Shown here in pieces: positions 1 through 64,000 of a DNA stretch of 64,000 bases. Below the pieces are notes generated by a model, which was not told the origin of the DNA, did not search any database, and saw only the letters and a list, made by a program, of their open reading frames with translations. Source of the DNA: Chitinophagales bacterium. GTDB taxonomy: Bacteria; Bacteroidota; Bacteroidia; Chitinophagales; JADJOU01. The stretch is taken from the NCBI GenBank assembly GCA_016787225.1, contig JAEUUY010000029.1, forward strand, positions 62,001 through 126,000. The letters are read 5' to 3'. Made by a program: the position numbers and the translations under genes. How positions within the stretch are numbered: position 1 is the stretch's first letter; each line of letters begins with the position of its first letter.

Positions 1-288
1 GCCTGTATCAACTTCTATTGAGCTAATGGTGTCATGCCAATTTGTACCATGGATAAAAAAATCGCTTAGATTAGTTGGCTCGGTGAACACTATAGCACCT
101 CCATTTTTTTCGGGGTGATTGTAAAGAATGGCTATAGGATATTTACCTTTGCCAATTATTACATTGTTTCTATCCTGTAGTACATGATCTCTCCTTGCTA
201 TGTCAGCAGCAGAATCACCACCGAAAAGGTCACCTATTAAACCTACTCCGACTTTAGCAAGACCTAGACCTACTCCTATAATACTCAT
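1..288 (-). CDS. Partial ORF of phage-like block, Gly-rich hydrophobic N-terminus
   Basis: The reading frame is open from an ATG at 286-288 to the window edge, so only the first 96 codons are visible and the C-terminus is missing. Residues 2-24 are glycine-rich and hydrophobic (GVGLGLAKVGVGLIGDLFGG), which could be a membrane-associated segment; the rest is soluble-looking. It starts 21 bases after the candidate structural gene at 310-1125 and is probably co-transcribed with it. In small membrane-containing or filamentous phages this position would suit a minor virion protein, but I do not recognise the family. The ORF itself is likely real; its function is unknown. Confidence 0.55.
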   Translation of the reverse strand, partial: MSIIGVGLGLAKVGVGLIGDLFGGDSAADIARRDHVLQDRNNVIIGKGKYPIAILYNHPEKNGGAIVFTEPTNLSDFFIHGTNWHDTISSIEVDTG

Positions 289-309
289 ATTGTATTTATT
301 TAGATTTGT

Positions 310-1125
310 TTAAACAAATTGTTCTTCAATAATTGAGTAGTAGAATTGAGTGTCCTCGGCATGCTTCAATTTGATCATTGTTAGCATGGAACTTCTAGAC
401 CAGCCTGTCAAATCAATGGCAATAGAGCCTGAATAATTTGAACATAAGTGGTTTTTTGCAACAACTCCTATAGATTGAGTAGAATTATTTAGAAAATCTA
501 GCTCTCTAGCTATTAAGGTGTTAGTGACTCCGTTTGAAAAATTCAGGTCAATTTCTCTTAAAGAGTCCAAAATAACATACTTCTGTCCAATATATTTAAT
601 TGGGGTAAATTGTCCGGCGTGAGCGGTATCTCTATAAAGACAATTCAAAGACAATGAGCGGTCGGCAGTTGTAGAAATTGCGTATAGTTGGCATTTAACA
701 TCTGCGTTGTTTGAAGTTATTGAAACATTCAACCAACCTTTATTGGAAAATGGAACTTGTCCTGTAGAAATGAGATAAGGTACAGTGATAATAACCTTAT
801 CATTTTCTGTAGCTTTGAGTAAAATAGGAAGATTTGCAGTTTGTGCAGCTAGGGCAATTTCATGCAAAGTAAGATTTGAAATAAGATTTTTTGACTTAAT
901 TAGTGGTGTATCCAAAGAAACCTCTACTTTTTTGAGAACGTTCTCTATAATAGGGGAAAATTCAGAATCTTCTTTGCGAAGTAAATTATTTACTTCGTCT
1001 AAGTCATTGCCTTGTCCATAGCTTAAATTAGATTCTACCTCAAAAAAAAGTAAATTGCAAGGCTCTGTAATTTTTTCGTTTCTTAATTGTAACACGTTGG
1101 TTACTTGGTGCGCTATAATTGACAT
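310..1125 (-). CDS. Unknown 271-aa protein, candidate virion structural protein
   Basis: This 271-residue protein has no signal peptide or transmembrane segment. The C-terminal two thirds is rich in alternating polar and hydrophobic stretches typical of beta-sandwich folds. It lies directly downstream of the rolling-circle Rep gene, 39 bases after it, with its own possible -7 box in the gap. In small phages the major capsid gene is often a separately promoted gene of this size. That placement is the only reason to propose a capsid role (for example a jelly-roll capsid of the kind found in Flavobacterium phage FLiP); I see no diagnostic motif. A cargo or accessory protein is equally possible. 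Confidence 0.55.
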   Translation of the reverse strand: MSIIAHQVTNVLQLRNEKITEPCNLLFFEVESNLSYGQGNDLDEVNNLLRKEDSEFSPIIENVLKKVEVSLDTPLIKSKNLISNLTLHEIALAAQTANLPILLKATENDKVIITVPYLISTGQVPFSNKGWLNVSITSNNADVKCQLYAISTTADRSLSLNCLYRDTAHAGQFTPIKYIGQKYVILDSLREIDLNFSNGVTNTLIARELDFLNNSTQSIGVVAKNHLCSNYSGSIAIDLTGWSRSSMLTMIKLKHAEDTQFYYSIIEEQFV

Positions 1126-1150
1126 GTGATTTAATTTTTTAATTACAACG

Positions 1151-1158
1151 CAAAAATA
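1151..1158 (-). promoter_or_regulatory. Possible -7 box for the 271-aa gene
   Basis: TATTTTTG on the minus strand matches the Bacteroidetes TAnnTTTG -7 element and sits 26 bases upstream of the start codon at 1125, in the short gap after rep. No clear TTG -33 element is visible at the expected distance, so the call rests on one box. Confidence 0.33.
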
Positions 1159-1164
1159 TAAAGC

Positions 1165-2613
1165 CTAGGAATGAGTGAAATATCTTATTCGCTTTTTTTC
1201 GCTCATTAGCTTAGGGATAAGGCTTGTACCGTTTTGCTCGTTTAATTTATGCATTAATTCCATTAAAAAGTCGTGTATTTCTATGATTTTCTGCCTTTTA
1301 GTCTTTCTAATTTCATTGATTTTTAAGGTTATGTCTCTTTCGTCATGTTTTAAAGGCTTAATTTTTTTTGATTTGAAATAAAAAGAGGGTACAATTTCAA
1401 CAAATTTTCGCTCAAGATAGTACCAATTATATGGATGCCATTGAACAACTGCATTTGCAAAGTATTGATAGTTGTAATTATCCAAAATTTCATTGTCCAG
1501 ATATTGGTAAATATAGTAGGTGTAAATTTGTTTTTCAAATCTATAGTTTGCTTCCTTGGTCCATTTATGTTTTTCGATTTTAAAGTTTTGGTTAAATATA
1601 AATTCTATAGGTTTTTCATTGTCAGTTCGAGGTAAATAAAGGAATTTCAAATCTTCATTTATTATTTGAAAATATAGAAGTTTGCAATAGTTTAGAAAGT
1701 CTGGTGAAAGTAAATGGTTTGAAATTTCTATAATTTCACCTGTATCTTTTGAGTAGGTATTTCTTTCCGAGTTAAAAGGTTTTCTATGGTAAATAGTGTT
1801 GCCTTGCAAATCTGTTTCAGTGAATTGGACGTATTCAGTAGAATTATTTAGAAAATATTGCTTGAGTTTGTCTTTGGTTAGACGTATTTCAAAGCGATAG
1901 ACTTTTTCAAACAATATTTTATTTATTTCAAAATATTCCAGGATATAGTCCTTGTTTTTTTTGATTTTCAGTTCCTGCATTTTTTCGTAGAAAGAAAACC
2001 TAAGTCCTGTAGATTCAGAGCCAATTGCATAACTTTCAAAACCTTCCGTTTCGTAATTGTAGACATAAGAATTAAACTTGCGACCGACGCCTTTATGATA
2101 TTGAAATTGGAATCCATATTTATTAGTATAAATTCCTTCTAAGACTTGTTTTAGTTCTATAAAGTTATCACCGCATATATCAATCCTTGAAAGCTTGTAA
2201 GATTGAATATTCAAATGAGCTAAAATTAATCTGATATAGTTTCTTAAACCTTTGTTATAAAACCAAAAGTTATTCATTTTTACGCGGCAATGATTTTGAG
2301 AAAATGCCGCGTTTCCGTTGTGCTCCACTTCAATATCTGCAAGCTTGACAGAATCAAACTCAATTGAGTAGATACGGCGAAAATGTTTTGAGTTTCCTTT
2401 GGTTTCTACAAAAACCAACTTGGTTTGTTCGACTAGTTCGGTTCTTGGATTGAAAACAGTTCTAGTGGTTTCAAATGTACCTGTAGTATTATAAAATGGT
2501 GATTTTTCCCAATCATAAAGACAGGAAAATGAGAGCCAGTCAATATTGACGAGCAACCTTGAAGGGTAAACCTCAATTCTATCTTCGAACTCTTGATAAT
2601 TTATAAATGTCAT
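1165..2613 (-). CDS. Rolling-circle replication initiator, Rep_trans/RstA type
   Basis: At 482 residues this is the largest gene of the block. Three features mark the Rep_trans family of pT181-type plasmid and filamentous-phage initiators: the N-terminal IDWLSFS (24-30); LSRIDICGDN (141-150), which fits the conserved R-x-D-hydrophobic-x-x-D strand; and FYEKMQEL (208-215) followed by VYRFEIRLTKDKL (238-250), matching the Y-x-K...E and R-x-E-x-R-x-K-x-x-L pattern. Y209 is the likeliest nicking tyrosine, by inference. These proteins nick the double-strand origin and stay bound to the 5' end during rolling-circle replication. Three consecutive hairpins lie immediately upstream of the start. The C-terminal extension (about 300-482) is unassigned. 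The virus or plasmid of origin is not settled by this gene alone. Confidence 0.75.
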   Translation of the reverse strand: MTFINYQEFEDRIEVYPSRLLVNIDWLSFSCLYDWEKSPFYNTTGTFETTRTVFNPRTELVEQTKLVFVETKGNSKHFRRIYSIEFDSVKLADIEVEHNGNAAFSQNHCRVKMNNFWFYNKGLRNYIRLILAHLNIQSYKLSRIDICGDNFIELKQVLEGIYTNKYGFQFQYHKGVGRKFNSYVYNYETEGFESYAIGSESTGLRFSFYEKMQELKIKKNKDYILEYFEINKILFEKVYRFEIRLTKDKLKQYFLNNSTEYVQFTETDLQGNTIYHRKPFNSERNTYSKDTGEIIEISNHLLSPDFLNYCKLLYFQIINEDLKFLYLPRTDNEKPIEFIFNQNFKIEKHKWTKEANYRFEKQIYTYYIYQYLDNEILDNYNYQYFANAVVQWHPYNWYYLERKFVEIVPSFYFKSKKIKPLKHDERDITLKINEIRKTKRQKIIEIHDFLMELMHKLNEQNGTSLIPKLMSEKKRIRYFTHS

Positions 2614-2630
2614 TTAGTTAATTTTAGCTG

Positions 2631-2706
2631 TTTTTTGGCATTCCGTTTGCCGAAAAAATGTCCCCCCTTTGGAATTAGGGGACTGCGGTATTACTTAACC
2701 GCAGTC
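2631..2706. other. Hairpin cluster upstream of rep, candidate replication origin
   Basis: Three adjacent inverted repeats fill the gap before rep. The first has arms 2631-2640 and 2648-2658, a ten-pair stem with one bulged G. The second has arms 2661-2665 and 2678-2682 (TCCCC/GGGGA). The third is perfect, with arms 2681-2689 and 2698-2706 (GACTGCGGT/ACCGCAGTC). Rolling-circle double-strand origins are hairpin-rich and usually sit near the rep start, so this is the best origin candidate. The last stem alone could also serve as a terminator for the 74-aa ORF, but no T-tract follows it. Confidence 0.5.
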
Positions 2707-2930
2707 TAAGCGATTAAATCGTGCAATTCCTTTTTTAAATTTCTGTAATACTCTAATTCTCTAGGAGTTATGTTAGAGATTCGAAGCAGACGTATATATT
2801 TGTCATTAACTAATTTTAAGAGTGTTTTTATCCTATGTTTTTTAGTAATATAACAAACTTTGTTAGAAGATTTTTTTAGTTGTTTTTCTTCTTTATCGGT
2901 GTCTAGAATGTAATTTAGTATAACGCTCAT
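2706..2930 (-). CDS. Small basic ORF of phage-like block
   Basis: A 74-residue, lysine/arginine-rich, probably helical protein with no signal peptide and no motif I recognise. It lies between two hairpin-bearing spacers, upstream of rep and in the same direction. The basic charge would fit a DNA-binding or accessory replication protein, but that is a guess. Its stop codon overlaps the last origin hairpin. Confidence 0.5.
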   Translation of the reverse strand: MSVILNYILDTDKEEKQLKKSSNKVCYITKKHRIKTLLKLVNDKYIRLLRISNITPRELEYYRNLKKELHDLIA

Positions 2931-3066
2931 AATACAAGATTTTTGAGTTTTTGTAACTTATATTGATTGTATATGTGTTCTAGAGTAGTAGAAGTCATGA
3001 AGATTGATTTTATTTTTTTAGTTTAACATGTTGTATCACAATAATGTTAGTTTTATTTTCATAGTT

Positions 3067-3115
3067 AGAGGACTAGGCTAGTCAAAAAAAGGGTTCCCCG
3101 CTCGCCTAGTCCTCT
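3067..3115. repeat. 12-bp perfect inverted repeat with 25-base loop
   Basis: Arms 3067-3078 (AGAGGACTAGGC) and 3104-3115 are perfect complements. A nested palindrome GACTAGGCTAGTC (3071-3083) reuses one arm, so two alternative hairpins compete. The loop carries a run of seven A. It sits in the 220-base gene-free spacer 2931-3150. In a single-stranded-DNA phage such a structure could be a second-strand origin or packaging signal; it could also be a terminator for the methyltransferase gene. Confidence 0.6.
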
Positions 3116-3150
3116 TTATTCGGGTCTATCTGATTAATAGAATAAATTTT

Positions 3151-3693
3151 TTAAACATTGTCTACAAAATTTGAGTGATAAATAGAGTCAACTAAGCCAA
3201 TAGGAGTTTTAGAACGGTTAGAAGTTGACATGTTTTGGAAAACAGTTTTTGAAACGTTAGGTAGGTCATAAGTACCTGGATTGATATTTTTGAAGTCACC
3301 CCATAAACCAGTAGGTTTAGGAGTAGGAAAACCGTACTCACCTAAATTAATAGACTGTTTAGGCGGACCTATATAATTTCTAATTCTTGAGTGAAAAGGA
3401 TTCTCAATAATGAAAACCTTTGGATTGTAAAGGTACTTCATTCTAAAACATAGATCTAAAGTTGAAAGACCATAATCGAGGTCAAACTCACCCGGTCGAG
3501 TACGGGCTCTAGAGAAATAGGTACAAGGCGGATAACATATAAGACCGTCTAACTTTAAATCCGGTACATAAGGAAATGTAATTAAATTATCACCGCACAG
3601 CTTAGAATCATTTTGAATAACTAAATAACCCTTATCTCTAAAATAATTTGAGGTAACGCCAGAAGCGTCGAATAAAACCATTAGAATTTTCAT
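3151..3693 (-). CDS. Small phage-type C5-cytosine DNA methyltransferase-like protein
   Basis: The 180-residue protein has an abbreviated cytosine-C5 methyltransferase layout seen in phages: a Rossmann-like start (MKILMVLFDASGV), the PPC catalytic loop at 55-57, ENP at 97-99, the KPTGLWG segment at 126-132 and a C-terminal S-K-T-P helix start at 161-164. It lacks a separate target-recognition domain. It overlaps the upstream 99-aa gene by four bases, indicating translational coupling. A likely role is protecting viral DNA from host restriction by modifying it; some relatives of this shape may be inactive or act on modified nucleotides. The family assignment is fairly secure; activity is not shown. 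Confidence 0.7.
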   Translation of the reverse strand: MKILMVLFDASGVTSNYFRDKGYLVIQNDSKLCGDNLITFPYVPDLKLDGLICYPPCTYFSRARTRPGEFDLDYGLSTLDLCFRMKYLYNPKVFIIENPFHSRIRNYIGPPKQSINLGEYGFPTPKPTGLWGDFKNINPGTYDLPNVSKTVFQNMSTSNRSKTPIGLVDSIYHSNFVDNV

Positions 3694-3989
3694 TTGTTTA
3701 TAGTAAAATATGATTGAGAATAAGTGGATTGAAATTCTAGTAGAGTAATTTTTTTAAGGTTTAAAATAGAAACTCCGTTTATTTTACGGTCAACTAAGCC
3801 TTGTTGGTAACTAAATGTCATTGAGGTGCCCAAAAGGGTGACTGTAAAACCTTGACTCAAATAGGAAGCAGCTTGAATTGCTGATAAAACTACTAAAGTT
3901 TGATTATTCTTTTTTTCTTTATTTTTAGATAAAAAAGCAAAGACAGAAGGAATAATTTGTGTAACAAAATCTAAAATGGTTTTTAACAT
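3690..3989 (-). CDS. Small membrane-anchored ORF of phage-like block
   Basis: A 99-residue protein whose first 20 residues are a hydrophobic helix (ILDFVTQIIPSVFAFL), followed by a lysine-rich stretch and a beta-like region with GFTVTLLGTSMTF. It lies between the 80-aa ORF and the methyltransferase gene, overlapping the latter by four bases. The single N-terminal membrane helix would suit a virion membrane or host-envelope protein. I do not recognise the family. Confidence 0.5.
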   Translation of the reverse strand: MLKTILDFVTQIIPSVFAFLSKNKEKKNNQTLVVLSAIQAASYLSQGFTVTLLGTSMTFSYQQGLVDRKINGVSILNLKKITLLEFQSTYSQSYFTINK

Positions 3990-4001
3990 GATTATTTATT
4001 T

Positions 4002-4244
4002 TTAGGGGTTAAAAGTTGGGTTTATTAATTGGTCTGAAATTGTAATGCAATACATATAGTCTAAAACCTCAATAGAGACATTATTTTTAGCTGGTATGGT
4101 TATTTGTTTACCATTTATTTTTAATTCCCATGAGGAAGGAATTTTAAATGAATTTTCGCTTATTTGGTTGTCTTTTGCGAAAAGTAAAATGGACTTAAGA
4201 TAATTCCATTTTCTATAATACATTCTAGGAGATTCGTATGACAT
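4002..4244 (-). CDS. Small unknown ORF of phage-like block
   Basis: An 80-residue soluble-looking protein without recognisable motif, in a tight minus-strand series (12 bases before the 99-aa gene, three bases after the 85-aa gene). The tight packing of short ORFs is typical of a small viral genome. No function proposed. Confidence 0.45.
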   Translation of the reverse strand: MSYESPRMYYRKWNYLKSILLFAKDNQISENSFKIPSSWELKINGKQITIPAKNNVSIEVLDYMYCITISDQLINPTFNP

Positions 4245-4247
4245 AGT

Positions 4248-4505
4248 TTAATTTGTGGGGATATCGAAATTTTCAGATAAAAACATGATAAAATTTTCGA
4301 TCTTGGTAATGGTTGTTTCTAGATTTTCCCATTTTATTTGATAAATAAATAAATCACCTTTTTGAATAAAAATCAAAGTCAAATAATCAGTCTTATAAGT
4401 AAAAGTTAGAGAGCGAAAAGAAAACCACGTTTGAGTACGAGAACATGGAATCTTAAATCCTTGAGAACGGAAATATTTTCTAATTAATTTTAGTCTGGAA
4501 TGCAT
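4248..4505 (-). CDS. Small basic unknown ORF of phage-like block
   Basis: An 85-residue protein with a strongly basic N-terminus (HSRLKLIRKYFRSQGFK) and a beta-rich middle. It overlaps the end of the upstream 62-aa ORF by 16 bases, so the two are probably translated together. The basic start might bind nucleic acid. No family recognised. Confidence 0.45.
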   Translation of the reverse strand: MHSRLKLIRKYFRSQGFKIPCSRTQTWFSFRSLTFTYKTDYLTLIFIQKGDLFIYQIKWENLETTITKIENFIMFLSENFDIPTN

Positions 4506-4678
4506 AGAATAATCTTAATTTTTAAAATAAATTGTTCATTAATATTTATAAGTTCCTTAGGAACTTGACCTTCCTTTAATTGAAATTCAATAAGATTAAC
4601 TAGATTTCTTTGATATTGTTCTTGTTCAGAGTATTCGTAAATATTTGGAAAATCGATTTCAAGCTGCTTACTTAACAT
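4490..4678 (-). CDS. First small ORF of the phage-like operon
   Basis: A 62-residue acidic, helical protein of unknown function; it is the promoter-proximal ORF of the minus-strand series. Its ATG (4676-4678) lies inside the left arm of a 10-bp inverted repeat whose right arm belongs to the dif-like site, so transcription or start-site use could be affected by whatever binds there. Confidence 0.4.
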   Translation of the reverse strand: MLSKQLEIDFPNIYEYSEQEQYQRNLVNLIEFQLKEGQVPKELININEQFILKIKIILCIPD

Positions 4679-4717
4679 ATAAATGAAATTTGTCTTATAA
4701 TTTACATTATGTTAAGT
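4670..4717. repeat. 10-bp inverted repeat spanning phage start and dif-like arm
   Basis: ACTTAACATA (4670-4679) and TATGTTAAGT (4708-4717) are perfect inverted copies 28 bases apart. The right copy is part of the putative XerD arm, so the left copy is a second, oppositely oriented half-site. CTX-phi-type phages fold two inverted dif-like sites into a hairpin attachment site; an operator for the first phage gene is the plainer alternative. Confidence 0.5.
4690..4717 (+). other. dif-like Xer recombination site, candidate attachment site
   Basis: Read 5' to 3' the site is an 11-base left arm (4690-4700, ending ATAA), a six-base centre TTTACA (4701-4706) and a right arm TTATGTTAAGT (4707-4717). 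The right arm matches 10 of 11 positions of the E. coli dif XerD arm, and the inner ATAA of the XerC arm is also kept; the outer left arm is poor. It lies exactly between the phage-like block and the first host gene, and no integrase gene is visible, which fits integration by host XerCD. The other end of the element is outside the window, so a chance match or a resident chromosomal dif remains possible. Confidence 0.4.
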
Positions 4718-4769
4718 TGAACTGAACCGCTATAGTCTAGGCTCATTATATTTAATCGAATTTAATTCT

Positions 4770-4777
4770 TAACTTTG
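4770..4777 (+). promoter_or_regulatory. Possible -7 box for the ion-channel gene
   Basis: TAACTTTG fits TAnnTTTG and lies 36 bases before the ATG at 4814. No TTG is seen at the -33 position. Confidence 0.35.
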
Positions 4778-4813
4778 CGAATAATGATATTCTTCTACAT
4801 TTAAAACATTAAT

Positions 4814-5806
4814 ATGAATATTAAATTGAACTTGTTAGGATTTATCCTACTCACTCTATTCGGTTGTGAAGTTAAAGCCTCAGATACTGCACCGGACACG
4901 GTGACTACGGGTATTTATGTTACCAGTATTCATAATATAGACTTTCGTCTTCAGGAGTATGATATTCATTTTTGGGTTTGGTTTAGGTATAAGAACAGAG
5001 AATTAAATTTTCCCGCCAATATTGAAATACCTACAGCAAAAAATGCTAATAGATTGTATCTGTATATAGATACATCTAATAAAGATCAAACCTATGTTCT
5101 AATGAAATATGAATGCAAAATGAATGATATATGGAAAGTGGATAACTATCCATTTGATAACCAGACTTTAAGATTTAGAATCGAAAATTCACAATTTGAC
5201 AATAAGGCTATGATTTATAAGATAGATCAAACAGGTTCAAAATTTGATTTAGAGGGCTATAAACGCGGTAGATTAATCAGCGAGTGGAAAATTGATAGCT
5301 TTGATGTCAATGTATTCAATAAGTCTTATTTTACCAGTTTTGGCGCAGATACGATACAGTCTCCAGAACAAATTTTCCATGCTTATAGAGTCATGATTAA
5401 TATCTCAAGACCAGTATTTGGTCTTTTTTTAAAGACCTTTCTCGGCATGTATATTGCTTTTCTTATGGCTTTTGTATGTTTTTTCATTCATTCGAATGGT
5501 ATTGATACTCGTTTTGGTATCAGTGTAGGTTCACTATTCGCAGTAATTGGAAATAAATATATAATTGACTCTCACCTACCAGATTCCAATGTATTTTCCT
5601 TAGTCGATAGCTTACACGGATTGACTTTAGCTGTCATTTTTATTGTTGTAGCCTCTACAGCCTATTGTCTTATGTTGATAAATAAAGAAAAGTATGCAAC
5701 AGTTAAGCGTTTCGATATGATAATGGCCTGGTTAGTAGGTTTAACCTATTTAATAGCAAACATTATTTTAATTTATAAGGCTAACATAATAGTTCCAGTT
5801 AAATGA
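4814..5806 (+). CDS. Pentameric ligand-gated ion channel (Cys-loop-like) homologue
   Basis: The protein has 330 residues. An N-terminal signal peptide (1-22) has a lipobox-like LTLFGC, so lipidation is conceivable. A beta-rich extracellular domain (about 25-200) contains the family hallmark YPFDNQTLRFRIEN, equivalent to the Pro-loop FPxD core of Cys-loop receptors, preceded by VTSIHNIDFRLQEYDIHFWVWFRY. Four membrane segments follow between about 203 and 326, the usual M1-M4 arrangement, with a very short M3-M4 loop as in prokaryotic members. As in other bacterial members the cysteine loop itself is absent. It should be an inner-membrane channel opened by an unknown ligand. The fold call is fairly confident; ion selectivity cannot be read from the sequence. 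Confidence 0.72.
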   Translation: MNIKLNLLGFILLTLFGCEVKASDTAPDTVTTGIYVTSIHNIDFRLQEYDIHFWVWFRYKNRELNFPANIEIPTAKNANRLYLYIDTSNKDQTYVLMKYECKMNDIWKVDNYPFDNQTLRFRIENSQFDNKAMIYKIDQTGSKFDLEGYKRGRLISEWKIDSFDVNVFNKSYFTSFGADTIQSPEQIFHAYRVMINISRPVFGLFLKTFLGMYIAFLMAFVCFFIHSNGIDTRFGISVGSLFAVIGNKYIIDSHLPDSNVFSLVDSLHGLTLAVIFIVVASTAYCLMLINKEKYATVKRFDMIMAWLVGLTYLIANIILIYKANIIVPVK

Positions 5807-5812
5807 TCATAT

Positions 5813-6271
5813 TTAATTGTAACAAAATAGATAGATATTCAAAGAACTCGCAATCAGAAGCCAAATAAAATAAGGCATTATCCATACCGACCAGAGTTTG
5901 GTAGAAGGCAAAAATCGAAACAAAAAATAACCTACAAGAATAGTTAATGCTATGATGACAAGCAAACCTATACCTATTTTTTGAAAATAGAAAAATATGG
6001 GATTCCAACTGACATTTAAAATCCATTGAAAGCTATACAACAATATGAGTTCTCGTTTAATTTGGTCATGAGACCATAATCTCGTCATGTAAATACTAAA
6101 ACATAGCATAATACTGGTCCAAGCGAATCCAAATACCCAGCCTGGAGGTGTCCAAGGAGCTTTGTTTAAGCTATAATACCAATCTGAGTTTACGCCACTC
6201 CCTGTGAAATAACTTCCAAGTGCTAAAGCACCGAAATTGAGAATAAGAAAAATGAAAAAACGAAGTATCAT
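5813..6271 (-). CDS. tspO: TspO/MBR family tryptophan-rich membrane protein
   Basis: A 152-residue five-helix membrane protein. Conserved family features are visible: WYYSLNKAPWTPPGWVFGFAWT near the N-terminus with the P-x-W-x-P-P core, the QWILNVSWNPIFF helix, and IWLLIASSLNIYLF at the end. TspO proteins bind porphyrins and related ligands and are linked to stress responses. The length matches the family. It converges on the ion-channel gene with a six-base gap and lies 23 bases downstream of the glycosyltransferase gene, so it may share that transcript. Confidence 0.9.
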   Translation of the reverse strand: MILRFFIFLILNFGALALGSYFTGSGVNSDWYYSLNKAPWTPPGWVFGFAWTSIMLCFSIYMTRLWSHDQIKRELILLYSFQWILNVSWNPIFFYFQKIGIGLLVIIALTILVGYFLFRFLPSTKLWSVWIMPYFIWLLIASSLNIYLFCYN

Positions 6272-6294
6272 ACAACAAATCTAAGTCTAAATTT

Positions 6295-7596
6295 TTAAAC
6301 CTTATTATGAGTTTTCAGCAGCTTTTGCATATAATCTTCAATAATCACGATACTCTCCTCTACCCCATTTTCATGTTTCATTTTCTCACCTATTTTTCGT
6401 GCATTCGATTGAAAGGGTTCTTTTTCTAGTGTTTCAATGCCTCGAAGGACTTTCTCAAAACTTAATTTATTAAATGGAATATGTAGACCCAGACCTGTCT
6501 TTTCAATCAAATCTCCATTATTAGGCTGATCAGCGAGTATGGATGCAATTATCATAGGTATCTGACCATGCAATACTGCGCCAATAGTGCCAATACCTCC
6601 ATGTATGATAGCTAGTTTGCATTTGGGCATGAGCCACTCATGATTTATGCGATCTAGTTCGAACAAATTTTTGTGCTGGATATTCAGAAACGGCTTGGTC
6701 CAGCCACGACAGTAAATAATGCGGTATTGGGTTTCTTCAAGCAATCGCACAATTACAGCTTTCAATAAATCCGGATAAGGCACAGGAATACTTCCAAAAC
6801 CTATATAGATGGGCTTCTTCCCTTCTTCGAGCCAATCTTGCAGCGCTTGGGGTATTTCTTCATTTTTCATAGAGCTCCGCAATGTCGAAGGAAGATTTAA
6901 AAATCCCGTGACCACAGAGTTAGAAGGCCAGTCTGGAGGCTGATGGAGTAATTGACTACTCATAGGATGAATAATCAATCGATTGTGAAGTAGAAATTCA
7001 TGTCGAACTTGAGACAGAGACCATTTAGGCAAATGAAGTAAGCGCGCAGATTGATTCACCTCCCGCAGAAGAAACACTAGACAAGCAGCATAGGAAAATA
7101 TGGTATAAGAAAGTTTATTGATCCAACCTATATTCTGAAAGCCAAAACCTACCACCGGAAATTCTTTTGTAATCGAATATGGCATGCTAAAATTGAGAAT
7201 GGCATAGGGTATGTTTCTTTCTTCAGCTATCGGTAAAATATTGGGTAAGACAAGCCCACTCACTATCATAAAGTCAAATTTATCGGCGGCATCTGCTATG
7301 ACAGAAATTGTTTTTGCTAGATACTTATCTGAATGTTTGCGGAGTAGTAGCGCAAAGGTCAATAAATTACCTTTACGAGTGACATTCATGACTTCGTCAT
7401 CATAGACTTCTTTTTCCATATCGAGATCAAGAGGAATAAAGTCGATTCCATAATCTTTGATGAGTGGTTCAAAGTTTTTAAAGGTCACTATACTTACCAG
7501 ATGTCCACGATTCTTAAGCCTTATTGCTAATGCTATAAAGGGTTGAATATCTCCTCTGGAGCCTTTTGTGATTAAACCAAATCTTTTGGGGTTCAA
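6295..7596 (-). CDS. GT1-family (MGT/sterol-type) glycosyltransferase
   Basis: At 433 residues it has the two Rossmann domains of GT-B enzymes. The start KRFGLITKGSRGDIQPFIAL is the acceptor-side motif of the GT28 N-terminal/sterol glucosyltransferase group. The C-terminal domain has GFGSIPVP, IIYCRGW and the donor-binding block HEWLMPKCKLAIIHGGIGTIGAVLHGQIPMI, followed by ADQPNNG. It would transfer a sugar from a nucleotide-sugar to a lipid or small hydrophobic acceptor in the cytoplasm. Acceptor and sugar cannot be deduced. tspO follows directly. Confidence 0.85.
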   Translation of the reverse strand: MNPKRFGLITKGSRGDIQPFIALAIRLKNRGHLVSIVTFKNFEPLIKDYGIDFIPLDLDMEKEVYDDEVMNVTRKGNLLTFALLLRKHSDKYLAKTISVIADAADKFDFMIVSGLVLPNILPIAEERNIPYAILNFSMPYSITKEFPVVGFGFQNIGWINKLSYTIFSYAACLVFLLREVNQSARLLHLPKWSLSQVRHEFLLHNRLIIHPMSSQLLHQPPDWPSNSVVTGFLNLPSTLRSSMKNEEIPQALQDWLEEGKKPIYIGFGSIPVPYPDLLKAVIVRLLEETQYRIIYCRGWTKPFLNIQHKNLFELDRINHEWLMPKCKLAIIHGGIGTIGAVLHGQIPMIIASILADQPNNGDLIEKTGLGLHIPFNKLSFEKVLRGIETLEKEPFQSNARKIGEKMKHENGVEESIVIIEDYMQKLLKTHNKV

Positions 7597-7625
7597 TTAA
7601 TAGTTAAAATTGGATTTATTGTTTG

Positions 7626-7633
7626 CAAAAGTA
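7626..7633 (-). promoter_or_regulatory. Possible -7 box for the glycosyltransferase gene
   Basis: TACTTTTG on the minus strand fits TAnnTTTG, 29 bases upstream of the start at 7596. No -33 TTG is visible. The remainder of 7597-7852 holds only a doubtful 30-codon frame (7651-7743, minus) and no recognisable element. Confidence 0.35.
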
Positions 7634-7852
7634 TAGGATAGCTAAGTATTTTAATAGTTAATTAATAATTCTCGAACTAATTCTGTTTGGAATTCTTCGC
7701 CCTTCAATATCTTACGACCTTGCATCGAATCATTCTCGCTCATTGTTTATCTGGCATCAAGGTGCAAGCAATTTGATAGTTAGGGATTTCATAACAGTGC
7801 TTCATGAGCACGAGTTATAAACTAGCGCTAGCAAAGGAAACCTTAATTGCAG

Positions 7853-9244
7853 CTATTTTAAATAAATTTCGTCTCTAACATAAGTGTTGTTAAGCCAAAA
7901 ACAATGCTTTGTATATTCTTTTGCATTTGTCAATTTGTCTTTTGTCGGCAAAGAATAGGTGTCTGCTGCGTTTATTGCGTGTGGTCTAACGTGTGAAACC
8001 GAATTAAATGTCTTGTTTGGAAAATTTGTATATCGAGTTTTACCTTTAACTTCCCTAACAATATTTCCTTTGGAAACAAGGTCTTTCGTTTTAGCCCAAA
8101 CTTTCTCTGCTTCCAAAATGGCCGCATAAGGCATATTCCAAAACTTCACTTTTCTCAAAACTAATTGCTCATTTTCAAATTGGAAAAATACAAACAAAAA
8201 TTTATGCTCTAAAATGTCTTTAAAATTTGAATCGTCCCACTCTTCATTTACTATTTCTTCGTATTTGAAATTTGGAAACGAAATATCTTCTTTTGGTAAA
8301 TTGTTTTCTTTTAGTCTTACGGTTTTTACAATAATTTCAGCTTTTTCAAACTCCTCAATTTCTTTGTCAAGTTCAATTCCTAAAATTGCTTTTGTAAGAT
8401 TCGCATAGAAGCTCTTTGCGGTTGTATTTAATTCAATTCCAATTGATTTAAGTATTTGCTCAATTGTCTTACCGTAATAAGGTTTGAATTTAGAAATTAC
8501 GATCTCTTCAATGGTCTGCTTTTTTGCAACTGCTACTGATGGAATTAATTTGCCATAAACACCAGTTGCGTCATTTGCAATAGATGCAATGATATGATTT
8601 ACATAACCTTGTTTTAGTGAGTAAGCTCTTTGTTTGGCTGGAATTTCGCTAAAAGGTTGTTTTCTAACTGATGCAGCGTTTGCACCTTTTGTACAAGCAC
8701 CTAAATAAAAAGTATCTCCTTCTGAAAGTTCGTGTGCTTTTCCGTCAGCAATTTTTTGTTTAATGAGTTCCCAATCCTTTTTTATTATTTCTAAGTCTGT
8801 GCTTGGGAAATTCCATTCATCAACAAGTTTTATTAAATAGTCAAGTATGTCATAACCCGCTTGATGTAAATAGAAAATCAAAAGAATATTTGCGTTCTTT
8901 TTCCAAAAATCACTGTCTTCAAATTGTTGGTTTACAACTTCAAGGTAATTGATAATGTTTAAGACCAATCTTTCTTTTGAACGATACTCATTGTTCTTCA
9001 ACTGCATTAAAGGAGAAGATTTGAGTTCCATACCAATTTCAAAGAAATCTGCTTCTGATTTGGAATTTGGATCATAACCAAAATAAAACTTCTCAAGTAT
9101 CTGTCCGAAGTTTCCCTTACCCGTATAGTTGTGCAATAATACTTCGGGGTCGCAAATCTCTCTTAAAGTTTTTCCTTTAAGCAGTTTAGCGTAATCAATT
9201 ACTGATTTTTTATCTTTCGGATTATATTGTCTTTTCTTATCCAT
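7853..9244 (-). CDS. Type II restriction endonuclease, Sau3AI/MutH family
   Basis: The 463-residue protein begins with a MutH/Sau3AI catalytic domain: GNFGQILEKFYFGYDPNSK followed by D66, E73 and K75 in EADFFEIGMELK. E51, D66, E73 and K75 reproduce the E...D(x6)E-x-K spacing of MutH. The C-terminal half (about 280-463) looks like the second, non-catalytic MutH-like domain of Sau3AI, and the total length is close to Sau3AI. The expected activity is cleavage at GATC, probably as a looped dimer-like complex, but specificity is inferred from family only. It overlaps the upstream PD-(D/E)XK gene by eight bases and belongs to the restriction-modification operon. Confidence 0.85.
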   Translation of the reverse strand: MDKKRQYNPKDKKSVIDYAKLLKGKTLREICDPEVLLHNYTGKGNFGQILEKFYFGYDPNSKSEADFFEIGMELKSSPLMQLKNNEYRSKERLVLNIINYLEVVNQQFEDSDFWKKNANILLIFYLHQAGYDILDYLIKLVDEWNFPSTDLEIIKKDWELIKQKIADGKAHELSEGDTFYLGACTKGANAASVRKQPFSEIPAKQRAYSLKQGYVNHIIASIANDATGVYGKLIPSVAVAKKQTIEEIVISKFKPYYGKTIEQILKSIGIELNTTAKSFYANLTKAILGIELDKEIEEFEKAEIIVKTVRLKENNLPKEDISFPNFKYEEIVNEEWDDSNFKDILEHKFLFVFFQFENEQLVLRKVKFWNMPYAAILEAEKVWAKTKDLVSKGNIVREVKGKTRYTNFPNKTFNSVSHVRPHAINAADTYSLPTKDKLTNAKEYTKHCFWLNNTYVRDEIYLK

Positions 9245-10406
9245 TTACTTCAGCTATAATTTCAAAATCCAACAAGTTAGTTTGTGCGTTAAATGTATAA
9301 CTAACTAGTTTAACATCATTCCATGTTGCAGAAACAGAAGGACGAACTCCATAAATAAATTTCCTCTCAACAATATTTTCAAATTCTGTTAAAGCATCAT
9401 CTGTAAATTCAAATCCTACAAGGAATGCCTTTATCATTCCATAGTCGCCAAACGCATATTCATTTTTTACCCAATCTACGTATTTCATTAATTGCAATAC
9501 ATCTTGTGCGTTAACTGTGTTTCTTTTGATTTCAACTACCAAGTAATTACTTAATGTTGGTTTTTGATTCTCAATGTAGCGATAACCAAAAATATCCATT
9601 TTATCAATGTAATCAATTGGCTTGAATGGTGATGCAATAACCTGATGAGTCAAGTAATCCCAATTACCGAAAATATTAGTAGTTTGTGGATGATTTATTG
9701 TGAGTTGGAAAATTATTGCAGCTTCAAGTGCCATTTCGTGTTTTAAACTTCCGTTTTCATTTACGATTGTGTTTAAAAATGGTGCAATTGACAATGAATA
9801 TAGGTTGTTAGTCCCTGTTCTTTCATTGATTAAATTGTGAAACTCTTGAAAATTTGTGTCGAAAGTGTTTTCGTTGCTTGGATTATCAATAGCTTCAATA
9901 TTTCTTCTAAGCAGTATATTTTTGAAAGCTTGATTTTCTTCATCTGAAAACTTAATAAAACTTAATTTCCAAAATGCTCTTAGTATTTTAAAGCTATTTG
10001 GTGAAGAAGAAAGTATTTCATCCATATCAATTCCATTTCTAAAAAAAACGGGATATGGAGTAAATGTGCAAATGAAACGCATATTAATACTTTCAAAACC
10101 AATGTCTAATAACAATTGATTTTGAATTTCATCATAGTTTTGAACTGTAGGCAAATTTGCATTTGGATAATTTAAAAACTTACAATCTCCATTTATATTT
10201 GTCAATGTGCCAATGCCATAAATTTTCCTATCAATGAAAAAATATACATTATCGCCTTCTCTCATAGAACAATAATCGGCAAAAGTTCCCTCGTGATGAA
10301 TACGCCAAACATTATTCGGAGCCGATAATTTAGTTGAATAAATTCCCATATTGATTGAATCAATCAGGGATGCTTCACTATCTAAACTGAAAAGGAATCC
10401 TGCCAT
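9237..10406 (-). CDS. RM-associated protein with PD-(D/E)XK nuclease-like C-terminus
   Basis: A 389-residue protein inside the restriction-modification operon. The N-terminal ~120 residues (NNVWRIHHEGTFADYCSMREGDNVYFFID...YGIGTLTN) resemble a PUA/EVE-like barrel that could bind modified bases. The C-terminal half has E228 on a helix, D271 in DKMDIFGY, and E292-x-K294 in YLVVEIKR followed by QLMKYVDWV, the usual PD-(D/E)XK order. It overlaps the methyltransferase gene by 25 bases and the endonuclease gene by eight. It may be a second nuclease, for example cutting modified DNA, or a specificity/assembly partner. I do not know a named family for the whole protein. Confidence 0.65.
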   Translation of the reverse strand: MAGFLFSLDSEASLIDSINMGIYSTKLSAPNNVWRIHHEGTFADYCSMREGDNVYFFIDRKIYGIGTLTNINGDCKFLNYPNANLPTVQNYDEIQNQLLLDIGFESINMRFICTFTPYPVFFRNGIDMDEILSSSPNSFKILRAFWKLSFIKFSDEENQAFKNILLRRNIEAIDNPSNENTFDTNFQEFHNLINERTGTNNLYSLSIAPFLNTIVNENGSLKHEMALEAAIIFQLTINHPQTTNIFGNWDYLTHQVIASPFKPIDYIDKMDIFGYRYIENQKPTLSNYLVVEIKRNTVNAQDVLQLMKYVDWVKNEYAFGDYGMIKAFLVGFEFTDDALTEFENIVERKFIYGVRPSVSATWNDVKLVSYTFNAQTNLLDFEIIAEVNG

Positions 10407-11689
10407 TCTTTAGTTGCTTGTTTAATTTTGTCTGTTAATGATGTACCAATTTTTTCGATTACCCCAACTACTAATGCATTGCCCATAAAAAAAGCTCTTT
10501 TGGTATCTGATATTCCTTCAAGTTTAGTATGGTCGTCTGGAAACATATTTAAACGTTCAAGTTCAACAGGAGAAAGTCTTCTGTAACCTTTAGGAGTTTG
10601 TATGACGTGTTTAAATCTTGATGGAGATTTTCCTCCTTCACCGGTTATTATTGTTCTTGATGGTTTGTCTAAAGAATCTGGAAAAATCATTCCACCTTCA
10701 CTATAATGATAGTCAAAGCCTTGTGCGTTTTTTCGCATTTCCTTTTTTGGACCTTTTAAATAAATCCATTTATCAAGTTCGTTTTTGTCAATAAAAAACT
10801 CAGATGTGACTTCTCCGTTTTGGATAAGGTCTTTCAAAATCGTGAAATTTCCATCATAGTTTGGATATGTTTTTAGAGTTGTAACAAATCCATTTATCAT
10901 TAAACCTGTGTTTTCAAAAAGTCCTGTTGTTCCATTTTTATTGAAGTTTTCAGAAATTGAAACAATATCGTCTTTCAATTCAAATTCAGTTGGACACAAA
11001 GAGTTTTCAGAACTTACTGGAAATGCTTCGGCTAAAGTTCCTTCCTCTAAAATCCATTCAGTAGGATTAACTTCTTTTATACTTTCATAAATATTAGTTC
11101 CTTGTAAATATGCTAAGATGAAAACTCTTCTTCGTCTTTGGGGCATACCAAAGTCTGCTGCATTTATAATTCTCCATTCGACAGCATAGCCAAGTTCATT
11201 TAAACTTTGTAAGATAATAGCAAAGTCTCGTCCTCGTTGTCCAGATGGCGAAATGAGAAGTCTATCAACGTTTTCAAGAAATAAATATTTTGGTTTATTC
11301 TTTTTCTCTGAAATTATTTTGTGAATGCTCCACCACAAAACACCTTTCTTTCCGATAAGTCCTTTTGAGTTTTTTAAGGTTGTTGCAACTGAATAGTCTT
11401 GACAAGGAAAGCCACCAACCAATAAATCGTGGTCAGGAATTCTTGAAACATCAACTTGAGCAATGTCTTCATTAGAATGTCCGTTTTTTCCAAAACGATT
11501 TTCATAAACCAAAGAAGCGTGTTGCGTTTTTGTCGATGGTTCCCATTGGTTGCTCCAAACCACTTTGTAAGGTGACTTTAGAGGTTTTTTATATCCTGTT
11601 GATGCTGATTTCCCATTCCATCCTTCAAGTCCAAGACGAAAGCCCCCTACGCCTGCAAATAATTCTATGACTTTAATTTCATTTTCCAT
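10382..11689 (-). CDS. DNA cytosine-5 methyltransferase of the RM system
   Basis: At 435 residues all main C5-methyltransferase motifs are present: FAGVGGF (11-17, motif I), GGFPCQDYS (92-100, catalytic Cys96, motif IV), FLENVDRLL (137-145, motif VI), MPQRRRRVFILAY (motif VIII), RRLSPVELERLNMFPDD (motif IX) and MGNALVVGVIEKIG (motif X). A variable target-recognition region lies between VIII and IX. The partner endonuclease is Sau3AI-like, so protection of GATC by methylating C is the natural expectation (M.Sau3AI does this), but the target is inferred. It overlaps the regulator gene by 11 bases and the next gene by 25. Confidence 0.92.
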   Translation of the reverse strand: MENEIKVIELFAGVGGFRLGLEGWNGKSASTGYKKPLKSPYKVVWSNQWEPSTKTQHASLVYENRFGKNGHSNEDIAQVDVSRIPDHDLLVGGFPCQDYSVATTLKNSKGLIGKKGVLWWSIHKIISEKKNKPKYLFLENVDRLLISPSGQRGRDFAIILQSLNELGYAVEWRIINAADFGMPQRRRRVFILAYLQGTNIYESIKEVNPTEWILEEGTLAEAFPVSSENSLCPTEFELKDDIVSISENFNKNGTTGLFENTGLMINGFVTTLKTYPNYDGNFTILKDLIQNGEVTSEFFIDKNELDKWIYLKGPKKEMRKNAQGFDYHYSEGGMIFPDSLDKPSRTIITGEGGKSPSRFKHVIQTPKGYRRLSPVELERLNMFPDDHTKLEGISDTKRAFFMGNALVVGVIEKIGTSLTDKIKQATKEWQDSFSV

Positions 11690-12005
11690 TGTGAACAGTT
11701 TTTAGGTATTTCACTTTTTCCTCAGCAACCTTTAAGATACCTAAATCTGCTTCCTCGTCAAGAATTTTGTAAGCGATAACATCACTTAAAAAATCATTCT
11801 GCAATTCTTTTTCGTCAACTTTAAAAAAGTCAGCAACTTGCTTGATAATTTGCTTTGTTGGCAGTCTCTCGTTACGTTCAATCTTAGCAAGAAGTGAAGT
11901 ATCAATAGTAATTTGCTCTGAAACAAATTTCAAAGTCAAGCTCGCTTCCTCTCTCAAATGTCTAAGATGTTCTCCAAATGATTTTGTCTTCTTAATTGTT
12001 GCCAT
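11679..12005 (-). CDS. XRE-family regulator of the RM operon
   Basis: 108 residues counted from the ATG at 12003-12005; an upstream in-frame TTG at 12014 lies inside an operator and is less likely. The N-terminal 70 residues form an XRE/Cro helix-turn-helix (FGEHLRHLREEASLTLKFVSE, then SLLAKIERNERLPT). It resembles controller (C) proteins of type II systems or the XRE regulators fused to RM operons. It is first in the operon and overlaps the methyltransferase gene by 11 bases. Two matched operators flank its promoter, so autoregulation is likely; C proteins delay nuclease production until DNA is modified. Confidence 0.8.
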   Translation of the reverse strand: MATIKKTKSFGEHLRHLREEASLTLKFVSEQITIDTSLLAKIERNERLPTKQIIKQVADFFKVDEKELQNDFLSDVIAYKILDEEADLGILKVAEEKVKYLKTVHNGK

Positions 12006-12007
12006 AT

Positions 12008-12024
12008 TGGTCAAATAATGTCCA
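12008..12024. promoter_or_regulatory. Operator O2 of the RM regulator
   Basis: TGGTC, seven bases, GTCCA: a 17-base near-palindrome immediately upstream of the regulator's ATG and adjoining the -7 box. It has the same architecture as O1 at 12047-12063. Binding here would block promoter clearance or translation start. Confidence 0.55.
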
Positions 12025-12053
12025 AAAATATTTATTTAAAAATTAATGGACAA
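12023..12053 (-). promoter_or_regulatory. Promoter of the RM operon
   Basis: On the minus strand the -33 element TTG (12051-12053, within a T-run) and the -7 element TATTTTTG (12023-12030) are separated by 20 bases, the expected Bacteroidetes sigma-ABfr spacing. The start codon is about 18 bases downstream. The -33 box lies within operator O1 and the -7 box abuts O2. Confidence 0.6.
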
Positions 12054-12063
12054 AAAAAGTCCA
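12047..12063. promoter_or_regulatory. Operator O1 of the RM regulator
   Basis: TGGAC, seven A, GTCCA: a perfect 17-base palindrome overlapping the -33 box. It matches O2 in length and half-sites, which is the main reason to believe both bind the XRE regulator dimer. Confidence 0.6.
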
Positions 12064-12483
12064 AAAAAGTTTTCAACAATATATGGGTGAGGGGATAATC
12101 CTGGGTGTATCAGACAAAATTAAATGCGCTGCTGTGGGTCGGATTGAGTCATTGGTATTTTTCTAATCATTTGTTATAAGTTGCGTCGGTCTTTTAAGGC
12201 GAGTGCTAACATATAAAAAAAGGAAACTATTATTGAACATATAAATAATGCTTTGACTATAATCATGCACTAAGTCCTTACTATACTCTACTTTTTCATA
12301 TTTAATCCCATATAAGATTACCATTCTCTTGGTTAATATATAAAATAACTTTCTTCCCTATAAGTCTCCTGTTAGGGACTCAGAGGAGTACAGCGGATGT
12401 AGTGGGTGTGTCCTCTACGAGAGACTCAGCTAGGAGTAAAACTAAATATGATTTATATGTGGTATAACTTGTATAATTTAGAT
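12064..12483. other. Gene-free stretch between RM cassette and purS
   Basis: No open frame with codon-like content, RNA gene or strong terminator was seen. A weak imperfect repeat (GGGACTCAGAGGA near 12384 and GAGACTCAGCTAGGA near 12421) is the only structure. The stretch may mark the boundary where the RM cassette was inserted. Confidence 0.4.
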
Positions 12484-12491
12484 TAAATTTG
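12484..12491 (+). promoter_or_regulatory. Possible -7 box for purS
   Basis: TAAATTTG fits TAnnTTTG, 23 bases before the purS ATG. A TTG lies only 12 bases upstream, too close for a -33 element. Confidence 0.32.
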
Positions 12492-12514
12492 CTACCATAA
12501 AATTAGATGAATCG

Positions 12515-12772
12515 ATGAAATTCCTAGCAGAAATCAAGGTAATGCCGCACAAAGAATTATTGGATCCACAAGGCAAGGCTGTGAATAATGGCCTGCACAA
12601 AATGAATCTGAATGCTATACAGAATGTGCGTATCGGTAAAAATATAGAGCTCCATATCGAGGCGGCTTCCAAGGATGATGCCGAAAAGCAGACCAAGGAG
12701 GCTTGTGAAAAATTGCTGGTGAATAAAATCATGGAGCAGTACAGCTTTACCCTGTCTCAGCTTGAGTCCTAA
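12515..12772 (+). CDS. purS: Phosphoribosylformylglycinamidine synthase subunit PurS
   Basis: The 85-residue protein begins KFLAEIKVMPHKELLDPQGKA, the diagnostic PurS start, followed by VRIGKNIEL and a helix with AEKQTKEACEKLLVN. PurS is the small bridging subunit of the three-part FGAM synthase (PurS, PurQ, small PurL) in de novo purine synthesis. Length and fold match the family. purQ and purL are not adjacent, so the complex must be encoded elsewhere. Its end overlaps the TTG start of rsmI by 11 bases, implying co-transcription. Confidence 0.9.
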   Translation: MKFLAEIKVMPHKELLDPQGKAVNNGLHKMNLNAIQNVRIGKNIELHIEAASKDDAEKQTKEACEKLLVNKIMEQYSFTLSQLES

Positions 12773-13433
12773 GCTCTCTATCATACCCACTCCCATAGGG
12801 AATTTGGGAGATATCACCCTCCGCGCCCTGGAAACCCTCCGCAGCGTGGATACGATCCTATGCGAAGACACAAGGCAGAGCAGCAAGCTCCTGCAGCATT
12901 ATGAGATTTCCAAGACCCTGCAGCCTCTGCACAAGATGAATGAGTATAAAGAGGTGGAGCGTATCGTACAGCAGATACTCGCCGGCAAGCAATATGCCCT
13001 TATCTCAGATGCGGGCACGCCCCTGATTTCCGATCCTGGTAATTTATTGATAGCCAAATGCTTGGAGCATGGCATAGCCTTGGATTGTCTGCCCGGCGCT
13101 ACGGCTTTCGTACCCGCCTTGGTCAATTCGGGAGCGGATTTATCGACTTTTGTCTTTATGGGCTTTCCCCCACACAAAAAAGGGCGTCAGACCTTTATCA
13201 AAGCTATTTTGGCCGAGCCTCGTACCGTGGTTATTTATGAATCCCCCTATCGTATTGTCAAGTTTCTACAAGAGTTTCAGGAACTAGGAGGTGGTGAGCG
13301 CACGATTTCGATATCGAGAGAACTGAGTAAGAAGTTTGAAGAAACGCTGAGAGGAACAGCCGCAGAACTGCTGGAACATTTTACCAAGAAAGAACCCATT
13401 GGTGAGTTTGTGGTAGTAGTGAGGAATGTGTAA
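12762..13433 (+). CDS. rsmI: 16S rRNA (cytidine1402-2'-O)-methyltransferase RsmI
   Basis: The 223-residue protein has the tetrapyrrole-methylase fold with RsmI motifs: IPTPIGNLGDITLRALE near the start, CEDTRQSSKLL, LISDAGTPLISDPG, LPGATAFVPALVNSG, FVFMGFPP and VIYESPYRI. It methylates the ribose of C1402 in the 30S decoding centre using SAM. The frame opens with TTG at 12762 (then S-P-K-L-S-I-I-P), overlapping purS by 11 bases. It is slightly short compared with enterobacterial RsmI (~286) because it lacks the C-terminal HTH-like extension, common in Bacteroidetes. Confidence 0.93.
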   Translation: MSPKLSIIPTPIGNLGDITLRALETLRSVDTILCEDTRQSSKLLQHYEISKTLQPLHKMNEYKEVERIVQQILAGKQYALISDAGTPLISDPGNLLIAKCLEHGIALDCLPGATAFVPALVNSGADLSTFVFMGFPPHKKGRQTFIKAILAEPRTVVIYESPYRIVKFLQEFQELGGGERTISISRELSKKFEETLRGTAAELLEHFTKKEPIGEFVVVVRNV

Positions 13434-13584
13434 TTCTTAATTCTAAATTCTTAATTTTTAATTCTTAATTTTTAATATCAAGCGTATAAATCAGAATAAT
13501 ATGATATTTTATCAATAACTTTGAATTTACTGTGACTGCAATTCTTTAACTGTGACTCTTTAACTGCGACTCTTTACTGTGACT
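13434..13584. repeat. AT-rich spacer repeats and four ACTGYGACT copies
   Basis: 13434-13480 is built from AATTCTTAA/TTTTTAATT units. The second part carries ACTGTGACT or ACTGCGACT at 13529, 13549, 13563 and 13576, spaced 20, 14 and 13 bases. These look like slippage-derived microrepeats before the SDR gene; a binding role is possible but unsupported. Confidence 0.5.
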
Positions 13585-13619
13585 CATTTATTTAAAATTA
13601 AAAATTCAAAATTAACAAA

Positions 13620-14339
13620 GTGAAATCACTCTATATCATAACAGGAAGCAGCAGTGGCATAGGATTAGCGCTGTGTAAAAAGCTCATTTCCAATGCCAAT
13701 AACTGTGTGCTGGGAATAGCTCGAAACAATAGTATAGAAGCCGAGAATTTCATATTTCAGGCCTTGGATTTATCCGATATTAGTGCTGTCAAGTCTACGA
13801 AATTCCCTGCCCTAGAGGAAGTTTATGAGTCCGTGCACCTCGTGAATAATGCCGGTATGCTGGGGGAAATCAATACCCTCGATAAGATTAGTCAAGAGGC
13901 TTTGGAAGATATCATGGCTGTCAATTATACTGCAGCTATGCTGCTCTGTACCAAATTTATCCAGCAGTACCAGCATCTGCCTAGAAAGAAAACCATTATC
14001 AATATATCTAGTGGCGCTGCCACGGGAGCCTATGCCTCCTGGGCCAACTACTGTGCCTCCAAAGCAGCCCTCGAAATGCTTAGCAAATGTATAGTCTTGG
14101 AGCAGCAGGAGCAGCCATTTCCTATTCACTGCTATAGTATAGCCCCTGGCGTAGTAGATACGAATATGCAGGTCCATATCCGAAAAACACCCATCGAAAA
14201 CTTTCCACTTTTACCCAAATTTGAGGAACTCTATCGTGAAAACAAACTCTATAGACCTGACATAGTGGCAGAAAAACTAATAGAGGTTATGGATCATCCA
14301 GAGCGATTTGAAGAGAAGGTTTTTAGGATACAAATATAG
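13620..14339 (+). CDS. Short-chain dehydrogenase/reductase
   Basis: A 239-residue classical SDR. TGSSSGIG (8-15) is the NAD(P)-binding turn, NNAG (76-79) follows, the catalytic serine lies in INISSGA (about 127-133) and Y144-x-x-x-K148 is in NYCASKAA. The closest subgroup by eye is sepiapterin/benzil reductase (short length, SIAPGVVDTNMQ after the active site). Substrate is unknown. The frame starts with GTG; no better start lies upstream. Confidence 0.88.
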   Translation: MKSLYIITGSSSGIGLALCKKLISNANNCVLGIARNNSIEAENFIFQALDLSDISAVKSTKFPALEEVYESVHLVNNAGMLGEINTLDKISQEALEDIMAVNYTAAMLLCTKFIQQYQHLPRKKTIINISSGAATGAYASWANYCASKAALEMLSKCIVLEQQEQPFPIHCYSIAPGVVDTNMQVHIRKTPIENFPLLPKFEELYRENKLYRPDIVAEKLIEVMDHPERFEEKVFRIQI

Positions 14340-14388
14340 TATAGCCACCAAAACGTTTAGGTAAGTAAGTTATATTCAGAGAAGTTTC

Positions 14389-14964
14389 ATGACGATAAGA
14401 ACTATTGATAAAACCTATAAGGGAGAGTACAAAAGTTCTCAGTCAAGATTTTTGAGCTATCTCATGCCAACTAAAACAATATCAGGTTTTAAAGAGCAGT
14501 TATTGCAACTAAAGAAAGAGTACCCCAAGGCGAGTCATATCTGCTATGCGTATCGCATAGGGTTTGAAAATGAGGAGATAAGGGCCCATGATGATGGTGA
14601 ACCTTCGGGCAGTGCAGGTAAGCCTATACTCAATCAGCTCTATTCATCACAGCTACAGAATGTTAGCCTATTCGTGGTGCGCTATTATGGTGGAACGAAA
14701 TTGGGAATACCTGGGCTTATAGAAGCCTATAAAGAGGCCGCTATTCAGTGCTTGCAGCAAGCCGAAATAATCGAGGATGAAGAGGAATATTTTCTCACGT
14801 TACAATTGGAGACTTTCAAATATTACGAAGTGATTAAAGCATTGAAAAACAATAATATAAATATACTAAATTCCGATTTTACTACAGGTAAATATATGGT
14901 AAAAATTTCCTTGCCTCGTAGTAAAAAACAATGGTTGGAGATGATATTGAGTTCCTATTCTTGA
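14389..14964 (+). CDS. YigZ/IMPACT family protein
   Basis: At 191 residues it shows the UPF0029/IMPACT N-terminal motif: YAYRIG, then DDGEPSGSAGKPIL, then VVRYYGGTKLGIPGLIEAYKEAA, and a small C-terminal ferredoxin-like domain (YFLTLQLETFKYYEVIKALK). Eukaryotic IMPACT modulates the eIF2-alpha kinase GCN2; bacterial YigZ proteins are conserved but their task is not firmly known. The gene converges on menD and overlaps its end by ten bases. Confidence 0.9.
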   Translation: MTIRTIDKTYKGEYKSSQSRFLSYLMPTKTISGFKEQLLQLKKEYPKASHICYAYRIGFENEEIRAHDDGEPSGSAGKPILNQLYSSQLQNVSLFVVRYYGGTKLGIPGLIEAYKEAAIQCLQQAEIIEDEEEYFLTLQLETFKYYEVIKALKNNNINILNSDFTTGKYMVKISLPRSKKQWLEMILSSYS

Positions 14965-16604
14965 TTTTTGGGAGCTCGAAAATAGTCTTCCCAGAGGTCA
15001 GTTTCATTTTCACCGATGTTAATTTCAAAAATCAACTTGGCTGGAGAGGCTTTGACCTGCTCCCATTGACTTGAAAATGAGTTGAGGTCTCTAGATATAT
15101 AGTATTCTAAATCAAACTGTTTTGCCAAGGATTCAAAATTTTGTTTATGGGGGGTAACGAGTGCATGGGTATGGCCTAGATGCTGGCTTTGGTGAATCTG
15201 TTCGAAAATTTTTCCTCCATGATTATTGATTACAATAATTTTGATTCGGTCTATGAAGGACAAAGCAGACAGACTATTAGACTCATAGAGCATGCTGATA
15301 TCCCCAAGTATACAGTAGAAATCGCCATCTATAGAGACGGATCGATACCCAAGTGCACTTGCCAGAACCCCATCGATACCAGATACCCCTCTATTGGCTA
15401 GATGGACTAGTTGGGGTTTGAACTTCCAAGAAGTCCAGTTTCCATAGCGAACTCCAGAAGAATTTCCCCAATAAATAGCAGATTCCCTGTCTATTGTATT
15501 GACTATCTTCTCTATAAGCTTAAACTCGGTATAATCCCTATTTTCGACAAAAAGCACATGATGGTCTAGGGCTATTTTTTCAGCCTCCAGCCAGGCGGCT
15601 TGAAAAAAGGAAGTATTTTCGAAGTCCAAAATATCATTTAAATGCTTATAATCCAAATGAATAGCTTGATATTTGCTCGTCAGATTGTTCCAATTTCGAG
15701 GATACGATGAGAGATCGTAATGTAGTATATTTTGGAAGGACTTTATATAGTTTCTGAACTTTTTGGACAGCATAGTCTCCCCTATAGTTATCAATATATC
15801 AGGCTTTTGTATGCCCTTATCTCTAGTGAGTATCGCATCGATTCGGGTGATGCCTTTTGGGTGATACCAACCAGAATGGTGTTCCGAAATGACCACCCAG
15901 TTTTTATTTTCTACCCCCAGGTCGAGAAGTTTATTGAGGGTTTCATTTGCACAGCTCGAGGAGAGGTATATCATGACATTTTGTCCTTTAGCAAAATGCA
16001 TCTTGGAAGCATTTGTTTTTTTCGATTTTAGACCCTCCGCTTTCCATTTAAATTGATAATCTCCTAAAATATTTTCAATCTTGTCCAAAGGTTCTGAAAA
16101 TGGTAAATTGATGTGCACATTATTTACTTGGCTAGGATTTCCTAAAAAACTATGCAGCACTTGGATTTTCATTTCAAAGGCTTCAAACTCTAGCTTCTCC
16201 TCTATTTCTAATTCTAGACCTACAAAATTGGAGAAGATCCCTCTTTGCAGCATAGTTTGATTTTCTCCCTTATTTATAAAACTCGCGGGTCTATCTGCCG
16301 TAATAGCTATCAAAGGTAGTCTTTGGTAGTATGCTTCTACCATGGCTGGTGCTAAATTTACGGCCGCCGATCCAGAGGTCGTGATAACGAGGGCTGGTTT
16401 TCGCAGTGCTTTTACGATACCTAGTGCGAAAAAACCCGCTATTCGCTCATCGATAATACTGTAAACCTTAAAATGAGGGTCATTCGAAAAATTGACGATG
16501 AGAGGCAAGTTTCTGCTCCCAGGACAAAGGACGATATGCTCAATACCTGCCTGTTTGCAATAGGATTTTATAAAAAGAGCTGATTTTTTATTGGAAACTA
16601 ACAC
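14955..16604 (-). CDS. menD: 2-succinyl-5-enolpyruvyl-6-hydroxy-3-cyclohexene-1-carboxylate synthase
   Basis: A 549-residue thiamine-diphosphate enzyme of menaquinone synthesis, joining isochorismate and 2-oxoglutarate-derived succinyl semialdehyde. Typical MenD features: CPGSRNLPL near residue 27, the cofactor glutamate in IDERIAGFFALG, the PP-domain ITTSGSAAVNLAPAMVEAYYQRLPLIAITADRPA, NRGVSGIDG and GDISMLYESN in the TPP/Mg region, and IVINNHGGKIFEQ. Length matches the family. No other men genes are nearby. A -7-like TAACTTTG lies upstream. Confidence 0.94.
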   Translation of the reverse strand: MLVSNKKSALFIKSYCKQAGIEHIVLCPGSRNLPLIVNFSNDPHFKVYSIIDERIAGFFALGIVKALRKPALVITTSGSAAVNLAPAMVEAYYQRLPLIAITADRPASFINKGENQTMLQRGIFSNFVGLELEIEEKLEFEAFEMKIQVLHSFLGNPSQVNNVHINLPFSEPLDKIENILGDYQFKWKAEGLKSKKTNASKMHFAKGQNVMIYLSSSCANETLNKLLDLGVENKNWVVISEHHSGWYHPKGITRIDAILTRDKGIQKPDILITIGETMLSKKFRNYIKSFQNILHYDLSSYPRNWNNLTSKYQAIHLDYKHLNDILDFENTSFFQAAWLEAEKIALDHHVLFVENRDYTEFKLIEKIVNTIDRESAIYWGNSSGVRYGNWTSWKFKPQLVHLANRGVSGIDGVLASALGYRSVSIDGDFYCILGDISMLYESNSLSALSFIDRIKIIVINNHGGKIFEQIHQSQHLGHTHALVTPHKQNFESLAKQFDLEYYISRDLNSFSSQWEQVKASPAKLIFEINIGENETDLWEDYFRAPKNQE

Positions 16605-16625
16605 CTATATAATTCAGTAAAAGCA

Positions 16626-16633
16626 CAAAGTTA
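16626..16633 (-). promoter_or_regulatory. Possible -7 box for menD
   Basis: TAACTTTG on the minus strand, 21 bases before the menD start at 16604. No clear -33 TTG. Confidence 0.35.
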
Positions 16634-16712
16634 TCATCTATCGATTAAATCTTTGGCTAAGGATTTAAACACTCAGCTATGAAATGTATACTAAAGTGAT
16701 ATACTAAATAGC

Positions 16713-17711
16713 CTAATGCAGTATTTGCAATATTTTAGCGTAGATGTCTTCTACGTTAATACTATCGATGGCTCGCTCATAATCTTGGGGGATATTTTGG
16801 CCAAAGACAGAAACGGGAAGCTGAGGATAGATTCTTTCATCAGGAAAAAGAGAATTTGTAAGTGGCTGAGAATAGGTCCCAAAGCCTAGCTTGGGGTGAG
16901 TAGTCCCCCAAATGGTAAGAACAGGGATTCCATAATTCGCAGCCAGATGTCCATTGCCGCTATCCATAGAAACCATAAGGTCGAGACTGGATATCAGTTT
17001 GAGCTCTTCAGTCAAGTTCATGGTATCAATGTTTATCTTCACATTAGGACTACTTGCTGCTAGATCCTTAGCTATATTTGCTTCCCGGTCTCCCTTGCCG
17101 AAAATCGTAATTTCAAAATCGAGATGATTGGCTAATTTTTCAATAACTAGCTTCGTATTGATAAAGGAATATTCCTTACTCGCATGTTTGGCAAATGGAG
17201 AAATTCCGATTCTTTTTTTATGGTCTTTTATCTCTGTTTTATTTAAAAAAATTGATTGGAGTTCGAAGGGAAAACCTGCATTTTGGAATACATCGACATA
17301 GCGCTGAAAGGTGGTTTTTAGCACCTTGGATTTATCCCCATTCATAGCGATAAGTGCTTTTTTTTCTGCTCTTCCTTTGTCTATAATCGATACTTTACTA
17401 CCAAATAGTCGACAAAAATTGCGTAAAACCTTAGTTCGAAGGACATCGTGAAGGTCTAGCAAGAATTTAGGTTTTGAAAAGGATAGTTGTATAGCAAAAT
17501 GAATTAATTTTCCCAAACTCAACTTTGATTGGCCGCTATCTATAGCATGAATACTGACAAAATAGAGGTCGGCAAAGATAGGGGCAAATCGCTCTCGTGT
17601 GATAAGGCGAATTTTGAGATCTGGATATGCCTGGTGAAAAGAAAGAAAAACAGGAACGAGCATGGCGACATCTCCTAATGAAGACAATCTGATGACGACG
17701 ATTTCCTTCAT
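16713..17711 (-). CDS. Glycosyltransferase family 9 (heptosyltransferase-like)
   Basis: The 332-residue protein begins EIVVIRLSSLGDVAMLVPVFLSF, the GT9 signature in which the Ser/Asp loop contacts the acceptor, and has GISPFAKHASKEYSF mid-protein and VSMDSGNGHLAANYGIPVLTIWGTTHPKLGF as the ADP-heptose/sugar-binding block. It should add a sugar to the lipopolysaccharide core in the cytoplasm at the inner membrane. It overlaps the upstream DUF4254 gene by four bases, a pairing usual in Bacteroidetes. Confidence 0.9.
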   Translation of the reverse strand: MKEIVVIRLSSLGDVAMLVPVFLSFHQAYPDLKIRLITRERFAPIFADLYFVSIHAIDSGQSKLSLGKLIHFAIQLSFSKPKFLLDLHDVLRTKVLRNFCRLFGSKVSIIDKGRAEKKALIAMNGDKSKVLKTTFQRYVDVFQNAGFPFELQSIFLNKTEIKDHKKRIGISPFAKHASKEYSFINTKLVIEKLANHLDFEITIFGKGDREANIAKDLAASSPNVKINIDTMNLTEELKLISSLDLMVSMDSGNGHLAANYGIPVLTIWGTTHPKLGFGTYSQPLTNSLFPDERIYPQLPVSVFGQNIPQDYERAIDSINVEDIYAKILQILH

Positions 17712-18313
17712 AATTTAGAGGCTCTAAGAATAGGATTGAGGTCGCTATCATTATACATTTTGACCTGACGATAAACCTTGAATTGTGTTCTACCCTGCTC
17801 TATCTCTTCTAATAAAACAGAAATGGCTTGTATGAGATCTAGTTTTTGAGTTTGAAGAAGCTCTAGTTTTTGCTGATAAGCATGAAACTGCTCTGTAGTC
17901 AAATCAGTTCGCTCTACCTCCAGCTGCATATGATATATCTTCAATGCAAGAATAGATAATCGATCGATAGCCCAGGCAGGACTCTCTGTATTCAATCTGG
18001 CCTGGTCTAAAACCTGAACATCTTTATATATATTTAGGAAATAATCATCGAGGCGTTCGACAAGATTGGTTCTTGTCTGATTGAGTTCATCTATTTTATT
18101 TTTAAAAAAGCGCACCTTCTCTGCTTCTATAGCTGGGTTTCTCACCTCATCTTCACAATGCCACTGGACAGTATCTATCCAGCATTTAAAATACAGAAGG
18201 TGTTCTATACTTGAATCTTGAAAAGGATTAGGACAAGGCGTATCTAGTTTATCTTTTATATGATAATCTGCAATGGCTTTTTGAAAAATTTCGAATATGT
18301 GAATCAAATTCAT
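17708..18313 (-). CDS. DUF4254 protein, LPS-associated
   Basis: A 201-residue all-helical cytoplasmic protein. The segment HCEDEVRNPAIEAEKV followed by KIDELNQTRTNLVERLDD, and SPAWAIDRLSILALKIYHM, fit DUF4254. Its molecular function is unknown, but coupling (four-base overlap) to a heptosyltransferase-like gene points to lipopolysaccharide assembly. A TATCTTTG box ends only four bases before the ATG (18318-18325), so the transcript may be leaderless. Confidence 0.82.
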   Translation of the reverse strand: MNLIHIFEIFQKAIADYHIKDKLDTPCPNPFQDSSIEHLLYFKCWIDTVQWHCEDEVRNPAIEAEKVRFFKNKIDELNQTRTNLVERLDDYFLNIYKDVQVLDQARLNTESPAWAIDRLSILALKIYHMQLEVERTDLTTEQFHAYQQKLELLQTQKLDLIQAISVLLEEIEQGRTQFKVYRQVKMYNDSDLNPILRASKL

Positions 18314-18317
18314 GCTG

Positions 18318-18325
18318 CAAAGATA
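18318..18325 (-). promoter_or_regulatory. Possible -7 box immediately before DUF4254 start
   Basis: TATCTTTG on the minus strand ends four bases before the ATG. If used, transcription would begin at or near the start codon. No -33 TTG seen. Confidence 0.33.
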
Positions 18326-18434
18326 TAGAGTTTCTTTTGAGATAATCTTTAATAGAAGTTATTGTAAATAAATAATATTATGTTAATAATAAGCGAGCAA
18401 TTTATATAAATGTTTATTAAAATAGAATTAAGTA

Positions 18435-18442
18435 TTAAATTT
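18435..18442 (+). promoter_or_regulatory. Possible -7 box for DUF1761 gene
   Basis: TAAATTTG, 25 bases before the ATG at 18468. It overlaps an upstream in-frame TTG at 18441, which argues for the ATG as the real start. Confidence 0.35.
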
Positions 18443-18467
18443 GTATTTCACCAAAAAAATAATAAAT

Positions 18468-18956
18468 ATGAATTATGCAATCTTATTCGGCGCTGCCCTC
18501 GTTCCACTCATAGTAGGTTCTATTTGGTACAATCCTAAAGTATTCGGGAATGCTTGGATGCAAGCAAATGGGTTTACCGAAGAATCTATTCAAAACAATC
18601 CAAGGCCCATGTGGCAAGTATTTTTATTTACCTATATTTTTTCCTTACTAGCTACAGGAATTTATTGGCAACTATGTGTACATCAAATGGGTGCATTGGG
18701 TATGATAGGTGGTCCAGATCAAATTTCAAATGCCCTACCAAGTTATCAAGCCTTTATGAATGACTATGGTACAGCATTTAGAAGCTTCGGACATGGAGCG
18801 TTGCATGGCGGCATGGCAGCATTTATTATGGGTTTATTTATGGTTGGCGTTGGAGCAATGTTTGAAATGCGCAGTTGGAAGTATATCTTTATTCATGTAG
18901 GCTACCTAACCGTTTGTGGTGTTCTGATGGGTGGCTTGATTTGTCAGTTTATATAA
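18468..18956 (+). CDS. DUF1761 membrane protein
   Basis: From the ATG at 18468 the protein is 162 residues with four predicted membrane segments. The start NYAILFGAALVPLIVGSIWYNPKVFGNAWMQ is characteristic of DUF1761, including the W-Y-x-P-K-x-F-G-x-x-W core. An in-frame TTG at 18441 would add nine non-conserved residues. Function is not known. It is a single gene with its own -7-like box and a strong terminator after it. Confidence 0.85.
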   Translation: MNYAILFGAALVPLIVGSIWYNPKVFGNAWMQANGFTEESIQNNPRPMWQVFLFTYIFSLLATGIYWQLCVHQMGALGMIGGPDQISNALPSYQAFMNDYGTAFRSFGHGALHGGMAAFIMGLFMVGVGAMFEMRSWKYIFIHVGYLTVCGVLMGGLICQFI

Positions 18957-18984
18957 ATTGAAATCAATTGTTAAAAAATAGATG

Positions 18985-19014
18985 CTGAGTTTCCTAGGAG
19001 ACTCAGTTTTTTTT
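18985..19014 (+). terminator. Rho-independent terminator after DUF1761 gene
   Basis: Arms CTGAGTTTCC and GGAGACTCAG form a stem of up to ten pairs (one G-T) at 18985-19006, followed by eight T (19007-19014). An A-run on the left (18973-18978) might let it also serve the converging DUF5686 gene. Confidence 0.8.
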
Positions 19015-19019
19015 ATTTT

Positions 19020-21344
19020 TTACAGTGAAATTAATAATCTTGAAGCGAAGTTATCCCCAAAATTGCCCGTGTTATATGCACCGAAGCGATAATAAAAACC
19101 TAAACCTATTGGTAGCTTACCTATAATATTATTCCATTCAAGACCTGTTTCCTGGTATAGTTTATTCGGAGCTAATAGGCTTATGGAATGATCTCCTGGC
19201 ATAGAGAGCTCCCCAATTAGGGCTTTATATATAAGTGAGAAATTTAGACTTCGACTAGAATTAATCATCAACTTGGGCAGATTATGCTTAATAAACAAGC
19301 TGACACTGCGGTCGGAATAGAAGGTAGCAGGCTCCATAGTTTCAAAATAGCGATACGAACCCAAATCAAAAGTCGAAGCAAGATTTGTATTGCGAGCTGC
19401 ACTCCCTCTACCTTCAAAAAGGGATATAATAGGACTATTTCCTTGAATATAGTTGAGATGTCCCAATATGTTGGTCTTACCTAAAGGTGAATGGATAGCG
19501 GTTATACCTTCTAGTTGAAAGACATGATATGGTTCTATCAAAGACTGAATGGGTTGGCGATAAGTATAATCCATTGTAAGTTGTGTCGGCTTCTCCTCGG
19601 TTTTAAATTTACCTTCCGGTGTGACAATAAATTTCGTTTTCGGATAGTATTTTAATGCTAATCTGGTATTGATAAAGTTGGTACTAGGCATATTCACTCC
19701 CTGAAAGGCATAAGGAAACAGAACCGACACATTTTCGTATTGTACGGAAACTCTTTGCTCTAGATACTTATGTAAATCGGATTGATAGGTTATTTTGGCA
19801 TTGTGCGATTGATAAAAATTTTCAAAGAACCATAAGTTCATATGATAATCTGCATAATCCAGCTTAGTCCCAAGACTCTGAAAATCCCTGCCGGCAGCAA
19901 ACACATCGTTTTCATAGATGAGAGAAAATTTTGACTGATTTTGATAATTGAGTAGGTAATGGCTACCTATTCGATATTTGAATCGCTGATCTCCGAAGCC
20001 ATAACCCAGTCTGGTACTAAAGGATAGCCGAGGGTGAAAACTATGATTGGTCTCCTCTGCTATGTTTAGACGAAGACCTTCATATCTATTATATCGTACG
20101 ATATCTAGCACATCCAGATTGAATTTTCCTAGTTTGAGGTCGCCATTTCTCAATGCTAAGAGCAATCGTAACTTTCCTTCGAGATTGTTTTTCCTGACAA
20201 TAGTATCCAAAGCGATAAAAGTATTTTTCTCTCTAGCATCTAGACTATCGCCACCTCTTAGTTGGACCAACATTTCTGACGATTTTTTATCATTTAGACT
20301 GGGAGATATCTCCACATCATAGCCTTTGAAATCAGCCTTGGTAAATGATTTTGGAACCTCCAACTGCTGAACAGTCAGCTTGTATATCAAATTAGTGCTG
20401 AAATTATCTACCTGAATCATTGAATTGGTCGTATTGACGAACATATCTTTCGAAAAGATTTTGCCTTCAACCATTTGATTATTTAGTTCAAAAAAACCTT
20501 GTTTGGTAGTGCCTTTATAGGCCATGCACCCATAGGTTTCGGCATCAATTCTTACATAGCCATGTCTGCTCCTTTTGTTTCTGGTGCGCCGGTATGGATA
20601 GAAAGCCACTTGATAAGTCTTTCTTCCATCGATAAGCATGCTATCTTCCAGTCTGAAATAATAGTCTTTATAAGCATCTGTGCGAAACATTCTGGGAAGA
20701 AAGTTGACCTCATCCAGTGATATAGCCAATAACTCATAGATAGGCATTTTGAAACCGCTCATATTGGAGTTTAGCAAGATTTTTTTTGTCCCGTAGTTTT
20801 TATCATGCTTGAAAACAGTGATGCGTTCCCAAACGAACAATTTGTTTTGCTTCATATAATCCGAAGCTTCTTTTAATTCCAACGTATCCCCTTTCTCAGA
20901 TTTTGACTTCGCCGTATCTTCTTTAGCATCGGCTATAAACTTGCTATAAGTATAAAATTGGTAAGATGGTAGTCTATCGGGATGGTTTTCTTTTGCTTTA
21001 TCTATCATGTTTCGTATCAAACTATTGGCAAACTCGTCGACCCATGGTTTTACAACTACTTCCCTTAATTTATTATCTTTCTTGTATAGGTAAACAATTT
21101 GATTGGTGCCTCCCAGCACTACTTCGGTGGAGTCATAACCCATGGCATAAACGAGTACAACTCTATATTCCAAATCGATTAAAACCTTGCCTTCTGTATT
21201 GGATTTGGCTATCGGTTTTTTCTTATGTGCAATAGTAGCAGCTATGATGGATTGTTTAGTATCGAAATCCTTTATATGCAATTCTACTTTTTGGGCATAG
21301 TTCAAAATGGGGAGCAGCGCTACTAATAAAAGTAAAAATCGCAT
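19020..21344 (-). CDS. DUF5686 outer-membrane protein with carboxypeptidase-regulatory domain
   Basis: The protein has 774 residues. A signal peptide (1-17, ending NYAQ) is followed by a CarboxypepD_reg-like beta-sandwich (about 18-90), then the DUF5686 region starting LREVVVKPWVDEFANSLIRNMIDKAKENHP, and a long C-terminal stretch of amphipathic beta-strands ending in an aromatic-rich strand (NFASRLLISL), consistent with an outer-membrane barrel. Such proteins are widespread in Bacteroidetes and of unknown function. The gene is monocistronic and convergent with DUF1761. Confidence 0.85.
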   Translation of the reverse strand: MRFLLLLVALLPILNYAQKVELHIKDFDTKQSIIAATIAHKKKPIAKSNTEGKVLIDLEYRVVLVYAMGYDSTEVVLGGTNQIVYLYKKDNKLREVVVKPWVDEFANSLIRNMIDKAKENHPDRLPSYQFYTYSKFIADAKEDTAKSKSEKGDTLELKEASDYMKQNKLFVWERITVFKHDKNYGTKKILLNSNMSGFKMPIYELLAISLDEVNFLPRMFRTDAYKDYYFRLEDSMLIDGRKTYQVAFYPYRRTRNKRSRHGYVRIDAETYGCMAYKGTTKQGFFELNNQMVEGKIFSKDMFVNTTNSMIQVDNFSTNLIYKLTVQQLEVPKSFTKADFKGYDVEISPSLNDKKSSEMLVQLRGGDSLDAREKNTFIALDTIVRKNNLEGKLRLLLALRNGDLKLGKFNLDVLDIVRYNRYEGLRLNIAEETNHSFHPRLSFSTRLGYGFGDQRFKYRIGSHYLLNYQNQSKFSLIYENDVFAAGRDFQSLGTKLDYADYHMNLWFFENFYQSHNAKITYQSDLHKYLEQRVSVQYENVSVLFPYAFQGVNMPSTNFINTRLALKYYPKTKFIVTPEGKFKTEEKPTQLTMDYTYRQPIQSLIEPYHVFQLEGITAIHSPLGKTNILGHLNYIQGNSPIISLFEGRGSAARNTNLASTFDLGSYRYFETMEPATFYSDRSVSLFIKHNLPKLMINSSRSLNFSLIYKALIGELSMPGDHSISLLAPNKLYQETGLEWNNIIGKLPIGLGFYYRFGAYNTGNFGDNFASRLLISL

Positions 21345-21413
21345 AAGAGGAGTTAGATTTGAAAGTTCAAAACTTAAAAATAGTACTTAATTGATAAAAT
21401 AAATTGGAAATAG

Positions 21414-21487
21414 TAGCGAGTGGGGGACTTGAACCCCCGACCTCCGGGTTATGAATCCGACGCTCTAACCAGCTGAGCTAACTCGCC
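21414..21487 (-). tRNA. tRNA with CAT anticodon (Met or Ile2)
   Basis: On the minus strand a full cloverleaf is visible: acceptor GGCGAGT/ACTCGCT (first pair G-U), D-arm GCTC/GAGC, anticodon loop TTCATAA with CAT at 21451-21453, T-arm GGGGG-TTCAAGT-CCCCC and discriminator A at 21414. CCA is not encoded. The anticodon stem has a U-G pair and an A31/C39 mismatch next to the loop. CAT could be elongator Met or a lysidine-modified Ile2; the first-pair G-U argues against initiator (which has an unpaired C1), but does not separate the other two. Confidence 0.9.
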
Positions 21488-21642
21488 TTTTATTTTTTAA
21501 GTGTTTTTTCACTCTTTTTTTTTCACTCTATTTTTTCTCACTCGAACCACCGTCCGCCTCTGGCGGATATGAATCCGACGCTCTAACCAGCTGAGCTAAC
21601 TCGCCATTTATTTTTTAAGTGTTTTTTCACTCTATTTTTTTT
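21488..21642. repeat. Spacer repeats of the tRNA array
   Basis: The spacers 21488-21536 and 21606-21642 share TTTATTTTTTAAGTGTTTTTTCACTC and a TTTTTTCACT motif repeated one to three times. Together with the tRNA parts this gives tandem units of 118 and 104 bases. Confidence 0.7.
21537..21605 (-). pseudogene. Degenerate tRNA(CAT) copy 2
   Basis: The first ~38 bases on the minus strand are identical to the intact tRNA (acceptor 5' strand, D-arm, start of anticodon arm). After TTCAT it changes to ATCCGCC-AGA-GGCGGA, a perfect hairpin, then GGTGGTTCGAGT without the 3' halves of the T-stem or acceptor stem. It cannot form a tRNA and looks like a chimeric partial duplication. It lies upstream of the intact gene in the transcription direction. 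Confidence 0.75.
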
Positions 21643-21709
21643 CACTCGAACCACCGTCAGCCTATGGCGGATATGAATCCGACGCTCTAATCAGCTGAGC
21701 TAACTCGCC
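21643..21709 (-). pseudogene. Degenerate tRNA(CAT) copy 3
   Basis: Same layout as copy 2: intact tRNA 5' half with one change in the D-loop, then a variant hairpin region (CCGCCATAGGCTGACGG) and GGTGGTTCGAGT without 3' stem halves. The period to copy 2 is 104 bases, including a shared A/T-rich spacer with AGTG-AAAAAA-CACT. Confidence 0.75.
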
Positions 21710-21801
21710 AAAAGGAGTGCAAAACTAAGATTTTTTTATAATTTGGAAGATATTTTTTCCAATAAAAATAAGAAGGGAAAACAATGGTTTTCTCAGTTTC
21801 A

Positions 21802-23169
21802 TCAATTACCATTTAATTTGACTATGCTATTTAAATCCAGTATATGGTCAAGTCGCAATAGGCTCTCATTCTCTTTGATATCATTAGATGTAAGGAATCG
21901 AGTTTGAAGAATAATGGTAGTTGTCTTATCTTTTAATGCCTCTTTAACTTTCTGACAAAGTAGCATTTCTTTTGGGAATACTAATTTTAAAGGATTAGAT
22001 TTAGACCAAACGAGATCTTCTTTAAAGGTTGAATCTGGACTGTGAACCCATACTTTTCTAGCATATGAGTCATTAAGCAACAAATCTTCTTGTTTCGAAA
22101 GCTTCATTTCTTCGCGCACTTCTTTTCCATCAATAGTTCGTGAAGCGACTAACACACTTCGAATTTCCAGATTTCTAAATCCCAAATTTTTAATAATTCC
22201 CTGAATATTTAGAGTCAATGTACTATCTTTATTGATAACTGGATAAGATGTGACTTCAGTGACTTCAATTTTCCGTACATTTTTCACTATTGGGATATTC
22301 AATCCCGTTGTATCTATTAGTTTAACATAATAAGCTGTCGCAAAACCAGTGACAAGTTCAAAATATTTGCTAAGCTCAGAAAAAGATATGGTGCCAATGC
22401 CGCCATTACCCCATCCTTTGCCCCAGCTATTTCTGATGTAAAACAACGATTTTTCCTCATTATACCCGCAAATTATGGCGAAGTGTAAATCCGTTCTATC
22501 GTAAAAGGCATCTAATTTTTTCTTATTTTTACTCGCCAATTTAAACTCGTCTATATACGTTGAGGTTAATTCTAGCTTGGCTGAATCATATTTTGCATAA
22601 TAGCCAGATAAGGGAAATGAAAAGATAAATGGGTAATTATGGTCAAGTAATTTTTTAACTTTCGCAATATTTGTAGGATGTTGCACTCTAATTGATAAAT
22701 TAGGCATTAAGAGTCTTGTCTGAACTTCAATAGATGGTCCTTTGTGAGAATAACATACTGTAGGAGAAGAGCTATCCCCAATATTATATTTATCACATGG
22801 ATAGCCTTTTCTAAAATAACTGGGCTGATAAGGCCAATCTTGCTCAAGTAAAACGCCAACATCCTTTACTTTTTCAAGACATTCGTGTAAATCAGTACAC
22901 TCTGTTTTTTTATCAGAATATCTTAAACTCAAATAATTCAGGTACTGTTCGGATAAATTGAGTTCTATTCAATATTTCTTCTTAATAGCATACTCTACCA
23001 ATCCAATTGTGGCAAAAGAAGCACATGTTGCACGGTCACCCTGATTTTTCACTTCAGTCATTTCGTGACCCCAGTTAACAATTTTAGGTAAATCCTTTTT
23101 CTGTTGACTATACGAAGCAAGATTAAAACTTAAAATAATAAGGTAACTAAGGTGAAATCTAATAGACAT
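21802..23169 (-). pseudogene. Papain-family (C1) cysteine protease interrupted by in-frame TGA
   Basis: From the ATG at 23167-23169 a signal peptide (SIRFHLSYLIILSFNLASYS) is followed by the C1 active-site segment EVKNQGDRATCASFA, a TGA at 22969-22971, and then, in the same frame, IELNLSEQYLNYLSLRYSDKK, where LSEQ is the conserved papain helix after the catalytic Cys. Downstream lie the His region DLHFAIICGYN, the Asn/Trp motif RNSWGKGWGNGG, and a C-terminal beta domain of ~160 residues. Everything except the one stop codon is intact, so this is a recent nonsense mutation, a sequencing error or, less likely, readthrough. TGA is a normal stop elsewhere in the window. Expected product: secreted peptidase of about 455 residues. 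Confidence 0.8.
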
Positions 23170-23238
23170 AATTTGCATAAGTTTAATAAATTTTATAAAC
23201 AAAATGTAATAATAGGATATTATTTGTAATTCCTAACT

Positions 23239-23266
23239 AAAAACGGCTACCCGATTGGATAGCCGT
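23239..23266 (-). terminator. Terminator after the 1309-aa gene
   Basis: Arms ACGGCTA (23243-23249) and TAGCCGT (23260-23266) form a seven-pair stem with a ten-base loop, followed on the minus strand by TTTTT. It lies 27 bases after the stop of the gene ending at 23293. Confidence 0.7.
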
Positions 23267-23292
23267 CTAAATAGCAAATCAATAATTTTTTT

Positions 23293-26200
23293 CTACTCCT
23301 TTACCACCTTCAGTGAAGTTTCCTTGCCATTAATAGAGATATTGAGAATATAGATACCGGAGGTCAAGCCTTCGAGGTTGATTTCTTCTTTTACCTGACC
23401 TGTCTTTTTATTCAAGTCTTTTTGTTGAATCAATCTTCCTTGAATATTGAATAAGGTGTACGATAGTGAACTAGCTTTATCTAAGTTAACTTCAAAGGTA
23501 GCGGTATTTTGCGTTGGATTTGGATAAATGGAAACATTCAATCCATTGACCTGCGTTTGGACTCCGCTACTTGACTTCAATACAATAGTATTCACCGTTG
23601 TATTCGTGATAATAGGTTCATTGAAGTCGAAATAAATCTCAGCGGTGTTCTTTAATTTCGTACCTAGCGGAAGATTGTCTTTTAACTTGATAGAATAGGA
23701 TACATAGCCTTGACTTGCCTCATAATCAGTTCCACTATCAGGGAGCATGATATTCGGGAATTCAAAATAAATCTTACCATTATCATCAAAATAATGATTC
23801 ATTTTATGAGAGAAATCATTTATCTGCAAGGAAGCTTTTTCAAAATTATCATCAATTTTATCTTCGATTCTCACGTTGTGAGCTGGAGCTGTTCCTGTAT
23901 TTTGGAAGCGTATCAAATAATCTAAGGACTTCACACTCGGTGCCATATCGCCAGCTGGTGAAGCGGCCTTATCATTCGGGTCATAACTTCCAACACAAGT
24001 ATCGTTGAAAGTAGCAGAATTATTAGTTTGGTCACAATCTCCTCCTGCTGGCTCGATCCATACACTATCTACCACAGTTGTACCTAGTGGAAGTGAAGTA
24101 GGAGTTTGGAAATTGACATATTTAGTGCCATTAGAATACGGCGCCAATGTGCCTAGATTCCATGTGACGACATTACCACTCACAGTATAAGTAGGAGTCG
24201 TAGTGCTCAATACTGTCAAAGAGGATAAAAATCTATATTTCAAGACCACACCTGTAATCGGTACAGCACCTCTATTGGCATAGCGAACAGCTTTTTTAGA
24301 TATAAAGCCTGGTGTAATGGTAGCTATGCGGAAAATACCTGTGGCTAAATCTGGACAAAGACTCGTCGTATCATAGAAATTATTATTACAATAGGTAGCG
24401 CCACCTGTAGTAGCTGCTACCGTAATTGGTGCATTCGAAGCAGGGCATAATTGATTGACTGGTGGATTTCTGAAGGTTAAGACCTGCGATATCTGATAAG
24501 TGCCTTTTGGTAAATAAATTTGATAATAACCAGCAGCATTGGTATAAGCATAGGTCACTGGAGTCGTATTAAACTTCAAAGTAATTTGATTCAAAGGATG
24601 ATCGAAGGTATCAAATGCACAATTTTTATTGATATCTCGATATACATAGCCACAAATCTTTACATAGCTCGTATCATTCGGACAAGGTCCAAATGTCCAC
24701 TGCTTCACACCTGCTCTAGAAGCAAAACATGAATTCTTATAAGTAACCGTATCACAGCCGCAGACAGGCAAAATAAACTGTGAGCAAGGTTGTGAGACAT
24801 TATTGACGTATCCACTATCTTTACAAGGATTTGCAGTCGTTATTTGTACAATTCTTACGAAGGAATCTTTGCAAGTAACCCCATTGATTGTTCTTGTAAT
24901 ATACATAACCGTTCTATACAATCCTGGTAATGGATAGTAATAGTTAGGGCTTGCCTGGCTAGACGTATCGCCATTACCAAATTTGTATAGATATTTCGTA
25001 TTGGAATCGACACATTGTGACAAGTTTGTGAAATGAGCTAAATTGGCCGTTCTGGTAAAGCTATTATAAGCCTTGAAGCAACCACAAACACTTGTATTGA
25101 CAAAGAAGGTCTTCGAAACAGTTTTCGTACAACTCAATCCTGTTGTCACATCAAAGGCCACTATCGTCATAGTCACGGTATAAGTGCCATTGGTGGTAAA
25201 GGTATGCGTAGGATTAGCTGTTGTATAGGTGGTATTTGAATTATGAATGACGTAGCTGATGCCTACTAAGGTAAACCCTGTCATGTTTGTCGTATTGGTA
25301 AAGGTATAGACTCCACCTGTGCTAGTCCAAGCAAAATTTGGCTCTAATCTATTGCATGGACTTGCATTCGTAATAGTTTCCGTTTTACAAATCGAATCCA
25401 TACAATACATATTATTTGTGTTCATCCACTTCTTGACATAAAGGCAAACGGTCTTAGAACCATTGGTAGCGAAAGTCTTTAAAGGATTTTTCTGTGTAGA
25501 AGTTGTGCCATCTCCAAATACCCAATAATAGGTATACATATTGCCAGTATCAGGTTTGGTAGAATCTGTAAACTGGACTTGACCGTTTGCGAGTTTTGTC
25601 CACTTGAAATTAGCAGTAATATTGCATGGTAATGGCGTAACGGCAATAACCGCTTTATCAGCACTATCGCAGCAGATAATATTATTCATACTATCTCTTA
25701 GACAAAATTTAACTTTGACGACATAAGTACCATTATTTGGATAAGTATACGTCGGTTTGGCTTGAGAACTCGAAGCTCCATTGCCAAACTTCCAATCAAA
25801 TGTAGCATTGGCACCATTCGGAACTCCTGTGCTAAAATTGAAGGTTTTACCAGATGAAGAAAAGTTAATAAAGCGATAAGATAAACAAGGATTACTCGAG
25901 TTACCTACTGTAAAGAAGCATGTTGATTTACAACCTTGAGCATCTGTAACAGTCACAGAGTAAACTCCAGTTGTGGTAGCTTTGATACGCTCTTTCGTAG
26001 AGCCGGTATTCCATAGATAGGTTCTAGGTGCAGTGCCACCTGTTACGTTGACTTGCAAGCTATCTGTAGTTCCTACCTTAGTTATATTACAATACATATT
26101 ACTTGTACAATTCATAATGCTATCTTTCATAGCACTATCACAGCATATCGTAGTTGTACCACTATCAATACATACTTTCAGCTTTGCCCATGCAGGGAAA

Positions 26201-27222
26201 GAGGTAAAAGTAGTGGATGGATTGCGCTGTGTGCTCGTCTGACCATTGCTAAAAGTCCAGTTATACCGAACCGTATATGGAGCTGGAACAGTAGCAGGAC
26301 CTGATGGAGAGAAAAACCAAGACGTACCTGAAGTGGTCATATTAATTTTGGTAAACTCGGAGCATTTAGGAGCTCCCCCTCCCATTTTCAAGCAGGTATT
26401 AGGGGAATAGACCTCGCAGCCATTTGTAAATGTTACTAATAACTTGTAACAACCTGTATCATTCGGTGTTATAGAATTTAGAATTAAATTAGCAGTAGTT
26501 CTGCCAATTATCGGAGAACCGTTTTTAAACCACTGAAAACTAGCGGCTGTTCCAGGGGTATATGAGCCAGTCATAGTAAGTGCTTGTCCTACAGAAACAT
26601 TAACATTCCCGCCTGGGTTTACGGAAACAGTATTATTTTTACAGTCCACAATTTCTACTTTGTAGTCTTCCGTTTCACCTTCATATAGGTTAGAGTCGCA
26701 TGGCTGTAAAAGTGAAAGTGAGGTAACATTTCTATATACTAACCTCATACGAGTCATACCAGTTGTACTACTTGTAGGCACATTGATTGCTTTATATTTT
26801 ACACTGTCGATACTGTAAGAAGAATCAATTATGTATTTTTCATTTGCATCCGTAAAATCCCCATCGTTGTTCCAGTCAAAATAGGCTACTCGGATACCTC
26901 CTGACAATTTATTTGTACAATTTGCTGTAGAACTTATAGTTAAGTTATGTATATTGCCTTTTCTTAACTTTGGAATAGTCAGTGACGTAGACGTAAAATC
27001 ACAATACGACCCTAATACACTACCTGCACCCGCTGTAATAGTCATATTAGATACCAAGGAATTACAAGGTGTACTACTCAGCAATGACCCAGTAGAAGAA
27101 TATATGGCAACAAAGGTAATTTCGTGGTTGGAATTGTGAATAGCTTTGCTTGCACAATATTGAGCGCTAGACTGCAACCATGCTACAAAACTAAGGAGGG
27201 CGATAAGTATAACTCTTTTCAT
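23293..27222 (-). CDS. Secreted multidomain protein with T9SS type A sorting domain
   Basis: The protein has 1309 residues. In order: signal peptide (1-20); GEVED-type domain with VAYFDWNNDGDF and GETEDYKVEI (to about 193); an Ig-like domain; a series of PKD-like repeats with FGNGASSSQAKPTYTY, FGDGTTSTQKNP and similar; a Kazal-like cysteine cluster (about 797-845, PVCGCDTVTYKNSCFASRAGV); an SdrD-B/carboxypeptidase-regulatory-like segment (about 855-910, YVYRDINKNCAFDTFDH); DUF11-like repeats (DPNDKAASPAG near 1085, then FQNTGTAPAHNV); and a C-terminal T9SS sorting domain (IYPNPTQNTATFEV to KETSLKVVKE). It should be exported by T9SS and attached to or released from the surface. An adhesin or matrix role is likely; the Kazal-like module may inhibit proteases. 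Confidence 0.85.
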   Translation of the reverse strand: MKRVILIALLSFVAWLQSSAQYCASKAIHNSNHEITFVAIYSSTGSLLSSTPCNSLVSNMTITAGAGSVLGSYCDFTSTSLTIPKLRKGNIHNLTISSTANCTNKLSGGIRVAYFDWNNDGDFTDANEKYIIDSSYSIDSVKYKAINVPTSSTTGMTRMRLVYRNVTSLSLLQPCDSNLYEGETEDYKVEIVDCKNNTVSVNPGGNVNVSVGQALTMTGSYTPGTAASFQWFKNGSPIIGRTTANLILNSITPNDTGCYKLLVTFTNGCEVYSPNTCLKMGGGAPKCSEFTKINMTTSGTSWFFSPSGPATVPAPYTVRYNWTFSNGQTSTQRNPSTTFTSFPAWAKLKVCIDSGTTTICCDSAMKDSIMNCTSNMYCNITKVGTTDSLQVNVTGGTAPRTYLWNTGSTKERIKATTTGVYSVTVTDAQGCKSTCFFTVGNSSNPCLSYRFINFSSSGKTFNFSTGVPNGANATFDWKFGNGASSSQAKPTYTYPNNGTYVVKVKFCLRDSMNNIICCDSADKAVIAVTPLPCNITANFKWTKLANGQVQFTDSTKPDTGNMYTYYWVFGDGTTSTQKNPLKTFATNGSKTVCLYVKKWMNTNNMYCMDSICKTETITNASPCNRLEPNFAWTSTGGVYTFTNTTNMTGFTLVGISYVIHNSNTTYTTANPTHTFTTNGTYTVTMTIVAFDVTTGLSCTKTVSKTFFVNTSVCGCFKAYNSFTRTANLAHFTNLSQCVDSNTKYLYKFGNGDTSSQASPNYYYPLPGLYRTVMYITRTINGVTCKDSFVRIVQITTANPCKDSGYVNNVSQPCSQFILPVCGCDTVTYKNSCFASRAGVKQWTFGPCPNDTSYVKICGYVYRDINKNCAFDTFDHPLNQITLKFNTTPVTYAYTNAAGYYQIYLPKGTYQISQVLTFRNPPVNQLCPASNAPITVAATTGGATYCNNNFYDTTSLCPDLATGIFRIATITPGFISKKAVRYANRGAVPITGVVLKYRFLSSLTVLSTTTPTYTVSGNVVTWNLGTLAPYSNGTKYVNFQTPTSLPLGTTVVDSVWIEPAGGDCDQTNNSATFNDTCVGSYDPNDKAASPAGDMAPSVKSLDYLIRFQNTGTAPAHNVRIEDKIDDNFEKASLQINDFSHKMNHYFDDNGKIYFEFPNIMLPDSGTDYEASQGYVSYSIKLKDNLPLGTKLKNTAEIYFDFNEPIITNTTVNTIVLKSSSGVQTQVNGLNVSIYPNPTQNTATFEVNLDKASSLSYTLFNIQGRLIQQKDLNKKTGQVKEEINLEGLTSGIYILNISINGKETSLKVVKE

Positions 27223-27244
27223 AACGAAATTATTTAAATTTATG

Positions 27245-27252
27245 CAAATATA
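27245..27252 (-). promoter_or_regulatory. Possible -7 box for the 1309-aa gene
   Basis: TATATTTG on the minus strand, 22 bases before the ATG at 27222. A TTG lies only ten bases upstream of it, too near for -33. Confidence 0.36.
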
Positions 27253-27393
27253 CTAGGTATTGCAATAAATGACCTAAAAGAAATTTTTGAATTTGTTAGA
27301 TTTACAAATAAAATAAACTCTGTACTTAATATAGTTCATAATCAATAACATAAATTGAAATTATGAATCTGGACGAGGTATAAGAAATTCGGC

Positions 27394-27401
27394 TATATTT
27401 G
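27394..27401 (+). promoter_or_regulatory. Possible -7 box immediately before mutase-like gene
   Basis: TATATTTG ends four bases before the ATG at 27406, so the transcript would be leaderless or nearly so. No -33 TTG at the usual spacing. Confidence 0.35.
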
Positions 27402-27405
27402 TACT

Positions 27406-28347
27406 ATGAGTATAGCATTTCATAAACCGAGTATTGAAGAAGTGAAGGCACTGATTCAAAAGGAAATTAAAGATATTCCGCTTGAAAACCTACACGTAAA
27501 GCTAAGTGAACAGCACCAACTTGCTCCTATTTACCTGAATGATAACAGAACTTTAAAAATTCCATATTTGTTAGATTATAGGGTTGTATTTCAACTGTTT
27601 TCTCTAAGTCACTCAGAAGCAGAATCAAAAAATCAAAACCTGCTGCAAGCCTTGAATAATGGACAAAATGGTCTGATTTTAGATTTTCAAAATCAAAAAT
27701 GGTCGCTAGAAGACATTGAGAATTTATTTGTTAACATTCGCTTGGACTATGTGCATTCGGAGTTCTTAAATCTAGAAGCAGATACTGAGAAGCATTTAGA
27801 AACCTATATACAAAATTATCCGCATACTTTAGATTGGTCGCATGTCGCCTTTTCAAAGGAAGTATATTGCATAGCGGATGAATCCTTCTTTCACAATGCT
27901 GCAAATTTTATCAAATCATTTAAAGGAGATAAAGGTTTTATTCATATCGAACTATCGGGGGATTATTTTAGAGACATAGCCAAACTTAGAGCATTCAAGA
28001 CCATGCTCTATCATTATCGCAAACTGGAAGGACTTTCCACTCATTTCTTAGTAATAGGTGAAACAAATCTGAATAATAAGGCGCTGGAAAATCAAGAAAA
28101 CAATTTGCTGAAATTGACCACAGAGGCTATGGCAGGCATGATAGGAGGTAGCGAAGGAATTTGGATACGCCCTCATGATAACCAAACTGATTCAGAATTC
28201 AGCACGCGAATAGCACGCAACATTTTTCATCTAATGCAAGAAGAAGCCTATATGCACTTGGTCGATGACGTGAGCAGTGGTAGCTATTTTATTGAAGAAT
28301 ATTCAGAAATGGTAGCTAGGGAGATTTATGCAGTTTTAAATTCTTAA
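27406..28347 (+). CDS. Short methylmalonyl-CoA mutase small-subunit homologue
   Basis: At 313 residues the C-terminal part is clearly from the MCM family: LLKLTTEAMAGMIGGSEGIWIRPHD, then FSTRIARNIFHLMQEEAYMHLVDDVSSGSYFIEE, the barrel end of the small (beta, MutA) subunit. The N-terminal half is diverged and compressed compared with typical small subunits (450-620 residues), and there is no B12-binding domain, as is usual for the small subunit. It may support the large subunit in the methylmalonyl-CoA/propionate pathway, encoded elsewhere. The ABC exporter genes follow 22 bases later, with no functional link evident. Confidence 0.75.
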   Translation: MSIAFHKPSIEEVKALIQKEIKDIPLENLHVKLSEQHQLAPIYLNDNRTLKIPYLLDYRVVFQLFSLSHSEAESKNQNLLQALNNGQNGLILDFQNQKWSLEDIENLFVNIRLDYVHSEFLNLEADTEKHLETYIQNYPHTLDWSHVAFSKEVYCIADESFFHNAANFIKSFKGDKGFIHIELSGDYFRDIAKLRAFKTMLYHYRKLEGLSTHFLVIGETNLNNKALENQENNLLKLTTEAMAGMIGGSEGIWIRPHDNQTDSEFSTRIARNIFHLMQEEAYMHLVDDVSSGSYFIEEYSEMVAREIYAVLNS

Positions 28348-28369
28348 TTTTTAATATTGAAAAACCAAG

Positions 28370-29281
28370 ATGGGAAATAAAGCGCTAGAGGTAAAAGGTG
28401 TTTCTAAGAAATATAAAGACAGTTTTGCTGTTAACGACCTTAGTTTCGATATAGAGCGAGGAAGGATTTTTGGATTATTAGGACCAAATGGTGCTGGTAA
28501 AACTACTTTATTACGTATGATTACCGGAATTTCTGTACCTGATAGTGGAGAAATTTATGTCCAAGGTCAAAAAACGGACTTGGTTTCCAATGCAAAGTTT
28601 ATAGGCTATATGCCTGAGGAACGTGGGCTTTATAAGAAAATGCGTGCAGAAGAACAGGCGATATATCTCGCTCAACTCAAAGGTTTATCGAAAACAGAAG
28701 CTCGAGAGAAAGTGAATTACTGGTTTGACAAACTAGATATGACTAGCTGGAAAAATAAGACCGTAGAAGAAGTGAGCAAAGGCATGGGACAAAAACTACA
28801 ATTTGTCTGCACCGTGATCCATCAGCCTTCACTCATTATTCTCGACGAGCCGTTCTCTGGTCTAGATCCATTGAATGCAGATATCATTAAAAATGAAATC
28901 TATGAACTAGCTCATCAAGGGGCTACTATTATTTTTAGCACGCATAGAATGGAGCAGGTGGAAGAAATTTGCCAGCAAATCGTCTTGATGAACAAAGGCA
29001 AATTACTTCTAAACAATAGTGTTCAAAATGCTAAAAAACTATTTCAGAAAGGAGAATATATCCTGACTGGAGAGGGTTTATCTGGTATGGAACTTAGTAC
29101 TGACAATTATACTGCTACCTGCATCAACGAAAACGAATACAAACTAGAACTAAAACCAGACAAGCGCATACAAGATATTTTCCCTTATCTCCAGCAAGAA
29201 AACATGTCTATTCATAAGTTAGAATTGGCAAGTCCTTCCCTGCATGAGATATTTATAGAATTGGTTAAAGGAGACAAATAA
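28370..29281 (+). CDS. ABC transporter ATP-binding protein (NatA-like)
   Basis: A 303-residue ATPase: Walker A GPNGAGKTT (38-46), a degenerate signature SKGMGQ (136-141, in place of LSGGQ), Walker B LIILDEP (155-161) and switch His in STHR (192). The C-terminal DUF4162-like tail is typical of drug/Na+ export ATPases. The permease gene lies 99 bases downstream, separated by an inverted-repeat element. Substrate unknown; Na+ or drug export by homology to NatA. Confidence 0.92.
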   Translation: MGNKALEVKGVSKKYKDSFAVNDLSFDIERGRIFGLLGPNGAGKTTLLRMITGISVPDSGEIYVQGQKTDLVSNAKFIGYMPEERGLYKKMRAEEQAIYLAQLKGLSKTEAREKVNYWFDKLDMTSWKNKTVEEVSKGMGQKLQFVCTVIHQPSLIILDEPFSGLDPLNADIIKNEIYELAHQGATIIFSTHRMEQVEEICQQIVLMNKGKLLLNNSVQNAKKLFQKGEYILTGEGLSGMELSTDNYTATCINENEYKLELKPDKRIQDIFPYLQQENMSIHKLELASPSLHEIFIELVKGDK

Positions 29282-29293
29282 AAATTAAGGTTT

Positions 29294-29365
29294 GCCACAA
29301 AGACACAAAGACAACAAGTAAAATTAAGAACAAATCTAATCTATGCAACTTAGCGCCTTTGTGGC
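29294..29365. repeat. Dispersed-type inverted repeat between the ABC genes
   Basis: GCCACAAAG (29294-29302) and CTTTGTGGC (29357-29365) bound a 72-base element with internal ACACAAAGACAAC and AACTTAGCGCC. Elements with these ends are common between genes in Bacteroidetes. It interrupts the operon between ATPase and permease and might attenuate expression. Confidence 0.6.
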
Positions 29366-29380
29366 TAAAATAAAAAACAA

Positions 29381-30697
29381 ATGAAAAAAATCTTCCTAAT
29401 AGCTATTCGCGACTTTTTGGTTCGCATACGAAATAAGACCTTTCTTATCTCTACACTTCTATTGCCCATAGGTATTATCTTATTTTATGGAGCTATTTTC
29501 TTATTTAGTTCTACCGATACCGATACCCACCGCATAGGGGTCATAGATACCCAAAAGACCATTTTTCCGCTTCTGAAAAATGAAGATAATTTTGAATTCC
29601 GTTCTCTGGATAAACTCATTAATGCCGATGAGAAACTAGAGGACAAAGATAAATTGGATGCCATACTTGTAGTTCCTGACAATACGGATAGTTTATTGCT
29701 AGGTAAGTTTGAAGTTATGACCTATACCAAAGTAGGCTTACTGACTAAAAACAAACTAGAATCCATTTTGCAAAATATCATTGAGACCAAGCGATTTGAA
29801 GGCAAATCGATTGATATGAAAACGATAGAAGAGGTGAAGAAAGAAATTCAACCGGTGTATAAATCGGTGACGGGTGGCGAGGAAAATGAAGTCAAGGAAG
29901 GTATAGCTTATGGTTTAAGTTTCGGTCTGGGTATAATGATGTACGTTATACTCACTATCTATGGGGCTCAGGTCATGCGTGGAGTTATGGAAGAAAAAAC
30001 GAATCGCATAGTAGAAATCATTATCAGTAGCGTGAAACCCTTTGAATTACTTTTGGGTAAAATACTTGGTATAGCTATGGTTAGTTTTTTACAACTCACT
30101 GTTTGGGGGATTTTTATGCTAATCATCAACTTGGTTATGGGTATAGTATTAGGTGTCAAGCAGCTACAAACTATGCCAGAAGGACTTCCTAGCGGCATGT
30201 CAGCAGCTACAATCTCACAAAATCCGGAATTGATTTCGGCATTTCAAAATATTCAATCTATAGATTTCCTTCCTATATTTTTGATCTTCTTGTTTTATTT
30301 CATTTTTGGTTTTCTGCTCTACGCTTCTATGTTTGCTGCGGTAGGAGCTTCCGTAGGTGATGATCCACAGGATGTGCAGTCCCTCATGATGCCTATCATG
30401 ATGCCAATATTTTTATCATTTATATTTCTCAGCAAATCTATTAATAATCCTAACTGCACAGAAGCCGTGGCAGCTAGCATGGTGCCCTTCACTGCACCCG
30501 TAGTTATGATAAGCAGGGTGGTATTCGGCATACCCGATGGCGTGCCACATTGGCAGCTTTTGCTCTCTATGGCTATCATGGTTTTAACAACTATTTTCTT
30601 CATATTTTTAGCTTCAAGAATCTACAAAACAGGTATTTTGCTTTATGGTAAAAAAGTGGGTTGGAAAGAAATGTTGAAGTGGATATTTGTGAAGTAA
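29381..30697 (+). CDS. ABC-2 type transporter permease (NatB-like)
   Basis: The 438-residue membrane protein starts with a TM helix after KKIFLIAIRDFLVRIRNKTFLISTLLLP, has a large extracytoplasmic domain (about 45-180), and then five or six TM segments with the ABC2 motif RGVMEEKTNRIVEIIISSVKPFELLLGKILG. It should pair with the preceding ATPase as an exporter. Length and topology match NatB/ABC2_membrane_3 proteins. Confidence 0.9.
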   Translation: MKKIFLIAIRDFLVRIRNKTFLISTLLLPIGIILFYGAIFLFSSTDTDTHRIGVIDTQKTIFPLLKNEDNFEFRSLDKLINADEKLEDKDKLDAILVVPDNTDSLLLGKFEVMTYTKVGLLTKNKLESILQNIIETKRFEGKSIDMKTIEEVKKEIQPVYKSVTGGEENEVKEGIAYGLSFGLGIMMYVILTIYGAQVMRGVMEEKTNRIVEIIISSVKPFELLLGKILGIAMVSFLQLTVWGIFMLIINLVMGIVLGVKQLQTMPEGLPSGMSAATISQNPELISAFQNIQSIDFLPIFLIFLFYFIFGFLLYASMFAAVGASVGDDPQDVQSLMMPIMMPIFLSFIFLSKSINNPNCTEAVAASMVPFTAPVVMISRVVFGIPDGVPHWQLLLSMAIMVLTTIFFIFLASRIYKTGILLYGKKVGWKEMLKWIFVK

Positions 30698-30746
30698 GTT
30701 CATATCATTAATTTTTCTCAAACATTTAAACTAAGTATAAAATAGT

Positions 30747-31745
30747 ATGTACACTCGTCGTCGATACGGATTTTGGATGACCTTCAATTGGAGTAAAACT
30801 CCATTTATTGTAGGTTTTATTTATGCTCTGATTCTTACAATATTTTTTGAAATTAGTTATCATAGATTAAATTTTGATTTTTCAATAGATTGGCAGCCTG
30901 TCAGTGTGATAGGGATAGCAGTAGCCTTTTATCTTGGTTTTAAGAACAATGCGAGCTATGATAGAACCTGGGAAGCTCGTAAAATATGGGGCGGAATAGT
31001 GAATAGCTCCAGAAGTTTCGGTGCAGCAGTATGTAGTTTTATTCATGGTAAGGATCAAGAAAATATTCGAAAAGAACTTATCTATCGCCATATCGCATGG
31101 CTTACAGCACTTCGTTATCAGCTAAGACTGGAGCGAGAATGGGAACATACGGAGTATCGTATCAATGGCAAATATATTCCTAATATAGGTGAACAGTATT
31201 ACGAGAATCTGGAAAATGAGGTCAAAGCGTTTATTAGTCACGATGAGTATGAACTTTATGAAGGCAAGGCCAATATGGCGACACAGATACTTCTCAAACA
31301 ATCTACGAGACTTCAAGAGCTAAAAAATCAAGACTATTTTGAGGATTTCAGACACATGGAATTTCATAAACTGGTCTCTGAATTTTATAATGGACAAGGA
31401 GCGAATGAGCGTATAAAAAACTTCCCTTTCCCTCGCCAATATTCCTCAGTAGCTTTTTGGATGACTATCATTTTCTCTATACTCACTCCTTTTGGTTTGC
31501 TTAATATTTTTCATGCTCTAGAAAGTCACACCGTTTGGCTTACCGTTCCATTTACCGCTTTAATTGTATGGATATTTTTCCTTATGGAAATGATTGGTGA
31601 TTTCTCGGAGAATCCTTTTGAAGGAACCTATAACGATGTGCCTATTACTTCTATCTCTAGAAATATTGAAATTGACCTTAGAGAAATGTTAGGAGAAAAG
31701 GATATCCCTAAACCTTTGAGTTCAGAAAATGGGTTTTTGATGTAA
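30747..31745 (+). CDS. Bestrophin/UPF0187 family channel
   Basis: A 332-residue membrane protein with the bestrophin pattern: basic start YTRRRYGFW, TM1, then VAFYLGFKNNASYDRTWEARKIWGGIVNSSRSFG (the conserved N-x-x-x-Y-D-R-W/E neck region), later FPFPRQYSSVAFWMTIIFS, and ENPFEGTYNDVPI with conserved acidic residues at the C-terminus. Bacterial members form pentameric ion channels in the inner membrane; Klebsiella KpBest conducts sodium. The gene ends 24 bases inside the tail of the converging broken gene. Confidence 0.9.
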   Translation: MYTRRRYGFWMTFNWSKTPFIVGFIYALILTIFFEISYHRLNFDFSIDWQPVSVIGIAVAFYLGFKNNASYDRTWEARKIWGGIVNSSRSFGAAVCSFIHGKDQENIRKELIYRHIAWLTALRYQLRLEREWEHTEYRINGKYIPNIGEQYYENLENEVKAFISHDEYELYEGKANMATQILLKQSTRLQELKNQDYFEDFRHMEFHKLVSEFYNGQGANERIKNFPFPRQYSSVAFWMTIIFSILTPFGLLNIFHALESHTVWLTVPFTALIVWIFFLMEMIGDFSENPFEGTYNDVPITSISRNIEIDLREMLGEKDIPKPLSSENGFLM

Positions 31746-32306
31746 AATAATAACCTTATTAAACAGTAACTGTATTATAAAATACTTGTTCTTTCTTTCA
31801 TATTGACAGCAACCATGGAGTTTACTATAAACTTTGTCATCCGCTGTCTCTAGTTCAGTATCATAACCAGCAGTGGCAATTTTCTTTTGAATAATAGGTA
31901 AGTCAATTACTTTGCTATAAAATACTACCGTTATCATTTTTGTTTCTATATTCCACTTAGCACTATTAATCTGAAATTCCGCATTAGAAAATGCAGAATC
32001 GATTAAGAATTTGTATTTCAATATTTTTCAATCCCGTACGCACGGGATTGAAACAAATTCTAAATCGTCCCGAAGGTTCTTCGGGACAACTAAATCATAT
32101 AGTTCGCCACGCAGTGGCTTCTAATGATTAATTTGGGTTAATACCCTTGATTTTAAAGACTTTTCTATCGTCTTCTTACACATTCCACAATTACCCCAAG
32201 CCTTAAAAGTTGCAGTTTGCATTACACGATTTTGTGCATTGACTTTTAGGATGGCAAATATTGTTAAGAACAGTATTAAAGCTATTAGTAATTTTGATTT
32301 GTTCAT
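31722..32306 (-). pseudogene. Heavy-metal-associated domain protein split by a palindromic element
   Basis: The N-terminal fragment (32121-32306) has a signal peptide and the metal motif WGNCGMCKKTIEKSL; the C-terminal fragment (31722-32021) continues with SAKWNIETKMITVVFY, GYDTELETADDKVYSKLHGCCQYER, the normal end of a periplasmic HMA-domain protein. Between them about 100-150 bases carry three strong hairpins and two in-frame stops (TAG at 32121, TGA at about 32046). Both fragments are in the same frame. The intact product would have been a periplasmic copper/heavy-metal-binding protein of about 115 residues. As it stands it is almost certainly inactive. Confidence 0.75.
32026..32118. repeat. 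Triple-hairpin repeat element inside the HMA gene
   Basis: Three perfect palindromes in a row: 12-pair stem 32026-32037/32042-32053 with a four-base loop; nine-pair stem 32067-32075/32079-32087 with a three-base loop; five-pair stem 32106-32110/32114-32118. There is no transposase. It resembles a REP/MITE-like non-autonomous element. The GATTGAAAC edge superficially resembles a CRISPR repeat end but there is no array. Confidence 0.7.
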
Positions 32307-32481
32307 TATTTAGAGTTTATAAAATAAAGATAAGAAACTTTCCCTAGAAAATATAAGTGCAAATAAATGATGTATTATTACTCTTTTTATCAAAAATCAG
32401 GCTTCTCTAATTGGGATCAACCATCATTTGTTTATTGCATTGAAATATCTGGAAAATATACCGAAGAAAGATAATTGGTGC

Positions 32482-32489
32482 TATCTTTG
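32482..32489 (+). promoter_or_regulatory. Possible -7 box for the outer-membrane receptor at 32594
   Basis: TATCTTTG fits TAnnTTTG, 104 bases before the ATG, implying a ~100-base leader. No -33 TTG at the usual distance. The stretch 32307-32593 otherwise shows no feature. Confidence 0.33.
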
Positions 32490-32593
32490 CCATATTTTAT
32501 GAATAACAAAAACAGACCGAATATTATATTGAAAGTTTTAAACAACACCTTGTAACCTTTTTCTATTTTATTTACTAATACGTAAACCATTTT

Positions 32594-34999
32594 ATGCTCT
32601 CTAGATTATTGCCACTTATTTCTATATTATGTATTTCAATAACAGTCAAAGCTCAGTTTCAGATCCAAGGCAAGATAATTAGTGATAAAGGCAGCCCCCT
32701 ATCCAATGTTACTATCGCTCTTTTGAGAGCCTCCGATTCTCAGCTGGTCAAGACGGATTTATCTAATGACAAAGGTGCTTATCTTTTTCCTGCTATCGAA
32801 AAGGGCGAATATTTTATCCAAATTTCTAAGTTAGGATATGATCGTAAACGAATAGAAAAATTTATCTTAGATAAAAACACTACACTCAACCTGACTCTTC
32901 AAGAATCTGCTAAAAAACTAAAAGAAGTAAGTGTAGTTGCTACCAAGCCCCTTCTTGAACAACGAGCTGATAAGCTCATAGTCAATGTAGCGAATAGCCC
33001 CATAGCGGCAGGAGGAACAGCTCAAGAGATTTTGAAAAAGGTGCCTGGGGTCATTGTAGTTCAGGATAAGGTAACGCTCGCTGGTAGCGGCGATGTACAA
33101 ATATGGATCGATGGCAAGCCTTCGGTCTATCAAGATATTAATGCTGTGCTGCGCAATATGCCTGGAGACCAAATAGAAAAAATAGAACTCATCAGACAAC
33201 CCGGAGCGAAATACGATGCAGCAGGTGGACCTATTATCAATATTGTATTGAAGAAAAATGCTCGACTGGGTCTCAATGGTACGGCACAGCTTTCACTCAT
33301 GGGATTTCAGGTTAATCACGCAGATGTCAATCAAGGTATCAAAGAGTACGGTAGAGCCAATCCTTCCCTATCCTTGAATTATCGCAGCGGTTCGTGGAAT
33401 TTATTTGGTGGTGCTTCTTATTCTCGTGGAAGTGGATTTCAAGCCATTCAAATTGCAAGATTTATTGAGAATACTACTTTTCGTTCGCCTAGTTTAATAG
33501 AATCAAATAATGAGGCTCTTAATTTGCGAATAGGAGCGGACTATTTCCTCAATAAGAAAACGACTCTTGGAGTGCTTTTCAAAGGATTTAAAACCAATAA
33601 CCAACGTTTTAATAACAACCTGACCAATGTATTTGATGCGCCTAGTCAAGCAATGACCAACTCATTTTTCACCAACACAAATTCCAATTCAGATAATCAA
33701 AATCTGTCAGCAAATTTCAATTTAAAACATTTGTTCGATACTACGAAAGATCACAGCTTGAACTTCGATTTTGACTATGCTCGCTACGAACTCACTATGC
33801 GTGATGACATAGAAATATTTCAAAACAATGCACCTCTTGTTAAGTCAAACTCTACACAACAAATCAATCAGCCAGTGCAGCTTGTTGTAGCTAAATTAGA
33901 CTACACCTTGCCTCTGGACTCTACTATGCGATTGGAAATGGGAGCTAAAACGAGCTTTGCTCAAATCGATAATGACTTGCGATTTTATCGCGGTTCGACC
34001 CTATCTGCTAATGAATCCAATCAATTTCTCTATAAAGAAAACATTAGCGCTGCTTATACCAATTTTCATAAGTCATGGAAAAAACTTGAATTCAATGTAG
34101 GTTTGAGAACAGAAAATACGATCGCTACAGGCACTACTGGGACAGCGGAACTCTTAAATCGAAATTATCTACAATGGTTTCCCAATGCTAGTTTACTCTA
34201 TAAACTAAATAAACAAATGGGCGTACAACTAGCCTATACTAAGCGAGTCAACCGTCCAAGCTTTAATCAGCAAAATCCGTTTCGTCGATTTATTGACTCA
34301 TTAACTTATCAGAGCGGTAATCCTAATCTATTCCCCGAAGTAGCTCATAATGGTCAATTAGCAATAGTATATGAAGGGCAACCCTTTATCAGTGTGGAAT
34401 ATAATGTTACGGACGATGTCATTATCGACAACGCTCCCAAATTAGAAGGTAATACGACCTTTACTACTGCGGATAATCTCGCAAAAAAATACAATTGGAC
34501 TTTGCAAGCCAATTTCCCAATAAAATTCGGAAAAATTATAGACGGCTATGGCGGAAATCAACTCATTTACAACCACTACAAAGCACAATACCTTGGTAGC
34601 ACTTATGATGCTTCTAGATGGCACTGGTTGGCTTATGTAGGAATTACTGCGAAACTACCTAAAGACTATGCTTTAGAATTTAATGGTTTTTATATTACAA
34701 AATTTCTCGAAGAATTTATTACTATCAATGCTATGAGTGGCTTCGATCTTGCAGTATCAAAAACCTTTTGGGAAAAGCGTGGACGACTGACTCTGAATTT
34801 TAGCGATATTTTCTATGGACAAAAAGTCAATGGTCTTATCGAATTCAATAATATTCGAGCAGAATTTATACAACGAGAATTTTCACAAAACCTTCGATTG
34901 ACCTTTAGCTATAATTTTGGCAATAATAAACTCCTCAAGCAGCGCAATAGAAAAACGGGGGCGGAAGATGAAAACTCGAGAGTGAAGACAGAGAAGTAA
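32594..34999 (+). CDS. TonB-dependent receptor-like outer-membrane beta-barrel protein
   Basis: The protein has 801 residues. Signal peptide (1-20), then a CarboxypepD_reg-like domain (about 22-100, QFQIQGKIISDKGSPLSNVT), a plug-like domain (about 118-220, with GTAQEILKKVPGVIVVQDKVTLAGSGDVQIWIDGKP and IEKIELIRQPGAKYDAAGGPIINIVLKK) and a C-terminal OMP_b-brl_3-type barrel. It probably imports or exports an unknown ligand. The converging gene downstream is a LytTR response regulator, only 13 bases away. Confidence 0.87.
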   Translation: MLSRLLPLISILCISITVKAQFQIQGKIISDKGSPLSNVTIALLRASDSQLVKTDLSNDKGAYLFPAIEKGEYFIQISKLGYDRKRIEKFILDKNTTLNLTLQESAKKLKEVSVVATKPLLEQRADKLIVNVANSPIAAGGTAQEILKKVPGVIVVQDKVTLAGSGDVQIWIDGKPSVYQDINAVLRNMPGDQIEKIELIRQPGAKYDAAGGPIINIVLKKNARLGLNGTAQLSLMGFQVNHADVNQGIKEYGRANPSLSLNYRSGSWNLFGGASYSRGSGFQAIQIARFIENTTFRSPSLIESNNEALNLRIGADYFLNKKTTLGVLFKGFKTNNQRFNNNLTNVFDAPSQAMTNSFFTNTNSNSDNQNLSANFNLKHLFDTTKDHSLNFDFDYARYELTMRDDIEIFQNNAPLVKSNSTQQINQPVQLVVAKLDYTLPLDSTMRLEMGAKTSFAQIDNDLRFYRGSTLSANESNQFLYKENISAAYTNFHKSWKKLEFNVGLRTENTIATGTTGTAELLNRNYLQWFPNASLLYKLNKQMGVQLAYTKRVNRPSFNQQNPFRRFIDSLTYQSGNPNLFPEVAHNGQLAIVYEGQPFISVEYNVTDDVIIDNAPKLEGNTTFTTADNLAKKYNWTLQANFPIKFGKIIDGYGGNQLIYNHYKAQYLGSTYDASRWHWLAYVGITAKLPKDYALEFNGFYITKFLEEFITINAMSGFDLAVSKTFWEKRGRLTLNFSDIFYGQKVNGLIEFNNIRAEFIQREFSQNLRLTFSYNFGNNKLLKQRNRKTGAEDENSRVKTEK

Positions 35000-35012
35000 T
35001 TCTGTTTTAAGC

Positions 35013-35753
35013 CTATAGCCCCATCTTTTTAAGAAATTCGTCTTTCTTTCTGCGACTAATCTCTACAATTGATCCGTCAATAAGTTCTACAGCGCCACCA
35101 TCTTGCTTGAGATATTTAATAATACACTTCGTATTAACTATATGTGATTGATGTATTCTGCAGAAAATCGCATAAGGTTCAAGCATAATTTCTACATCAC
35201 CCAATGTTTTGGAAATCATAATCCTCTGATGATTTTTAGTGTAGATCATAGTGTAGTTATTATCGCTTTCACATCGAATGATATCTTCGATATCTAAGAA
35301 AGTAATACCCTCTGCAGTGGGAATATAGATTTTATTATGTGCCGCAGAATGTCTACTTTTAGATTGAAAAACTTGTTGTTTTCGTTCCATCTTATTTTTT
35401 ACTTTTTCTATAGACTTGTGAAGTTTATTAATATCTACTGGCTTAAGCAAATAGTCCAGAGCATTATGTTCAATCGCTTGTATAGCATATTGATTATAGG
35501 CTGTGGTAAAAATTATATGCGATTTGAGATTTCCATTCAACCTATCGAGTAGATCAAATCCGTTCATTTTAGGCATTTCAATATCAAGGAATATGATATC
35601 TGGAGAGTGTTCTTGTAAATAGTCTAAGGCATCTTTAGCCGTATGACAAACCTTAATAACATCTACAGAGTTTTCAAACTCTTCAATTGACAGCTTCAAT
35701 GCGTTGGCGCTGTTTTTTTCATCATCTATAATAATGGCAGTTAATCTATTCAT
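35013..35753 (-). CDS. LytTR-family response regulator
   Basis: A 246-residue two-domain regulator: receiver domain (1-120) with acidic D11, D57 in DIIFLDIEMPKMNG as the phosphoacceptor, T in IIFTTAYNQ and K103 in LLKPVD; then a LytTR DNA-binding domain (about 145-246) with IYIPTAEGITFLDIEDIIRCESDNNYT and the C-terminal VEISRRKKDEFLKKM. It follows its kinase gene by two bases. LytTR proteins bind pairs of ~9-base direct repeats about one helical turn and a half apart; a candidate site lies upstream of the kinase at 38925-38953. Confidence 0.93.
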   Translation of the reverse strand: MNRLTAIIIDDEKNSANALKLSIEEFENSVDVIKVCHTAKDALDYLQEHSPDIIFLDIEMPKMNGFDLLDRLNGNLKSHIIFTTAYNQYAIQAIEHNALDYLLKPVDINKLHKSIEKVKNKMERKQQVFQSKSRHSAAHNKIYIPTAEGITFLDIEDIIRCESDNNYTMIYTKNHQRIMISKTLGDVEIMLEPYAIFCRIHQSHIVNTKCIIKYLKQDGGAVELIDGSIVEISRRKKDEFLKKMGL

Positions 35754-35755
35754 CT

Positions 35756-38700
35756 CTAATTCTTAATTTTTCCAAAATAAATCGTCACTCTTGTTCCCTG
35801 TTCAAGGTCTTCTATCTCATAATAACAATCTTTTATTTCACCTTTATTTAAAGCGTCTAGCCGATCTTTAGTAATTTTCATACCACGACTTTCATAGGTA
35901 TTTCTATTATTTTCTTTTATCTGTTTGGACGCTTTACGTCCTATTCCATCATCAGTTACCAGACAACAATATTTATTATCTTTGATTGCAAAGTTGAGTT
36001 CAAGAGTCCCTTTTCCTTCTCTATGCAGAAGTCCGTGCCATATTGCATTTTCTACAAATGGCTGTATAATCATACCAGGAATTTTCACTTCCATTGGGTT
36101 AATAGACTTTTCTACATTAATTTGATATGTAAACTGATTATCGAAACGAAGTTGTTCCAGCCGGATATAATGATGAAGCAATTCAATTTCGTCATGTATA
36201 GAAACTTTTGATTGGACAGAATTATCCAAAATATTTCGCATAAGGCTGGCAAATTGATTTAGATAATATGCAGCTTGTTTACTATCTTTTTGAAGGACAA
36301 AATTTAAAATTGAATTTAGGCTGTTAAAAATAAAATGAGGATTCATCTGTGATCTAAGAGCGCTAAGGTGCATTTCTGTCATTTCATTCTTAAGGCTTTC
36401 TTCTTTTCGAATAGCTTGAATACGATATCGATATACTTTATATATAATTAAAGAAGTTACAATAAAACATAAACTCAAAAACCACCAGGAAAAGTACCAT
36501 GGAGGATAAATACGGAAACTATAATTTAGAATTTCTGACACCTCATTACCATCTGCATCTTTTGCCTTAATTTCTAAAGTATATTTACCAGAAGGTAAAT
36601 TAGATAATGTCAATTTATTTTGATTGCCTAATTCAATCCACTTGGGCGAAGATCCTAGCAATCGATAAGAATAGGTGTTAGCTTTGGCTCCATAATAACT
36701 TAATAAACTGTATTGAAATTGAAGAGAGTTGTTCTTATATTGAAATTGATTAGGCATAGCTGATTTATGGCGAGAGAAATAGAAAACTGTATCCGCTAGC
36801 TTCAAATTTTCAAATACGAACTTTCCTTTCGTTAGATTCTTATGATTTAGGTCATTAGTATTGATGATTTGAACAAATTCACTTCCTCCTGTAAATATAT
36901 ATTGCTGGTATAACTTAGGTTTGCATAAGGAATAAATTGACCTCCAACCGGTTTCTAGTCCATACCTAACAATTGTACCATTATTTAACAAGGTGATCAA
37001 ACTGCTTCTAGCTGGTAGATAAAGGTTTTCATGGCTATCATAAATACAAGCAGTTATCTCTTCATTGAATAAGCCTGTATTTTTATTAAGTTCTTTGTGG
37101 ATAGAAAAATCAGAGTTAAATATTAATGCTATTTCTTGAAATCTATCACTCATTGCAATTTTACCGGAATTGGAAATCGTAAATTGAGAAGGATACTGAA
37201 TTTTCAAACGACCAATATTAGGAATGATATCAATTTTCTTAGTTATAATATTTATCTTATACAAGTCATTATCAAAACCTCCAAATAGAACTTCTTGATT
37301 ATTGATTCTTAATAGACCGTCAATTCGACCATAAGTATAATCAACAATGCGACTTATTGTACCTTCACGAGTATTTATTTCATAAATACCATTCTTCATT
37401 TCGCCTGTCCACGCTAAATGATCATTTATTGGTAACATATCACTTGTAAATTCAAATGAGTTAAAGTTAGGATATGATCGGGAAAAAGAAAGTTTTTTAC
37501 TACTATTAGAATGGGGATCATAGATTCCAACGTAATTCACTGAATTATTTTTACAAGTAAAGACTAGCTTTCCATTTCTCACTTGACATAGCTGACTATA
37601 CAATGTGTTAGGCGGAAATCCAATATTTATTTTGGTCCACTGATAAGTTTGTGTATTGAGTCGAAATAGTCCACCTCCGTAAATCAAGCACCAAACTGTA
37701 TGATTCAAGTCAAATTGATAGTCTGGAACAGCAGCTATTACAACATTTCCTTCAACTCCAGTGAATTTTTCTGAAGTATAGTAACGCTTAAATTTTTGAT
37801 TTGATTTATAAATAATATCTAGACCCTTAAAGATAGTCCCTACCCATATATTTCCATCTCTATCTCGAAAAATAGTTCGACAGAAATTATCACTTAGACC
37901 TTCGGGTTTATTCAGTTGATTAATCGTTTGGTACTTGCGAGTCTTCAAATTATACTGAATAATACCCTCGTTGCTGGTAGAGAGCCATAGCTGAAGGTTT
38001 CCGCTTTTATCCTTCTCTTCAGCGACACCTCGAATGCCTAAATTATAAAGTGCATACGCTCTTGTCTTTTGAAAATATTCATGATAGTGCTTTCCAGAAA
38101 CTGGATCTATCAGTATCATCCCATAGGCATATCCACCCAGTAAGACTGTACCATCGGAAAGAGTCCTAGCCATTCTCAAGGGTACATTTTTCTTTTTGTC
38201 AAGCACAAAATTATACGAAGTTAATTTCTTCGTTTGTGGATTAAAACTAAAGTATCCATTGCCCTCCGTAACTAGCCATATTATTCCATTCTTATCTTCG
38301 GTGAGGTCTCTAATTTCAATATCAGGAATTATGACACTATCTATTTTTGTAATTTGACTAATACTATCAAGTTTCAATTTAAGTAATGATCCAATGGATG
38401 GTATCCAGATTGTATTAGATTTAGAGATTAAAATACTATTGAAAAAAAACCTATCCTTTATAGCTTTAGGAGCAAAGAATCTATTCGTAGTTCGATCAAA
38501 CTTTAATAATTTGTTTTCTGTTACAACCCAGAGTTCCCGATTCTTGTCTTCCTTGATATCCATGATACCAGATAGTGGAATTTCTTTGCTATGGTCGACG
38601 AGAAACACTTCTATATCTTTTCCATTATACTTATTGATTCCCCGCTCTGTCCCTATCCACATAAATCCTAAATGATCTTGGAATATACATTTGATATATG

Positions 38701-38824
38701 GGTCAGACAATCCATCCTCGATACCTAAATGCGAAAAATTATATGTATTTAGATCCTGCGAGAACACCCAATGAGGGAATAAAAGGAAACAGAATAAATG
38801 AATAATATAAAATCGCCTTAACAT
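35756..38824 (-). CDS. Propeller/Y_Y_Y sensor histidine kinase
   Basis: At 1022 residues it has a signal sequence, two reg_prop-type beta-propellers (repeats such as FMWIGTERGINKYNG, IWVGTIFKGLDIIYK and ELWVVTENKLLKF), a Y_Y_Y domain (about 690-775, ending YSFRIYPPWY), one TM (about 780-800), and a LytS-type kinase core with H830 in QMNPHFIFNSLNS and an ATP-binding IIQPFVENAIWHG...DDGIGRKAS. The periplasmic propeller senses an unknown ligand (in polysaccharide-utilisation systems, oligosaccharides). With the adjacent LytTR regulator it forms a complete pathway. It is transcribed away from the TANFOR-like operon. Confidence 0.92.
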   Translation of the reverse strand: MLRRFYIIHLFCFLLFPHWVFSQDLNTYNFSHLGIEDGLSDPYIKCIFQDHLGFMWIGTERGINKYNGKDIEVFLVDHSKEIPLSGIMDIKEDKNRELWVVTENKLLKFDRTTNRFFAPKAIKDRFFFNSILISKSNTIWIPSIGSLLKLKLDSISQITKIDSVIIPDIEIRDLTEDKNGIIWLVTEGNGYFSFNPQTKKLTSYNFVLDKKKNVPLRMARTLSDGTVLLGGYAYGMILIDPVSGKHYHEYFQKTRAYALYNLGIRGVAEEKDKSGNLQLWLSTSNEGIIQYNLKTRKYQTINQLNKPEGLSDNFCRTIFRDRDGNIWVGTIFKGLDIIYKSNQKFKRYYTSEKFTGVEGNVVIAAVPDYQFDLNHTVWCLIYGGGLFRLNTQTYQWTKINIGFPPNTLYSQLCQVRNGKLVFTCKNNSVNYVGIYDPHSNSSKKLSFSRSYPNFNSFEFTSDMLPINDHLAWTGEMKNGIYEINTREGTISRIVDYTYGRIDGLLRINNQEVLFGGFDNDLYKINIITKKIDIIPNIGRLKIQYPSQFTISNSGKIAMSDRFQEIALIFNSDFSIHKELNKNTGLFNEEITACIYDSHENLYLPARSSLITLLNNGTIVRYGLETGWRSIYSLCKPKLYQQYIFTGGSEFVQIINTNDLNHKNLTKGKFVFENLKLADTVFYFSRHKSAMPNQFQYKNNSLQFQYSLLSYYGAKANTYSYRLLGSSPKWIELGNQNKLTLSNLPSGKYTLEIKAKDADGNEVSEILNYSFRIYPPWYFSWWFLSLCFIVTSLIIYKVYRYRIQAIRKEESLKNEMTEMHLSALRSQMNPHFIFNSLNSILNFVLQKDSKQAAYYLNQFASLMRNILDNSVQSKVSIHDEIELLHHYIRLEQLRFDNQFTYQINVEKSINPMEVKIPGMIIQPFVENAIWHGLLHREGKGTLELNFAIKDNKYCCLVTDDGIGRKASKQIKENNRNTYESRGMKITKDRLDALNKGEIKDCYYEIEDLEQGTRVTIYFGKIKN

Positions 38825-39148
38825 AAAACTTTAAGAAGTCATAAAAGTAAGGTGATTTAAGTAATAAATTAATACTTGAATTAGAATTCGGTTATTCTTA
38901 TTGAGAATATGGACATTGACCAATTACTCATTCATTTATACCGAATACTCATTTGAAGTTGTTTTAGCGATTACTAACCATAATTTTGTCATGAATCTTG
39001 AAAGGTTGTAATTGATTCAGTTTACATAAACTTAATCGAAATGAAATGTGATTATTTAGAATTAAACACCAATTTAAGTTAGAATTTATAGACGAACAAT
39101 TAAATTATAAAAACGAATAGGGATTTTAATAGTATAGAACTAATCATT
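38825..39148. promoter_or_regulatory. Divergent intergenic region with LytTR-site-like direct repeats
   Basis: Between the kinase gene and the 39149 operon, TACTCATT occurs at 38925-38932 and again at 38946-38953, a 21-base period that fits LytTR binding sites. A 15-base palindrome ATTCT-TATTG-AGAAT lies at 38894-38908. No clear TAnnTTTG box was found in either direction. Confidence 0.35.
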
Positions 39149-40897
39149 ATGAATAGACTAGTACACCAAACAATATTTTATATTACTTTTTTCTTAGGGA
39201 AAAGTCTTATAAGTCAAGAATTATCAACAATAACCAAGCAACAACCCTTTGACATTAAAGGTTCTATTTCATTAACAGGCAATGGTTATATAGCTGATGG
39301 GATTCCCAACCGGTTTAGTCCTTTAGGTTGGATGATATCAGGGACACCTACAATAAGCTTGTATGGTGTTCAAATTCCTTTTTCAATAATGATATCCGAA
39401 CAAAACAAGGACTTTTCTCAACCATTTGCTAGGTTTGGATTAAGTCCTACCTATAAATCACTTAAGCTTCACCTCGGTCATAGATATATGACATTCAATC
39501 CATATACTCTCAGTGGGAGAAATTTTTTAGGAGCAGGAATAGAGTGGAATCCAAAGATCTTTCGTTTCGCTGCTATGTATGGATCGTTTAGTTCTGAAAA
39601 CTTAGACGACACAGCGGCATTATATAATTCTAGTTCAATTAATAAACCTAACACTATTAAACCCACATACAGACAAATGGGGTATGGTCTTAAACTAGGT
39701 GCAGGCTCTAAATCTCAGCATGCAGAAATTATGATGTTTAGAGGATATGACGTATATGAAGGAAGAAATATAGATTTCAATAGAGCTATTATTAAACCTA
39801 GAGATAATATTGCAATAGGTGCGAATACCCATTTTACTTTTGCAAAAATGATTACATGGGATATTAAGGTGGGGGCATCGGTTTTTACTCGAGATGTGAC
39901 TCGTGATTCACTGGTACTAAAATCTTCAGATAGTAGTCTATTAAGATCAATTAATTCCTTTTTTCCCATAAGGACATCTACCCAATTATCATGGGCTGGA
40001 GAGACTTCCATTAATTTTAATTATAAAAACATTGGTTGCGGACTGACATATAAGAGAATTATGCCAGAATACAAATCACTGGGAATCTTTTATATTCAGG
40101 GTGACTTAGAACAATATTTTATAGCTCCTTCTGCAGTCGTATGGAAGAATAAATTATCCTTATCTGGAAATCTAGGAATCCAACGAGATAATTTAGCGGG
40201 TATCAAAGAATCTACAAACAATTCTATCATGGGGGCAATTAATGTAGGATTTCAGGCGAATGACAAATTTGGCATAGACGCTAGTTATTCTAATTTTGGA
40301 ATAACGCAAAGACCTACCATTTTCGGTGGCATACCTGATACTACTTTAATTGATCAGATAAATCACAATGCCACACTTACTCCACGTTATACCTGGATTG
40401 ATGACAAAAAAGTAATAAATCTTATATTAAGTCTTAACTATCAACAATTGGTGGACTTAAATCGAACGACAGAAGTATTTACAAATTCAAGAAACTTTAC
40501 TGGTGTAGCAACCCATACATTAAATCTATTGCAGAAAAAAATGGACTTTACTACATCGTTTACTTATAATAATACGCACTCAGTAATTGATATCGTGAAT
40601 TTAGGTTTATCCTATTCTATGAACAAATTACTAGCGAAAGACAAGCTAAGAATTGGAGGAGGGATTTCTTATTTTACAAATATCTATGAAGGTCAAAAAG
40701 CAGGAGATACATATTCTGGCAATATATCTACAAATTATACCATTGATGCCATGCATAGTTTACAAGCTGGATATTCAATTTTGATTAATAATGGACAATT
40801 TAGTGGAGTTATTAACTCATTTAGCGAACATAGATTTAATGTAGGATACGTATTTAATTTTTCAGGAATCAAATTAAACAGTCAAAAGAGTAAATAA
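39149..40897 (+). CDS. Predicted outer-membrane beta-barrel protein, first gene of operon
   Basis: At 582 residues, an N-terminal hydrophobic segment (1-22, ending SLISQ) looks like a signal peptide. The rest is a series of amphipathic strands with glycines and aromatics (SISLTGNGYI, LHLGHRYMTFNPYTLSGRNFLGAGIEW, IGCGLTYKRIMPEYK) and ends ...HRFNVGYVFNFSGIKLNSQKSK. It has no carboxypeptidase-regulatory or plug domain, so a plain barrel is likelier than a TonB receptor. Exact family not recognised. The 309-aa gene follows six bases later; it could be the outer-membrane anchor or exit for the large proteins encoded downstream. Confidence 0.7.
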   Translation: MNRLVHQTIFYITFFLGKSLISQELSTITKQQPFDIKGSISLTGNGYIADGIPNRFSPLGWMISGTPTISLYGVQIPFSIMISEQNKDFSQPFARFGLSPTYKSLKLHLGHRYMTFNPYTLSGRNFLGAGIEWNPKIFRFAAMYGSFSSENLDDTAALYNSSSINKPNTIKPTYRQMGYGLKLGAGSKSQHAEIMMFRGYDVYEGRNIDFNRAIIKPRDNIAIGANTHFTFAKMITWDIKVGASVFTRDVTRDSLVLKSSDSSLLRSINSFFPIRTSTQLSWAGETSINFNYKNIGCGLTYKRIMPEYKSLGIFYIQGDLEQYFIAPSAVVWKNKLSLSGNLGIQRDNLAGIKESTNNSIMGAINVGFQANDKFGIDASYSNFGITQRPTIFGGIPDTTLIDQINHNATLTPRYTWIDDKKVINLILSLNYQQLVDLNRTTEVFTNSRNFTGVATHTLNLLQKKMDFTTSFTYNNTHSVIDIVNLGLSYSMNKLLAKDKLRIGGGISYFTNIYEGQKAGDTYSGNISTNYTIDAMHSLQAGYSILINNGQFSGVINSFSEHRFNVGYVFNFSGIKLNSQKSK

Positions 40898-40903
40898 AAA
40901 ATT

Positions 40904-41833
40904 ATGAAGAAGAGTATAGTCTTGATTATTGTATTATTTCATTGGTTGCTATCGAGTTCTCAGAATGAGGTTTCTATTGTATTAAATGCACCTCCGCCCT
41001 ATAGTCCATATATTGATGAGTTGGTCAATTTTCAAGGAGCTAGTTTGATTTGCATTAACACAAGAAATGTAGTCAAGCAAATTTATTTTCGACTTGAACT
41101 GACAGGTCCTAATGGATTCTCAGCAACTACTAAATCAAGCTTTAGACCTAGTGGTGATCAAATTATAAATTTAGGACCGAATGAAACCAAAGTTCGATTG
41201 AGCAATTATGTTAGAGATCAATTTTCCGCTCGCATTCTGGATATAAGCAATCCAGATAATGATGCTATTGCCTTAGGATTAATTCCAGAGGGTTTGTATA
41301 AACTTTGTTTTCAAGCTTTCGATGTCAATACAGAGCAACCAGTCTCGCTAAAGACTTGTAGGGATTTTAGAATTACCTATACCAATACTCCAACTTTAAT
41401 ATATCCACCTTGTTTCAGTAATGCAGAAGTTCGCTCTTTTCATTTGACATTTACTTGGACACCTGTAGCGGTGAACCAAGCTGGGGTGAGTCTAGCCTAT
41501 GATCTATATATTTCTGAAGTTCGTGATGAAATGACACAAGAAGATATGATGCAACAGATATTAGATAAAAATTTGGGAAACCCTTATATCCTCATAGAGA
41601 ATATTCCGACTAACTCCTATCTCTACATGAATAATATTCCGAGTATTATACTTCAAAAAGATAAAAAATATGCATGGATGGTAGTGGCCAAGGATCGAAA
41701 CAATAAAGTGGCATTTACTAATAATGGAAGATCCAATCTTTGCTCATTTACCTACAAGTATAATCAAAATCCAGTTGAGATAAAACTAAATGTAGCATCA
41801 GATAGCACTGCTATAAAATTAAACACTAAATAA
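40904..41833 (+). CDS. Stand-alone TANFOR-like module
   Basis: The 309-residue exported protein has a signal peptide (1-19, ending SSSQ) and a single module with APPPYSPYIDELVNFQGASLICINTRN, FRLELTGPNGFSATT, IALGLIPEGLYKLCFQAFDVNTEQPV and TFTWTPVAVNQAG. The overall pattern resembles what is annotated as the TANFOR domain. It is co-linear and clearly paralogous with the first ~290 residues of the next gene. Four cysteines may form disulphides. The spacing (six bases before, nine after) implies one operon. Role unknown. Confidence 0.65.
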   Translation: MKKSIVLIIVLFHWLLSSSQNEVSIVLNAPPPYSPYIDELVNFQGASLICINTRNVVKQIYFRLELTGPNGFSATTKSSFRPSGDQIINLGPNETKVRLSNYVRDQFSARILDISNPDNDAIALGLIPEGLYKLCFQAFDVNTEQPVSLKTCRDFRITYTNTPTLIYPPCFSNAEVRSFHLTFTWTPVAVNQAGVSLAYDLYISEVRDEMTQEDMMQQILDKNLGNPYILIENIPTNSYLYMNNIPSIILQKDKKYAWMVVAKDRNNKVAFTNNGRSNLCSFTYKYNQNPVEIKLNVASDSTAIKLNTK

Positions 41834-41842
41834 TCCCTTGAT

Positions 41843-44800
41843 ATGAGACAAGCATTGTTCTTAATTTTATTATCCACATTAGCAGTAAAACTCTATTCTC
41901 AGAATGATGTCACCCTTATACTTAACCTTGCTCCACCTTATAAGCCATACATAGATGAAATGGTGAATTTTGATGGTGCGACACTAACTTGTATCAATAA
42001 GAAAAATTCAACCCAAGAGATTTATTTCAAAATAGAGGTTACTAGTTCAAATGGATTTTCAGCAACAACGAAATCAGGCTATAAACCTTCGAGTAATCAG
42101 GTTGTCACACTCAATTCTCTGGAGACGAAAGTGCTCATGAAAAGTTTTTTGAAAGACAATTTTTCTACAAAAATTCTTGATATCAGCAATGCAGATGCAG
42201 ACGCTATTGCCCTTGGATTGATACCAGAGGGAATGTATAAAATTTGCATACAAGCTTTTAATTTCAATACTGATGAGCCTGTCTCCACGAAAGTGTGCAA
42301 AGACATCAAAATAAACTATAATAACACTCCTACACTTACTAGTCCTTCCTGTTTAGGCAATACAGAGGTTAAATCTATCCTCATCAATTTCAATTGGTCA
42401 CCTATCCCCGCTACTGTAGCAGGTGCTAACATTGTATATGACTTGTATATCATAGAGGTTCAAGAAGGGATGAATGCTCAAGATGCTATGAATGAAGCTA
42501 TTGAAAACAATGTAGGTAATCTAATCAAAAAAGAGAATTTAACAGCTCCGTCGCACACCTATATTAATATGACCAATCCAGATAATCCAAATTTGATGTT
42601 AATGAAGAATGGAAAGACATATGCCTGGATGGTGGTCGTGCGAGAATTGAATAAAAAAATGGTCTTTACAAATCAAGGGAAGTCTAACATCTGTAGCTTT
42701 GTTTATACGAACACTTCTAATGGACCAGTGCCAACATCCCAATCACTTCCTCCAGTGAATAACTCTAATGGAATCAATTGTTCTTGTCTTTCTCCAAAAG
42801 CAACTGGACCAGTGATGAAAAACTATACATTGAATAGTGGAGATAAATTCTTTATGGGTGATTTCGAGTTTACTATTATTGAAATGATAAAACAAGCAGG
42901 GTCAGAAGGAGTCATTGAGGGACGTGCTAAGGTCAATTTGCCTGTCATCAATTCGGGATATATACCTGTAAGATTGAATTTTAAAGATGTGACCCTTAAT
43001 GATGATTTTAAAGCACTTTCGGGAACAGCTAGAGCACTTGTCAATAGCTCAGCATCTTTTATTCCTAAGTCTGATGACCCTAAAGTTCCGAGTCTACCTT
43101 TGACTCCGCAAATGGCTAAGGATATGGGTGGATTCTTTTCTAATGCAAAAGATCAAATCGTACAAGCAGGTAAAGATTGGAAGAATTCTATAGGGCTGGA
43201 GATGCCAATAGGAATTGAAAATAATATAGGTGGCAAATCAATCATCATAGCAATTACGGACCTTAGTTTCGAGGTAGATAGAGCCTACTTCAATGCCATG
43301 ACAGGCATTGATATGCCGGACGGAAATCCTGATGTCGTAGCACTAGGAGCTAAGAACATGTGCATAAGTCCGAGCAAACCCTGTGGAGAAGGAGTATTAT
43401 ATTTAGCAGAGGACCTCAATGTAAAACTAGGTAGTCAAACAATTCGATTAAAGTCTCTGAAAAGTTCTCCAAGTGATACGGGTACCTATGTAATATTCAA
43501 TCAAGATGGATTTCAGTGGTTTAGAGTTCACGCAGAGTATGAACCTGGTTCTGATAAAATAGTGCAACGAGATGGAAGTCCTCTCAAGATAGGAATGGCA
43601 TTTACTACTAAGGAATGGAGCAATTGGATAGCAGAAATAAGTTTATCAAATTTTAAAATTAAAGGAATCGATGATTATGTATTTCTTGATGCCAAAGGCT
43701 ATTATGATCATTCAGAAGTTCAGAATCCTAATTCGCCTTTTCCTTCGTTTTATATTAATAATGAACCAATAGCAGCAAGTCCTCTATGGAAGGGATTTTT
43801 CTTAAATCAACTCAAACTAGAGATGCCTCCAATTTTCAAGAAAAAAGGCAATAAAGAACCATTTGTTGTTGGAATTCAAAATTTTATCTATGATGATCAG
43901 GGTGTAACTGGAGAAGCTATCGCTCAAAATATATTCAAGCTTGGCGATGCAGAGTTGAAAGACTGGGCATATAGTTTAGATGAAATTAAAATTTCCTTTT
44001 TGAAGAATGCATTTCATTCAGGTAATCTTAGCGGTCGAGTGGCACTTCCCATTACAGATGATGCTGAGAAAAATCAACTTGTCTATAACTGTCTAGTCAA
44101 TTATAACAACAGTAAATTTTTATATAATTTCGCTGTTACACCTAAAAATGATATTGACATCCCAGTATTCATAGCAAAACTTGATATTGACAAATCTTCT
44201 AATATCACCATCTCAAACAATAATCCTGAAAATGCTTTTGAAGCATCTGCTGAACTTAATGCAAAGCTAGGTATAGTAGCTAATTTGGGACCGATAAAGA
44301 ATGTAAAGTTAGCGGGCATACAAGTGCAAGGTTTGAAGGTAAGTAGTACCGCACCCTATTTTACACCAGGGCAAATTATTATGGCAACAGCGAGTCCTGA
44401 TAAATCTATTTCCGGATTTCCGCTATCACTCTCAAAATTGTCTTTGATTGAAGGACCTGGACTTCGTGTCGGTGGAAAAATGAGTTTAGGAGATAATACA
44501 GACAAAGGAATCTCTGGAGAATTAGTGATGGATATTCTGGGAAAAATAAACGGTAAAAAACTAGCCTTTGATAAAACTAAGATAAATGAGATAGCCATTA
44601 AGGGTGAATTGTCAGTACTGAAGGTAGATGGCAAGATCAAATGGTATGACAGCGACCCAATCTATGGAAGTGGTTTTGTAGGAGGTATTAAATGTTTTTT
44701 CCCATCCATTAGTTCTGGTATTGACTCGAGAATTCAGTTTGGTAGTGTCAATGATTATAAGTATTGGTATGTTGATGCATTAGCAAAAATATCGCCACCT

Positions 44801-47800
44801 ATACCTGCTTTCCCAGGTACAGCAATACATGGATTTGGAGGAGGCGCTTACCACCATATGTCTCAATCTACTTTCCAGCCCACAAGTATAGCTGGTTTTA
44901 GCACAAAGAATGACAATACTTCTATAGGCACTTCTAATTCAGGTGTGGTTTATAAGCCAGATATAAACGTAGGATTGGGTTTAAAGGGCACGATGATAGT
45001 AGGACTTACAGCTAAACAAATTTTCAATGCAGATGTGACTTTAGAAGCTAATTTTGAAAAAGATGGAGGCTTGAATCAAATAAGTCTCAATGGAAATGGA
45101 CGCTTTCTATCCAATAATGAAATGACAGAAGGAGTAGCCACAGCTAGTATTAATGTGATTTACTCAGTACCTAATAAGGTATTTGATTTAAAAGCAAATT
45201 TGGAATTGAAAAAAGATCCTTTTTTAGTAACAGGTGATTTTGGAATTTATACTCAAATGCAGGGTGAAGAGACAAAATGGAATGTAATTTTCGGTAGACC
45301 AAAACAATTTGGTTCACCATTGACAGCTGAGATAGCAGGATTTGAAGCGCTCAAGGCTTACTTCCAGGCTGGAAATTTTAAAGTAGACCCTATGCCTCCT
45401 ATTCCAGATTGGATTTCCAAGGCTCTAAACGGATTTGAATCAAATAGACAAGGCTATAATTCAAATAATAAAACAAATCCATCTATAATATTTGGTGCTT
45501 CCACAGGCTTTAGTTATGGTGGGAAATTTTTAATTTTCAAAGGTAGTTTAAAGGCAGAGGCTGGCTTTGATTTTATGTTGAAAAAATATGATAAAGATTG
45601 TAATAATAAACCACTAGGTCCTAGCACAACATTCGGCCTAAATGGCTGGTATGCCAATGGTCAAGTTTGGGCCGGCATACACGGTGATCTTAGTGTCTAT
45701 GTAGATCTATGGGTGGTATCTGGAGAATATAAAATACTAGATATCACGGCAGCTGCGGCTCTGAAAGCAGGTGCTCCTAATCCAGTATGGTTGAAAGGTG
45801 CTGTGGGAGGTTCATATAGTATTTTGGATGGTTTGATAGAAGGAAATGCTAATTATCAGTTTTCTTTAGGTTCTGAGTGCACACCATCATTGCCTATAGA
45901 AGATCCTCTAGACGGTATCACTTTACTCTCAGACATTTCTCCACAGCCAAATGAGAATGTAGATAAACCAGATGCCTATACTAAAGAAATCCAAGAAATC
46001 ACAACAGTTCCATCGTTCTCTACGAATTTAAAAATGAAAAACTCAGAATTTCAAATTCGAGATAACCAAAATAAACTCTATGTTTTTCGATTTAATTCTA
46101 ATTGTATCAATCCAAGTATAACTGGAAATAATTTACCACAAGACTTTAAACTGATTCAAGATAAGAACAACTATGGGGGAGCATACTATTCGAATGAACT
46201 TCTGCCTTCACATACAGATATCAAGTTTACGCTCAAAGCATATCTAGAGTCCTGTAGTGATATCATAACTACCGTTGATGTAAATGGCAAACAGATTTAT
46301 ACAGGTTGCAAAAAGTGGGAAAAAGCTAAAAGACAGAAAGATGGCTCTATCTTCGAAGAGACCAAATCTGTAAGCTTTAAGACAGGTGCAGGTTTGGATT
46401 CGATCAAGGAAGAAAATATAGCCTTTAATATGCCATATGCTGGCCTTAAATACGCGACCATCGACAATTATGAAGCTAGTAAAATGGCTGTCGGTGGCAA
46501 ACTAAAATTATCCAATTTCGAGGCACCAGAAGGTTATGAAAATCAAGCGCCTGCTCGACTCAAAATGAGATATATTCCTATGATGAGTGCAAAAAATACT
46601 TCCAATAAATCTGTGGAAGAATTCATGACGAATTTAGAGTATGATGATAAGCGAAATATCACAATATGTGGTTCTGCACATCCTAGTTTTAGTAAAAATT
46701 TAGGACAGGATATCACTTGCCAACTCATAGCAGAGTGGGGTGCAGAAAATGATAACTCTGATTTTATGAAGGGAGCAAGTTCATTTACGAAGTTCAAAAC
46801 GACTAATGTACTAAATAGTAGATTCAATACAGCCAATGTCAATACAACAGAAGTGAATGAATCTAAACTGAAGGTAGCGAAAAATCAGCGAATTCTATAT
46901 TCATGGTCATATAGAACTAGTCAGTATTATAAGAGTATACAGGATAAAATGAATATGATGAAGCAGCAAGAAGGCGCTTATGCGAGAATACCAGCATTGC
47001 CAAAATATGAAGACAAGGTGGAAATTTGTTGTCAAGTATCGAGTGCTGATTTAGCCGGACCAGATCAAAATCTTCTTCAAAAAGTGAAAACAAAGTGCGA
47101 AAAGGATAAAAACTGGTATACCTATCTTGCCTATCTGCAGTATAATGGTATCGAGGCTTTTAATCCTACCGATGTCGAAGGATATTTTAAAAAGTATTCA
47201 CTTATTAAAACTCAATCCAGTAATAGTTCGAGCACAACCTATGATCCATTGGTGAGTCTCAATGACCAAGCCATCCAGAATTCCTATGCAGGGTGGAACA
47301 ATGAGATCGAAGATATAGCTAAGAAATATGGTGTAGAATTAAATCAAGCAGTCTATGGCATAAAAATTCCTGGAGCGAGATACTGGGTGAGCACAAAGTA
47401 TTTAGGTTTAGGCTCTGGAAATTTTAACTCAAACAATTTCAGTAGCAATATAAATTACTCATTATCGCCTAATCAAAATTATCATAATCAGAATTATAAT
47501 TTCAATAATTCTAGTCTGGAAATCTATAACATCTCTAAAGGCCAAAGTCAAAGAAATGTACTTTTCTACATAAGAGAATTTATACAAGCGAAGGAGAAAT
47601 CAGAAGGGGTTCAGACCATTGGAAATCAGAAACTAGGTCAAATATGGATAAAAACAAAATGGTTAGGAAGACCTGGACCTGATCAGTTTGAAAATGCTAT
47701 AGGATTCTTAAGCGAAATTCAAAACAGAACAAAAAAGGGAATAGATCAAGGAACTACGCCATCTGCAAAAGACCTTACAATAAAATATGAAGATGTATCG

Positions 47801-47866
47801 GTACAAAATTTTCAAGTAGAGTTAGGTGGATCAAAGAATAAAATGAATAAGACTTTTGGATTTTAA
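41843..47866 (+). CDS. Giant exported protein with N-terminal TANFOR-like module
   Basis: The protein has 2007 residues: signal peptide (1-19, ending LYSQ), TANFOR-like module (about 20-290), a Cys-Ser-Cys segment near 313-316 (NCSCLSP), then a long, mostly beta-predicted region with repeated beta-strand/turn stretches (FKDVTLNDDFKALSGTA, IKGIDDYVFLDAKGYYDH, GKMSLGDNTDKGISGEL) and a C-terminal part with many N/S-rich linkers, ending NKMNKTFGF. No T9SS sorting domain or transmembrane barrel pattern is obvious. It is probably a large envelope or surface scaffold. Homologues of this sort occur in Bacteroidetes operons next to fibronectin-III proteins, but I cannot name a function. Confidence 0.65.
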   Translation: MRQALFLILLSTLAVKLYSQNDVTLILNLAPPYKPYIDEMVNFDGATLTCINKKNSTQEIYFKIEVTSSNGFSATTKSGYKPSSNQVVTLNSLETKVLMKSFLKDNFSTKILDISNADADAIALGLIPEGMYKICIQAFNFNTDEPVSTKVCKDIKINYNNTPTLTSPSCLGNTEVKSILINFNWSPIPATVAGANIVYDLYIIEVQEGMNAQDAMNEAIENNVGNLIKKENLTAPSHTYINMTNPDNPNLMLMKNGKTYAWMVVVRELNKKMVFTNQGKSNICSFVYTNTSNGPVPTSQSLPPVNNSNGINCSCLSPKATGPVMKNYTLNSGDKFFMGDFEFTIIEMIKQAGSEGVIEGRAKVNLPVINSGYIPVRLNFKDVTLNDDFKALSGTARALVNSSASFIPKSDDPKVPSLPLTPQMAKDMGGFFSNAKDQIVQAGKDWKNSIGLEMPIGIENNIGGKSIIIAITDLSFEVDRAYFNAMTGIDMPDGNPDVVALGAKNMCISPSKPCGEGVLYLAEDLNVKLGSQTIRLKSLKSSPSDTGTYVIFNQDGFQWFRVHAEYEPGSDKIVQRDGSPLKIGMAFTTKEWSNWIAEISLSNFKIKGIDDYVFLDAKGYYDHSEVQNPNSPFPSFYINNEPIAASPLWKGFFLNQLKLEMPPIFKKKGNKEPFVVGIQNFIYDDQGVTGEAIAQNIFKLGDAELKDWAYSLDEIKISFLKNAFHSGNLSGRVALPITDDAEKNQLVYNCLVNYNNSKFLYNFAVTPKNDIDIPVFIAKLDIDKSSNITISNNNPENAFEASAELNAKLGIVANLGPIKNVKLAGIQVQGLKVSSTAPYFTPGQIIMATASPDKSISGFPLSLSKLSLIEGPGLRVGGKMSLGDNTDKGISGELVMDILGKINGKKLAFDKTKINEIAIKGELSVLKVDGKIKWYDSDPIYGSGFVGGIKCFFPSISSGIDSRIQFGSVNDYKYWYVDALAKISPPIPAFPGTAIHGFGGGAYHHMSQSTFQPTSIAGFSTKNDNTSIGTSNSGVVYKPDINVGLGLKGTMIVGLTAKQIFNADVTLEANFEKDGGLNQISLNGNGRFLSNNEMTEGVATASINVIYSVPNKVFDLKANLELKKDPFLVTGDFGIYTQMQGEETKWNVIFGRPKQFGSPLTAEIAGFEALKAYFQAGNFKVDPMPPIPDWISKALNGFESNRQGYNSNNKTNPSIIFGASTGFSYGGKFLIFKGSLKAEAGFDFMLKKYDKDCNNKPLGPSTTFGLNGWYANGQVWAGIHGDLSVYVDLWVVSGEYKILDITAAAALKAGAPNPVWLKGAVGGSYSILDGLIEGNANYQFSLGSECTPSLPIEDPLDGITLLSDISPQPNENVDKPDAYTKEIQEITTVPSFSTNLKMKNSEFQIRDNQNKLYVFRFNSNCINPSITGNNLPQDFKLIQDKNNYGGAYYSNELLPSHTDIKFTLKAYLESCSDIITTVDVNGKQIYTGCKKWEKAKRQKDGSIFEETKSVSFKTGAGLDSIKEENIAFNMPYAGLKYATIDNYEASKMAVGGKLKLSNFEAPEGYENQAPARLKMRYIPMMSAKNTSNKSVEEFMTNLEYDDKRNITICGSAHPSFSKNLGQDITCQLIAEWGAENDNSDFMKGASSFTKFKTTNVLNSRFNTANVNTTEVNESKLKVAKNQRILYSWSYRTSQYYKSIQDKMNMMKQQEGAYARIPALPKYEDKVEICCQVSSADLAGPDQNLLQKVKTKCEKDKNWYTYLAYLQYNGIEAFNPTDVEGYFKKYSLIKTQSSNSSSTTYDPLVSLNDQAIQNSYAGWNNEIEDIAKKYGVELNQAVYGIKIPGARYWVSTKYLGLGSGNFNSNNFSSNINYSLSPNQNYHNQNYNFNNSSLEIYNISKGQSQRNVLFYIREFIQAKEKSEGVQTIGNQKLGQIWIKTKWLGRPGPDQFENAIGFLSEIQNRTKKGIDQGTTPSAKDLTIKYEDVSVQNFQVELGGSKNKMNKTFGF

Positions 47867-47882
47867 GCAAAAAATAAAAGAC

Positions 47883-49934
47883 ATGAAGAGAATAATAACA
47901 CTCATATGCATTGCTCATTTTATAAATACAGCAATTAGTCAGGAGCTCAAAACCCATGTTCGAATGATAGGCCTATCCACTTCTGAAGGGATAATGCTAA
48001 GATGGGGATTCGATAATTATACAATGTGGGAACTCGCCATGACAAGAGGATTCATACTTGAGAGAATACAAGTGGATCGCGTAACACATAAACCGATAAA
48101 TCCTACTTTTACAAAAGTAACCTCAAACCCTATCATACATTGGTCAGAAGATAAATGGAGAAATTCTGTCACAGCCAAAGATACCTATGACATGATCGCA
48201 GCGCAAATGGTATTTGGTAAAACGGTTAAATTTGGAGAGAATAACTTTGGTAGAGGTACTGTAGCTCAGCTCAATAATGCTGATGACGAGATTAAAAACC
48301 GACATGGATTCGCACACTATGCTGCGGAAATGAATTTCAAGACAGCTTTAAAACTTGGGCTAGGTTATTTAGATACAGATATCAAACCTGAATCGAGATA
48401 TATTTATCGGATTTACCTCAACGGTGAGCAAGGTCTATATTCCAGCGATACGACTATACTTGTAGTAGATGAAGATATTAAATATCAAGCATTTAGCGGA
48501 CCTATACCTTCTGTAGAACAAGGAGATCGAAAAGTAAGACTTCATTGGAAAAGTGAAGGATATACAGCCTTTTATATAGAGCGCAGTCAAGATGGATCTA
48601 ATTTCACTCGACTTAATTCCCGACCACATATATCCTTGTATGAACCAAGTATTGAAGACAAAACCATTATTACCTATATAGATTCTCTTCATGAAAATGA
48701 AAAGGTATTCTATTATCGAATTATAGGCATTAACTCTTTTGGACTTTTATCTAGACCAGGCCAGGCTATCAAGGCAATGGGGATAGACAGAACCGCACCC
48801 GAAGCAGCAGATATAATTTCTGGAGAGAATAGTGGTGCCAGCTCTAATATTCTTAAATGGAAAATAAATGCAAGCAAAGACCTTAAAGGATTTCAGGTTT
48901 TAAGATCTCATTATGTTGATAAAGATTATGAAGCCATTTCGGATATACTTCCTTCTAGTTCTAGAGAATATACAGATAGTAAAGCAGAAGCAAGTCAGGC
49001 AAATTTCTATAAAGTAATGGCTATAGATCAGAACGATAATATCTCTATGAGCACACCTAGGTATATTTTAATGAAAGATGTGAAAGCACCAGATAAAGTG
49101 GTGGGTCTTAAGGCTAGTATATCGAAAGAGGGTGTAGTTAGTTTGTCATGGAATCTAGGAACTGAGATGGACATCAAAGGGTATAACATTTTCAGATCGA
49201 ACAGTAGGGAGCATCAAATGATTCCGATAAATGATAATATATTAGAAGATACAAGCTTTATCGATACTATTCAGATTTCAGACTTAAATGAAAAAGTATT
49301 TTACACAGTTCAAGCCATAGATAAGACTTATAAGGTAGGTGAAATGAGTGAAATATTAGAACTTAAAAAACCTGATGTCATCAAACCTGTTGCACCACAT
49401 TTCTCATTCTACCAAGTCAATAAAGATAATATAATACTTTCATGGGATGAATCTCCCTCTAAAGATAGAAAGCAGTATACACTCTGGAGAAAATCAGAAG
49501 ATAAAGCTAGTTATATAAAAATCAAGGATTTCGAACTAGATAGTACACAATACATAGATCGGGATGTAGAAGCATTAAAGTATTATACCTACGTCATGAC
49601 CTGTACCGATGACGATGGATTGATTTCAGAGTATTCACCAGAATTAGTTTTGAGAGTATTTAATTCTGGAACGGAAAAATCAATTACTAATTTAAATGTG
49701 AGGAGAGACGAAAAAGCAAATGCAATTTTAAGTTGGAGCTATGATTTAAAACCAGAATATTATATTGTTTACAGGAAATCAGGTAATAATCCATTGACAA
49801 TGTATAAACAATCAATGGAAACTATATTTGTAGATGACTATGCTGCATCAAAAGAAGTTTACTTCTATTCTGTTCAGGCAATTTTTTCCAATGGAAATAA
49901 ATCAGCCTTATCAGATCCCATTGAGTTAAGGTAA
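47883..49934 (+). CDS. Fibronectin-III-like repeat protein
   Basis: Taken from the ATG at 47883 (an upstream in-frame TTG at 47856 overlaps the previous gene and adds nine residues), 683 residues. Signal peptide (1-19, ending AISQ), a ~180-residue N-terminal domain beginning LKTHVRMIGLSTSEGIMLRWGFDN, then at least five Fn3-like repeats with the YxxYR/VxxIDxxxN pattern (KVFYYRIIGINSFG, ANFYKVMAIDQNDN, KVFYTVQAIDKTYK, KYYTYVMTCTDDDG, VYFYSVQAIFSNGN). It is the last gene of the operon, 16 bases after the giant gene. Fn3 repeats suggest protein- or glycan-binding at the surface. Confidence 0.72.
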   Translation: MKRIITLICIAHFINTAISQELKTHVRMIGLSTSEGIMLRWGFDNYTMWELAMTRGFILERIQVDRVTHKPINPTFTKVTSNPIIHWSEDKWRNSVTAKDTYDMIAAQMVFGKTVKFGENNFGRGTVAQLNNADDEIKNRHGFAHYAAEMNFKTALKLGLGYLDTDIKPESRYIYRIYLNGEQGLYSSDTTILVVDEDIKYQAFSGPIPSVEQGDRKVRLHWKSEGYTAFYIERSQDGSNFTRLNSRPHISLYEPSIEDKTIITYIDSLHENEKVFYYRIIGINSFGLLSRPGQAIKAMGIDRTAPEAADIISGENSGASSNILKWKINASKDLKGFQVLRSHYVDKDYEAISDILPSSSREYTDSKAEASQANFYKVMAIDQNDNISMSTPRYILMKDVKAPDKVVGLKASISKEGVVSLSWNLGTEMDIKGYNIFRSNSREHQMIPINDNILEDTSFIDTIQISDLNEKVFYTVQAIDKTYKVGEMSEILELKKPDVIKPVAPHFSFYQVNKDNIILSWDESPSKDRKQYTLWRKSEDKASYIKIKDFELDSTQYIDRDVEALKYYTYVMTCTDDDGLISEYSPELVLRVFNSGTEKSITNLNVRRDEKANAILSWSYDLKPEYYIVYRKSGNNPLTMYKQSMETIFVDDYAASKEVYFYSVQAIFSNGNKSALSDPIELR

Positions 49935-50039
49935 AAATTTAAAAAACCTTTCTATTTTAATTAAGAACTCAACGCTTATCTACAAAAAGTTTTATAAAGA
50001 ATTGTCACAAAAACCAGTCATATATGGAAATAGTATAAT

Positions 50040-50954
50040 TTACTTTAATATTCTCTGTAGATGTCTTTCGCTAGACAATCCAACCAAATTAGCTATTTGT
50101 TTAAGGCTCAAGTCTGGATCTTTAGAAAATTGTAGAGCTTTTTCTCTTCTGACCATATTGATATAGTCAATTGGGCTTAATTCGGTTTCATTTTTAAAGA
50201 TTCTAAAGAAGTTTCGATAACTCATATTGGCATGTTCTGCCAGCTCAGCCACACTTAGCTTCTTGTGAATGTTTTGAATGATAAAATCCTGAACTTTATG
50301 AATACCTGAATGCACATGATTTCTCTTCTCTGTATATATACTCTGCTGTGACTCTCCACCATTTCTGCGCTGGTGCATGACGAGTTCTCGAGCTATTTTA
50401 TGGGAGAAATACTCATCCTTAATTTTAGAGAGCATATAGAGGGTCACATCAATACCTGATACACCCCCAGCACTTGTTACAATATTTTCATCTTCAATGA
50501 ATATAATGTTTTCTACTACTTTAGCAAGTGGGAACATCATTTGCAATTCTTGTGTTCTTTTCCAGTGCGTGGTGCAATTCTTCCCATCTAATAAACCCAC
50601 TTTACCTAATAGAAATGCACCATTGCAGATTGCACAAATCTTACAATCGCTAGTATATGCCTTATTGAGCCAGATGGATAGATCATCTGAAATTTTATAC
50701 CTACTCGATAGTATAAAGGAAATATCCGTACTAACTATGAAAATGATATCGCCAGATTTTGGTTTCACACTTGCAAAATTTAATAATTTGCCGAAAGGAA
50801 GTCCCACGGAAGAAGTAATTTCAGAACCGTAAGTGCAGAACACCAATTCTGCCTCTAATCCCATATCTATAGCTTCTAGACAGCTCTGGGTAGCACTTCC
50901 TAAATCAAGTAAATTCGTGTGAGGTTGGATTAAAAAAATGATTTGTTGTTTCAT
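50040..50954 (-). CDS. GlxA-like AraC regulator with DJ-1/PfpI N-terminus
   Basis: At 304 residues the N-terminal half has the class I glutamine-amidotransferase-like fold of GlxA regulators (QIIFLIQPHTNLLDLGSATQ, then ICAICNGAFLLGKVGLLDGKNCTTHWKR with the nucleophile-elbow Cys, and TSAGGVSGIDVTLYM); the C-terminal half is an AraC HTH (LSVAELAEHANMSYRNFFRIFKNETELSPIDYINMVRREKALQFS). The gene follows the outer-membrane barrel gene by six bases. Such regulators often respond to metabolites and control an adjacent gene. Confidence 0.9.
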   Translation of the reverse strand: MKQQIIFLIQPHTNLLDLGSATQSCLEAIDMGLEAELVFCTYGSEITSSVGLPFGKLLNFASVKPKSGDIIFIVSTDISFILSSRYKISDDLSIWLNKAYTSDCKICAICNGAFLLGKVGLLDGKNCTTHWKRTQELQMMFPLAKVVENIIFIEDENIVTSAGGVSGIDVTLYMLSKIKDEYFSHKIARELVMHQRRNGGESQQSIYTEKRNHVHSGIHKVQDFIIQNIHKKLSVAELAEHANMSYRNFFRIFKNETELSPIDYINMVRREKALQFSKDPDLSLKQIANLVGLSSERHLQRILK

Positions 50955-50960
50955 CTCTGA

Positions 50961-53354
50961 TTATTTTTTGATTCTATCAAATTCGGTTTGATTAATTTTT
51001 TGACTTTTATAACAAAATGCAGTCTTATTCGTATAAGTATAATTTAGCGTAAGGCGAATATAACTCGTGGTAGATCTTTGATTATATTCATTCGAAAATG
51101 TATTGACATTGAATTTACCTGCCCATAAAGCAGTTTGGGCAAAGTCATTCCAAAGCAAACTGACAGATAAAGCATCTTCCTTGAAAAAAGTTTTAGATAA
51201 ACCTAAACTGAAATAATAATATGGTTTCCGTTCCGTAAAGCCATCGAAGCTTCTGCCATAAAATTCACCAGTAAATTCAACCGTAAACCAATTAGGAATT
51301 TTATAGGAGTGATAAGTATATGCATAAAATTGAGGACTATTCGATAGGGCGGTATATATAGGTCTCGAATCATTAAATTGATTGAAATTGAGCGCCAATG
51401 TATGATAGCTCGAATATTTATTCAAATCAAAGGGAATCTCCAAGGCTAGACTATGTCGATGTCGTTTTTCAATATTATCTTTGGTAAAAATAACTGCATT
51501 GTCTCCACTACTGCCTTGTTTCATTACCGGTGTTATTACACTCCTAGCTAGAGAATAGCTATATCGCAAGACAAATCTATCATGTATACAACGAAGTTCT
51601 GACTGATGTATATATTCTGGTCTCAAATTAGAATTACCTTGAATGCTGGTCAAGCTATCTAAATACCATAAAAATGGATCAAGATCTTGATAAATCGGTC
51701 GGTTGATTTTATAAGCATAACTCGCTGCGAGTTTGAAATTTCTGTTCAACTTAAAATTAAACTTAAGGCTGGGGAAAAAATTATGATAACTCGTATCAAT
51801 AATTTTCTGATTAAATTTATTCGAGAATCCTTGGGCATAGGTATATTCCCAGCGCAGCCCAAAACTGTATTGCACGCCATTCCATGTACTCTTATAGTTA
51901 GCATAGAGTGCAGCTACATCCTCCCGATAGGTCGTAGAATTTGCTAACAATGTATTTTCGATATAATCTCTCTCAGATTCAGACTTTGTAAAAAATTGAA
52001 TTCGCCCATCATTTCTACTGCGCATCATCTTACCCCCGAAATCTAAATTGTATTTTGATTTTTTTAGGCTAAAATCCAACTGTCCAGTATGGAGGTAGAT
52101 TTGATTGAAACCATCATTTATTCTATTATAGCTGAAAGCATTTATTGGATTGGATATGTTTTCTGTTATATTGTCCAATAGTCCATTTTGAAAACTACTA
52201 TATTGAATCCCTGCAAACATATTGCTTCCAAGGCTATCAAGTTTATGAAAGAAATTTAAATTGCCAGAATGATTTTGCAGTCTAGTGCTAGCACTATTCA
52301 CCATATTTATTTTTACTAGATTATTAAATGGGTCTATGTAGTCTCCGTTTTGTTTTACATCGAGATAGAACAAATGGGATAAGCCATCATATTCGGCTGT
52401 TAATTGAGATTGTGAATTTAGTTTATAACTAACTCCTGCTCGATAATTGTGAATACTATTATTTTTATTGTCTTCAGTATAATAACCATACTTCTTATAG
52501 TATCCTAGTGGTGTATTGGTGGAAGTTATAAACTTATTTTCTGACCAATTTTGACCATACTCATTGCCATAATATGATTCAAATTCCCATTTGTTTTTTC
52601 TCAACTTAAAACCTATATTGGGAGCATTTATGATATACTTACCTAGGTATGCTTCAGGAACTATCCCTAAGGTTGTATTATTCGTGATATTCAAGTTATA
52701 GCCCTGAAAAAGATAATTTTTTAACTGAATTAAGATGACAGCTTTACCCTTGGCATCATATCGTACATCTGGATTCGTTATAATTTCTATACTTTTAATA
52801 TCATTTACTGGTAGAGACTTTATGCTTTCAATACTAATAACTTGGCTATTCATTATGACTAGAGCCTCTCCCCTACCAAATACATTTAGTTTACCAGAAA
52901 CTACTGATACTGATGGAATTTTTGTCAGTAATTCCATTGCGCTGGTGCTTCTGCTCAATATACTATTATCGACATTTACTTTTGTACCATCAGTAGTTTT
53001 TTCAAACAAAGGTTTTCGTGACTTGATTTGAACTTCTTTTAATCGTTTATTCAATGCATTTAAGAATATCACTTTCTTATCCTTATTTAACTCTAAACTA
53101 TCCAAAAGAATTATTCTTGATTCAAAACCTTGAGCTGTGAGCGTTAATTTTAAAGGCAATGAAGCAGTTAAATTAAGACGAATATTGCCATCTTCAAAAA
53201 TTCCACCTTCAATATAATTCTCACTGGTATCCATCAAAATATAATTACCACTTAAGGTTATTCCATCATAATTAACTACTTTAGCCAAATAATTACTATT
53301 CTGTGATTGTAAACTAAATACTATAATTACAAAAATAAATGCAATTTTCTTCAT
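50961..53354 (-). CDS. TonB-dependent receptor-like outer-membrane barrel protein
   Basis: The protein has 797 residues. Signal peptide (1-18), a short beta-sandwich (about 20-100, LTLTAQGFESRIILLDSLEL), a plug-like domain (about 110-215, FEKTTDGTKVNVDNSILSRSTSAMELLTKIPSVSVVSGKLNVFGRGEALVIMN, then SIEIITNPDVRYDAKGKAVI) and an OMP_b-brl_3-type barrel to the end. It resembles the receptor at 32594-34999. It shares a transcript with the downstream AraC/DJ-1 gene (six-base gap). Ligand unknown. Confidence 0.85.
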   Translation of the reverse strand: MKKIAFIFVIIVFSLQSQNSNYLAKVVNYDGITLSGNYILMDTSENYIEGGIFEDGNIRLNLTASLPLKLTLTAQGFESRIILLDSLELNKDKKVIFLNALNKRLKEVQIKSRKPLFEKTTDGTKVNVDNSILSRSTSAMELLTKIPSVSVVSGKLNVFGRGEALVIMNSQVISIESIKSLPVNDIKSIEIITNPDVRYDAKGKAVILIQLKNYLFQGYNLNITNNTTLGIVPEAYLGKYIINAPNIGFKLRKNKWEFESYYGNEYGQNWSENKFITSTNTPLGYYKKYGYYTEDNKNNSIHNYRAGVSYKLNSQSQLTAEYDGLSHLFYLDVKQNGDYIDPFNNLVKINMVNSASTRLQNHSGNLNFFHKLDSLGSNMFAGIQYSSFQNGLLDNITENISNPINAFSYNRINDGFNQIYLHTGQLDFSLKKSKYNLDFGGKMMRSRNDGRIQFFTKSESERDYIENTLLANSTTYREDVAALYANYKSTWNGVQYSFGLRWEYTYAQGFSNKFNQKIIDTSYHNFFPSLKFNFKLNRNFKLAASYAYKINRPIYQDLDPFLWYLDSLTSIQGNSNLRPEYIHQSELRCIHDRFVLRYSYSLARSVITPVMKQGSSGDNAVIFTKDNIEKRHRHSLALEIPFDLNKYSSYHTLALNFNQFNDSRPIYTALSNSPQFYAYTYHSYKIPNWFTVEFTGEFYGRSFDGFTERKPYYYFSLGLSKTFFKEDALSVSLLWNDFAQTALWAGKFNVNTFSNEYNQRSTTSYIRLTLNYTYTNKTAFCYKSQKINQTEFDRIKK

Positions 53355-53424
53355 GAAGAATTTTTAGCAAAACTATTGCAGGACTAAAAATAATCTAGGA
53401 CAACTTCATGACAGATACTGCCAC

Positions 53425-53456
53425 AAAAAAAACCAACCCATATGGGTTGGTTTTTT
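53425..53456. terminator. Bidirectional terminator
   Basis: AACCAACCCATATGGGTTGGTT (53431-53452) is a perfect palindrome, with A-run on the left and T-run on the right. On the minus strand it terminates the lipoprotein gene (ending 53482) with a T8 tract. Confidence 0.85.
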
Positions 53457-53481
53457 GATAGTTAAAAAAGCTATTATTTTA

Positions 53482-53853
53482 TTAGGGCTTAGGGTTATTA
53501 GATTTTAAGTCAGCACATATGATATGAACTACAGTTTGAGGCATAACATTACATTGATCATAAGGAAAAGGAGCTAATTCATAGCTGAAAAGAATCTCTG
53601 CTCCATCATATTTTAAATGAATGAAATCATCTAAACTAGATGAAGGAGCTAATAATTTTCCGTCTGGTAGTTCTATATACCAACTCTTGCAGACATTAGA
53701 AATAAATCGAACGGTACCCGACTGAGAATAATCACAAAGGCTTTTCGCAGGTGCTTTTTCTTTCTTTTCTTCATTTTCTTTATTTTCAATTACATCCTTT
53801 TGACAAGAAGCTAATAGGAACATAGAAATTAAATAAAACATTGTCTTTTTCAT
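53482..53853 (-). CDS. Small predicted lipoprotein
   Basis: Taken from the ATG at 53851-53853 (an upstream in-frame start would add eight residues), 123 residues: signal MKKTMFYLISMFLLASC with a lipobox and the lipid-accepting Cys, followed by an E/K-rich linker (ENKENEEKKEKAPAK) and a ~75-residue beta-rich domain with two Cys pairs (CDYSQSGTVRFISNVCKSWYIEL). Not a family I recognise. It is flanked by strong terminators and orphan genes, so no pathway is suggested. Confidence 0.7.
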   Translation of the reverse strand: MKKTMFYLISMFLLASCQKDVIENKENEEKKEKAPAKSLCDYSQSGTVRFISNVCKSWYIELPDGKLLAPSSSLDDFIHLKYDGAEILFSYELAPFPYDQCNVMPQTVVHIICADLKSNNPKP

Positions 53854-53942
53854 AAAAATTAAGTTTAAAATTAACAATGCAAATTTATTGTCAAACTAAA
53901 CAAGTTTTAGGACAGATAAAGGACATATTATGACAAAAAAAC

Positions 53943-54677
53943 TCAAGCTAAAATGACAGACTTCAATCCTAGCTCTTTCAATCGTATATCAATAATTTGA
54001 CAATACTCCGCGGATCTTTCAAATCCTATAAATTGACGACCCAGCTGATAAGCTGCTACAGCCGTACTTCCGCTGCCCATAAATGGATCTAAAACCACAT
54101 CGCCTTCATTGCTACTGATTTCTATATAAGGGATGCAAACTTTTAAAGGTTTCTGTGTTTTATGAGCTTTGCGCTCTTTGCCCATGCAGATTGGAGTTTC
54201 TATAAAATTGTGCATCTGATTTACCTCCTTATGATTCCATGTTTTAGGAGTACCTTTTGAGAAATGAACAATTAACTCCATGCTATTGCTATACATTTTG
54301 CGCGTATAAATGGCGGGAAAGGGATTGGTCTTGTGCCAATGAATTACTTTTCGAAATTGGAATCCCGTTTTTTCAACCAACCGATTGATATACGATACAA
54401 AATCGTCTCCACAGAACAAATAACCTGCAGCACCAGGTTTAGCTACCCGATAACATTCTATCAAAATGTTTTCTAAAAACTGGAGATACTCCTCCTCTGT
54501 TTTGTATAAATCAAACTCAAACTCAGTCACTACATCTTTATGATTTTTGAGACCTTTAACATTTTTAGCGCGGTACTGAAAATACGGTGGATCCGTAAAA
54601 ATCAAGTCGATAGACTCCGATTTCATTCGTTTCAATCCTTTTAAACAGTCACGATGATAAACCTTATTGAGTTTCAA
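53943..54677 (-). CDS. Orphan site-specific DNA methyltransferase (beta-class N6/N4 type)
   Basis: At 244 residues the motif order is DPPY (29-32) first, then HKTQKP (172-177) and the SAM-binding DPFMGSGSTAV (197-207), the beta-class layout of N6-adenine/N4-cytosine methyltransferases. The protein is short (no target-recognition domain beyond the core), and no restriction enzyme gene is nearby, so it is likely a solitary chromosomal methylase. Target unknown. It lies 25 bases after the NAD kinase gene. Confidence 0.9.
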   Translation of the reverse strand: MKLNKVYHRDCLKGLKRMKSESIDLIFTDPPYFQYRAKNVKGLKNHKDVVTEFEFDLYKTEEEYLQFLENILIECYRVAKPGAAGYLFCGDDFVSYINRLVEKTGFQFRKVIHWHKTNPFPAIYTRKMYSNSMELIVHFSKGTPKTWNHKEVNQMHNFIETPICMGKERKAHKTQKPLKVCIPYIEISSNEGDVVLDPFMGSGSTAVAAYQLGRQFIGFERSAEYCQIIDIRLKELGLKSVILA

Positions 54678-54702
54678 AATAAATGAAAATAAAAATAAAA
54701 AA

Positions 54703-55572
54703 TTATAATAATGACTTTTTACCCCAATGTAGTTTTTCCTTTAGAGCATTCCAGAAATTGCTTTCATTGGGTTGATATATATTAAAAGATTTTTGTGCCT
54801 TTTTCACAGAAATCGTATGCTGAGAGGTAATATGAGTCAAGCGAGAATCAAGTGTGCATAAAAATTCAGGAGTTCTTCCCTTAATCTCGAAACTTAAGAT
54901 GGTATCATCTGGCAGAACAATTGGTCTTACATTCAAGTTATGAGGAGCAATGGGAGTAATGATAAAGCTATTCGTATCTGGGTGCAAAATAGGACCACCA
55001 CAGCTTAAGGAATAACCAGTAGATCCTGTAGAAGTAGAGATAATTAGACCATCGGCGATGTATTCATTTAATAGCTCTCCATTGGCATAGGCGGTCACCT
55101 CTATCATAGAAGAAGTGTTGGCTCTCAAAAATGTCAAATCGTTTAACGCAATATTCTCATTTATAAAAATTGGGATATTAGAATTTACTTCCAGAAGCAT
55201 GCGCTTTTCGATATTCATAACTCCTTCCCGAAAACTAAGAATGGCATCATAGGATTCATCTTTATTGACACCTGCCAAAAATCCAAGTCTACCTAAATTC
55301 ACTCCTAAAACTGGAGTCTGAGTCAATTTGGTTAAAACGACCGTATCTAATATAGTACCATCGCCACCCAAACAAATCATTAAATCAGGATTAATTTCTT
55401 TAACATCTAGACAATTTTTGAATCCGTTTTGTAATTTATTTTCCGAATCAAACTCAACTAATTCATCACAAAGAAAAAGTTGCATTTGATTTTTTTTTAT
55501 AAAATCTAAAAGAGATAACACATAATCTCTATGTTGACTTTTTAACTCTCTACTATATATTGCTATTTTCAA
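54703..55572 (-). CDS. nadK: NAD kinase
   Basis: At 289 residues the NAD kinase motifs are present: GGDGT (69-73) with the catalytic Asp, GVNLGRLGFLAG, NENIALNDLTFLR and STSTGSTGYSLSCGGP. It phosphorylates NAD to NADP. The length matches the family. It is downstream of the CBS-protein gene by six bases in a minus-strand run. Confidence 0.95.
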   Translation of the reverse strand: MKIAIYSRELKSQHRDYVLSLLDFIKKNQMQLFLCDELVEFDSENKLQNGFKNCLDVKEINPDLMICLGGDGTILDTVVLTKLTQTPVLGVNLGRLGFLAGVNKDESYDAILSFREGVMNIEKRMLLEVNSNIPIFINENIALNDLTFLRANTSSMIEVTAYANGELLNEYIADGLIISTSTGSTGYSLSCGGPILHPDTNSFIITPIAPHNLNVRPIVLPDDTILSFEIKGRTPEFLCTLDSRLTHITSQHTISVKKAQKSFNIYQPNESNFWNALKEKLHWGKKSLL

Positions 55573-55578
55573 TTTTCT

Positions 55579-56196
55579 CTATACATTTAAATAGGTCATT
55601 AAATTCTCATAGCGAGACTTTAAATGGTCTACGATACCAGTTTCATTAAAACAATGGCTGATTTGGTACCCTTTATGTTCCAATATACCTGTAATTCTCC
55701 TTAAATCATTGGAGTCCAAAACTACACTTACTTCCATGTTTTCAATATCCACTCTTCGCGTGCTAAAAAAGATAACTTTTAATCCCTCCGATTCTACAAT
55801 TCTTGACAATTCAGATAATGAAAATAAATATGGGGAAATCAACATAGTCAAAAATGAAGCTTCATGACTTATACTCAATTTATCTTGCAAATAATGCATA
55901 ATAGATTTATAGGTAATAGCGCCTATATAGGTTCCATTTTCTACAAGAAATAAAATATCGGTATCCAATTCCTTCATTCGCATCATCGAGAAAAGAATAT
56001 GCTGTTCTTGATTAACCAATAACTCAGGTTGTATTTCAAGCTTAATATCTGGATAAATCTCGAGTTCTTCCAAGTCCAATATACCTAAGAGCTTACTATT
56101 TCCATCAACCACAGGATAGTGCTTATAATGAAGCCTTAGGTTGGTTAAGTCGTCTCCATAAAAAATAGGATTGAAATCAATATCTAAGTAATCCAT
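55579..56196 (-). CDS. CBS-domain protein
   Basis: The 205-residue protein contains two CBS motifs in its first half (DDLTNLRLHYKHYPVVDGNSKLLGILDLEEL and ILFSMMRMKELDTDILFLVENGTYIGAITYKSI), and a C-terminal ACT-like domain (LSELSRIVESEGLKVIFFSTRRV...VVLDSNDLRRITGILEHKGY). Such proteins often bind adenine nucleotides. Position next to nadK is regular in Bacteroidetes and might link it to nucleotide sensing. Confidence 0.82.
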   Translation of the reverse strand: MDYLDIDFNPIFYGDDLTNLRLHYKHYPVVDGNSKLLGILDLEELEIYPDIKLEIQPELLVNQEQHILFSMMRMKELDTDILFLVENGTYIGAITYKSIMHYLQDKLSISHEASFLTMLISPYLFSLSELSRIVESEGLKVIFFSTRRVDIENMEVSVVLDSNDLRRITGILEHKGYQISHCFNETGIVDHLKSRYENLMTYLNV

Positions 56197-56204
56197 CTTA
56201 TATT

Positions 56205-56951
56205 TTAGCTATATACATTATTTAAAAATGGGACAATAGCAGCTGCAAACTCTTGTGGATATTCCATCATAGGAGCATGTCCACAATTATCTATCCAAAC
56301 TAATTCAGACTGAGGCATCAATTGGTGAAATTTTTCGGCGACAAATGGAGGAGTAATAATATCATTTTTTCCCCAAATGAGCAACGTTGGTATCTTTATG
56401 TTTCCAATTAAATTGAGTAGACTCTCTCTCGTAGCGCTTTTCGCCAATTTTACAATACGAATGGCACTCGATTTTGAGTTGACTATCGCTTCTACATCCA
56501 TAATAAGATTATCAGTGACCACCGATTTATTACCAAACGTTTCTAATATTTTTCTTTTTAAAAAATCTCTATCGCGTTTTGGATATTCACTACCCAATGA
56601 ATTCTCAAACAAACCACTACTCGCTGTTAAGATAAGCGACTTTACTTTTTTTGGTTCCTGCAGTGTATACATCAAGGCCAAATGACCACCAAACGAATTT
56701 CCCAGAATACTAAATTCCTTTAAATTTAAGCGTGAGATAAAGCCTTTTAAATAATTCAACATCCCTTCCAAATTCGCTGATTTTAACTCACAATCATAAA
56801 ATGGCAAATATGGCATAATAAAACGATATCGGCCCGAAGCTAATTCTATCATAGATTCAAAATTGCCTAAGGAACCGAACAACCCATGTAACAATAAAAC
56901 AGTAGGTCCCTGACCCCGATCAATATATTTATAAGAATCAATTGTTGGCAT
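56205..56951 (-). CDS. Alpha/beta hydrolase
   Basis: At 248 residues: oxyanion-loop LLHGLFGSLGNFE, nucleophile S86 in GNSFGG, acid D197 in WGKNDIITPP and H225 in CGHAPMMEYP, the complete triad. It is a cytoplasmic esterase/lipase-like hydrolase with unknown substrate. Eight bases separate it from the CBS-protein gene downstream. Confidence 0.9.
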   Translation of the reverse strand: MPTIDSYKYIDRGQGPTVLLLHGLFGSLGNFESMIELASGRYRFIMPYLPFYDCELKSANLEGMLNYLKGFISRLNLKEFSILGNSFGGHLALMYTLQEPKKVKSLILTASSGLFENSLGSEYPKRDRDFLKRKILETFGNKSVVTDNLIMDVEAIVNSKSSAIRIVKLAKSATRESLLNLIGNIKIPTLLIWGKNDIITPPFVAEKFHQLMPQSELVWIDNCGHAPMMEYPQEFAAAIVPFLNNVYS

Positions 56952-56978
56952 GCAAACTATCGCTATTCCTACTTTTGA

Positions 56979-57929
56979 CTATTTTTTAATCAAACCAATT
57001 TCAATGAGACGTTCTGTTAAATATTCTCCAGCAGATATAGGTTCATAATTTGGCTTTTGACCATCTTCGATACATGAAGGTAAGCAGGTTAAATCCATTT
57101 CTGAGATTGGATGTAGAAAAAATGGGATAGAATATCTACTGGTATGCCACTTCTCCCTAGGAGGATTCACTACTCTGTGTGTGGTAGATTTTAATCTATT
57201 ATTTGTTAGTCTCTGTAGCATATCACCTACATTTATGACAAAATGATTCTCAGGGGCATTTACTGCTAGCCAATTTCCATCGGAAGTTAATACCTCTAAA
57301 CCTTCAGCACTAGCACCGACTAAAAGAGTTATAAGATTGATATCTTCATGTGCCTCTGCTCGGATAGCATTTTTTGGCTCTTGCGTTATAGGTGGATAAT
57401 GAATAGCCCTTAAAATAGAATTGCCATTCCGAATAAAAGGTTCAAAATAATTCTCTTCTAGACCTAGATAAGAAGCAATAGCTTTTAATAGTATACTTCC
57501 ACTCTTTTCAAATCCACGATATAATACCATACTCTGACGATTGAAATCTGGAATTTCACTGACTTGTACATTGTCTGGATATTGCTCTTTACTTACATAA
57601 TTCCCTTCTATTTCCTGACCTATTTGCAAAAACTCCTTCAAATCAGGAGCATCAGAACCTTTGGCATGTTCCCGACCAAATGAGGTATAACCTCTTTGCC
57701 CACCCAAATCAGGTATCTCATACTTTACCTTGGTAGCTACTGGGAGTTTGAAAAAATCTTCAACACTACTATAAAACTTTTTGATTTCTTCTTCAGGTGT
57801 AAAATGATTTTTTACGCAAGCAAAACCTATATTGGAAAAAGTATCCCCTAAGTCCTTAATGAACTTAGATTTCACAGCAGGATCTGAACTCAAATAGTCC
57901 ATAGGATCTAGATTAGGTATAAAATTCAT
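56979..57929 (-). CDS. Isopenicillin-N-synthase-like 2OG-Fe(II) oxygenase
   Basis: At 316 residues the DIOX_N region (GFACVKNHF) and the iron-binding 2-His-1-Asp set H194-x-D196 and H251 are present, with R265-Y-S267 as the 2-oxoglutarate/substrate-binding RxS. Such enzymes hydroxylate, desaturate or cyclise small molecules. The neighbours do not reveal the substrate. The gene precedes the hydrolase in the same direction and follows the GT39-like gene by two bases. Confidence 0.9.
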   Translation of the reverse strand: MNFIPNLDPMDYLSSDPAVKSKFIKDLGDTFSNIGFACVKNHFTPEEEIKKFYSSVEDFFKLPVATKVKYEIPDLGGQRGYTSFGREHAKGSDAPDLKEFLQIGQEIEGNYVSKEQYPDNVQVSEIPDFNRQSMVLYRGFEKSGSILLKAIASYLGLEENYFEPFIRNGNSILRAIHYPPITQEPKNAIRAEAHEDINLITLLVGASAEGLEVLTSDGNWLAVNAPENHFVINVGDMLQRLTNNRLKSTTHRVVNPPREKWHTSRYSIPFFLHPISEMDLTCLPSCIEDGQKPNYEPISAGEYLTERLIEIGLIKK

Positions 57930-57931
57930 GC

Positions 57932-59098
57932 TTAAAAAAGATTTAAATAATAAAGTAACAAAGATAGGTTAGATACCACAATGAAGCCCACAATTTTTAA
58001 AGCGGTATAGTTGGTTTTTTCATGTTTATATAATTTTTCTAACCATATGGCAATACACACAATAAGTGGTGCTGTGAAATAAAGACTCGTAAAGGTATTT
58101 TGAAAATAATGAATCAAGACAAGACTGTAAATGACAACTGGTAAAAAACTCAGAACTAAATAACGATAACCATTTTTAGTGAAAAGAAACTTCCTTTTCT
58201 TAGCTAGAGCGGACATAATGACCAATCCCATCAAACTCAAGATTAAGACACCTAAATTTTTTAAAGTATGAACAATAATTTGAATACCAGATTGTTTCAA
58301 ATATCCATAGAAAGGCGACTCGCGCCAATAGGTATCCTTGAAATAAAAGATGACATTTTTCCATCCTCCATGAAAAGAGTATTGTCCATAAATGAGCATG
58401 GTTATAGAAACCGTTACAAGGCTCGCTAAAATAATATACGAAACCAGTTTATAGCCTTTTCTCAAATTGACCAAAGCAATCAGAACAATGATAAAATTAA
58501 AAACAGCACCAAACCACGAAGAGTAAGACATGAAAGCTAGAAACAACCCTACTAAGAAAAGGTACTTCAAACTTCTATAGCGCTCTTTCATAAGCAATTT
58601 TAAAAATACGTATTGCGATACAATTAAAAATGGTAATACAAAAATATCCGGATGGTAATTAAAAAATTGAAAACGCAATATCGGATAGGATGTTAAAAAA
58701 ATAACCATTCCAATCCATGCATATAGGCTGAATTCCGTTTTTGCTTTCTTCACTGAGAGCAAACAAATAGTCAAGTATAAGAAAAAGGCTGATATCGCTA
58801 CCAACAAGCTGTTAAGGACAAAATAGCTCTTAAAACCAAATATACTATTAAATACAAAAAGAAAATAATAAGCTAAAGGAGGATGCGATAAATATGGTGT
58901 TGGAGCACCATTATGAATAAAAATAGGCACGAAACCCGAATTGATGATAGAGTTTGATTTCCAATAATCAACTATAGAAAGTGCATTTTGAGAATAAACT
59001 TCTGGCACAATATGTAATGCACTTATAAAAACAAGAAGAGAAGCAATATAAACTGCTAAAAACAATGCTACCCATAAAAGTGGACGCCTTTTCATCAT
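57932..59098 (-). CDS. GT39-like polytopic glycosyltransferase
   Basis: A 388-residue membrane protein with about 10 TM segments and, in the first periplasmic loop, VDYWKSNSIINSG...GAPTPYLSHPPLAYYFL, the acidic/HPP region typical of PMT/ArnT-like enzymes using polyprenyl-phosphate sugars. It is somewhat shorter than ArnT (550). It probably glycosylates lipids or proteins in the periplasm. It is the first gene of this minus-strand run. Confidence 0.78.
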   Translation of the reverse strand: MMKRRPLLWVALFLAVYIASLLVFISALHIVPEVYSQNALSIVDYWKSNSIINSGFVPIFIHNGAPTPYLSHPPLAYYFLFVFNSIFGFKSYFVLNSLLVAISAFFLYLTICLLSVKKAKTEFSLYAWIGMVIFLTSYPILRFQFFNYHPDIFVLPFLIVSQYVFLKLLMKERYRSLKYLFLVGLFLAFMSYSSWFGAVFNFIIVLIALVNLRKGYKLVSYIILASLVTVSITMLIYGQYSFHGGWKNVIFYFKDTYWRESPFYGYLKQSGIQIIVHTLKNLGVLILSLMGLVIMSALAKKRKFLFTKNGYRYLVLSFLPVVIYSLVLIHYFQNTFTSLYFTAPLIVCIAIWLEKLYKHEKTNYTALKIVGFIVVSNLSLLLYYLNLF

Positions 59099-59200
59099 CT
59101 TATCTAGAGTAGTGCCTTAATCTTTGAAGAAACTTTAACATGTAGAACTACAAACCTAATGATTTTTTCAAAACTTCATAATAGTTTCTCAAAATTCAGC

Positions 59201-59208
59201 TATATTTG
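59201..59208 (+). promoter_or_regulatory. Possible -7 box for rpoN
   Basis: TATATTTG fits TAnnTTTG, 43 bases before the ATG at 59252. No -33 TTG. Confidence 0.36.
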
Positions 59209-59251
59209 CACTTATCCTGTTTGGCATAATCTTTGATGCAAGCATCTAAAT

Positions 59252-60709
59252 ATGGCTAAGACTAATTTAAAGCAAGTTCAAACTTTACAACAAAAGCTAT
59301 CCCAGCAGAATATTCAGTTATTCAAAATGATAGAGATGAACATTCTGCAGTTTGACGAAAAAGTCAAAGAAGAGTTAGACATCAACCCCGCCCTTGAAGA
59401 CATAGAAGATTCTAAACTTGAGAATCGAACAGTTAGTATAGATCAGCATTTTTCGGTTAATCCTTCTGCGCACAATAGCATTTCTTTGGATAACACACCC
59501 TCAGATAATGTCTATAGCCGCGAATCTCATAGATTTAATGAGTATGGCAATAGTGAAGAAGAAAAAGAGCTTTTTATACCTATTAAAGATAACGAAACAC
59601 TTATTGGTAATTTAAATAACCAATTAATCTATTTAGACATCAACGAGGAGCAAAGAATCATCGGAGAGTTTATTATTGGTAGTCTTGACGATGATGGATA
59701 TCTTAGACGCACTACAGAGAGTATTGTAGACGACTTAAGCTTTAGACAAAATTATTATACCACTAGTAAAGCTGTAGATGAAGTCATAGAAATTGTACAA
59801 GAATTAGACCCAGCTGGTATAGCAGCGAGAAACCTTCAGGAATGCCTATCCATACAGCTCAAAAGAAAGAAGTTTACTAAATTAGTGGATGATGCTTTCA
59901 CGGTAGTATCAAACTACTTCGAAGATTACACTCGAAAAAATTATGATAGAATTCTAAAGAAACTAAAAATTTCGATGGAAGAATTCGATGAAATAAAAAA
60001 AATAATTCAGAGCTTGAATCCCAGTCCAGGAATTCAAACAGAGAGAGCTATAGGGAAATTTATTATTCCAGATTTCTTTGTATACCGGAATGACAATAAG
60101 CTGGAATTGGAGCTTCATTCATATAATAAACCAAACTTAACGATCAATAAGGAGTTTGTAGCCATGCTGACTAAGATAAAGGCTGAGAAAAAAAAGTCAA
60201 AATCCGAACAAGAAGCACAGGCCTATATTTCTGATAAACTAAACTCGGCATCACAATTCATATCGTTGATTAAGGAGAGACAGGAGACCATGGTTATTAT
60301 CATGAATTGTATCATGGAAATTCAAGAGGATTTTTTCCTTACGGGAGACGAATCCTTATTAAAACCTATGGGACTAAAGGATATAGCCGAAAAGATTAAT
60401 TTTGACATATCAACTGTTTCTAGAGTCACGAGTAGTAAGTATGTGCAAACTGAATTTGGCATCATAGGGTTACGGTTTCTGTTTTCAGAAAGACTTTACT
60501 CTATGAATGGTGAAGAAGTAAGCAACAGAAAAATAATGAAGTGCATCGAAGAATTAATAAATAATGAAGATAAAACCCAACCTTATTCCGATGATGATTT
60601 GACCAAGCTTTTAGAAAAAGAAGGTTATAAAATTGCTCGCAGGACTGTAGCGAAATACAGAGAAAACCTGAAACTCGCTTCAAAGCACCAAAGAAAAGTA
60701 TCCATTTAA
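59252..60709 (+). CDS. rpoN: RNA polymerase sigma-54 factor
   Basis: At 485 residues the three RpoN regions are visible: glutamine/leucine-rich region I (QTLQQKLSQQNIQLFKMIEMN), the core-binding domain (LDDDGYLRRTTESI...VQELDPAGIAARNLQECLSIQLK), the HTH DNA-binding domain (LKDIAEKINFDISTVSRVTSSKYVQTEFGI) and the RpoN box ARRTVAKYREN (about 462-472). It recognises -24/-12 promoters and requires an AAA+ activator. The downstream membrane-protein gene follows after 12 bases. Confidence 0.96.
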   Translation: MAKTNLKQVQTLQQKLSQQNIQLFKMIEMNILQFDEKVKEELDINPALEDIEDSKLENRTVSIDQHFSVNPSAHNSISLDNTPSDNVYSRESHRFNEYGNSEEEKELFIPIKDNETLIGNLNNQLIYLDINEEQRIIGEFIIGSLDDDGYLRRTTESIVDDLSFRQNYYTTSKAVDEVIEIVQELDPAGIAARNLQECLSIQLKRKKFTKLVDDAFTVVSNYFEDYTRKNYDRILKKLKISMEEFDEIKKIIQSLNPSPGIQTERAIGKFIIPDFFVYRNDNKLELELHSYNKPNLTINKEFVAMLTKIKAEKKKSKSEQEAQAYISDKLNSASQFISLIKERQETMVIIMNCIMEIQEDFFLTGDESLLKPMGLKDIAEKINFDISTVSRVTSSKYVQTEFGIIGLRFLFSERLYSMNGEEVSNRKIMKCIEELINNEDKTQPYSDDDLTKLLEKEGYKIARRTVAKYRENLKLASKHQRKVSI

Positions 60710-60721
60710 TTTTAATAGAAT

Positions 60722-61369
60722 ATGAATTTCGCAATTGCTCGTTTTTTCTCCACAGCATTTCACCCTATACTCATTCCTATTTACAATATATTGATTATTT
60801 TATATATGGTCCCTTACCGCTACATCCATGTCAATGATAAGGTTTGGAATCTTACTATAGGAATAATTATAGCTATGACAGTCTTTATTCCAGCATTTAC
60901 GGTGTTCATAATGAAAAAACTGAAAATAGTCGAAGACTACGATATCAGTATTCAAAAGCAGCGAATTTTACCCTATTTAATTTTCTTTTTCTTCTATTTA
61001 ATGACGTTTTTAACATTGCGGCCCAAGCTCAATAGCTCCATAGTTTTCATGGAAGATAATTTATTAGCTGCTGTATTGTTGGGTGCTACGATTTCACTCT
61101 GTTTAGCCTTTTTTCTTAACAACTTCCTAAAAGTAAGCGTTCATGCTATGGGCGTTACCAATCTATTTATGGTAGTCAGCTTGTTATCTCGAAATACCCA
61201 TCAAGTCACGTTTTTTCTAGTTTTATTGAGTCTGATAGTCGTAGGATTTACAGGAAGTGCTCGGATATACCTAAGAGCACACACTCCTAGAGAAGTATAT
61301 TATGGCATATTTTGTGGTGTATTAGGCCAGTTGATTGCTTTTTTGGTTTATTTTGATAAGGGTATATAA
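60722..61369 (+). CDS. PAP2-like integral membrane protein
   Basis: A 215-residue protein with six TM segments. SARIYLRAHTPREVYYGIFCG near the end matches the PAP2 motif SR-x-x-x-x-H-x-x-x-D/E in shape, and IQKQRILPYLIFF is typical of this family; the first phosphatase motif (K-x6-RP) is unclear. The family usually sits beside rpoN in Bacteroidetes. Lipid-phosphatase activity is uncertain. Confidence 0.7.
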   Translation: MNFAIARFFSTAFHPILIPIYNILIILYMVPYRYIHVNDKVWNLTIGIIIAMTVFIPAFTVFIMKKLKIVEDYDISIQKQRILPYLIFFFFYLMTFLTLRPKLNSSIVFMEDNLLAAVLLGATISLCLAFFLNNFLKVSVHAMGVTNLFMVVSLLSRNTHQVTFFLVLLSLIVVGFTGSARIYLRAHTPREVYYGIFCGVLGQLIAFLVYFDKGI

Positions 61370-61378
61370 ATAGATATT

Positions 61379-64000
61379 CTATCTCAATAGCATAAAATTA
61401 CCTTCACCAGACACTACTTTGCCGGGAATATAGGATTCTGCCTCATAGGTATAAAAGTATACGTCCGAGTTTTGGGGTACATCTTTGTATATCCCATTCC
61501 ATCCATAGTTTTCATCATTCGATATGAAAATCAACTGACCTTGCCTATTGAATATTTTAAAACTCAATAGCTTCTTGATCCCGAATCCTCTCGCATAGAG
61601 GATATCATTATTGCCATCGCCATTCGGGCTAAATGCAGTAGGTACCTTGACTAATATTTCTGGATATAGCCTTATCACGTACTTATAAGTCGATTTAAAG
61701 CATTTCTTATAATCCTCTAAAGTCAAATTATAGATGATAGAATCAAATATTTGCATCTCCGGATTCGCACAATTTTCACAGGAAGGATTCACCCATTTCG
61801 GCGACCAAGTATAGGTCCATAATGGATCATAACCTACAGGCAATACTATTTTCTTTCCCATAGCTACAATGGTATCCCATGACTTCTCTACTCGAGGGGA
61901 TAAGACATTCGCCAATACTGGTATAGAATCTTTACACCCTTTTTCAGAGACCCCTGTCAGGGTAATTAGGGTGTTTTTCGAAACTTGTGTTCGAATAGGA
62001 GATTGATTAAATGGAGACCCTTTAAAAGAATCTGGACTAATAAAGATTTTAGAATTCGGTAAATCCACAGTGTAAACAATATCCGTTTTCTTACCGAGAC
62101 AGACCGTGTCTATGGTGGCTAAAATCTTCGGTTTAGGAAATAAAATTAAATTGGTGATACTACTATCTACACAGCCCAGAGGTGACCTATAGGCATACTG
62201 CTTTATACGATAGACTCCTGCAGTATTAAAATTATATATAAAAGAATCTGAACTCGACTGACTAGAATCTCCATTGCTCATTATCCATCGAAAATAATCT
62301 CCACGCGGAGCTAAATTATGAATAAGGATAGGTCTATGACAAAACGCAGTATCTACACCATCATTTATCCTATGTTTTGAAATTGCTTCGTATACCACTA
62401 CGGTATCGACTTTAGCCAATGGACAAGATTTATGAGGAGCATAGACGATAAAACTTATTGGTATAGAATCTGAGTTAGCATTGGCTATAGTATATTTATG
62501 AGTCACTACTCGATCTGTTCCGCTGCGGATAGTTCCATCGCCAAATGACCAGAGCACGGTATCTACATCCTGCGTATTGATGAGTGTGAAGGTAATGCTG
62601 TCATTTTTACATATAGTTGGTTTATCTAGTGAGAGATCAGCCAGTGGTCCATACACCGTATCATAAATAGGAATGACTAGGTTGCAACCATAATCAGTCC
62701 AAAATACGGCTTCAATGAGGTTAGCACCTCTATCCAGGTCTATGGTCGCTGGGTTTACGGTTCTAGGACTTCCTTTATGTACAAATTTGAATGCCAAGGA
62801 TGGTATAGCTGCACTATCGAAATAACTGATGGTCGTCACACCCGGAAAACATTTATTCAAGGAAGAATCAAAACTGTTTTCAATATGCAGTCTCGGTCTG
62901 GGAAGAACTATAGTGCTATCTACAAAGGTCTTGGTACAACCCGTTTTTCGGCTAGTCTTTTCAAGCCTTATCCGTTGCTTGCCCAGTCCAGAAAATTTAT
63001 GGTTTAGCGAAAATAAAGTATCATTGGGAATTAAAACATTATTGACATACCATCGATACTTAAATTTAATAATGTCGTTTTCTGTACTGCGAATATTGTG
63101 CGTAAGATCTTGACAGGAAGTATCTGGTACGATAAGTTTGGATGTGTCTACAGAGAAATAAAAATATTTTTCTAAAGTTTTAGTGGCACAGTTTTTCGTG
63201 TCCTTAATTTCTAGTCTAAATCTAAAAGTATCGGCTATTCTCGTTTCCGCAAATAATGAGACATTAAAATTAGTAGAGGCTAGGATAATACTATCTCTAT
63301 TGTTTTTTATACGATAGATGTTCCATATCGTAGATGCTAAACCGAATGGACTTGTAGATAGATTCTGAAGGTGCACCCACTGCGAAGGGGGGCAACTATC
63401 GGTATAGTTTACTGAAAAATCTATGGTATTATCTGTCAGAACAACCCTTTTAGTTATTTTGTCTTCACAGCCATTCATATCACGAGCTATGAGTGTTAAA
63501 TTCATAGTATCTTCCCATATTTGAACGGGTATAGGTGCATTCGATGTGTAGGGGGGATATTTTTTAGCTGGGAATCCCGGTTTGGCTATGCTTTCTAGTT
63601 GCCAAGTAAATCTATATCCTTGGTCCATATCTGCATTTCTACTTTGACTTGGGTCTAAGCTATAAGGTGTTCCATTTAGAAACTGGTCAGGGTTTATACG
63701 CTTACAAAAGAGGGTATCGCTAAAAAAGGCTTTCACCTTTCTTATTTTTATGGTAGCAGAGTCTTGGTATTTACAGCCATTCGGATTTTCAGAATAGAGT
63801 TTTACCCGATAGTCGATACTATCACCGAGAAACTTATGCCATATCGTATCTTTTAAGGTATCATAGATAGTACCATCTCCAAAGTTCCAATTTATTTTTG
63901 TCTGTATATCAGCTGTATCAGTGACGATAAACTGTATGCTATCTCTACGACTGCATTTAAAATCATAATCCAGATTAAATTTAGGTCCTGATATTTGAAG
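61379..64000 (-). CDS. Partial large PKD/gliding-type C-terminal domain protein
   Basis: The frame is open through 64000 on the minus strand (874 codons here); the GTG at 63736 is internal, since NGCKYQDSATIKIRKVKAFF continues upstream in frame, preceded by a PKD-like WNFGDGTIYD. The visible part has PKD-like repeats (SFGDGTIRSGTDRVVTHKY; MSNGDSSQSSSDSFIYNF) and ends in a T9SS type B/gliding-motility C-terminal domain (VPTAFSPNGDGNNDILYARG...KIFNRQGQLIF...GNFMLLR). It is a secreted, surface-exposed protein. The N-terminus lies beyond the window. Confidence 0.88.
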   Translation of the reverse strand, partial: LQISGPKFNLDYDFKCSRRDSIQFIVTDTADIQTKINWNFGDGTIYDTLKDTIWHKFLGDSIDYRVKLYSENPNGCKYQDSATIKIRKVKAFFSDTLFCKRINPDQFLNGTPYSLDPSQSRNADMDQGYRFTWQLESIAKPGFPAKKYPPYTSNAPIPVQIWEDTMNLTLIARDMNGCEDKITKRVVLTDNTIDFSVNYTDSCPPSQWVHLQNLSTSPFGLASTIWNIYRIKNNRDSIILASTNFNVSLFAETRIADTFRFRLEIKDTKNCATKTLEKYFYFSVDTSKLIVPDTSCQDLTHNIRSTENDIIKFKYRWYVNNVLIPNDTLFSLNHKFSGLGKQRIRLEKTSRKTGCTKTFVDSTIVLPRPRLHIENSFDSSLNKCFPGVTTISYFDSAAIPSLAFKFVHKGSPRTVNPATIDLDRGANLIEAVFWTDYGCNLVIPIYDTVYGPLADLSLDKPTICKNDSITFTLINTQDVDTVLWSFGDGTIRSGTDRVVTHKYTIANANSDSIPISFIVYAPHKSCPLAKVDTVVVYEAISKHRINDGVDTAFCHRPILIHNLAPRGDYFRWIMSNGDSSQSSSDSFIYNFNTAGVYRIKQYAYRSPLGCVDSSITNLILFPKPKILATIDTVCLGKKTDIVYTVDLPNSKIFISPDSFKGSPFNQSPIRTQVSKNTLITLTGVSEKGCKDSIPVLANVLSPRVEKSWDTIVAMGKKIVLPVGYDPLWTYTWSPKWVNPSCENCANPEMQIFDSIIYNLTLEDYKKCFKSTYKYVIRLYPEILVKVPTAFSPNGDGNNDILYARGFGIKKLLSFKIFNRQGQLIFISNDENYGWNGIYKDVPQNSDVYFYTYEAESYIPGKVVSGEGNFMLLR

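Follow-up and report, generated by a model that had tools for sequence, protein, structure and literature searches.

A phiCjT23-like prophage between two copies of dif in a Chitinophagales genome, probably integrated by the host Xer recombinases

At one end of a stretch of DNA from a Chitinophagales bacterium, a run of phage-like genes stops at a dif-type sequence, which raises the question of how these genes entered the chromosome and which recombination enzymes were used. The window, by which we mean the whole analysed stretch of 64 kb, is C29:62001-126000 of a 2.96-Mb draft genome (G000) in 34 contigs. The element sits between two dif copies, and the phage therefore most likely borrowed the recombination enzymes of the cell. 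The features on which the analysis rests are listed below, in window coordinates unless a contig is named.

1-4717, minus strand: right-hand portion of the prophage (8,344 bp), which continues to the left as far as attL
310-1125, minus strand: putative major capsid protein, 271 aa, predicted double jelly-roll
1165-2613, minus strand: Rep (rolling-circle replication initiator), 482 aa, related to phiCjT23 gp03
2706-2930, minus strand: phage ORF, 74 aa, no clear family (ORF list, family scans)
3151-3693, minus strand: phage DNA methyltransferase-like protein, 180 aa (phrog_757, E 9.7e-15)
3690-3989, minus strand: phage ORF, 99 aa, no clear family (ORF list, family scans)
4002-4244, minus strand: phage ORF, 80 aa, no family (ORF list, family scans)
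4248-4505, minus strand: phage ORF, 85 aa, no family (ORF list, family scans)
4490-4678, minus strand: 62-aa ORF, the first of the phage, reading away from the XerC arm, which lies 11 bp from its start codon
4670-4680, minus strand: inverted copy of the host XerD arm (10/11), covering the start codon of the ORF at 4490-4678
4690-4717, plus strand: attR, a complete 28-bp dif (XerC arm 4690-4700, centre 4701-4706, host XerD arm 4707-4717)
4814-5806, plus strand: ligand-gated-channel-like protein, chromosomal neighbour right of attR (Neur_chan_LBD, E 3.1e-6)
C29:58346-58373 (L004 3346-3373): attL, direct repeat of attR, outside the window to its left

Boundary sites and the host dif

The right boundary, attR, consists of the XerC arm TTGTCTTATAA, the centre TTTACA and the XerD arm TTATGTTAAGT, and was the sole close dif match in a scan of the window (28/28, runner-up 19). 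The preliminary description had seen paired half-sites here. Its six-base centre and XerD arm stand, as does a true dif at the boundary, but the site is a whole 28-mer including an XerC arm, of which only half had been recognised. Nor is the inverted copy at 4670, which had been named as the partner, the main one: this is the direct repeat attL, TTGTCTTATAA-TTTACA-GTATGTTATTT, located 8,344 bp to the left and identical to attR at 25 of 28 bases. The two share the XerC arm and centre and differ solely at positions 1, 9 and 10 of the XerD arm, the first of which adjoins the XerD cleavage point in attL. A site with a dif-like XerC arm and centre and a divergent XerD arm is of the TLCphi/GGI type, and, as in an integrative mobile element exploiting Xer (IMEX), the element is inserted at the chromosomal dif, is bounded by direct dif-like sites and has no recombinase gene of its own.

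The dif pattern matches twice in the own genome, at the two prophage ends, and once each in three congeners (G001, G002, G003) and in G005 of the same family; the congener G004 (62% complete) has no match. Across wider sets, the first pattern matched 16 of 40 relatives, own genome counted in, and a broader pattern 171 of 298 genomes of the order, with two sites in five of these (G000, G006, G138, G173 and G274) and one in the others, as read by eye from the table. In G002 and G003 an empty dif is flanked by the same two genes, to judge by eye an acetyltransferase-like one on the left and a glycosyltransferase-like one on the right. In G001 this left gene ends about 400 bp before the empty dif, and genes for a 152-aa protein and a glycosyltransferase-like protein lie to the right. 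The empty sites of the congeners end in TTATGTTAA followed by GT, TT or CT, and the intact XerD arm of attR is therefore the host's, while GTATGTTATTT is the phage's. The preliminary description had suggested a comparison with the host dif and a search for empty sites, and had regarded a site in relatives lacking the element as speaking against its proposal. Such sites do occur, but an empty dif is evidence for insertion. The earlier view of a phage-like element that ends at a dif-type site, and hence of integration by Xer, was right in outline. The position of dif is now also fixed for this genus.

On the own contig, the GC skew has a value of +0.060 on the left of attL and of -0.013 on the right of attR, a noisy change in a draft genome of 34 contigs. 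In G024 (20 stretches of 20 kb) a negative skew becomes positive between 1.2 and 1.35 Mb, and across its dif at 2.54 Mb the skew goes from +0.030 to about zero, which, although noisy, is what a terminus site would give. The host encodes XerD on another contig (335.2 bits, family cut-off 329.6) and, also on another contig, a XerC-like protein whose best family is TIGR02224 at 285.6 bits, under the cut-off of 335.15. A PF00589 search found three loci in the genome, none of them on contig C29.

Some chromosomal features of the window may be recorded here. The channel-like gene at 4814-5806 starts 96 bp from attR and is unmatched in the dif flanks of the compared relatives. A cytosine-methyltransferase-like protein (by eye), two neighbouring proteins and an HTH protein at 7853-12014 probably form a restriction-modification cluster near dif. 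Several window proteins have, by eye, C-terminal sorting-type ends, which are a signature of Bacteroidota.

Genes of the prophage and its relatives

We counted 18 ORFs as prophage genes, all on one strand, and Pfam and PHROG scans of these found no recombinase gene. The G+C content between the att sites is 31.0%, against 34.4 and 35.3% in the 10-kb flanks. The position of the first ORF beside the XerC arm resembles the layout of phiCjT23, in which gp01 lies beside attP. Among the other ORFs, one matches phage lysozyme (phrog_90, E 1.1e-23), a 236-aa protein has weak beta/gamma-crystallin-type matches, and several short ORFs have apparent membrane spans (by eye). A 140-aa protein just inside attL (C29:58380-58802, L004 3380-3802, minus strand), with an apparent signal peptide by eye, is a candidate cargo gene.

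The prophage shares with phiCjT23-like phages a homologous rolling-circle Rep. The match to PF02486 is under the curated cut-off (E 1.5e-5), blastp against phiCjT23 gp03 gives E 1.9e-5 with motifs in common, and a profile of seven Rep relatives, searched among the 18 proteins of the element, finds the prophage Rep at E 5.5e-15. Directly after Rep, the place of the capsid gene in phiCjT23, follows the 271-aa protein. A profile of 18 phiCjT23-like capsid proteins fails to detect this protein (hhalign probability 0.5) and likewise fails to detect the capsid of FLiP, which is reported to have the same fold as that of phiCjT23 (PMC9719478); with one more row in the profile, the 271-aa protein ranks first of the 18 in both comparisons, weakly. 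Structure prediction from the single sequence gave no fold (pLDDT 31). A model built with 12 phiCjT23-like Flavobacterium capsid rows reached pLDDT 68.2 and pTM 0.66, and its top PDB match was the phiCjT23 capsid 7zzz_A (Foldseek E 1e-12; Z 18.8, rmsd 3.1, 224 residues aligned), followed by PRD1-type, STIV, PM2 and FLiP capsids. The alignment rows may have steered this fold, and a double-jelly-roll capsid protein is therefore a likely, not a proven, assignment.

Viral-contig scans with the own capsid and Rep, with the capsid and Rep of phiCjT23 and with alignment A4 found no relative, and tblastn against phages gave no match for the own Rep and, for the capsid, only 13 uninformative Corynebacterium phage records (E 0.7-0.8). 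Among the 298 genomes of the order, the capsid matched its own genome only and Rep had two weak other matches (G078 and G227, E about 6e-4). The match in G227 has tailed-phage-like genes and an integrase around it (by eye), and a dif scan of the stretch around the match in G078 (L067) found none. The family phrog_37082 matches the own capsid protein at E 2.7e-4; among 395 genomes of the class it was found in the own genome only, and the FLiP capsid did not match it at E 0.01.

Named genomes were also scanned with a four-row Rep alignment, which returned 32 loci, 31 of them titled Flavobacterium and one only Flavobacteriaceae. An intact host dif adjoins Rep in 27 of the 32. In two loci (L096 and L107) the site has the opposite orientation relative to Rep, two are cut on the Rep side (L099 and L103), and L106 has no dif site. 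A far-end site is present in 26 of the 27, L090 being cut by a contig end, and all 26 prophages with both sites in this layout show the asymmetry of attL and attR described here: the centre is kept at every far end and the host XerD arm at none. The XerC arm is kept except for its first base in 23 of the 26 (one further change in L077 and L084, three in L100). The XerD arm begins with G in 23 of the 26, the exceptions being L092, L098 and L105; most of the Flavobacterium loci are closely related, so these are not 23 independent events, and the Chitinophagales case is separate.

Dif-like sites are also carried by free phages. That of phiCjT23, ATGAACTATAA-TTTATA-GTATGATTTGC, matches the Flavobacterium dif at 21 of 28 positions and has the same G at the start of the XerD arm, as has the site of the Cellulophaga phage phi12:2, TTGTACTATAA-TTTATA-GTATGTAAATT; Omtje_1 has a T at that position. 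The sites of Omtje_1 (L072 1121) and phi12:2 (L073 5139), both on the minus strand, match the Flavobacterium dif at 22 and 24 of 28 positions, respectively, and because they carry such sites these two Cellulophaga phages may be able to integrate. FLiP has no clear dif-like site (best 18/28 to the Flavobacterium dif and 20/28 to that of the present host).

An eight-row Rep alignment, searched across the class, matched 4 of 395 genomes, own included. One of these, G618 from another family of the class, encodes a Rep and a capsid that match phiCjT23 (E 6e-22 and 1e-9), the capsid also matching the capsid profile with a probability of 97.9; its proteins have no blastp match to those of the own prophage at E 0.05. 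The intact site reads TTGTTATATAA-TTTACA-TTATGTTAAAT and the far end AAGAAGTTCAA-TTTACA-TTATGTTAAAT, so that the attP of G618 mirrors that of the Chitinophagales prophage, the XerD arm being kept and the XerC arm lost. A third site with a degenerate XerC arm lies 752 bp before the intact one. At this locus (L170, G618:C4:568000-587900) three dif-type sites thus stand in a row at 6970, 7722 and 14447 around the phiCjT23-like prophage, two of them with degenerate XerC arms. A second insertion, since lost or decayed, may have preceded the prophage, and because of the third site we suggest that tandem insertion at dif may occur. The Rep relatives in G512 (L171) and G568 (L172) have no dif-like site by the pattern used. 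In L171 (G512:C81:8500-28000), Rep is followed by ATPase-like, membrane and lysozyme-like proteins (by eye), possibly another phage of this broad kind. As a tentative generalisation, which we hold with rather less than even confidence, phiCjT23-like phages would have taken up dif repeatedly and reshaped it, with orientation flips and mirror-image attP sites, and a recurrent T-to-G change at the XerD-arm base beside the cleavage point would make integration one-way.

Route of integration and the inverted arm

The reading that we favour with good confidence is that a phiCjT23-like, FLiP-group ssDNA phage was integrated at the host dif by XerC and XerD acting on double-stranded DNA, through a site of the TLCphi/GGI type. 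The circular double-stranded replicative form would carry a single dif-like attP, in which the XerC arm and centre are those of dif and the XerD arm is altered. The host recombinases XerC and XerD would bring this attP together with the chromosomal dif, and strand exchange would take place at the common centre. The products would be, on the right, attR, a complete dif rebuilt with the host XerD arm, and, on the left, attL, a weakened site with the phage XerD arm. The cell would thereby still be able to resolve chromosome dimers, and FtsK-driven excision is probably prevented by the weak XerD arm, in the way that has been reported for the gonococcal island.

Three other origins can be weighed against the same sites. 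As in VGJphi, XerC alone might exchange strands and replication finish the integration; the perfect XerC arm is in line with this, as is the alteration of the XerD arm at the first base beside the XerD cleavage point. The centre is identical, however, so that nothing in the overlap bars a second exchange, and in VGJphi the centre itself is reported to differ on the XerD side (PMC5357621); we consider this route unlikely, though it deserves to be kept in view. Quite unlikely, in our estimate, is a dead remnant of an old integration that has lost excision and virion production, since Rep and the capsid gene are open frames with no internal stops and both att sites have a full XerC arm and centre; the prophage may be mobile at present. 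That the sites are a chance resemblance or a mis-assembly is next to negligible. The genome is A+T-rich and yields 136 dif-like hits at up to three mismatches, against 278 for a reversed-pattern control, but the 28/28 and 25/28 copies exactly bound the phage genes and congeners have empty sites.

The preliminary description had also compared the inverted arm with CTXphi, where the phage single strand folds and inverted dif arms pair into an attP recognised by XerC and XerD. The copy that it reported at 4670-4680 is real and matches the arm in 10 of 11 bases, on the phage side. The 64-kb window has four inverted 10/11 places (4193, 4670, 23128 and 38816), and two further places match in direct orientation at 10 or 11 bases. 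An inverted 10/11 copy within 80 nt of the site has a chance of well under 1%, but this feature was chosen after the fact; of 8,560 stretches of 80 nt from window 4002-64000 (step 7, one orientation), 40 reach 10/11, some of which contain the 4670 copy itself. Single-stranded attR folds better than shuffled sequences, with z of -3.9/-4.0 over 48 nt and about -2.5/-3.2 over 101 nt. This pairing involves the host's arm, however: the intact arm is the host's and the altered arm the phage's, so that integration must take place before the perfect inverted pair arises, and because GTATGTTATTT is the phage's arm, the arm that pairs best with the 4670 copy is not in the circular phage. The reconstructed attP is close to shuffled, with z of -0.7/-0.2 over 48 nt, -1.8/-1.1 over 101 nt, a value that includes an unrelated hairpin beside attL, and -0.2/0.0 over 148 nt. 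The phage's own junction does keep a weaker stem, TAACATA with TATGTTA, which is hardly better than shuffled.

The relatives point the same way. No inverted XerD arm was found in any of 27 comparable Flavobacterium attR sites (best 6-8/11), and in 25 of the 27 folds the XerD arm is unpaired with phage DNA. Of the 27 prophages, 21 could be rebuilt as attP, with a mean z of -0.9; in nine of these 21, between two and six of the 11 bases of the XerD arm pair with phage-side sequence, and L083 (z -3.1) and L094 (z -3.2) fold well, which is what can be said in favour of folding. A common CTX-like structure is not seen among these prophages. For the present phage, the 150 nt of phage sequence next to either end contain no inverted XerC arm (best 7/11), so that an inverted half-site stands where a CTXphi-type attP has two inverted dif-like sites folding in ssDNA, and the phage already has a usable double-stranded dif-like site. 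We therefore regard a CTX-like fold as highly improbable, even though the control over equal spans made it slightly more likely, and set the earlier proposal aside. The attR hairpin at 4670-4717, formed between phage sequence and the XerD arm of the host, is nevertheless unusually good, and integration of double-stranded DNA, our preferred explanation, leaves it unaccounted for; the good hairpin forms solely with the host arm of attR, and a function of the 4670-4680 copy is unsupported.

Comparison with known systems

Among ssDNA phages at dif, CTXphi is reported to have two inverted attP sites 90 nt apart that fold to about 150 nt (PMC5357621, PMC4246890), a two-site fold that is not seen in the present prophage. 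TLCphi and the gonococcal genetic island are closer in their sites, as their attP is described with a dif-like XerC arm and centre and a divergent XerD arm; for TLCphi a dsDNA substrate on which both recombinases act is reported, and in the case of the island XerCD is stripped from the degenerate site by FtsK translocating in vitro, so that excision is inhibited (PMC5357621, PMC4246890). They differ in kind, TLCphi being a filamentous satellite phage and the island 57 kb long, and in the present prophage no more than 3 of the 11 XerD-arm positions diverge.

Integration of ssDNA phages at dif without an integrase is likewise shared with two groups of microviruses. The capsid of microviruses is unrelated to that of the prophage described here. 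The BMV proviruses of Bacteroidetes were reported in 2011 as dif-flanked ssDNA phages without integrase, and an extra dif-like sequence in BMV4-6 was likened by the authors to CTXphi (PMC3091885). The enterogokushoviruses also lie at dif without integrase, with a host-like upstream dif and a variable XerD arm in the downstream one, and xerC or xerD mutants are reported to have given no lysogens (PMC7062461).

In the FLiP group, FLiP itself (Finnlakeviridae) shares the circular order of Rep, capsid and lytic enzyme and the capsid fold predicted for the present prophage; it has eight ORFs between Rep and capsid, and is reported as non-integrating (PMC13269007). Pms1 of Mesoflavibacter, a FLiP-group prophage with an ssDNA-phage Rep, was reported as an 11.2-kb circle by an excision-detecting method (PMC8682789) and is thus larger than the present prophage; in the searched text of that paper neither 'dif site' nor 'xer' occurs. 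The nearest precedent is the set of 57 phiCjT23-like prophages of 6.0-8.4 kb with a 28-nt dif at both ends described by Kejzar et al. (2022), who propose XerC/XerD integration for these Flavobacterium prophages (PMC9719478). The present prophage agrees with them in size, in having Rep followed by a putative capsid gene, in dif at both ends and in the asymmetry of attL and attR, and differs in its host dif and its methyltransferase-like gene. Its putative capsid protein has 271 aa against 239 in phiCjT23 and is not alignable by sequence, and its lysozyme-like protein is not clearly related to phiCjT23 gp10 (E 0.051).

Dif-flanked phiCjT23-like prophages were thus already known from Flavobacterium, and what is new is the present host with its different dif. 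In the parts of the open-access literature available as text, we found no mention of orientation flips, of a mirror-image attP or of the recurrence of G. The prophage extends Xer/dif integration by this group of ssDNA phages to a host that, by its dif, is not Flavobacterium, and the natural attP variants, with the XerC or the XerD arm kept and in both orientations, can be used to test how FtsK and XerCD discriminate between phage and host dif.

What the first reader, a model, noticed from the sequence alone, without database searches (positions are those of the whole stretch)
39149..49934. Four-gene envelope operon with duplicated TANFOR-like module
A barrel protein, a free TANFOR-like module, a 2007-residue protein starting with a paralogue of that module, and an Fn3 repeat protein are spaced 6-16 bases apart. 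The free module could compete with or cap the giant protein. The set looks like an undescribed surface structure or secretion-linked assembly, divergent from a propeller kinase/LytTR pair.
Basis: partly seen in the sequence, partly recalled or inferred. Interest (0 to 1): 0.6.

Follow-up and report, generated by a model that had tools for sequence, protein, structure and literature searches.

The report
TANFOR proteins and their partner barrel
This four-gene operon is one copy of a widespread bacterial cell-surface cassette in which a very wide outer-membrane barrel is tied to proteins carrying the TANFOR module, pointing to the unknown doorway or anchor by which TANFOR proteins, some of them toxins, reach the cell surface.

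Summary
In detail: four ORFs (582, 309, 2007, 683 aa) spaced 6, 9 and 16 bases apart, with 50.5% identity between the free 309-aa module and the giant's first 291 residues. They belong to a recurrent cassette. Among 80 loci chosen only by a barrel motif, 72 have a TANFOR gene directly downstream and 54 read barrel-TANFOR-Fn3. In 296 Bacteroidota genomes all 69 with a strong TANFOR profile hit carry the barrel. The independent TIGR02542 model hits 8 genomes, and all 8 have it. In six genomes a TANFOR module and the barrel are one polypeptide. The barrel models as 24-26 strands (pLDDT 88) and is closest in fold to MtrB, with ushers and AlgE behind it. It has no Pfam or NCBIfam family, and the 2020 paper that named TANFOR proteins polymorphic toxins does not mention a barrel. 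No toxin domain was found in the window's giant or in 84 other giant C-termini. One related locus has a TANFOR-AHH nuclease with an Imm11-like neighbour. Most likely the barrel docks TANFOR modules and anchors or exports their owners. The free module is probably an extra docking or plug subunit; this last step is inference. Whether export needs T9SS remains open.

The parts
35013..35753 (-). LytTR response regulator, 246 aa, divergent from the cassette
   Evidence: Pfam Response_reg 3e-24, LytTR 2.7e-15
35756..38824 (-). Propeller (Reg_prop/Y_Y_Y) histidine kinase, 1022 aa, divergent from the cassette
   Evidence: Pfam Reg_prop 2.2e-19, Y_Y_Y 9.2e-15, His_kinase 3e-22
38959..38988 (+). Candidate Bacteroidota promoter TTG-N19-TAATTTTG for the operon
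   Evidence: only match in the 324-base gap on this strand; 14 matches on both strands of the window; consensus match only
39149..40897 (+). Gene A: 582-aa outer-membrane beta-barrel of about 24-26 strands, TANFOR-partner family without Pfam or NCBIfam name
   Evidence: AlphaFold2 pLDDT 88.1, pTM 0.79; PDB best 6r2q_B MtrB Z 19.8; 211 relatives by one motif
40904..41833 (+). Gene B: 309-aa stand-alone TANFOR-like module with signal peptide
   Evidence: 50.5% identical to C 1-291; profile E 8.6e-77 (member of the profile's own alignment)
41843..42733 (+). Gene C residues 1-297: TANFOR-like module with signal peptide
   Evidence: profile E 6.7e-73 (member of the profile's own alignment)
42734..46477 (+). 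Gene C residues 298-1545: conserved all-beta body, occurring as a separate protein in G031 and G044
   Evidence: L036 and L040 carry the body without a TANFOR module
46478..47866 (+). Gene C residues 1546-2007: C-terminal region, no toxin or T9SS signal found; similar to the tail of L120 only
   Evidence: blastp 1.5e-6 to L120; Pfam none
47883..49934 (+). Gene D: 683-aa Fn3-repeat protein
   Evidence: PF00041 5.6e-7; homologues next to A and TANFOR genes

Best explanation
The operon encodes a dedicated barrel-TANFOR surface apparatus. Gene A makes a very wide outer-membrane barrel. The TANFOR module, about 300 residues with an Fn3-like second half, is an N-terminal docking tag that binds this barrel at its periplasmic mouth or inside its lumen. 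The 2007-aa protein C is the cargo, held at or passed through the barrel by its tag. D is a Fn3 stalk or scaffold of the same complex. B is a second, free docking module, most likely a plug or adaptor of the barrel, made by a local duplication of C's first domain and kept under selection. A divergent kinase/LytTR pair probably controls the operon. Shown here: the parts, their conservation, genome-level co-occurrence, gene linkage and gene fusions. Inferred: physical docking, topology, cargo display, B's role and the regulation.
For: (1) Of 80 loci selected by a barrel motif alone, 72 have a TANFOR gene directly downstream on the same strand, mostly with gaps under 51 bases, and 54 read A-TANFOR-Fn3 contiguously. 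(2) In 296 Bacteroidota genomes, strong TANFOR hits in 69 and all 69 have the barrel (Fisher p 5e-62); 85 of 107 TANFOR copies lie within 12 kb of a barrel gene on the same strand. (3) The independent TIGR02542 model hits 8 of the 296 genomes and all 8 have the barrel; three of the fetched loci are contiguous or adjacent, three more are within about 12 kb. (4) Six genomes encode TANFOR module plus barrel as one protein (871-1016 aa), and in four of these loci a separate TANFOR-body or body protein and an Fn3 gene are also present, the same parts list as the window. (5) Barrel followed by a TANFOR-only protein recurs in L066, L057 and L184. (6) Within loci TANFOR modules are often homogenised: window 50.5% against 31%, L163 98% against 52%, L190 78% against 39%, as expected of tags for one receptor. 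(7) The predicted barrel is large enough to hold folded domains: best fold match MtrB, a 26-strand barrel that sheathes another protein.
Against: No interaction or localisation data. The sensitive TANFOR profile was built from barrel-linked modules, so the 69 of 69 figure is partly ascertained; the independent TIGR02542 test is small (8 of 8). The TANFOR modules of the fused proteins are closer to one another than to their neighbouring giants' modules, so B, whose closest relative is C's own module, is not simply the split-off half of such a fusion. In L066 the free module is not closest to its neighbour. Some barrels stand without TANFOR neighbours (L064, L069, L070, L078, L076, L136). The cassette is absent from the five other genomes held of the family, so it is accessory.
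Confidence: 0.6

Rival explanations
1. Export is done by the type IX secretion system, and the barrel acts only after or beside it as a cognate shuttle or surface anchor, as SprF/PorP does for SprB-type substrates.
For: The genome has SprA (2114.7 bits) and 80 Por_Secre_tail matches. SprA occurs in 229 of 296 genomes and, read from the lists, in all 69 strong TANFOR genomes (hypergeometric p 1.2e-9; confounded by phylogeny). The 2020 paper proposed T9SS export from neighbourhoods and co-occurrence (PMC7073777). Type B substrates need cognate PorP/SprF barrels (PMC12618676) and bind them on the surface (PMC9143113).
Against: No type A or type B sorting domain: none in C or D of the window, none in 84 other giant C-termini by Pfam, none in 43 Fn3-protein C-termini by NCBIfam. 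A and its relatives do not match the PorP/SprF model in NCBIfam. The tag is N-terminal.
Confidence: 0.35
2. The barrel is itself the protein-conducting pore, a two-partner or usher-like secretion system for TANFOR-tagged proteins that works without T9SS.
For: Strict pairing, adjacency and fusions; predicted 24-26 strands, with FimD/PapC ushers and AlgE among the fold matches; all parts carry Sec signals but none carries a T9SS sorting domain.
Against: All strong TANFOR genomes also have SprA. No POTRA, chaperone or known plug domain was found. Fold similarity among large barrels shows no function.
Confidence: 0.3
3. C is a polymorphic toxin and the operon is a competition locus.
For: TANFOR proteins as a class carry C-terminal toxins (PMC7073777). 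In relative G044 a TANFOR protein in the cassette ends in an AHH nuclease (PF14412 8.8e-12) with an Imm11-like gene next to it. In L163 two TANFOR proteins share a 98% identical module and differ behind it.
Against: No toxin domain in the window's C-terminus nor in 84 other giant C-termini. C is followed directly by D, with no small immunity-like gene. In body-type giants the C-terminal regions are mostly homologous to one another rather than variable.
Confidence: 0.08
4. B is a decoy or a truncated leftover of the duplication without a positive role.
For: Stand-alone modules beside the barrel are rare: 2 among 95 complete TANFOR genes in the first survey, apart from a broken pair in L124, plus L184 and the window.
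Against: Intact reading frame and signal peptide, the residues invariant across the family kept, dN/dS well below 1, tight spacing in the operon, and recurrence in unrelated loci, in two of which (L057, L184) no TANFOR giant follows the free module.
Confidence: 0.2

Closest known systems
TANFOR polymorphic toxins of Bacteroidetes (TIGR02542; Jana, Salomon and Bosis 2020, PMC7073777)
   Same: N-terminal TANFOR-type module behind a Sec signal on a large protein; Fn3 genes in the neighbourhood; genome with T9SS.
   Different: No toxin or immunity part here; a dedicated barrel partner, not mentioned in that paper; a free module; direct model score far below the curated cut-off.
SprF/PorP-type barrels with type B T9SS substrates (PMC9143113, PMC12618676)
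   Same: A substrate gene paired with its own outer-membrane barrel gene.
   Different: A does not match that family and models as a much larger barrel (the comparison of size rests on general knowledge of PorP/SprF); the TANFOR tag is N-terminal, not a C-terminal sorting domain.
MtrB of the Mtr electron conduit (6r2q_B, PMC7198977)
   Same: Closest fold in the PDB: Z 19.8, rmsd 5.4, 465 residues aligned; a 26-strand barrel sheathing a partner protein.
   Different: 9% identity, no CxxCH motif in A-D, no cytochrome partner.
FimD/PapC chaperone-usher barrels
   Same: Similar barrel size; Z about 15.
   Different: No chaperone or pilin genes, no usher domain match in Pfam.

Membership tests
TANFOR domain proteins (TIGR02542) | score above the curated cut-off of 67 bits | tested here: not met
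   B 13.3 bits, C none; but 35 of 42 aligned homologous modules match the model, best 6.7e-19, and another set reached 1.1e-24: homologous, outside the curated limit
TANFOR polymorphic toxins | module at the N-terminus behind a Sec signal of a large protein | tested here: met
   C residues 1-297; the signal peptide was judged by eye, no predictor was run
TANFOR polymorphic toxins | C-terminal toxin domain or toxin gene downstream, with immunity gene if antibacterial | tested here: not met
   Pfam none on C; D follows directly
T9SS type A or type B substrates | C-terminal sorting domain (TIGR04183 or TIGR04131) | tested here: not met
PorP/SprF-like barrels | match to the PorP/SprF family model in NCBIfam | tested here: not met
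   no such match for A or for any of 73 family members
MtrB/PioB porin-cytochrome conduits | multihaem cytochrome partner | tested here: not met
   0 CxxCH in A-D
MtrB/PioB porin-cytochrome conduits | barrel fold of this size | tested here: met
   Z 19.8 to 6r2q_B on the predicted model; a shared fold, not a function
Chaperone-usher pili | usher domain match and chaperone/pilin genes | tested here: not met
   no Pfam match in A; neighbours are B, C, D and regulators
TANFOR-partner barrel cassette (defined here) | barrel A homologue next to a TANFOR gene and an Fn3 gene on one strand | tested here: met

The most novel reading that the evidence does not exclude
The barrel and TANFOR module form an undescribed outer-membrane secretion and anchoring system of Bacteroidota, in which an N-terminal address module, on the cargo, free, or fused to the barrel, targets giant surface proteins and some toxins to their own 24-26-strand pore, independently of T9SS sorting domains.
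Probability: 0.3. Interest if true: 0.85.

Novelty: new variant of a known kind. Interest (0 to 1): 0.62.

Why it matters
How TANFOR proteins, including known antibacterial nucleases, leave the cell has been an open question since 2020. A barrel family that always accompanies them in the genomes tested, and is sometimes fused to their module, gives a concrete gene to delete and a concrete interface to test. It was probably missed because the earlier neighbourhood analysis counted only annotated domains and this barrel matches none.

Tried and rejected
Anti-phage defence: no PADLOC match for the four proteins. Toxin reading of C: no domain in Pfam or NCBIfam. Electron conduit, suggested by the MtrB fold match: no CxxCH. 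Structure of C's body: model only pLDDT 74, pTM 0.41; matches diffuse (LptD, ApoB100, porins; TM about 0.12), so nothing is claimed beyond a long-stranded beta protein. Sequence search of PDB with the barrel profile: nothing; with the TANFOR profile: only weak Fn3/titin-like matches to its second half. Search of viral structures: only generic porins. The first 19-member barrel alignment had no stretch conserved enough to search with. Foreign base composition: cassette G+C 35.1% against window 34.8%. A second phylum search from another centre only repeated genomes already seen.

Full report
OBSERVATION. The window (G000:C29:62001-126000, a 2.96 Mb Bacteroidota genome) holds four + strand ORFs at 39149-49934 with gaps of 6, 9 and 16 bases. 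I call them A (582 aa), B (309 aa), C (2007 aa) and D (683 aa, ATG at 47883). All start with what looks like a Sec signal peptide. A propeller kinase (1022 aa) and a LytTR regulator (246 aa) lie divergently across a 324-base gap that carries one Bacteroidota-type promoter match pointing at A. The finding is therefore confirmed as described.

WHAT THE PARTS ARE. A, B and C have no Pfam family; D has Fn3. Directly, B scores only 13.3 bits to TIGR02542 and C scores nothing. Among 42 homologous modules aligned together (these two included), 35 match TIGR02542, so B and C residues 1-297 are divergent relatives of the TANFOR domain. B and C's module are each other's nearest relatives (50.5% over 291 residues; next 31%), with dN 0.37 and dS 1.98 by LWL85: a duplication within this lineage, kept under constraint. 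A was modelled from a 73-sequence alignment at pLDDT 88.1, pTM 0.79, as a barrel of about 24-26 strands counted from the strand list. Its best fold match stands apart from the rest: MtrB, Z 19.8 over 465 residues, then AlgE 15.8 and ushers about 15. MtrB is a 26-strand barrel that sheathes another protein (PMC7198977). C's body modelled poorly (pLDDT 74, pTM 0.41).

CONSERVATION. C has relatives in 23 of 119 genomes of its order (the count includes its own genome). Looking around them, barrel, TANFOR giant and Fn3 genes sit side by side. I then searched 84,980 species genomes with a motif of the barrel alone: 211 relatives, 80 loci kept, from Chitinophagales, Saprospiraceae, Bacteroidales, Flavobacteriales, Pedobacter, Spirosoma, Ignavibacteria and Chlorobiota. 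In 72 of the 80 the next gene on the same strand is a TANFOR gene, mostly within 51 bases; 54 read A-TANFOR-Fn3 contiguously; 61 have both within three genes. The order A-N-D dominates, with N-D-A next. In the window's own family the cassette is absent from the five other genomes held: an accessory element, without unusual base composition.

THE REVERSE TEST. In 296 Bacteroidota genomes, the sensitive TANFOR profile gives strong hits in 69 genomes, and all 69 have the barrel (Fisher p 5e-62); 85 of 107 TANFOR copies are within 12 kb of a barrel gene on the same strand. That profile came from barrel-linked modules, which biases it. The independent TIGR02542 model hits 8 of the genomes; all 8 have the barrel. 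Of these, G355, G393 and G357 are contiguous or adjacent, G308, G389 and G304 have the two within about 12 kb (the G304 barrel is cut short), and G314 and G353 are unlinked in the pieces seen.

FUSIONS. In six genomes (G302, G372, G342, G283, G250, G322) one protein of 871-1016 aa is a TANFOR module followed by barrel A. In L188, L192 and L193 the same locus also has a TANFOR-body giant, and L188, L191, L192 and L193 have an Fn3 gene. The barrel can thus own a TANFOR module besides the giant's, as in the window where B is free. Because the ends of outer-membrane barrels usually lie in the periplasm, the fused module should sit at the periplasmic mouth or in the lumen; this is inference from general knowledge. 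TANFOR-only proteins next to a barrel also occur in L066, L057 and L184; in L057 and L184 no TANFOR giant follows, but an OmpA-like protein and a T9SS-type protein respectively. The fused modules form their own lineage, so B is an analogue, not a direct descendant, of that arrangement.

CARGO. None of 84 other cassette giants has a Pfam toxin in its last 300 residues, and body-type tails are mostly homologous to one another. In G044 the parts are rearranged as barrel, body without TANFOR, Fn3, then a TANFOR protein ending in an AHH nuclease with an Imm11-like gene. So the same apparatus parts occur with a toxin cargo, and the body may belong to the apparatus rather than to the cargo. Within loci, TANFOR modules are often homogenised (98% in L163, 78% in L190, 50.5% here; not in L066).

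EXPORT ROUTE. The genome has SprA and 80 T9SS sorting tails, none in the cassette. Across the phylum SprA is in 229 of 296 genomes and in all 69 strong TANFOR genomes (lists; p), which fits the T9SS hypothesis of PMC7073777 but is confounded by phylogeny. Neither the giants nor 43 Fn3 proteins carry the known sorting domains. T9SS with a cognate barrel anchor, as for SprB and SprF (PMC9143113, PMC12618676), and an own-pore system both remain open.

REGULATION. Kinase or LytTR homologues occupy 28 of 288 gene slots one to four genes upstream of the barrel against 4 of 469 elsewhere; the exact pair directly upstream occurs in five loci. The loci are not independent, many being Pedobacter.

WHAT IS NEW. 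TANFOR proteins are known. In the library searched, only one paper uses the name, and it does not mention a barrel; its neighbourhood method counted annotated domains only. The barrel family, its consistent pairing with TANFOR, the fusions and the free module appear undescribed there; most subscription-journal papers were not searchable.

Noticed in passing
L149:768-7996 (with L040): TANFOR protein of 2198 aa ending in an AHH nuclease, followed by an Imm11-like gene, behind a barrel-body-Fn3 cassette in G044.
   Followed up: partly
L163:5827-8898 and 10973-16105: Two TANFOR proteins in one locus share a 98% identical module but have different lengths and C-termini; the nearby barrel is a 336-aa fragment.
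   Followed up: partly
L172-L176, L181, L182: Distant barrel relatives of 745-918 aa in other families of the phylum, with a leading region of about 230 residues that looks like two Ig-like domains and no Pfam name.
   Followed up: partly
L164:14197-16653: Flavobacterium-type barrels of about 818-829 aa carry an unknown extension of about 250 residues behind the barrel.
   Followed up: no
L064, L069, L070, L078: Saprospiraceae-type loci with the barrel but no TANFOR or Fn3 neighbour; in L064 and L069 proteins with T9SS-like tails stand in front of it.
   Followed up: partly
L057:7197-9816: Barrel followed by a TANFOR-only protein and an OmpA-like peptidoglycan-binding protein, a possible cell-wall anchor.
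   Followed up: partly
32594-34999 and 50961-53354: Two similar-looking TonB-receptor-like outer-membrane proteins (801 and 797 aa) flank the region on opposite strands.
   Followed up: no
23293-27222: A 1309-aa protein on the - strand with a strong T9SS sorting domain.
   Followed up: no
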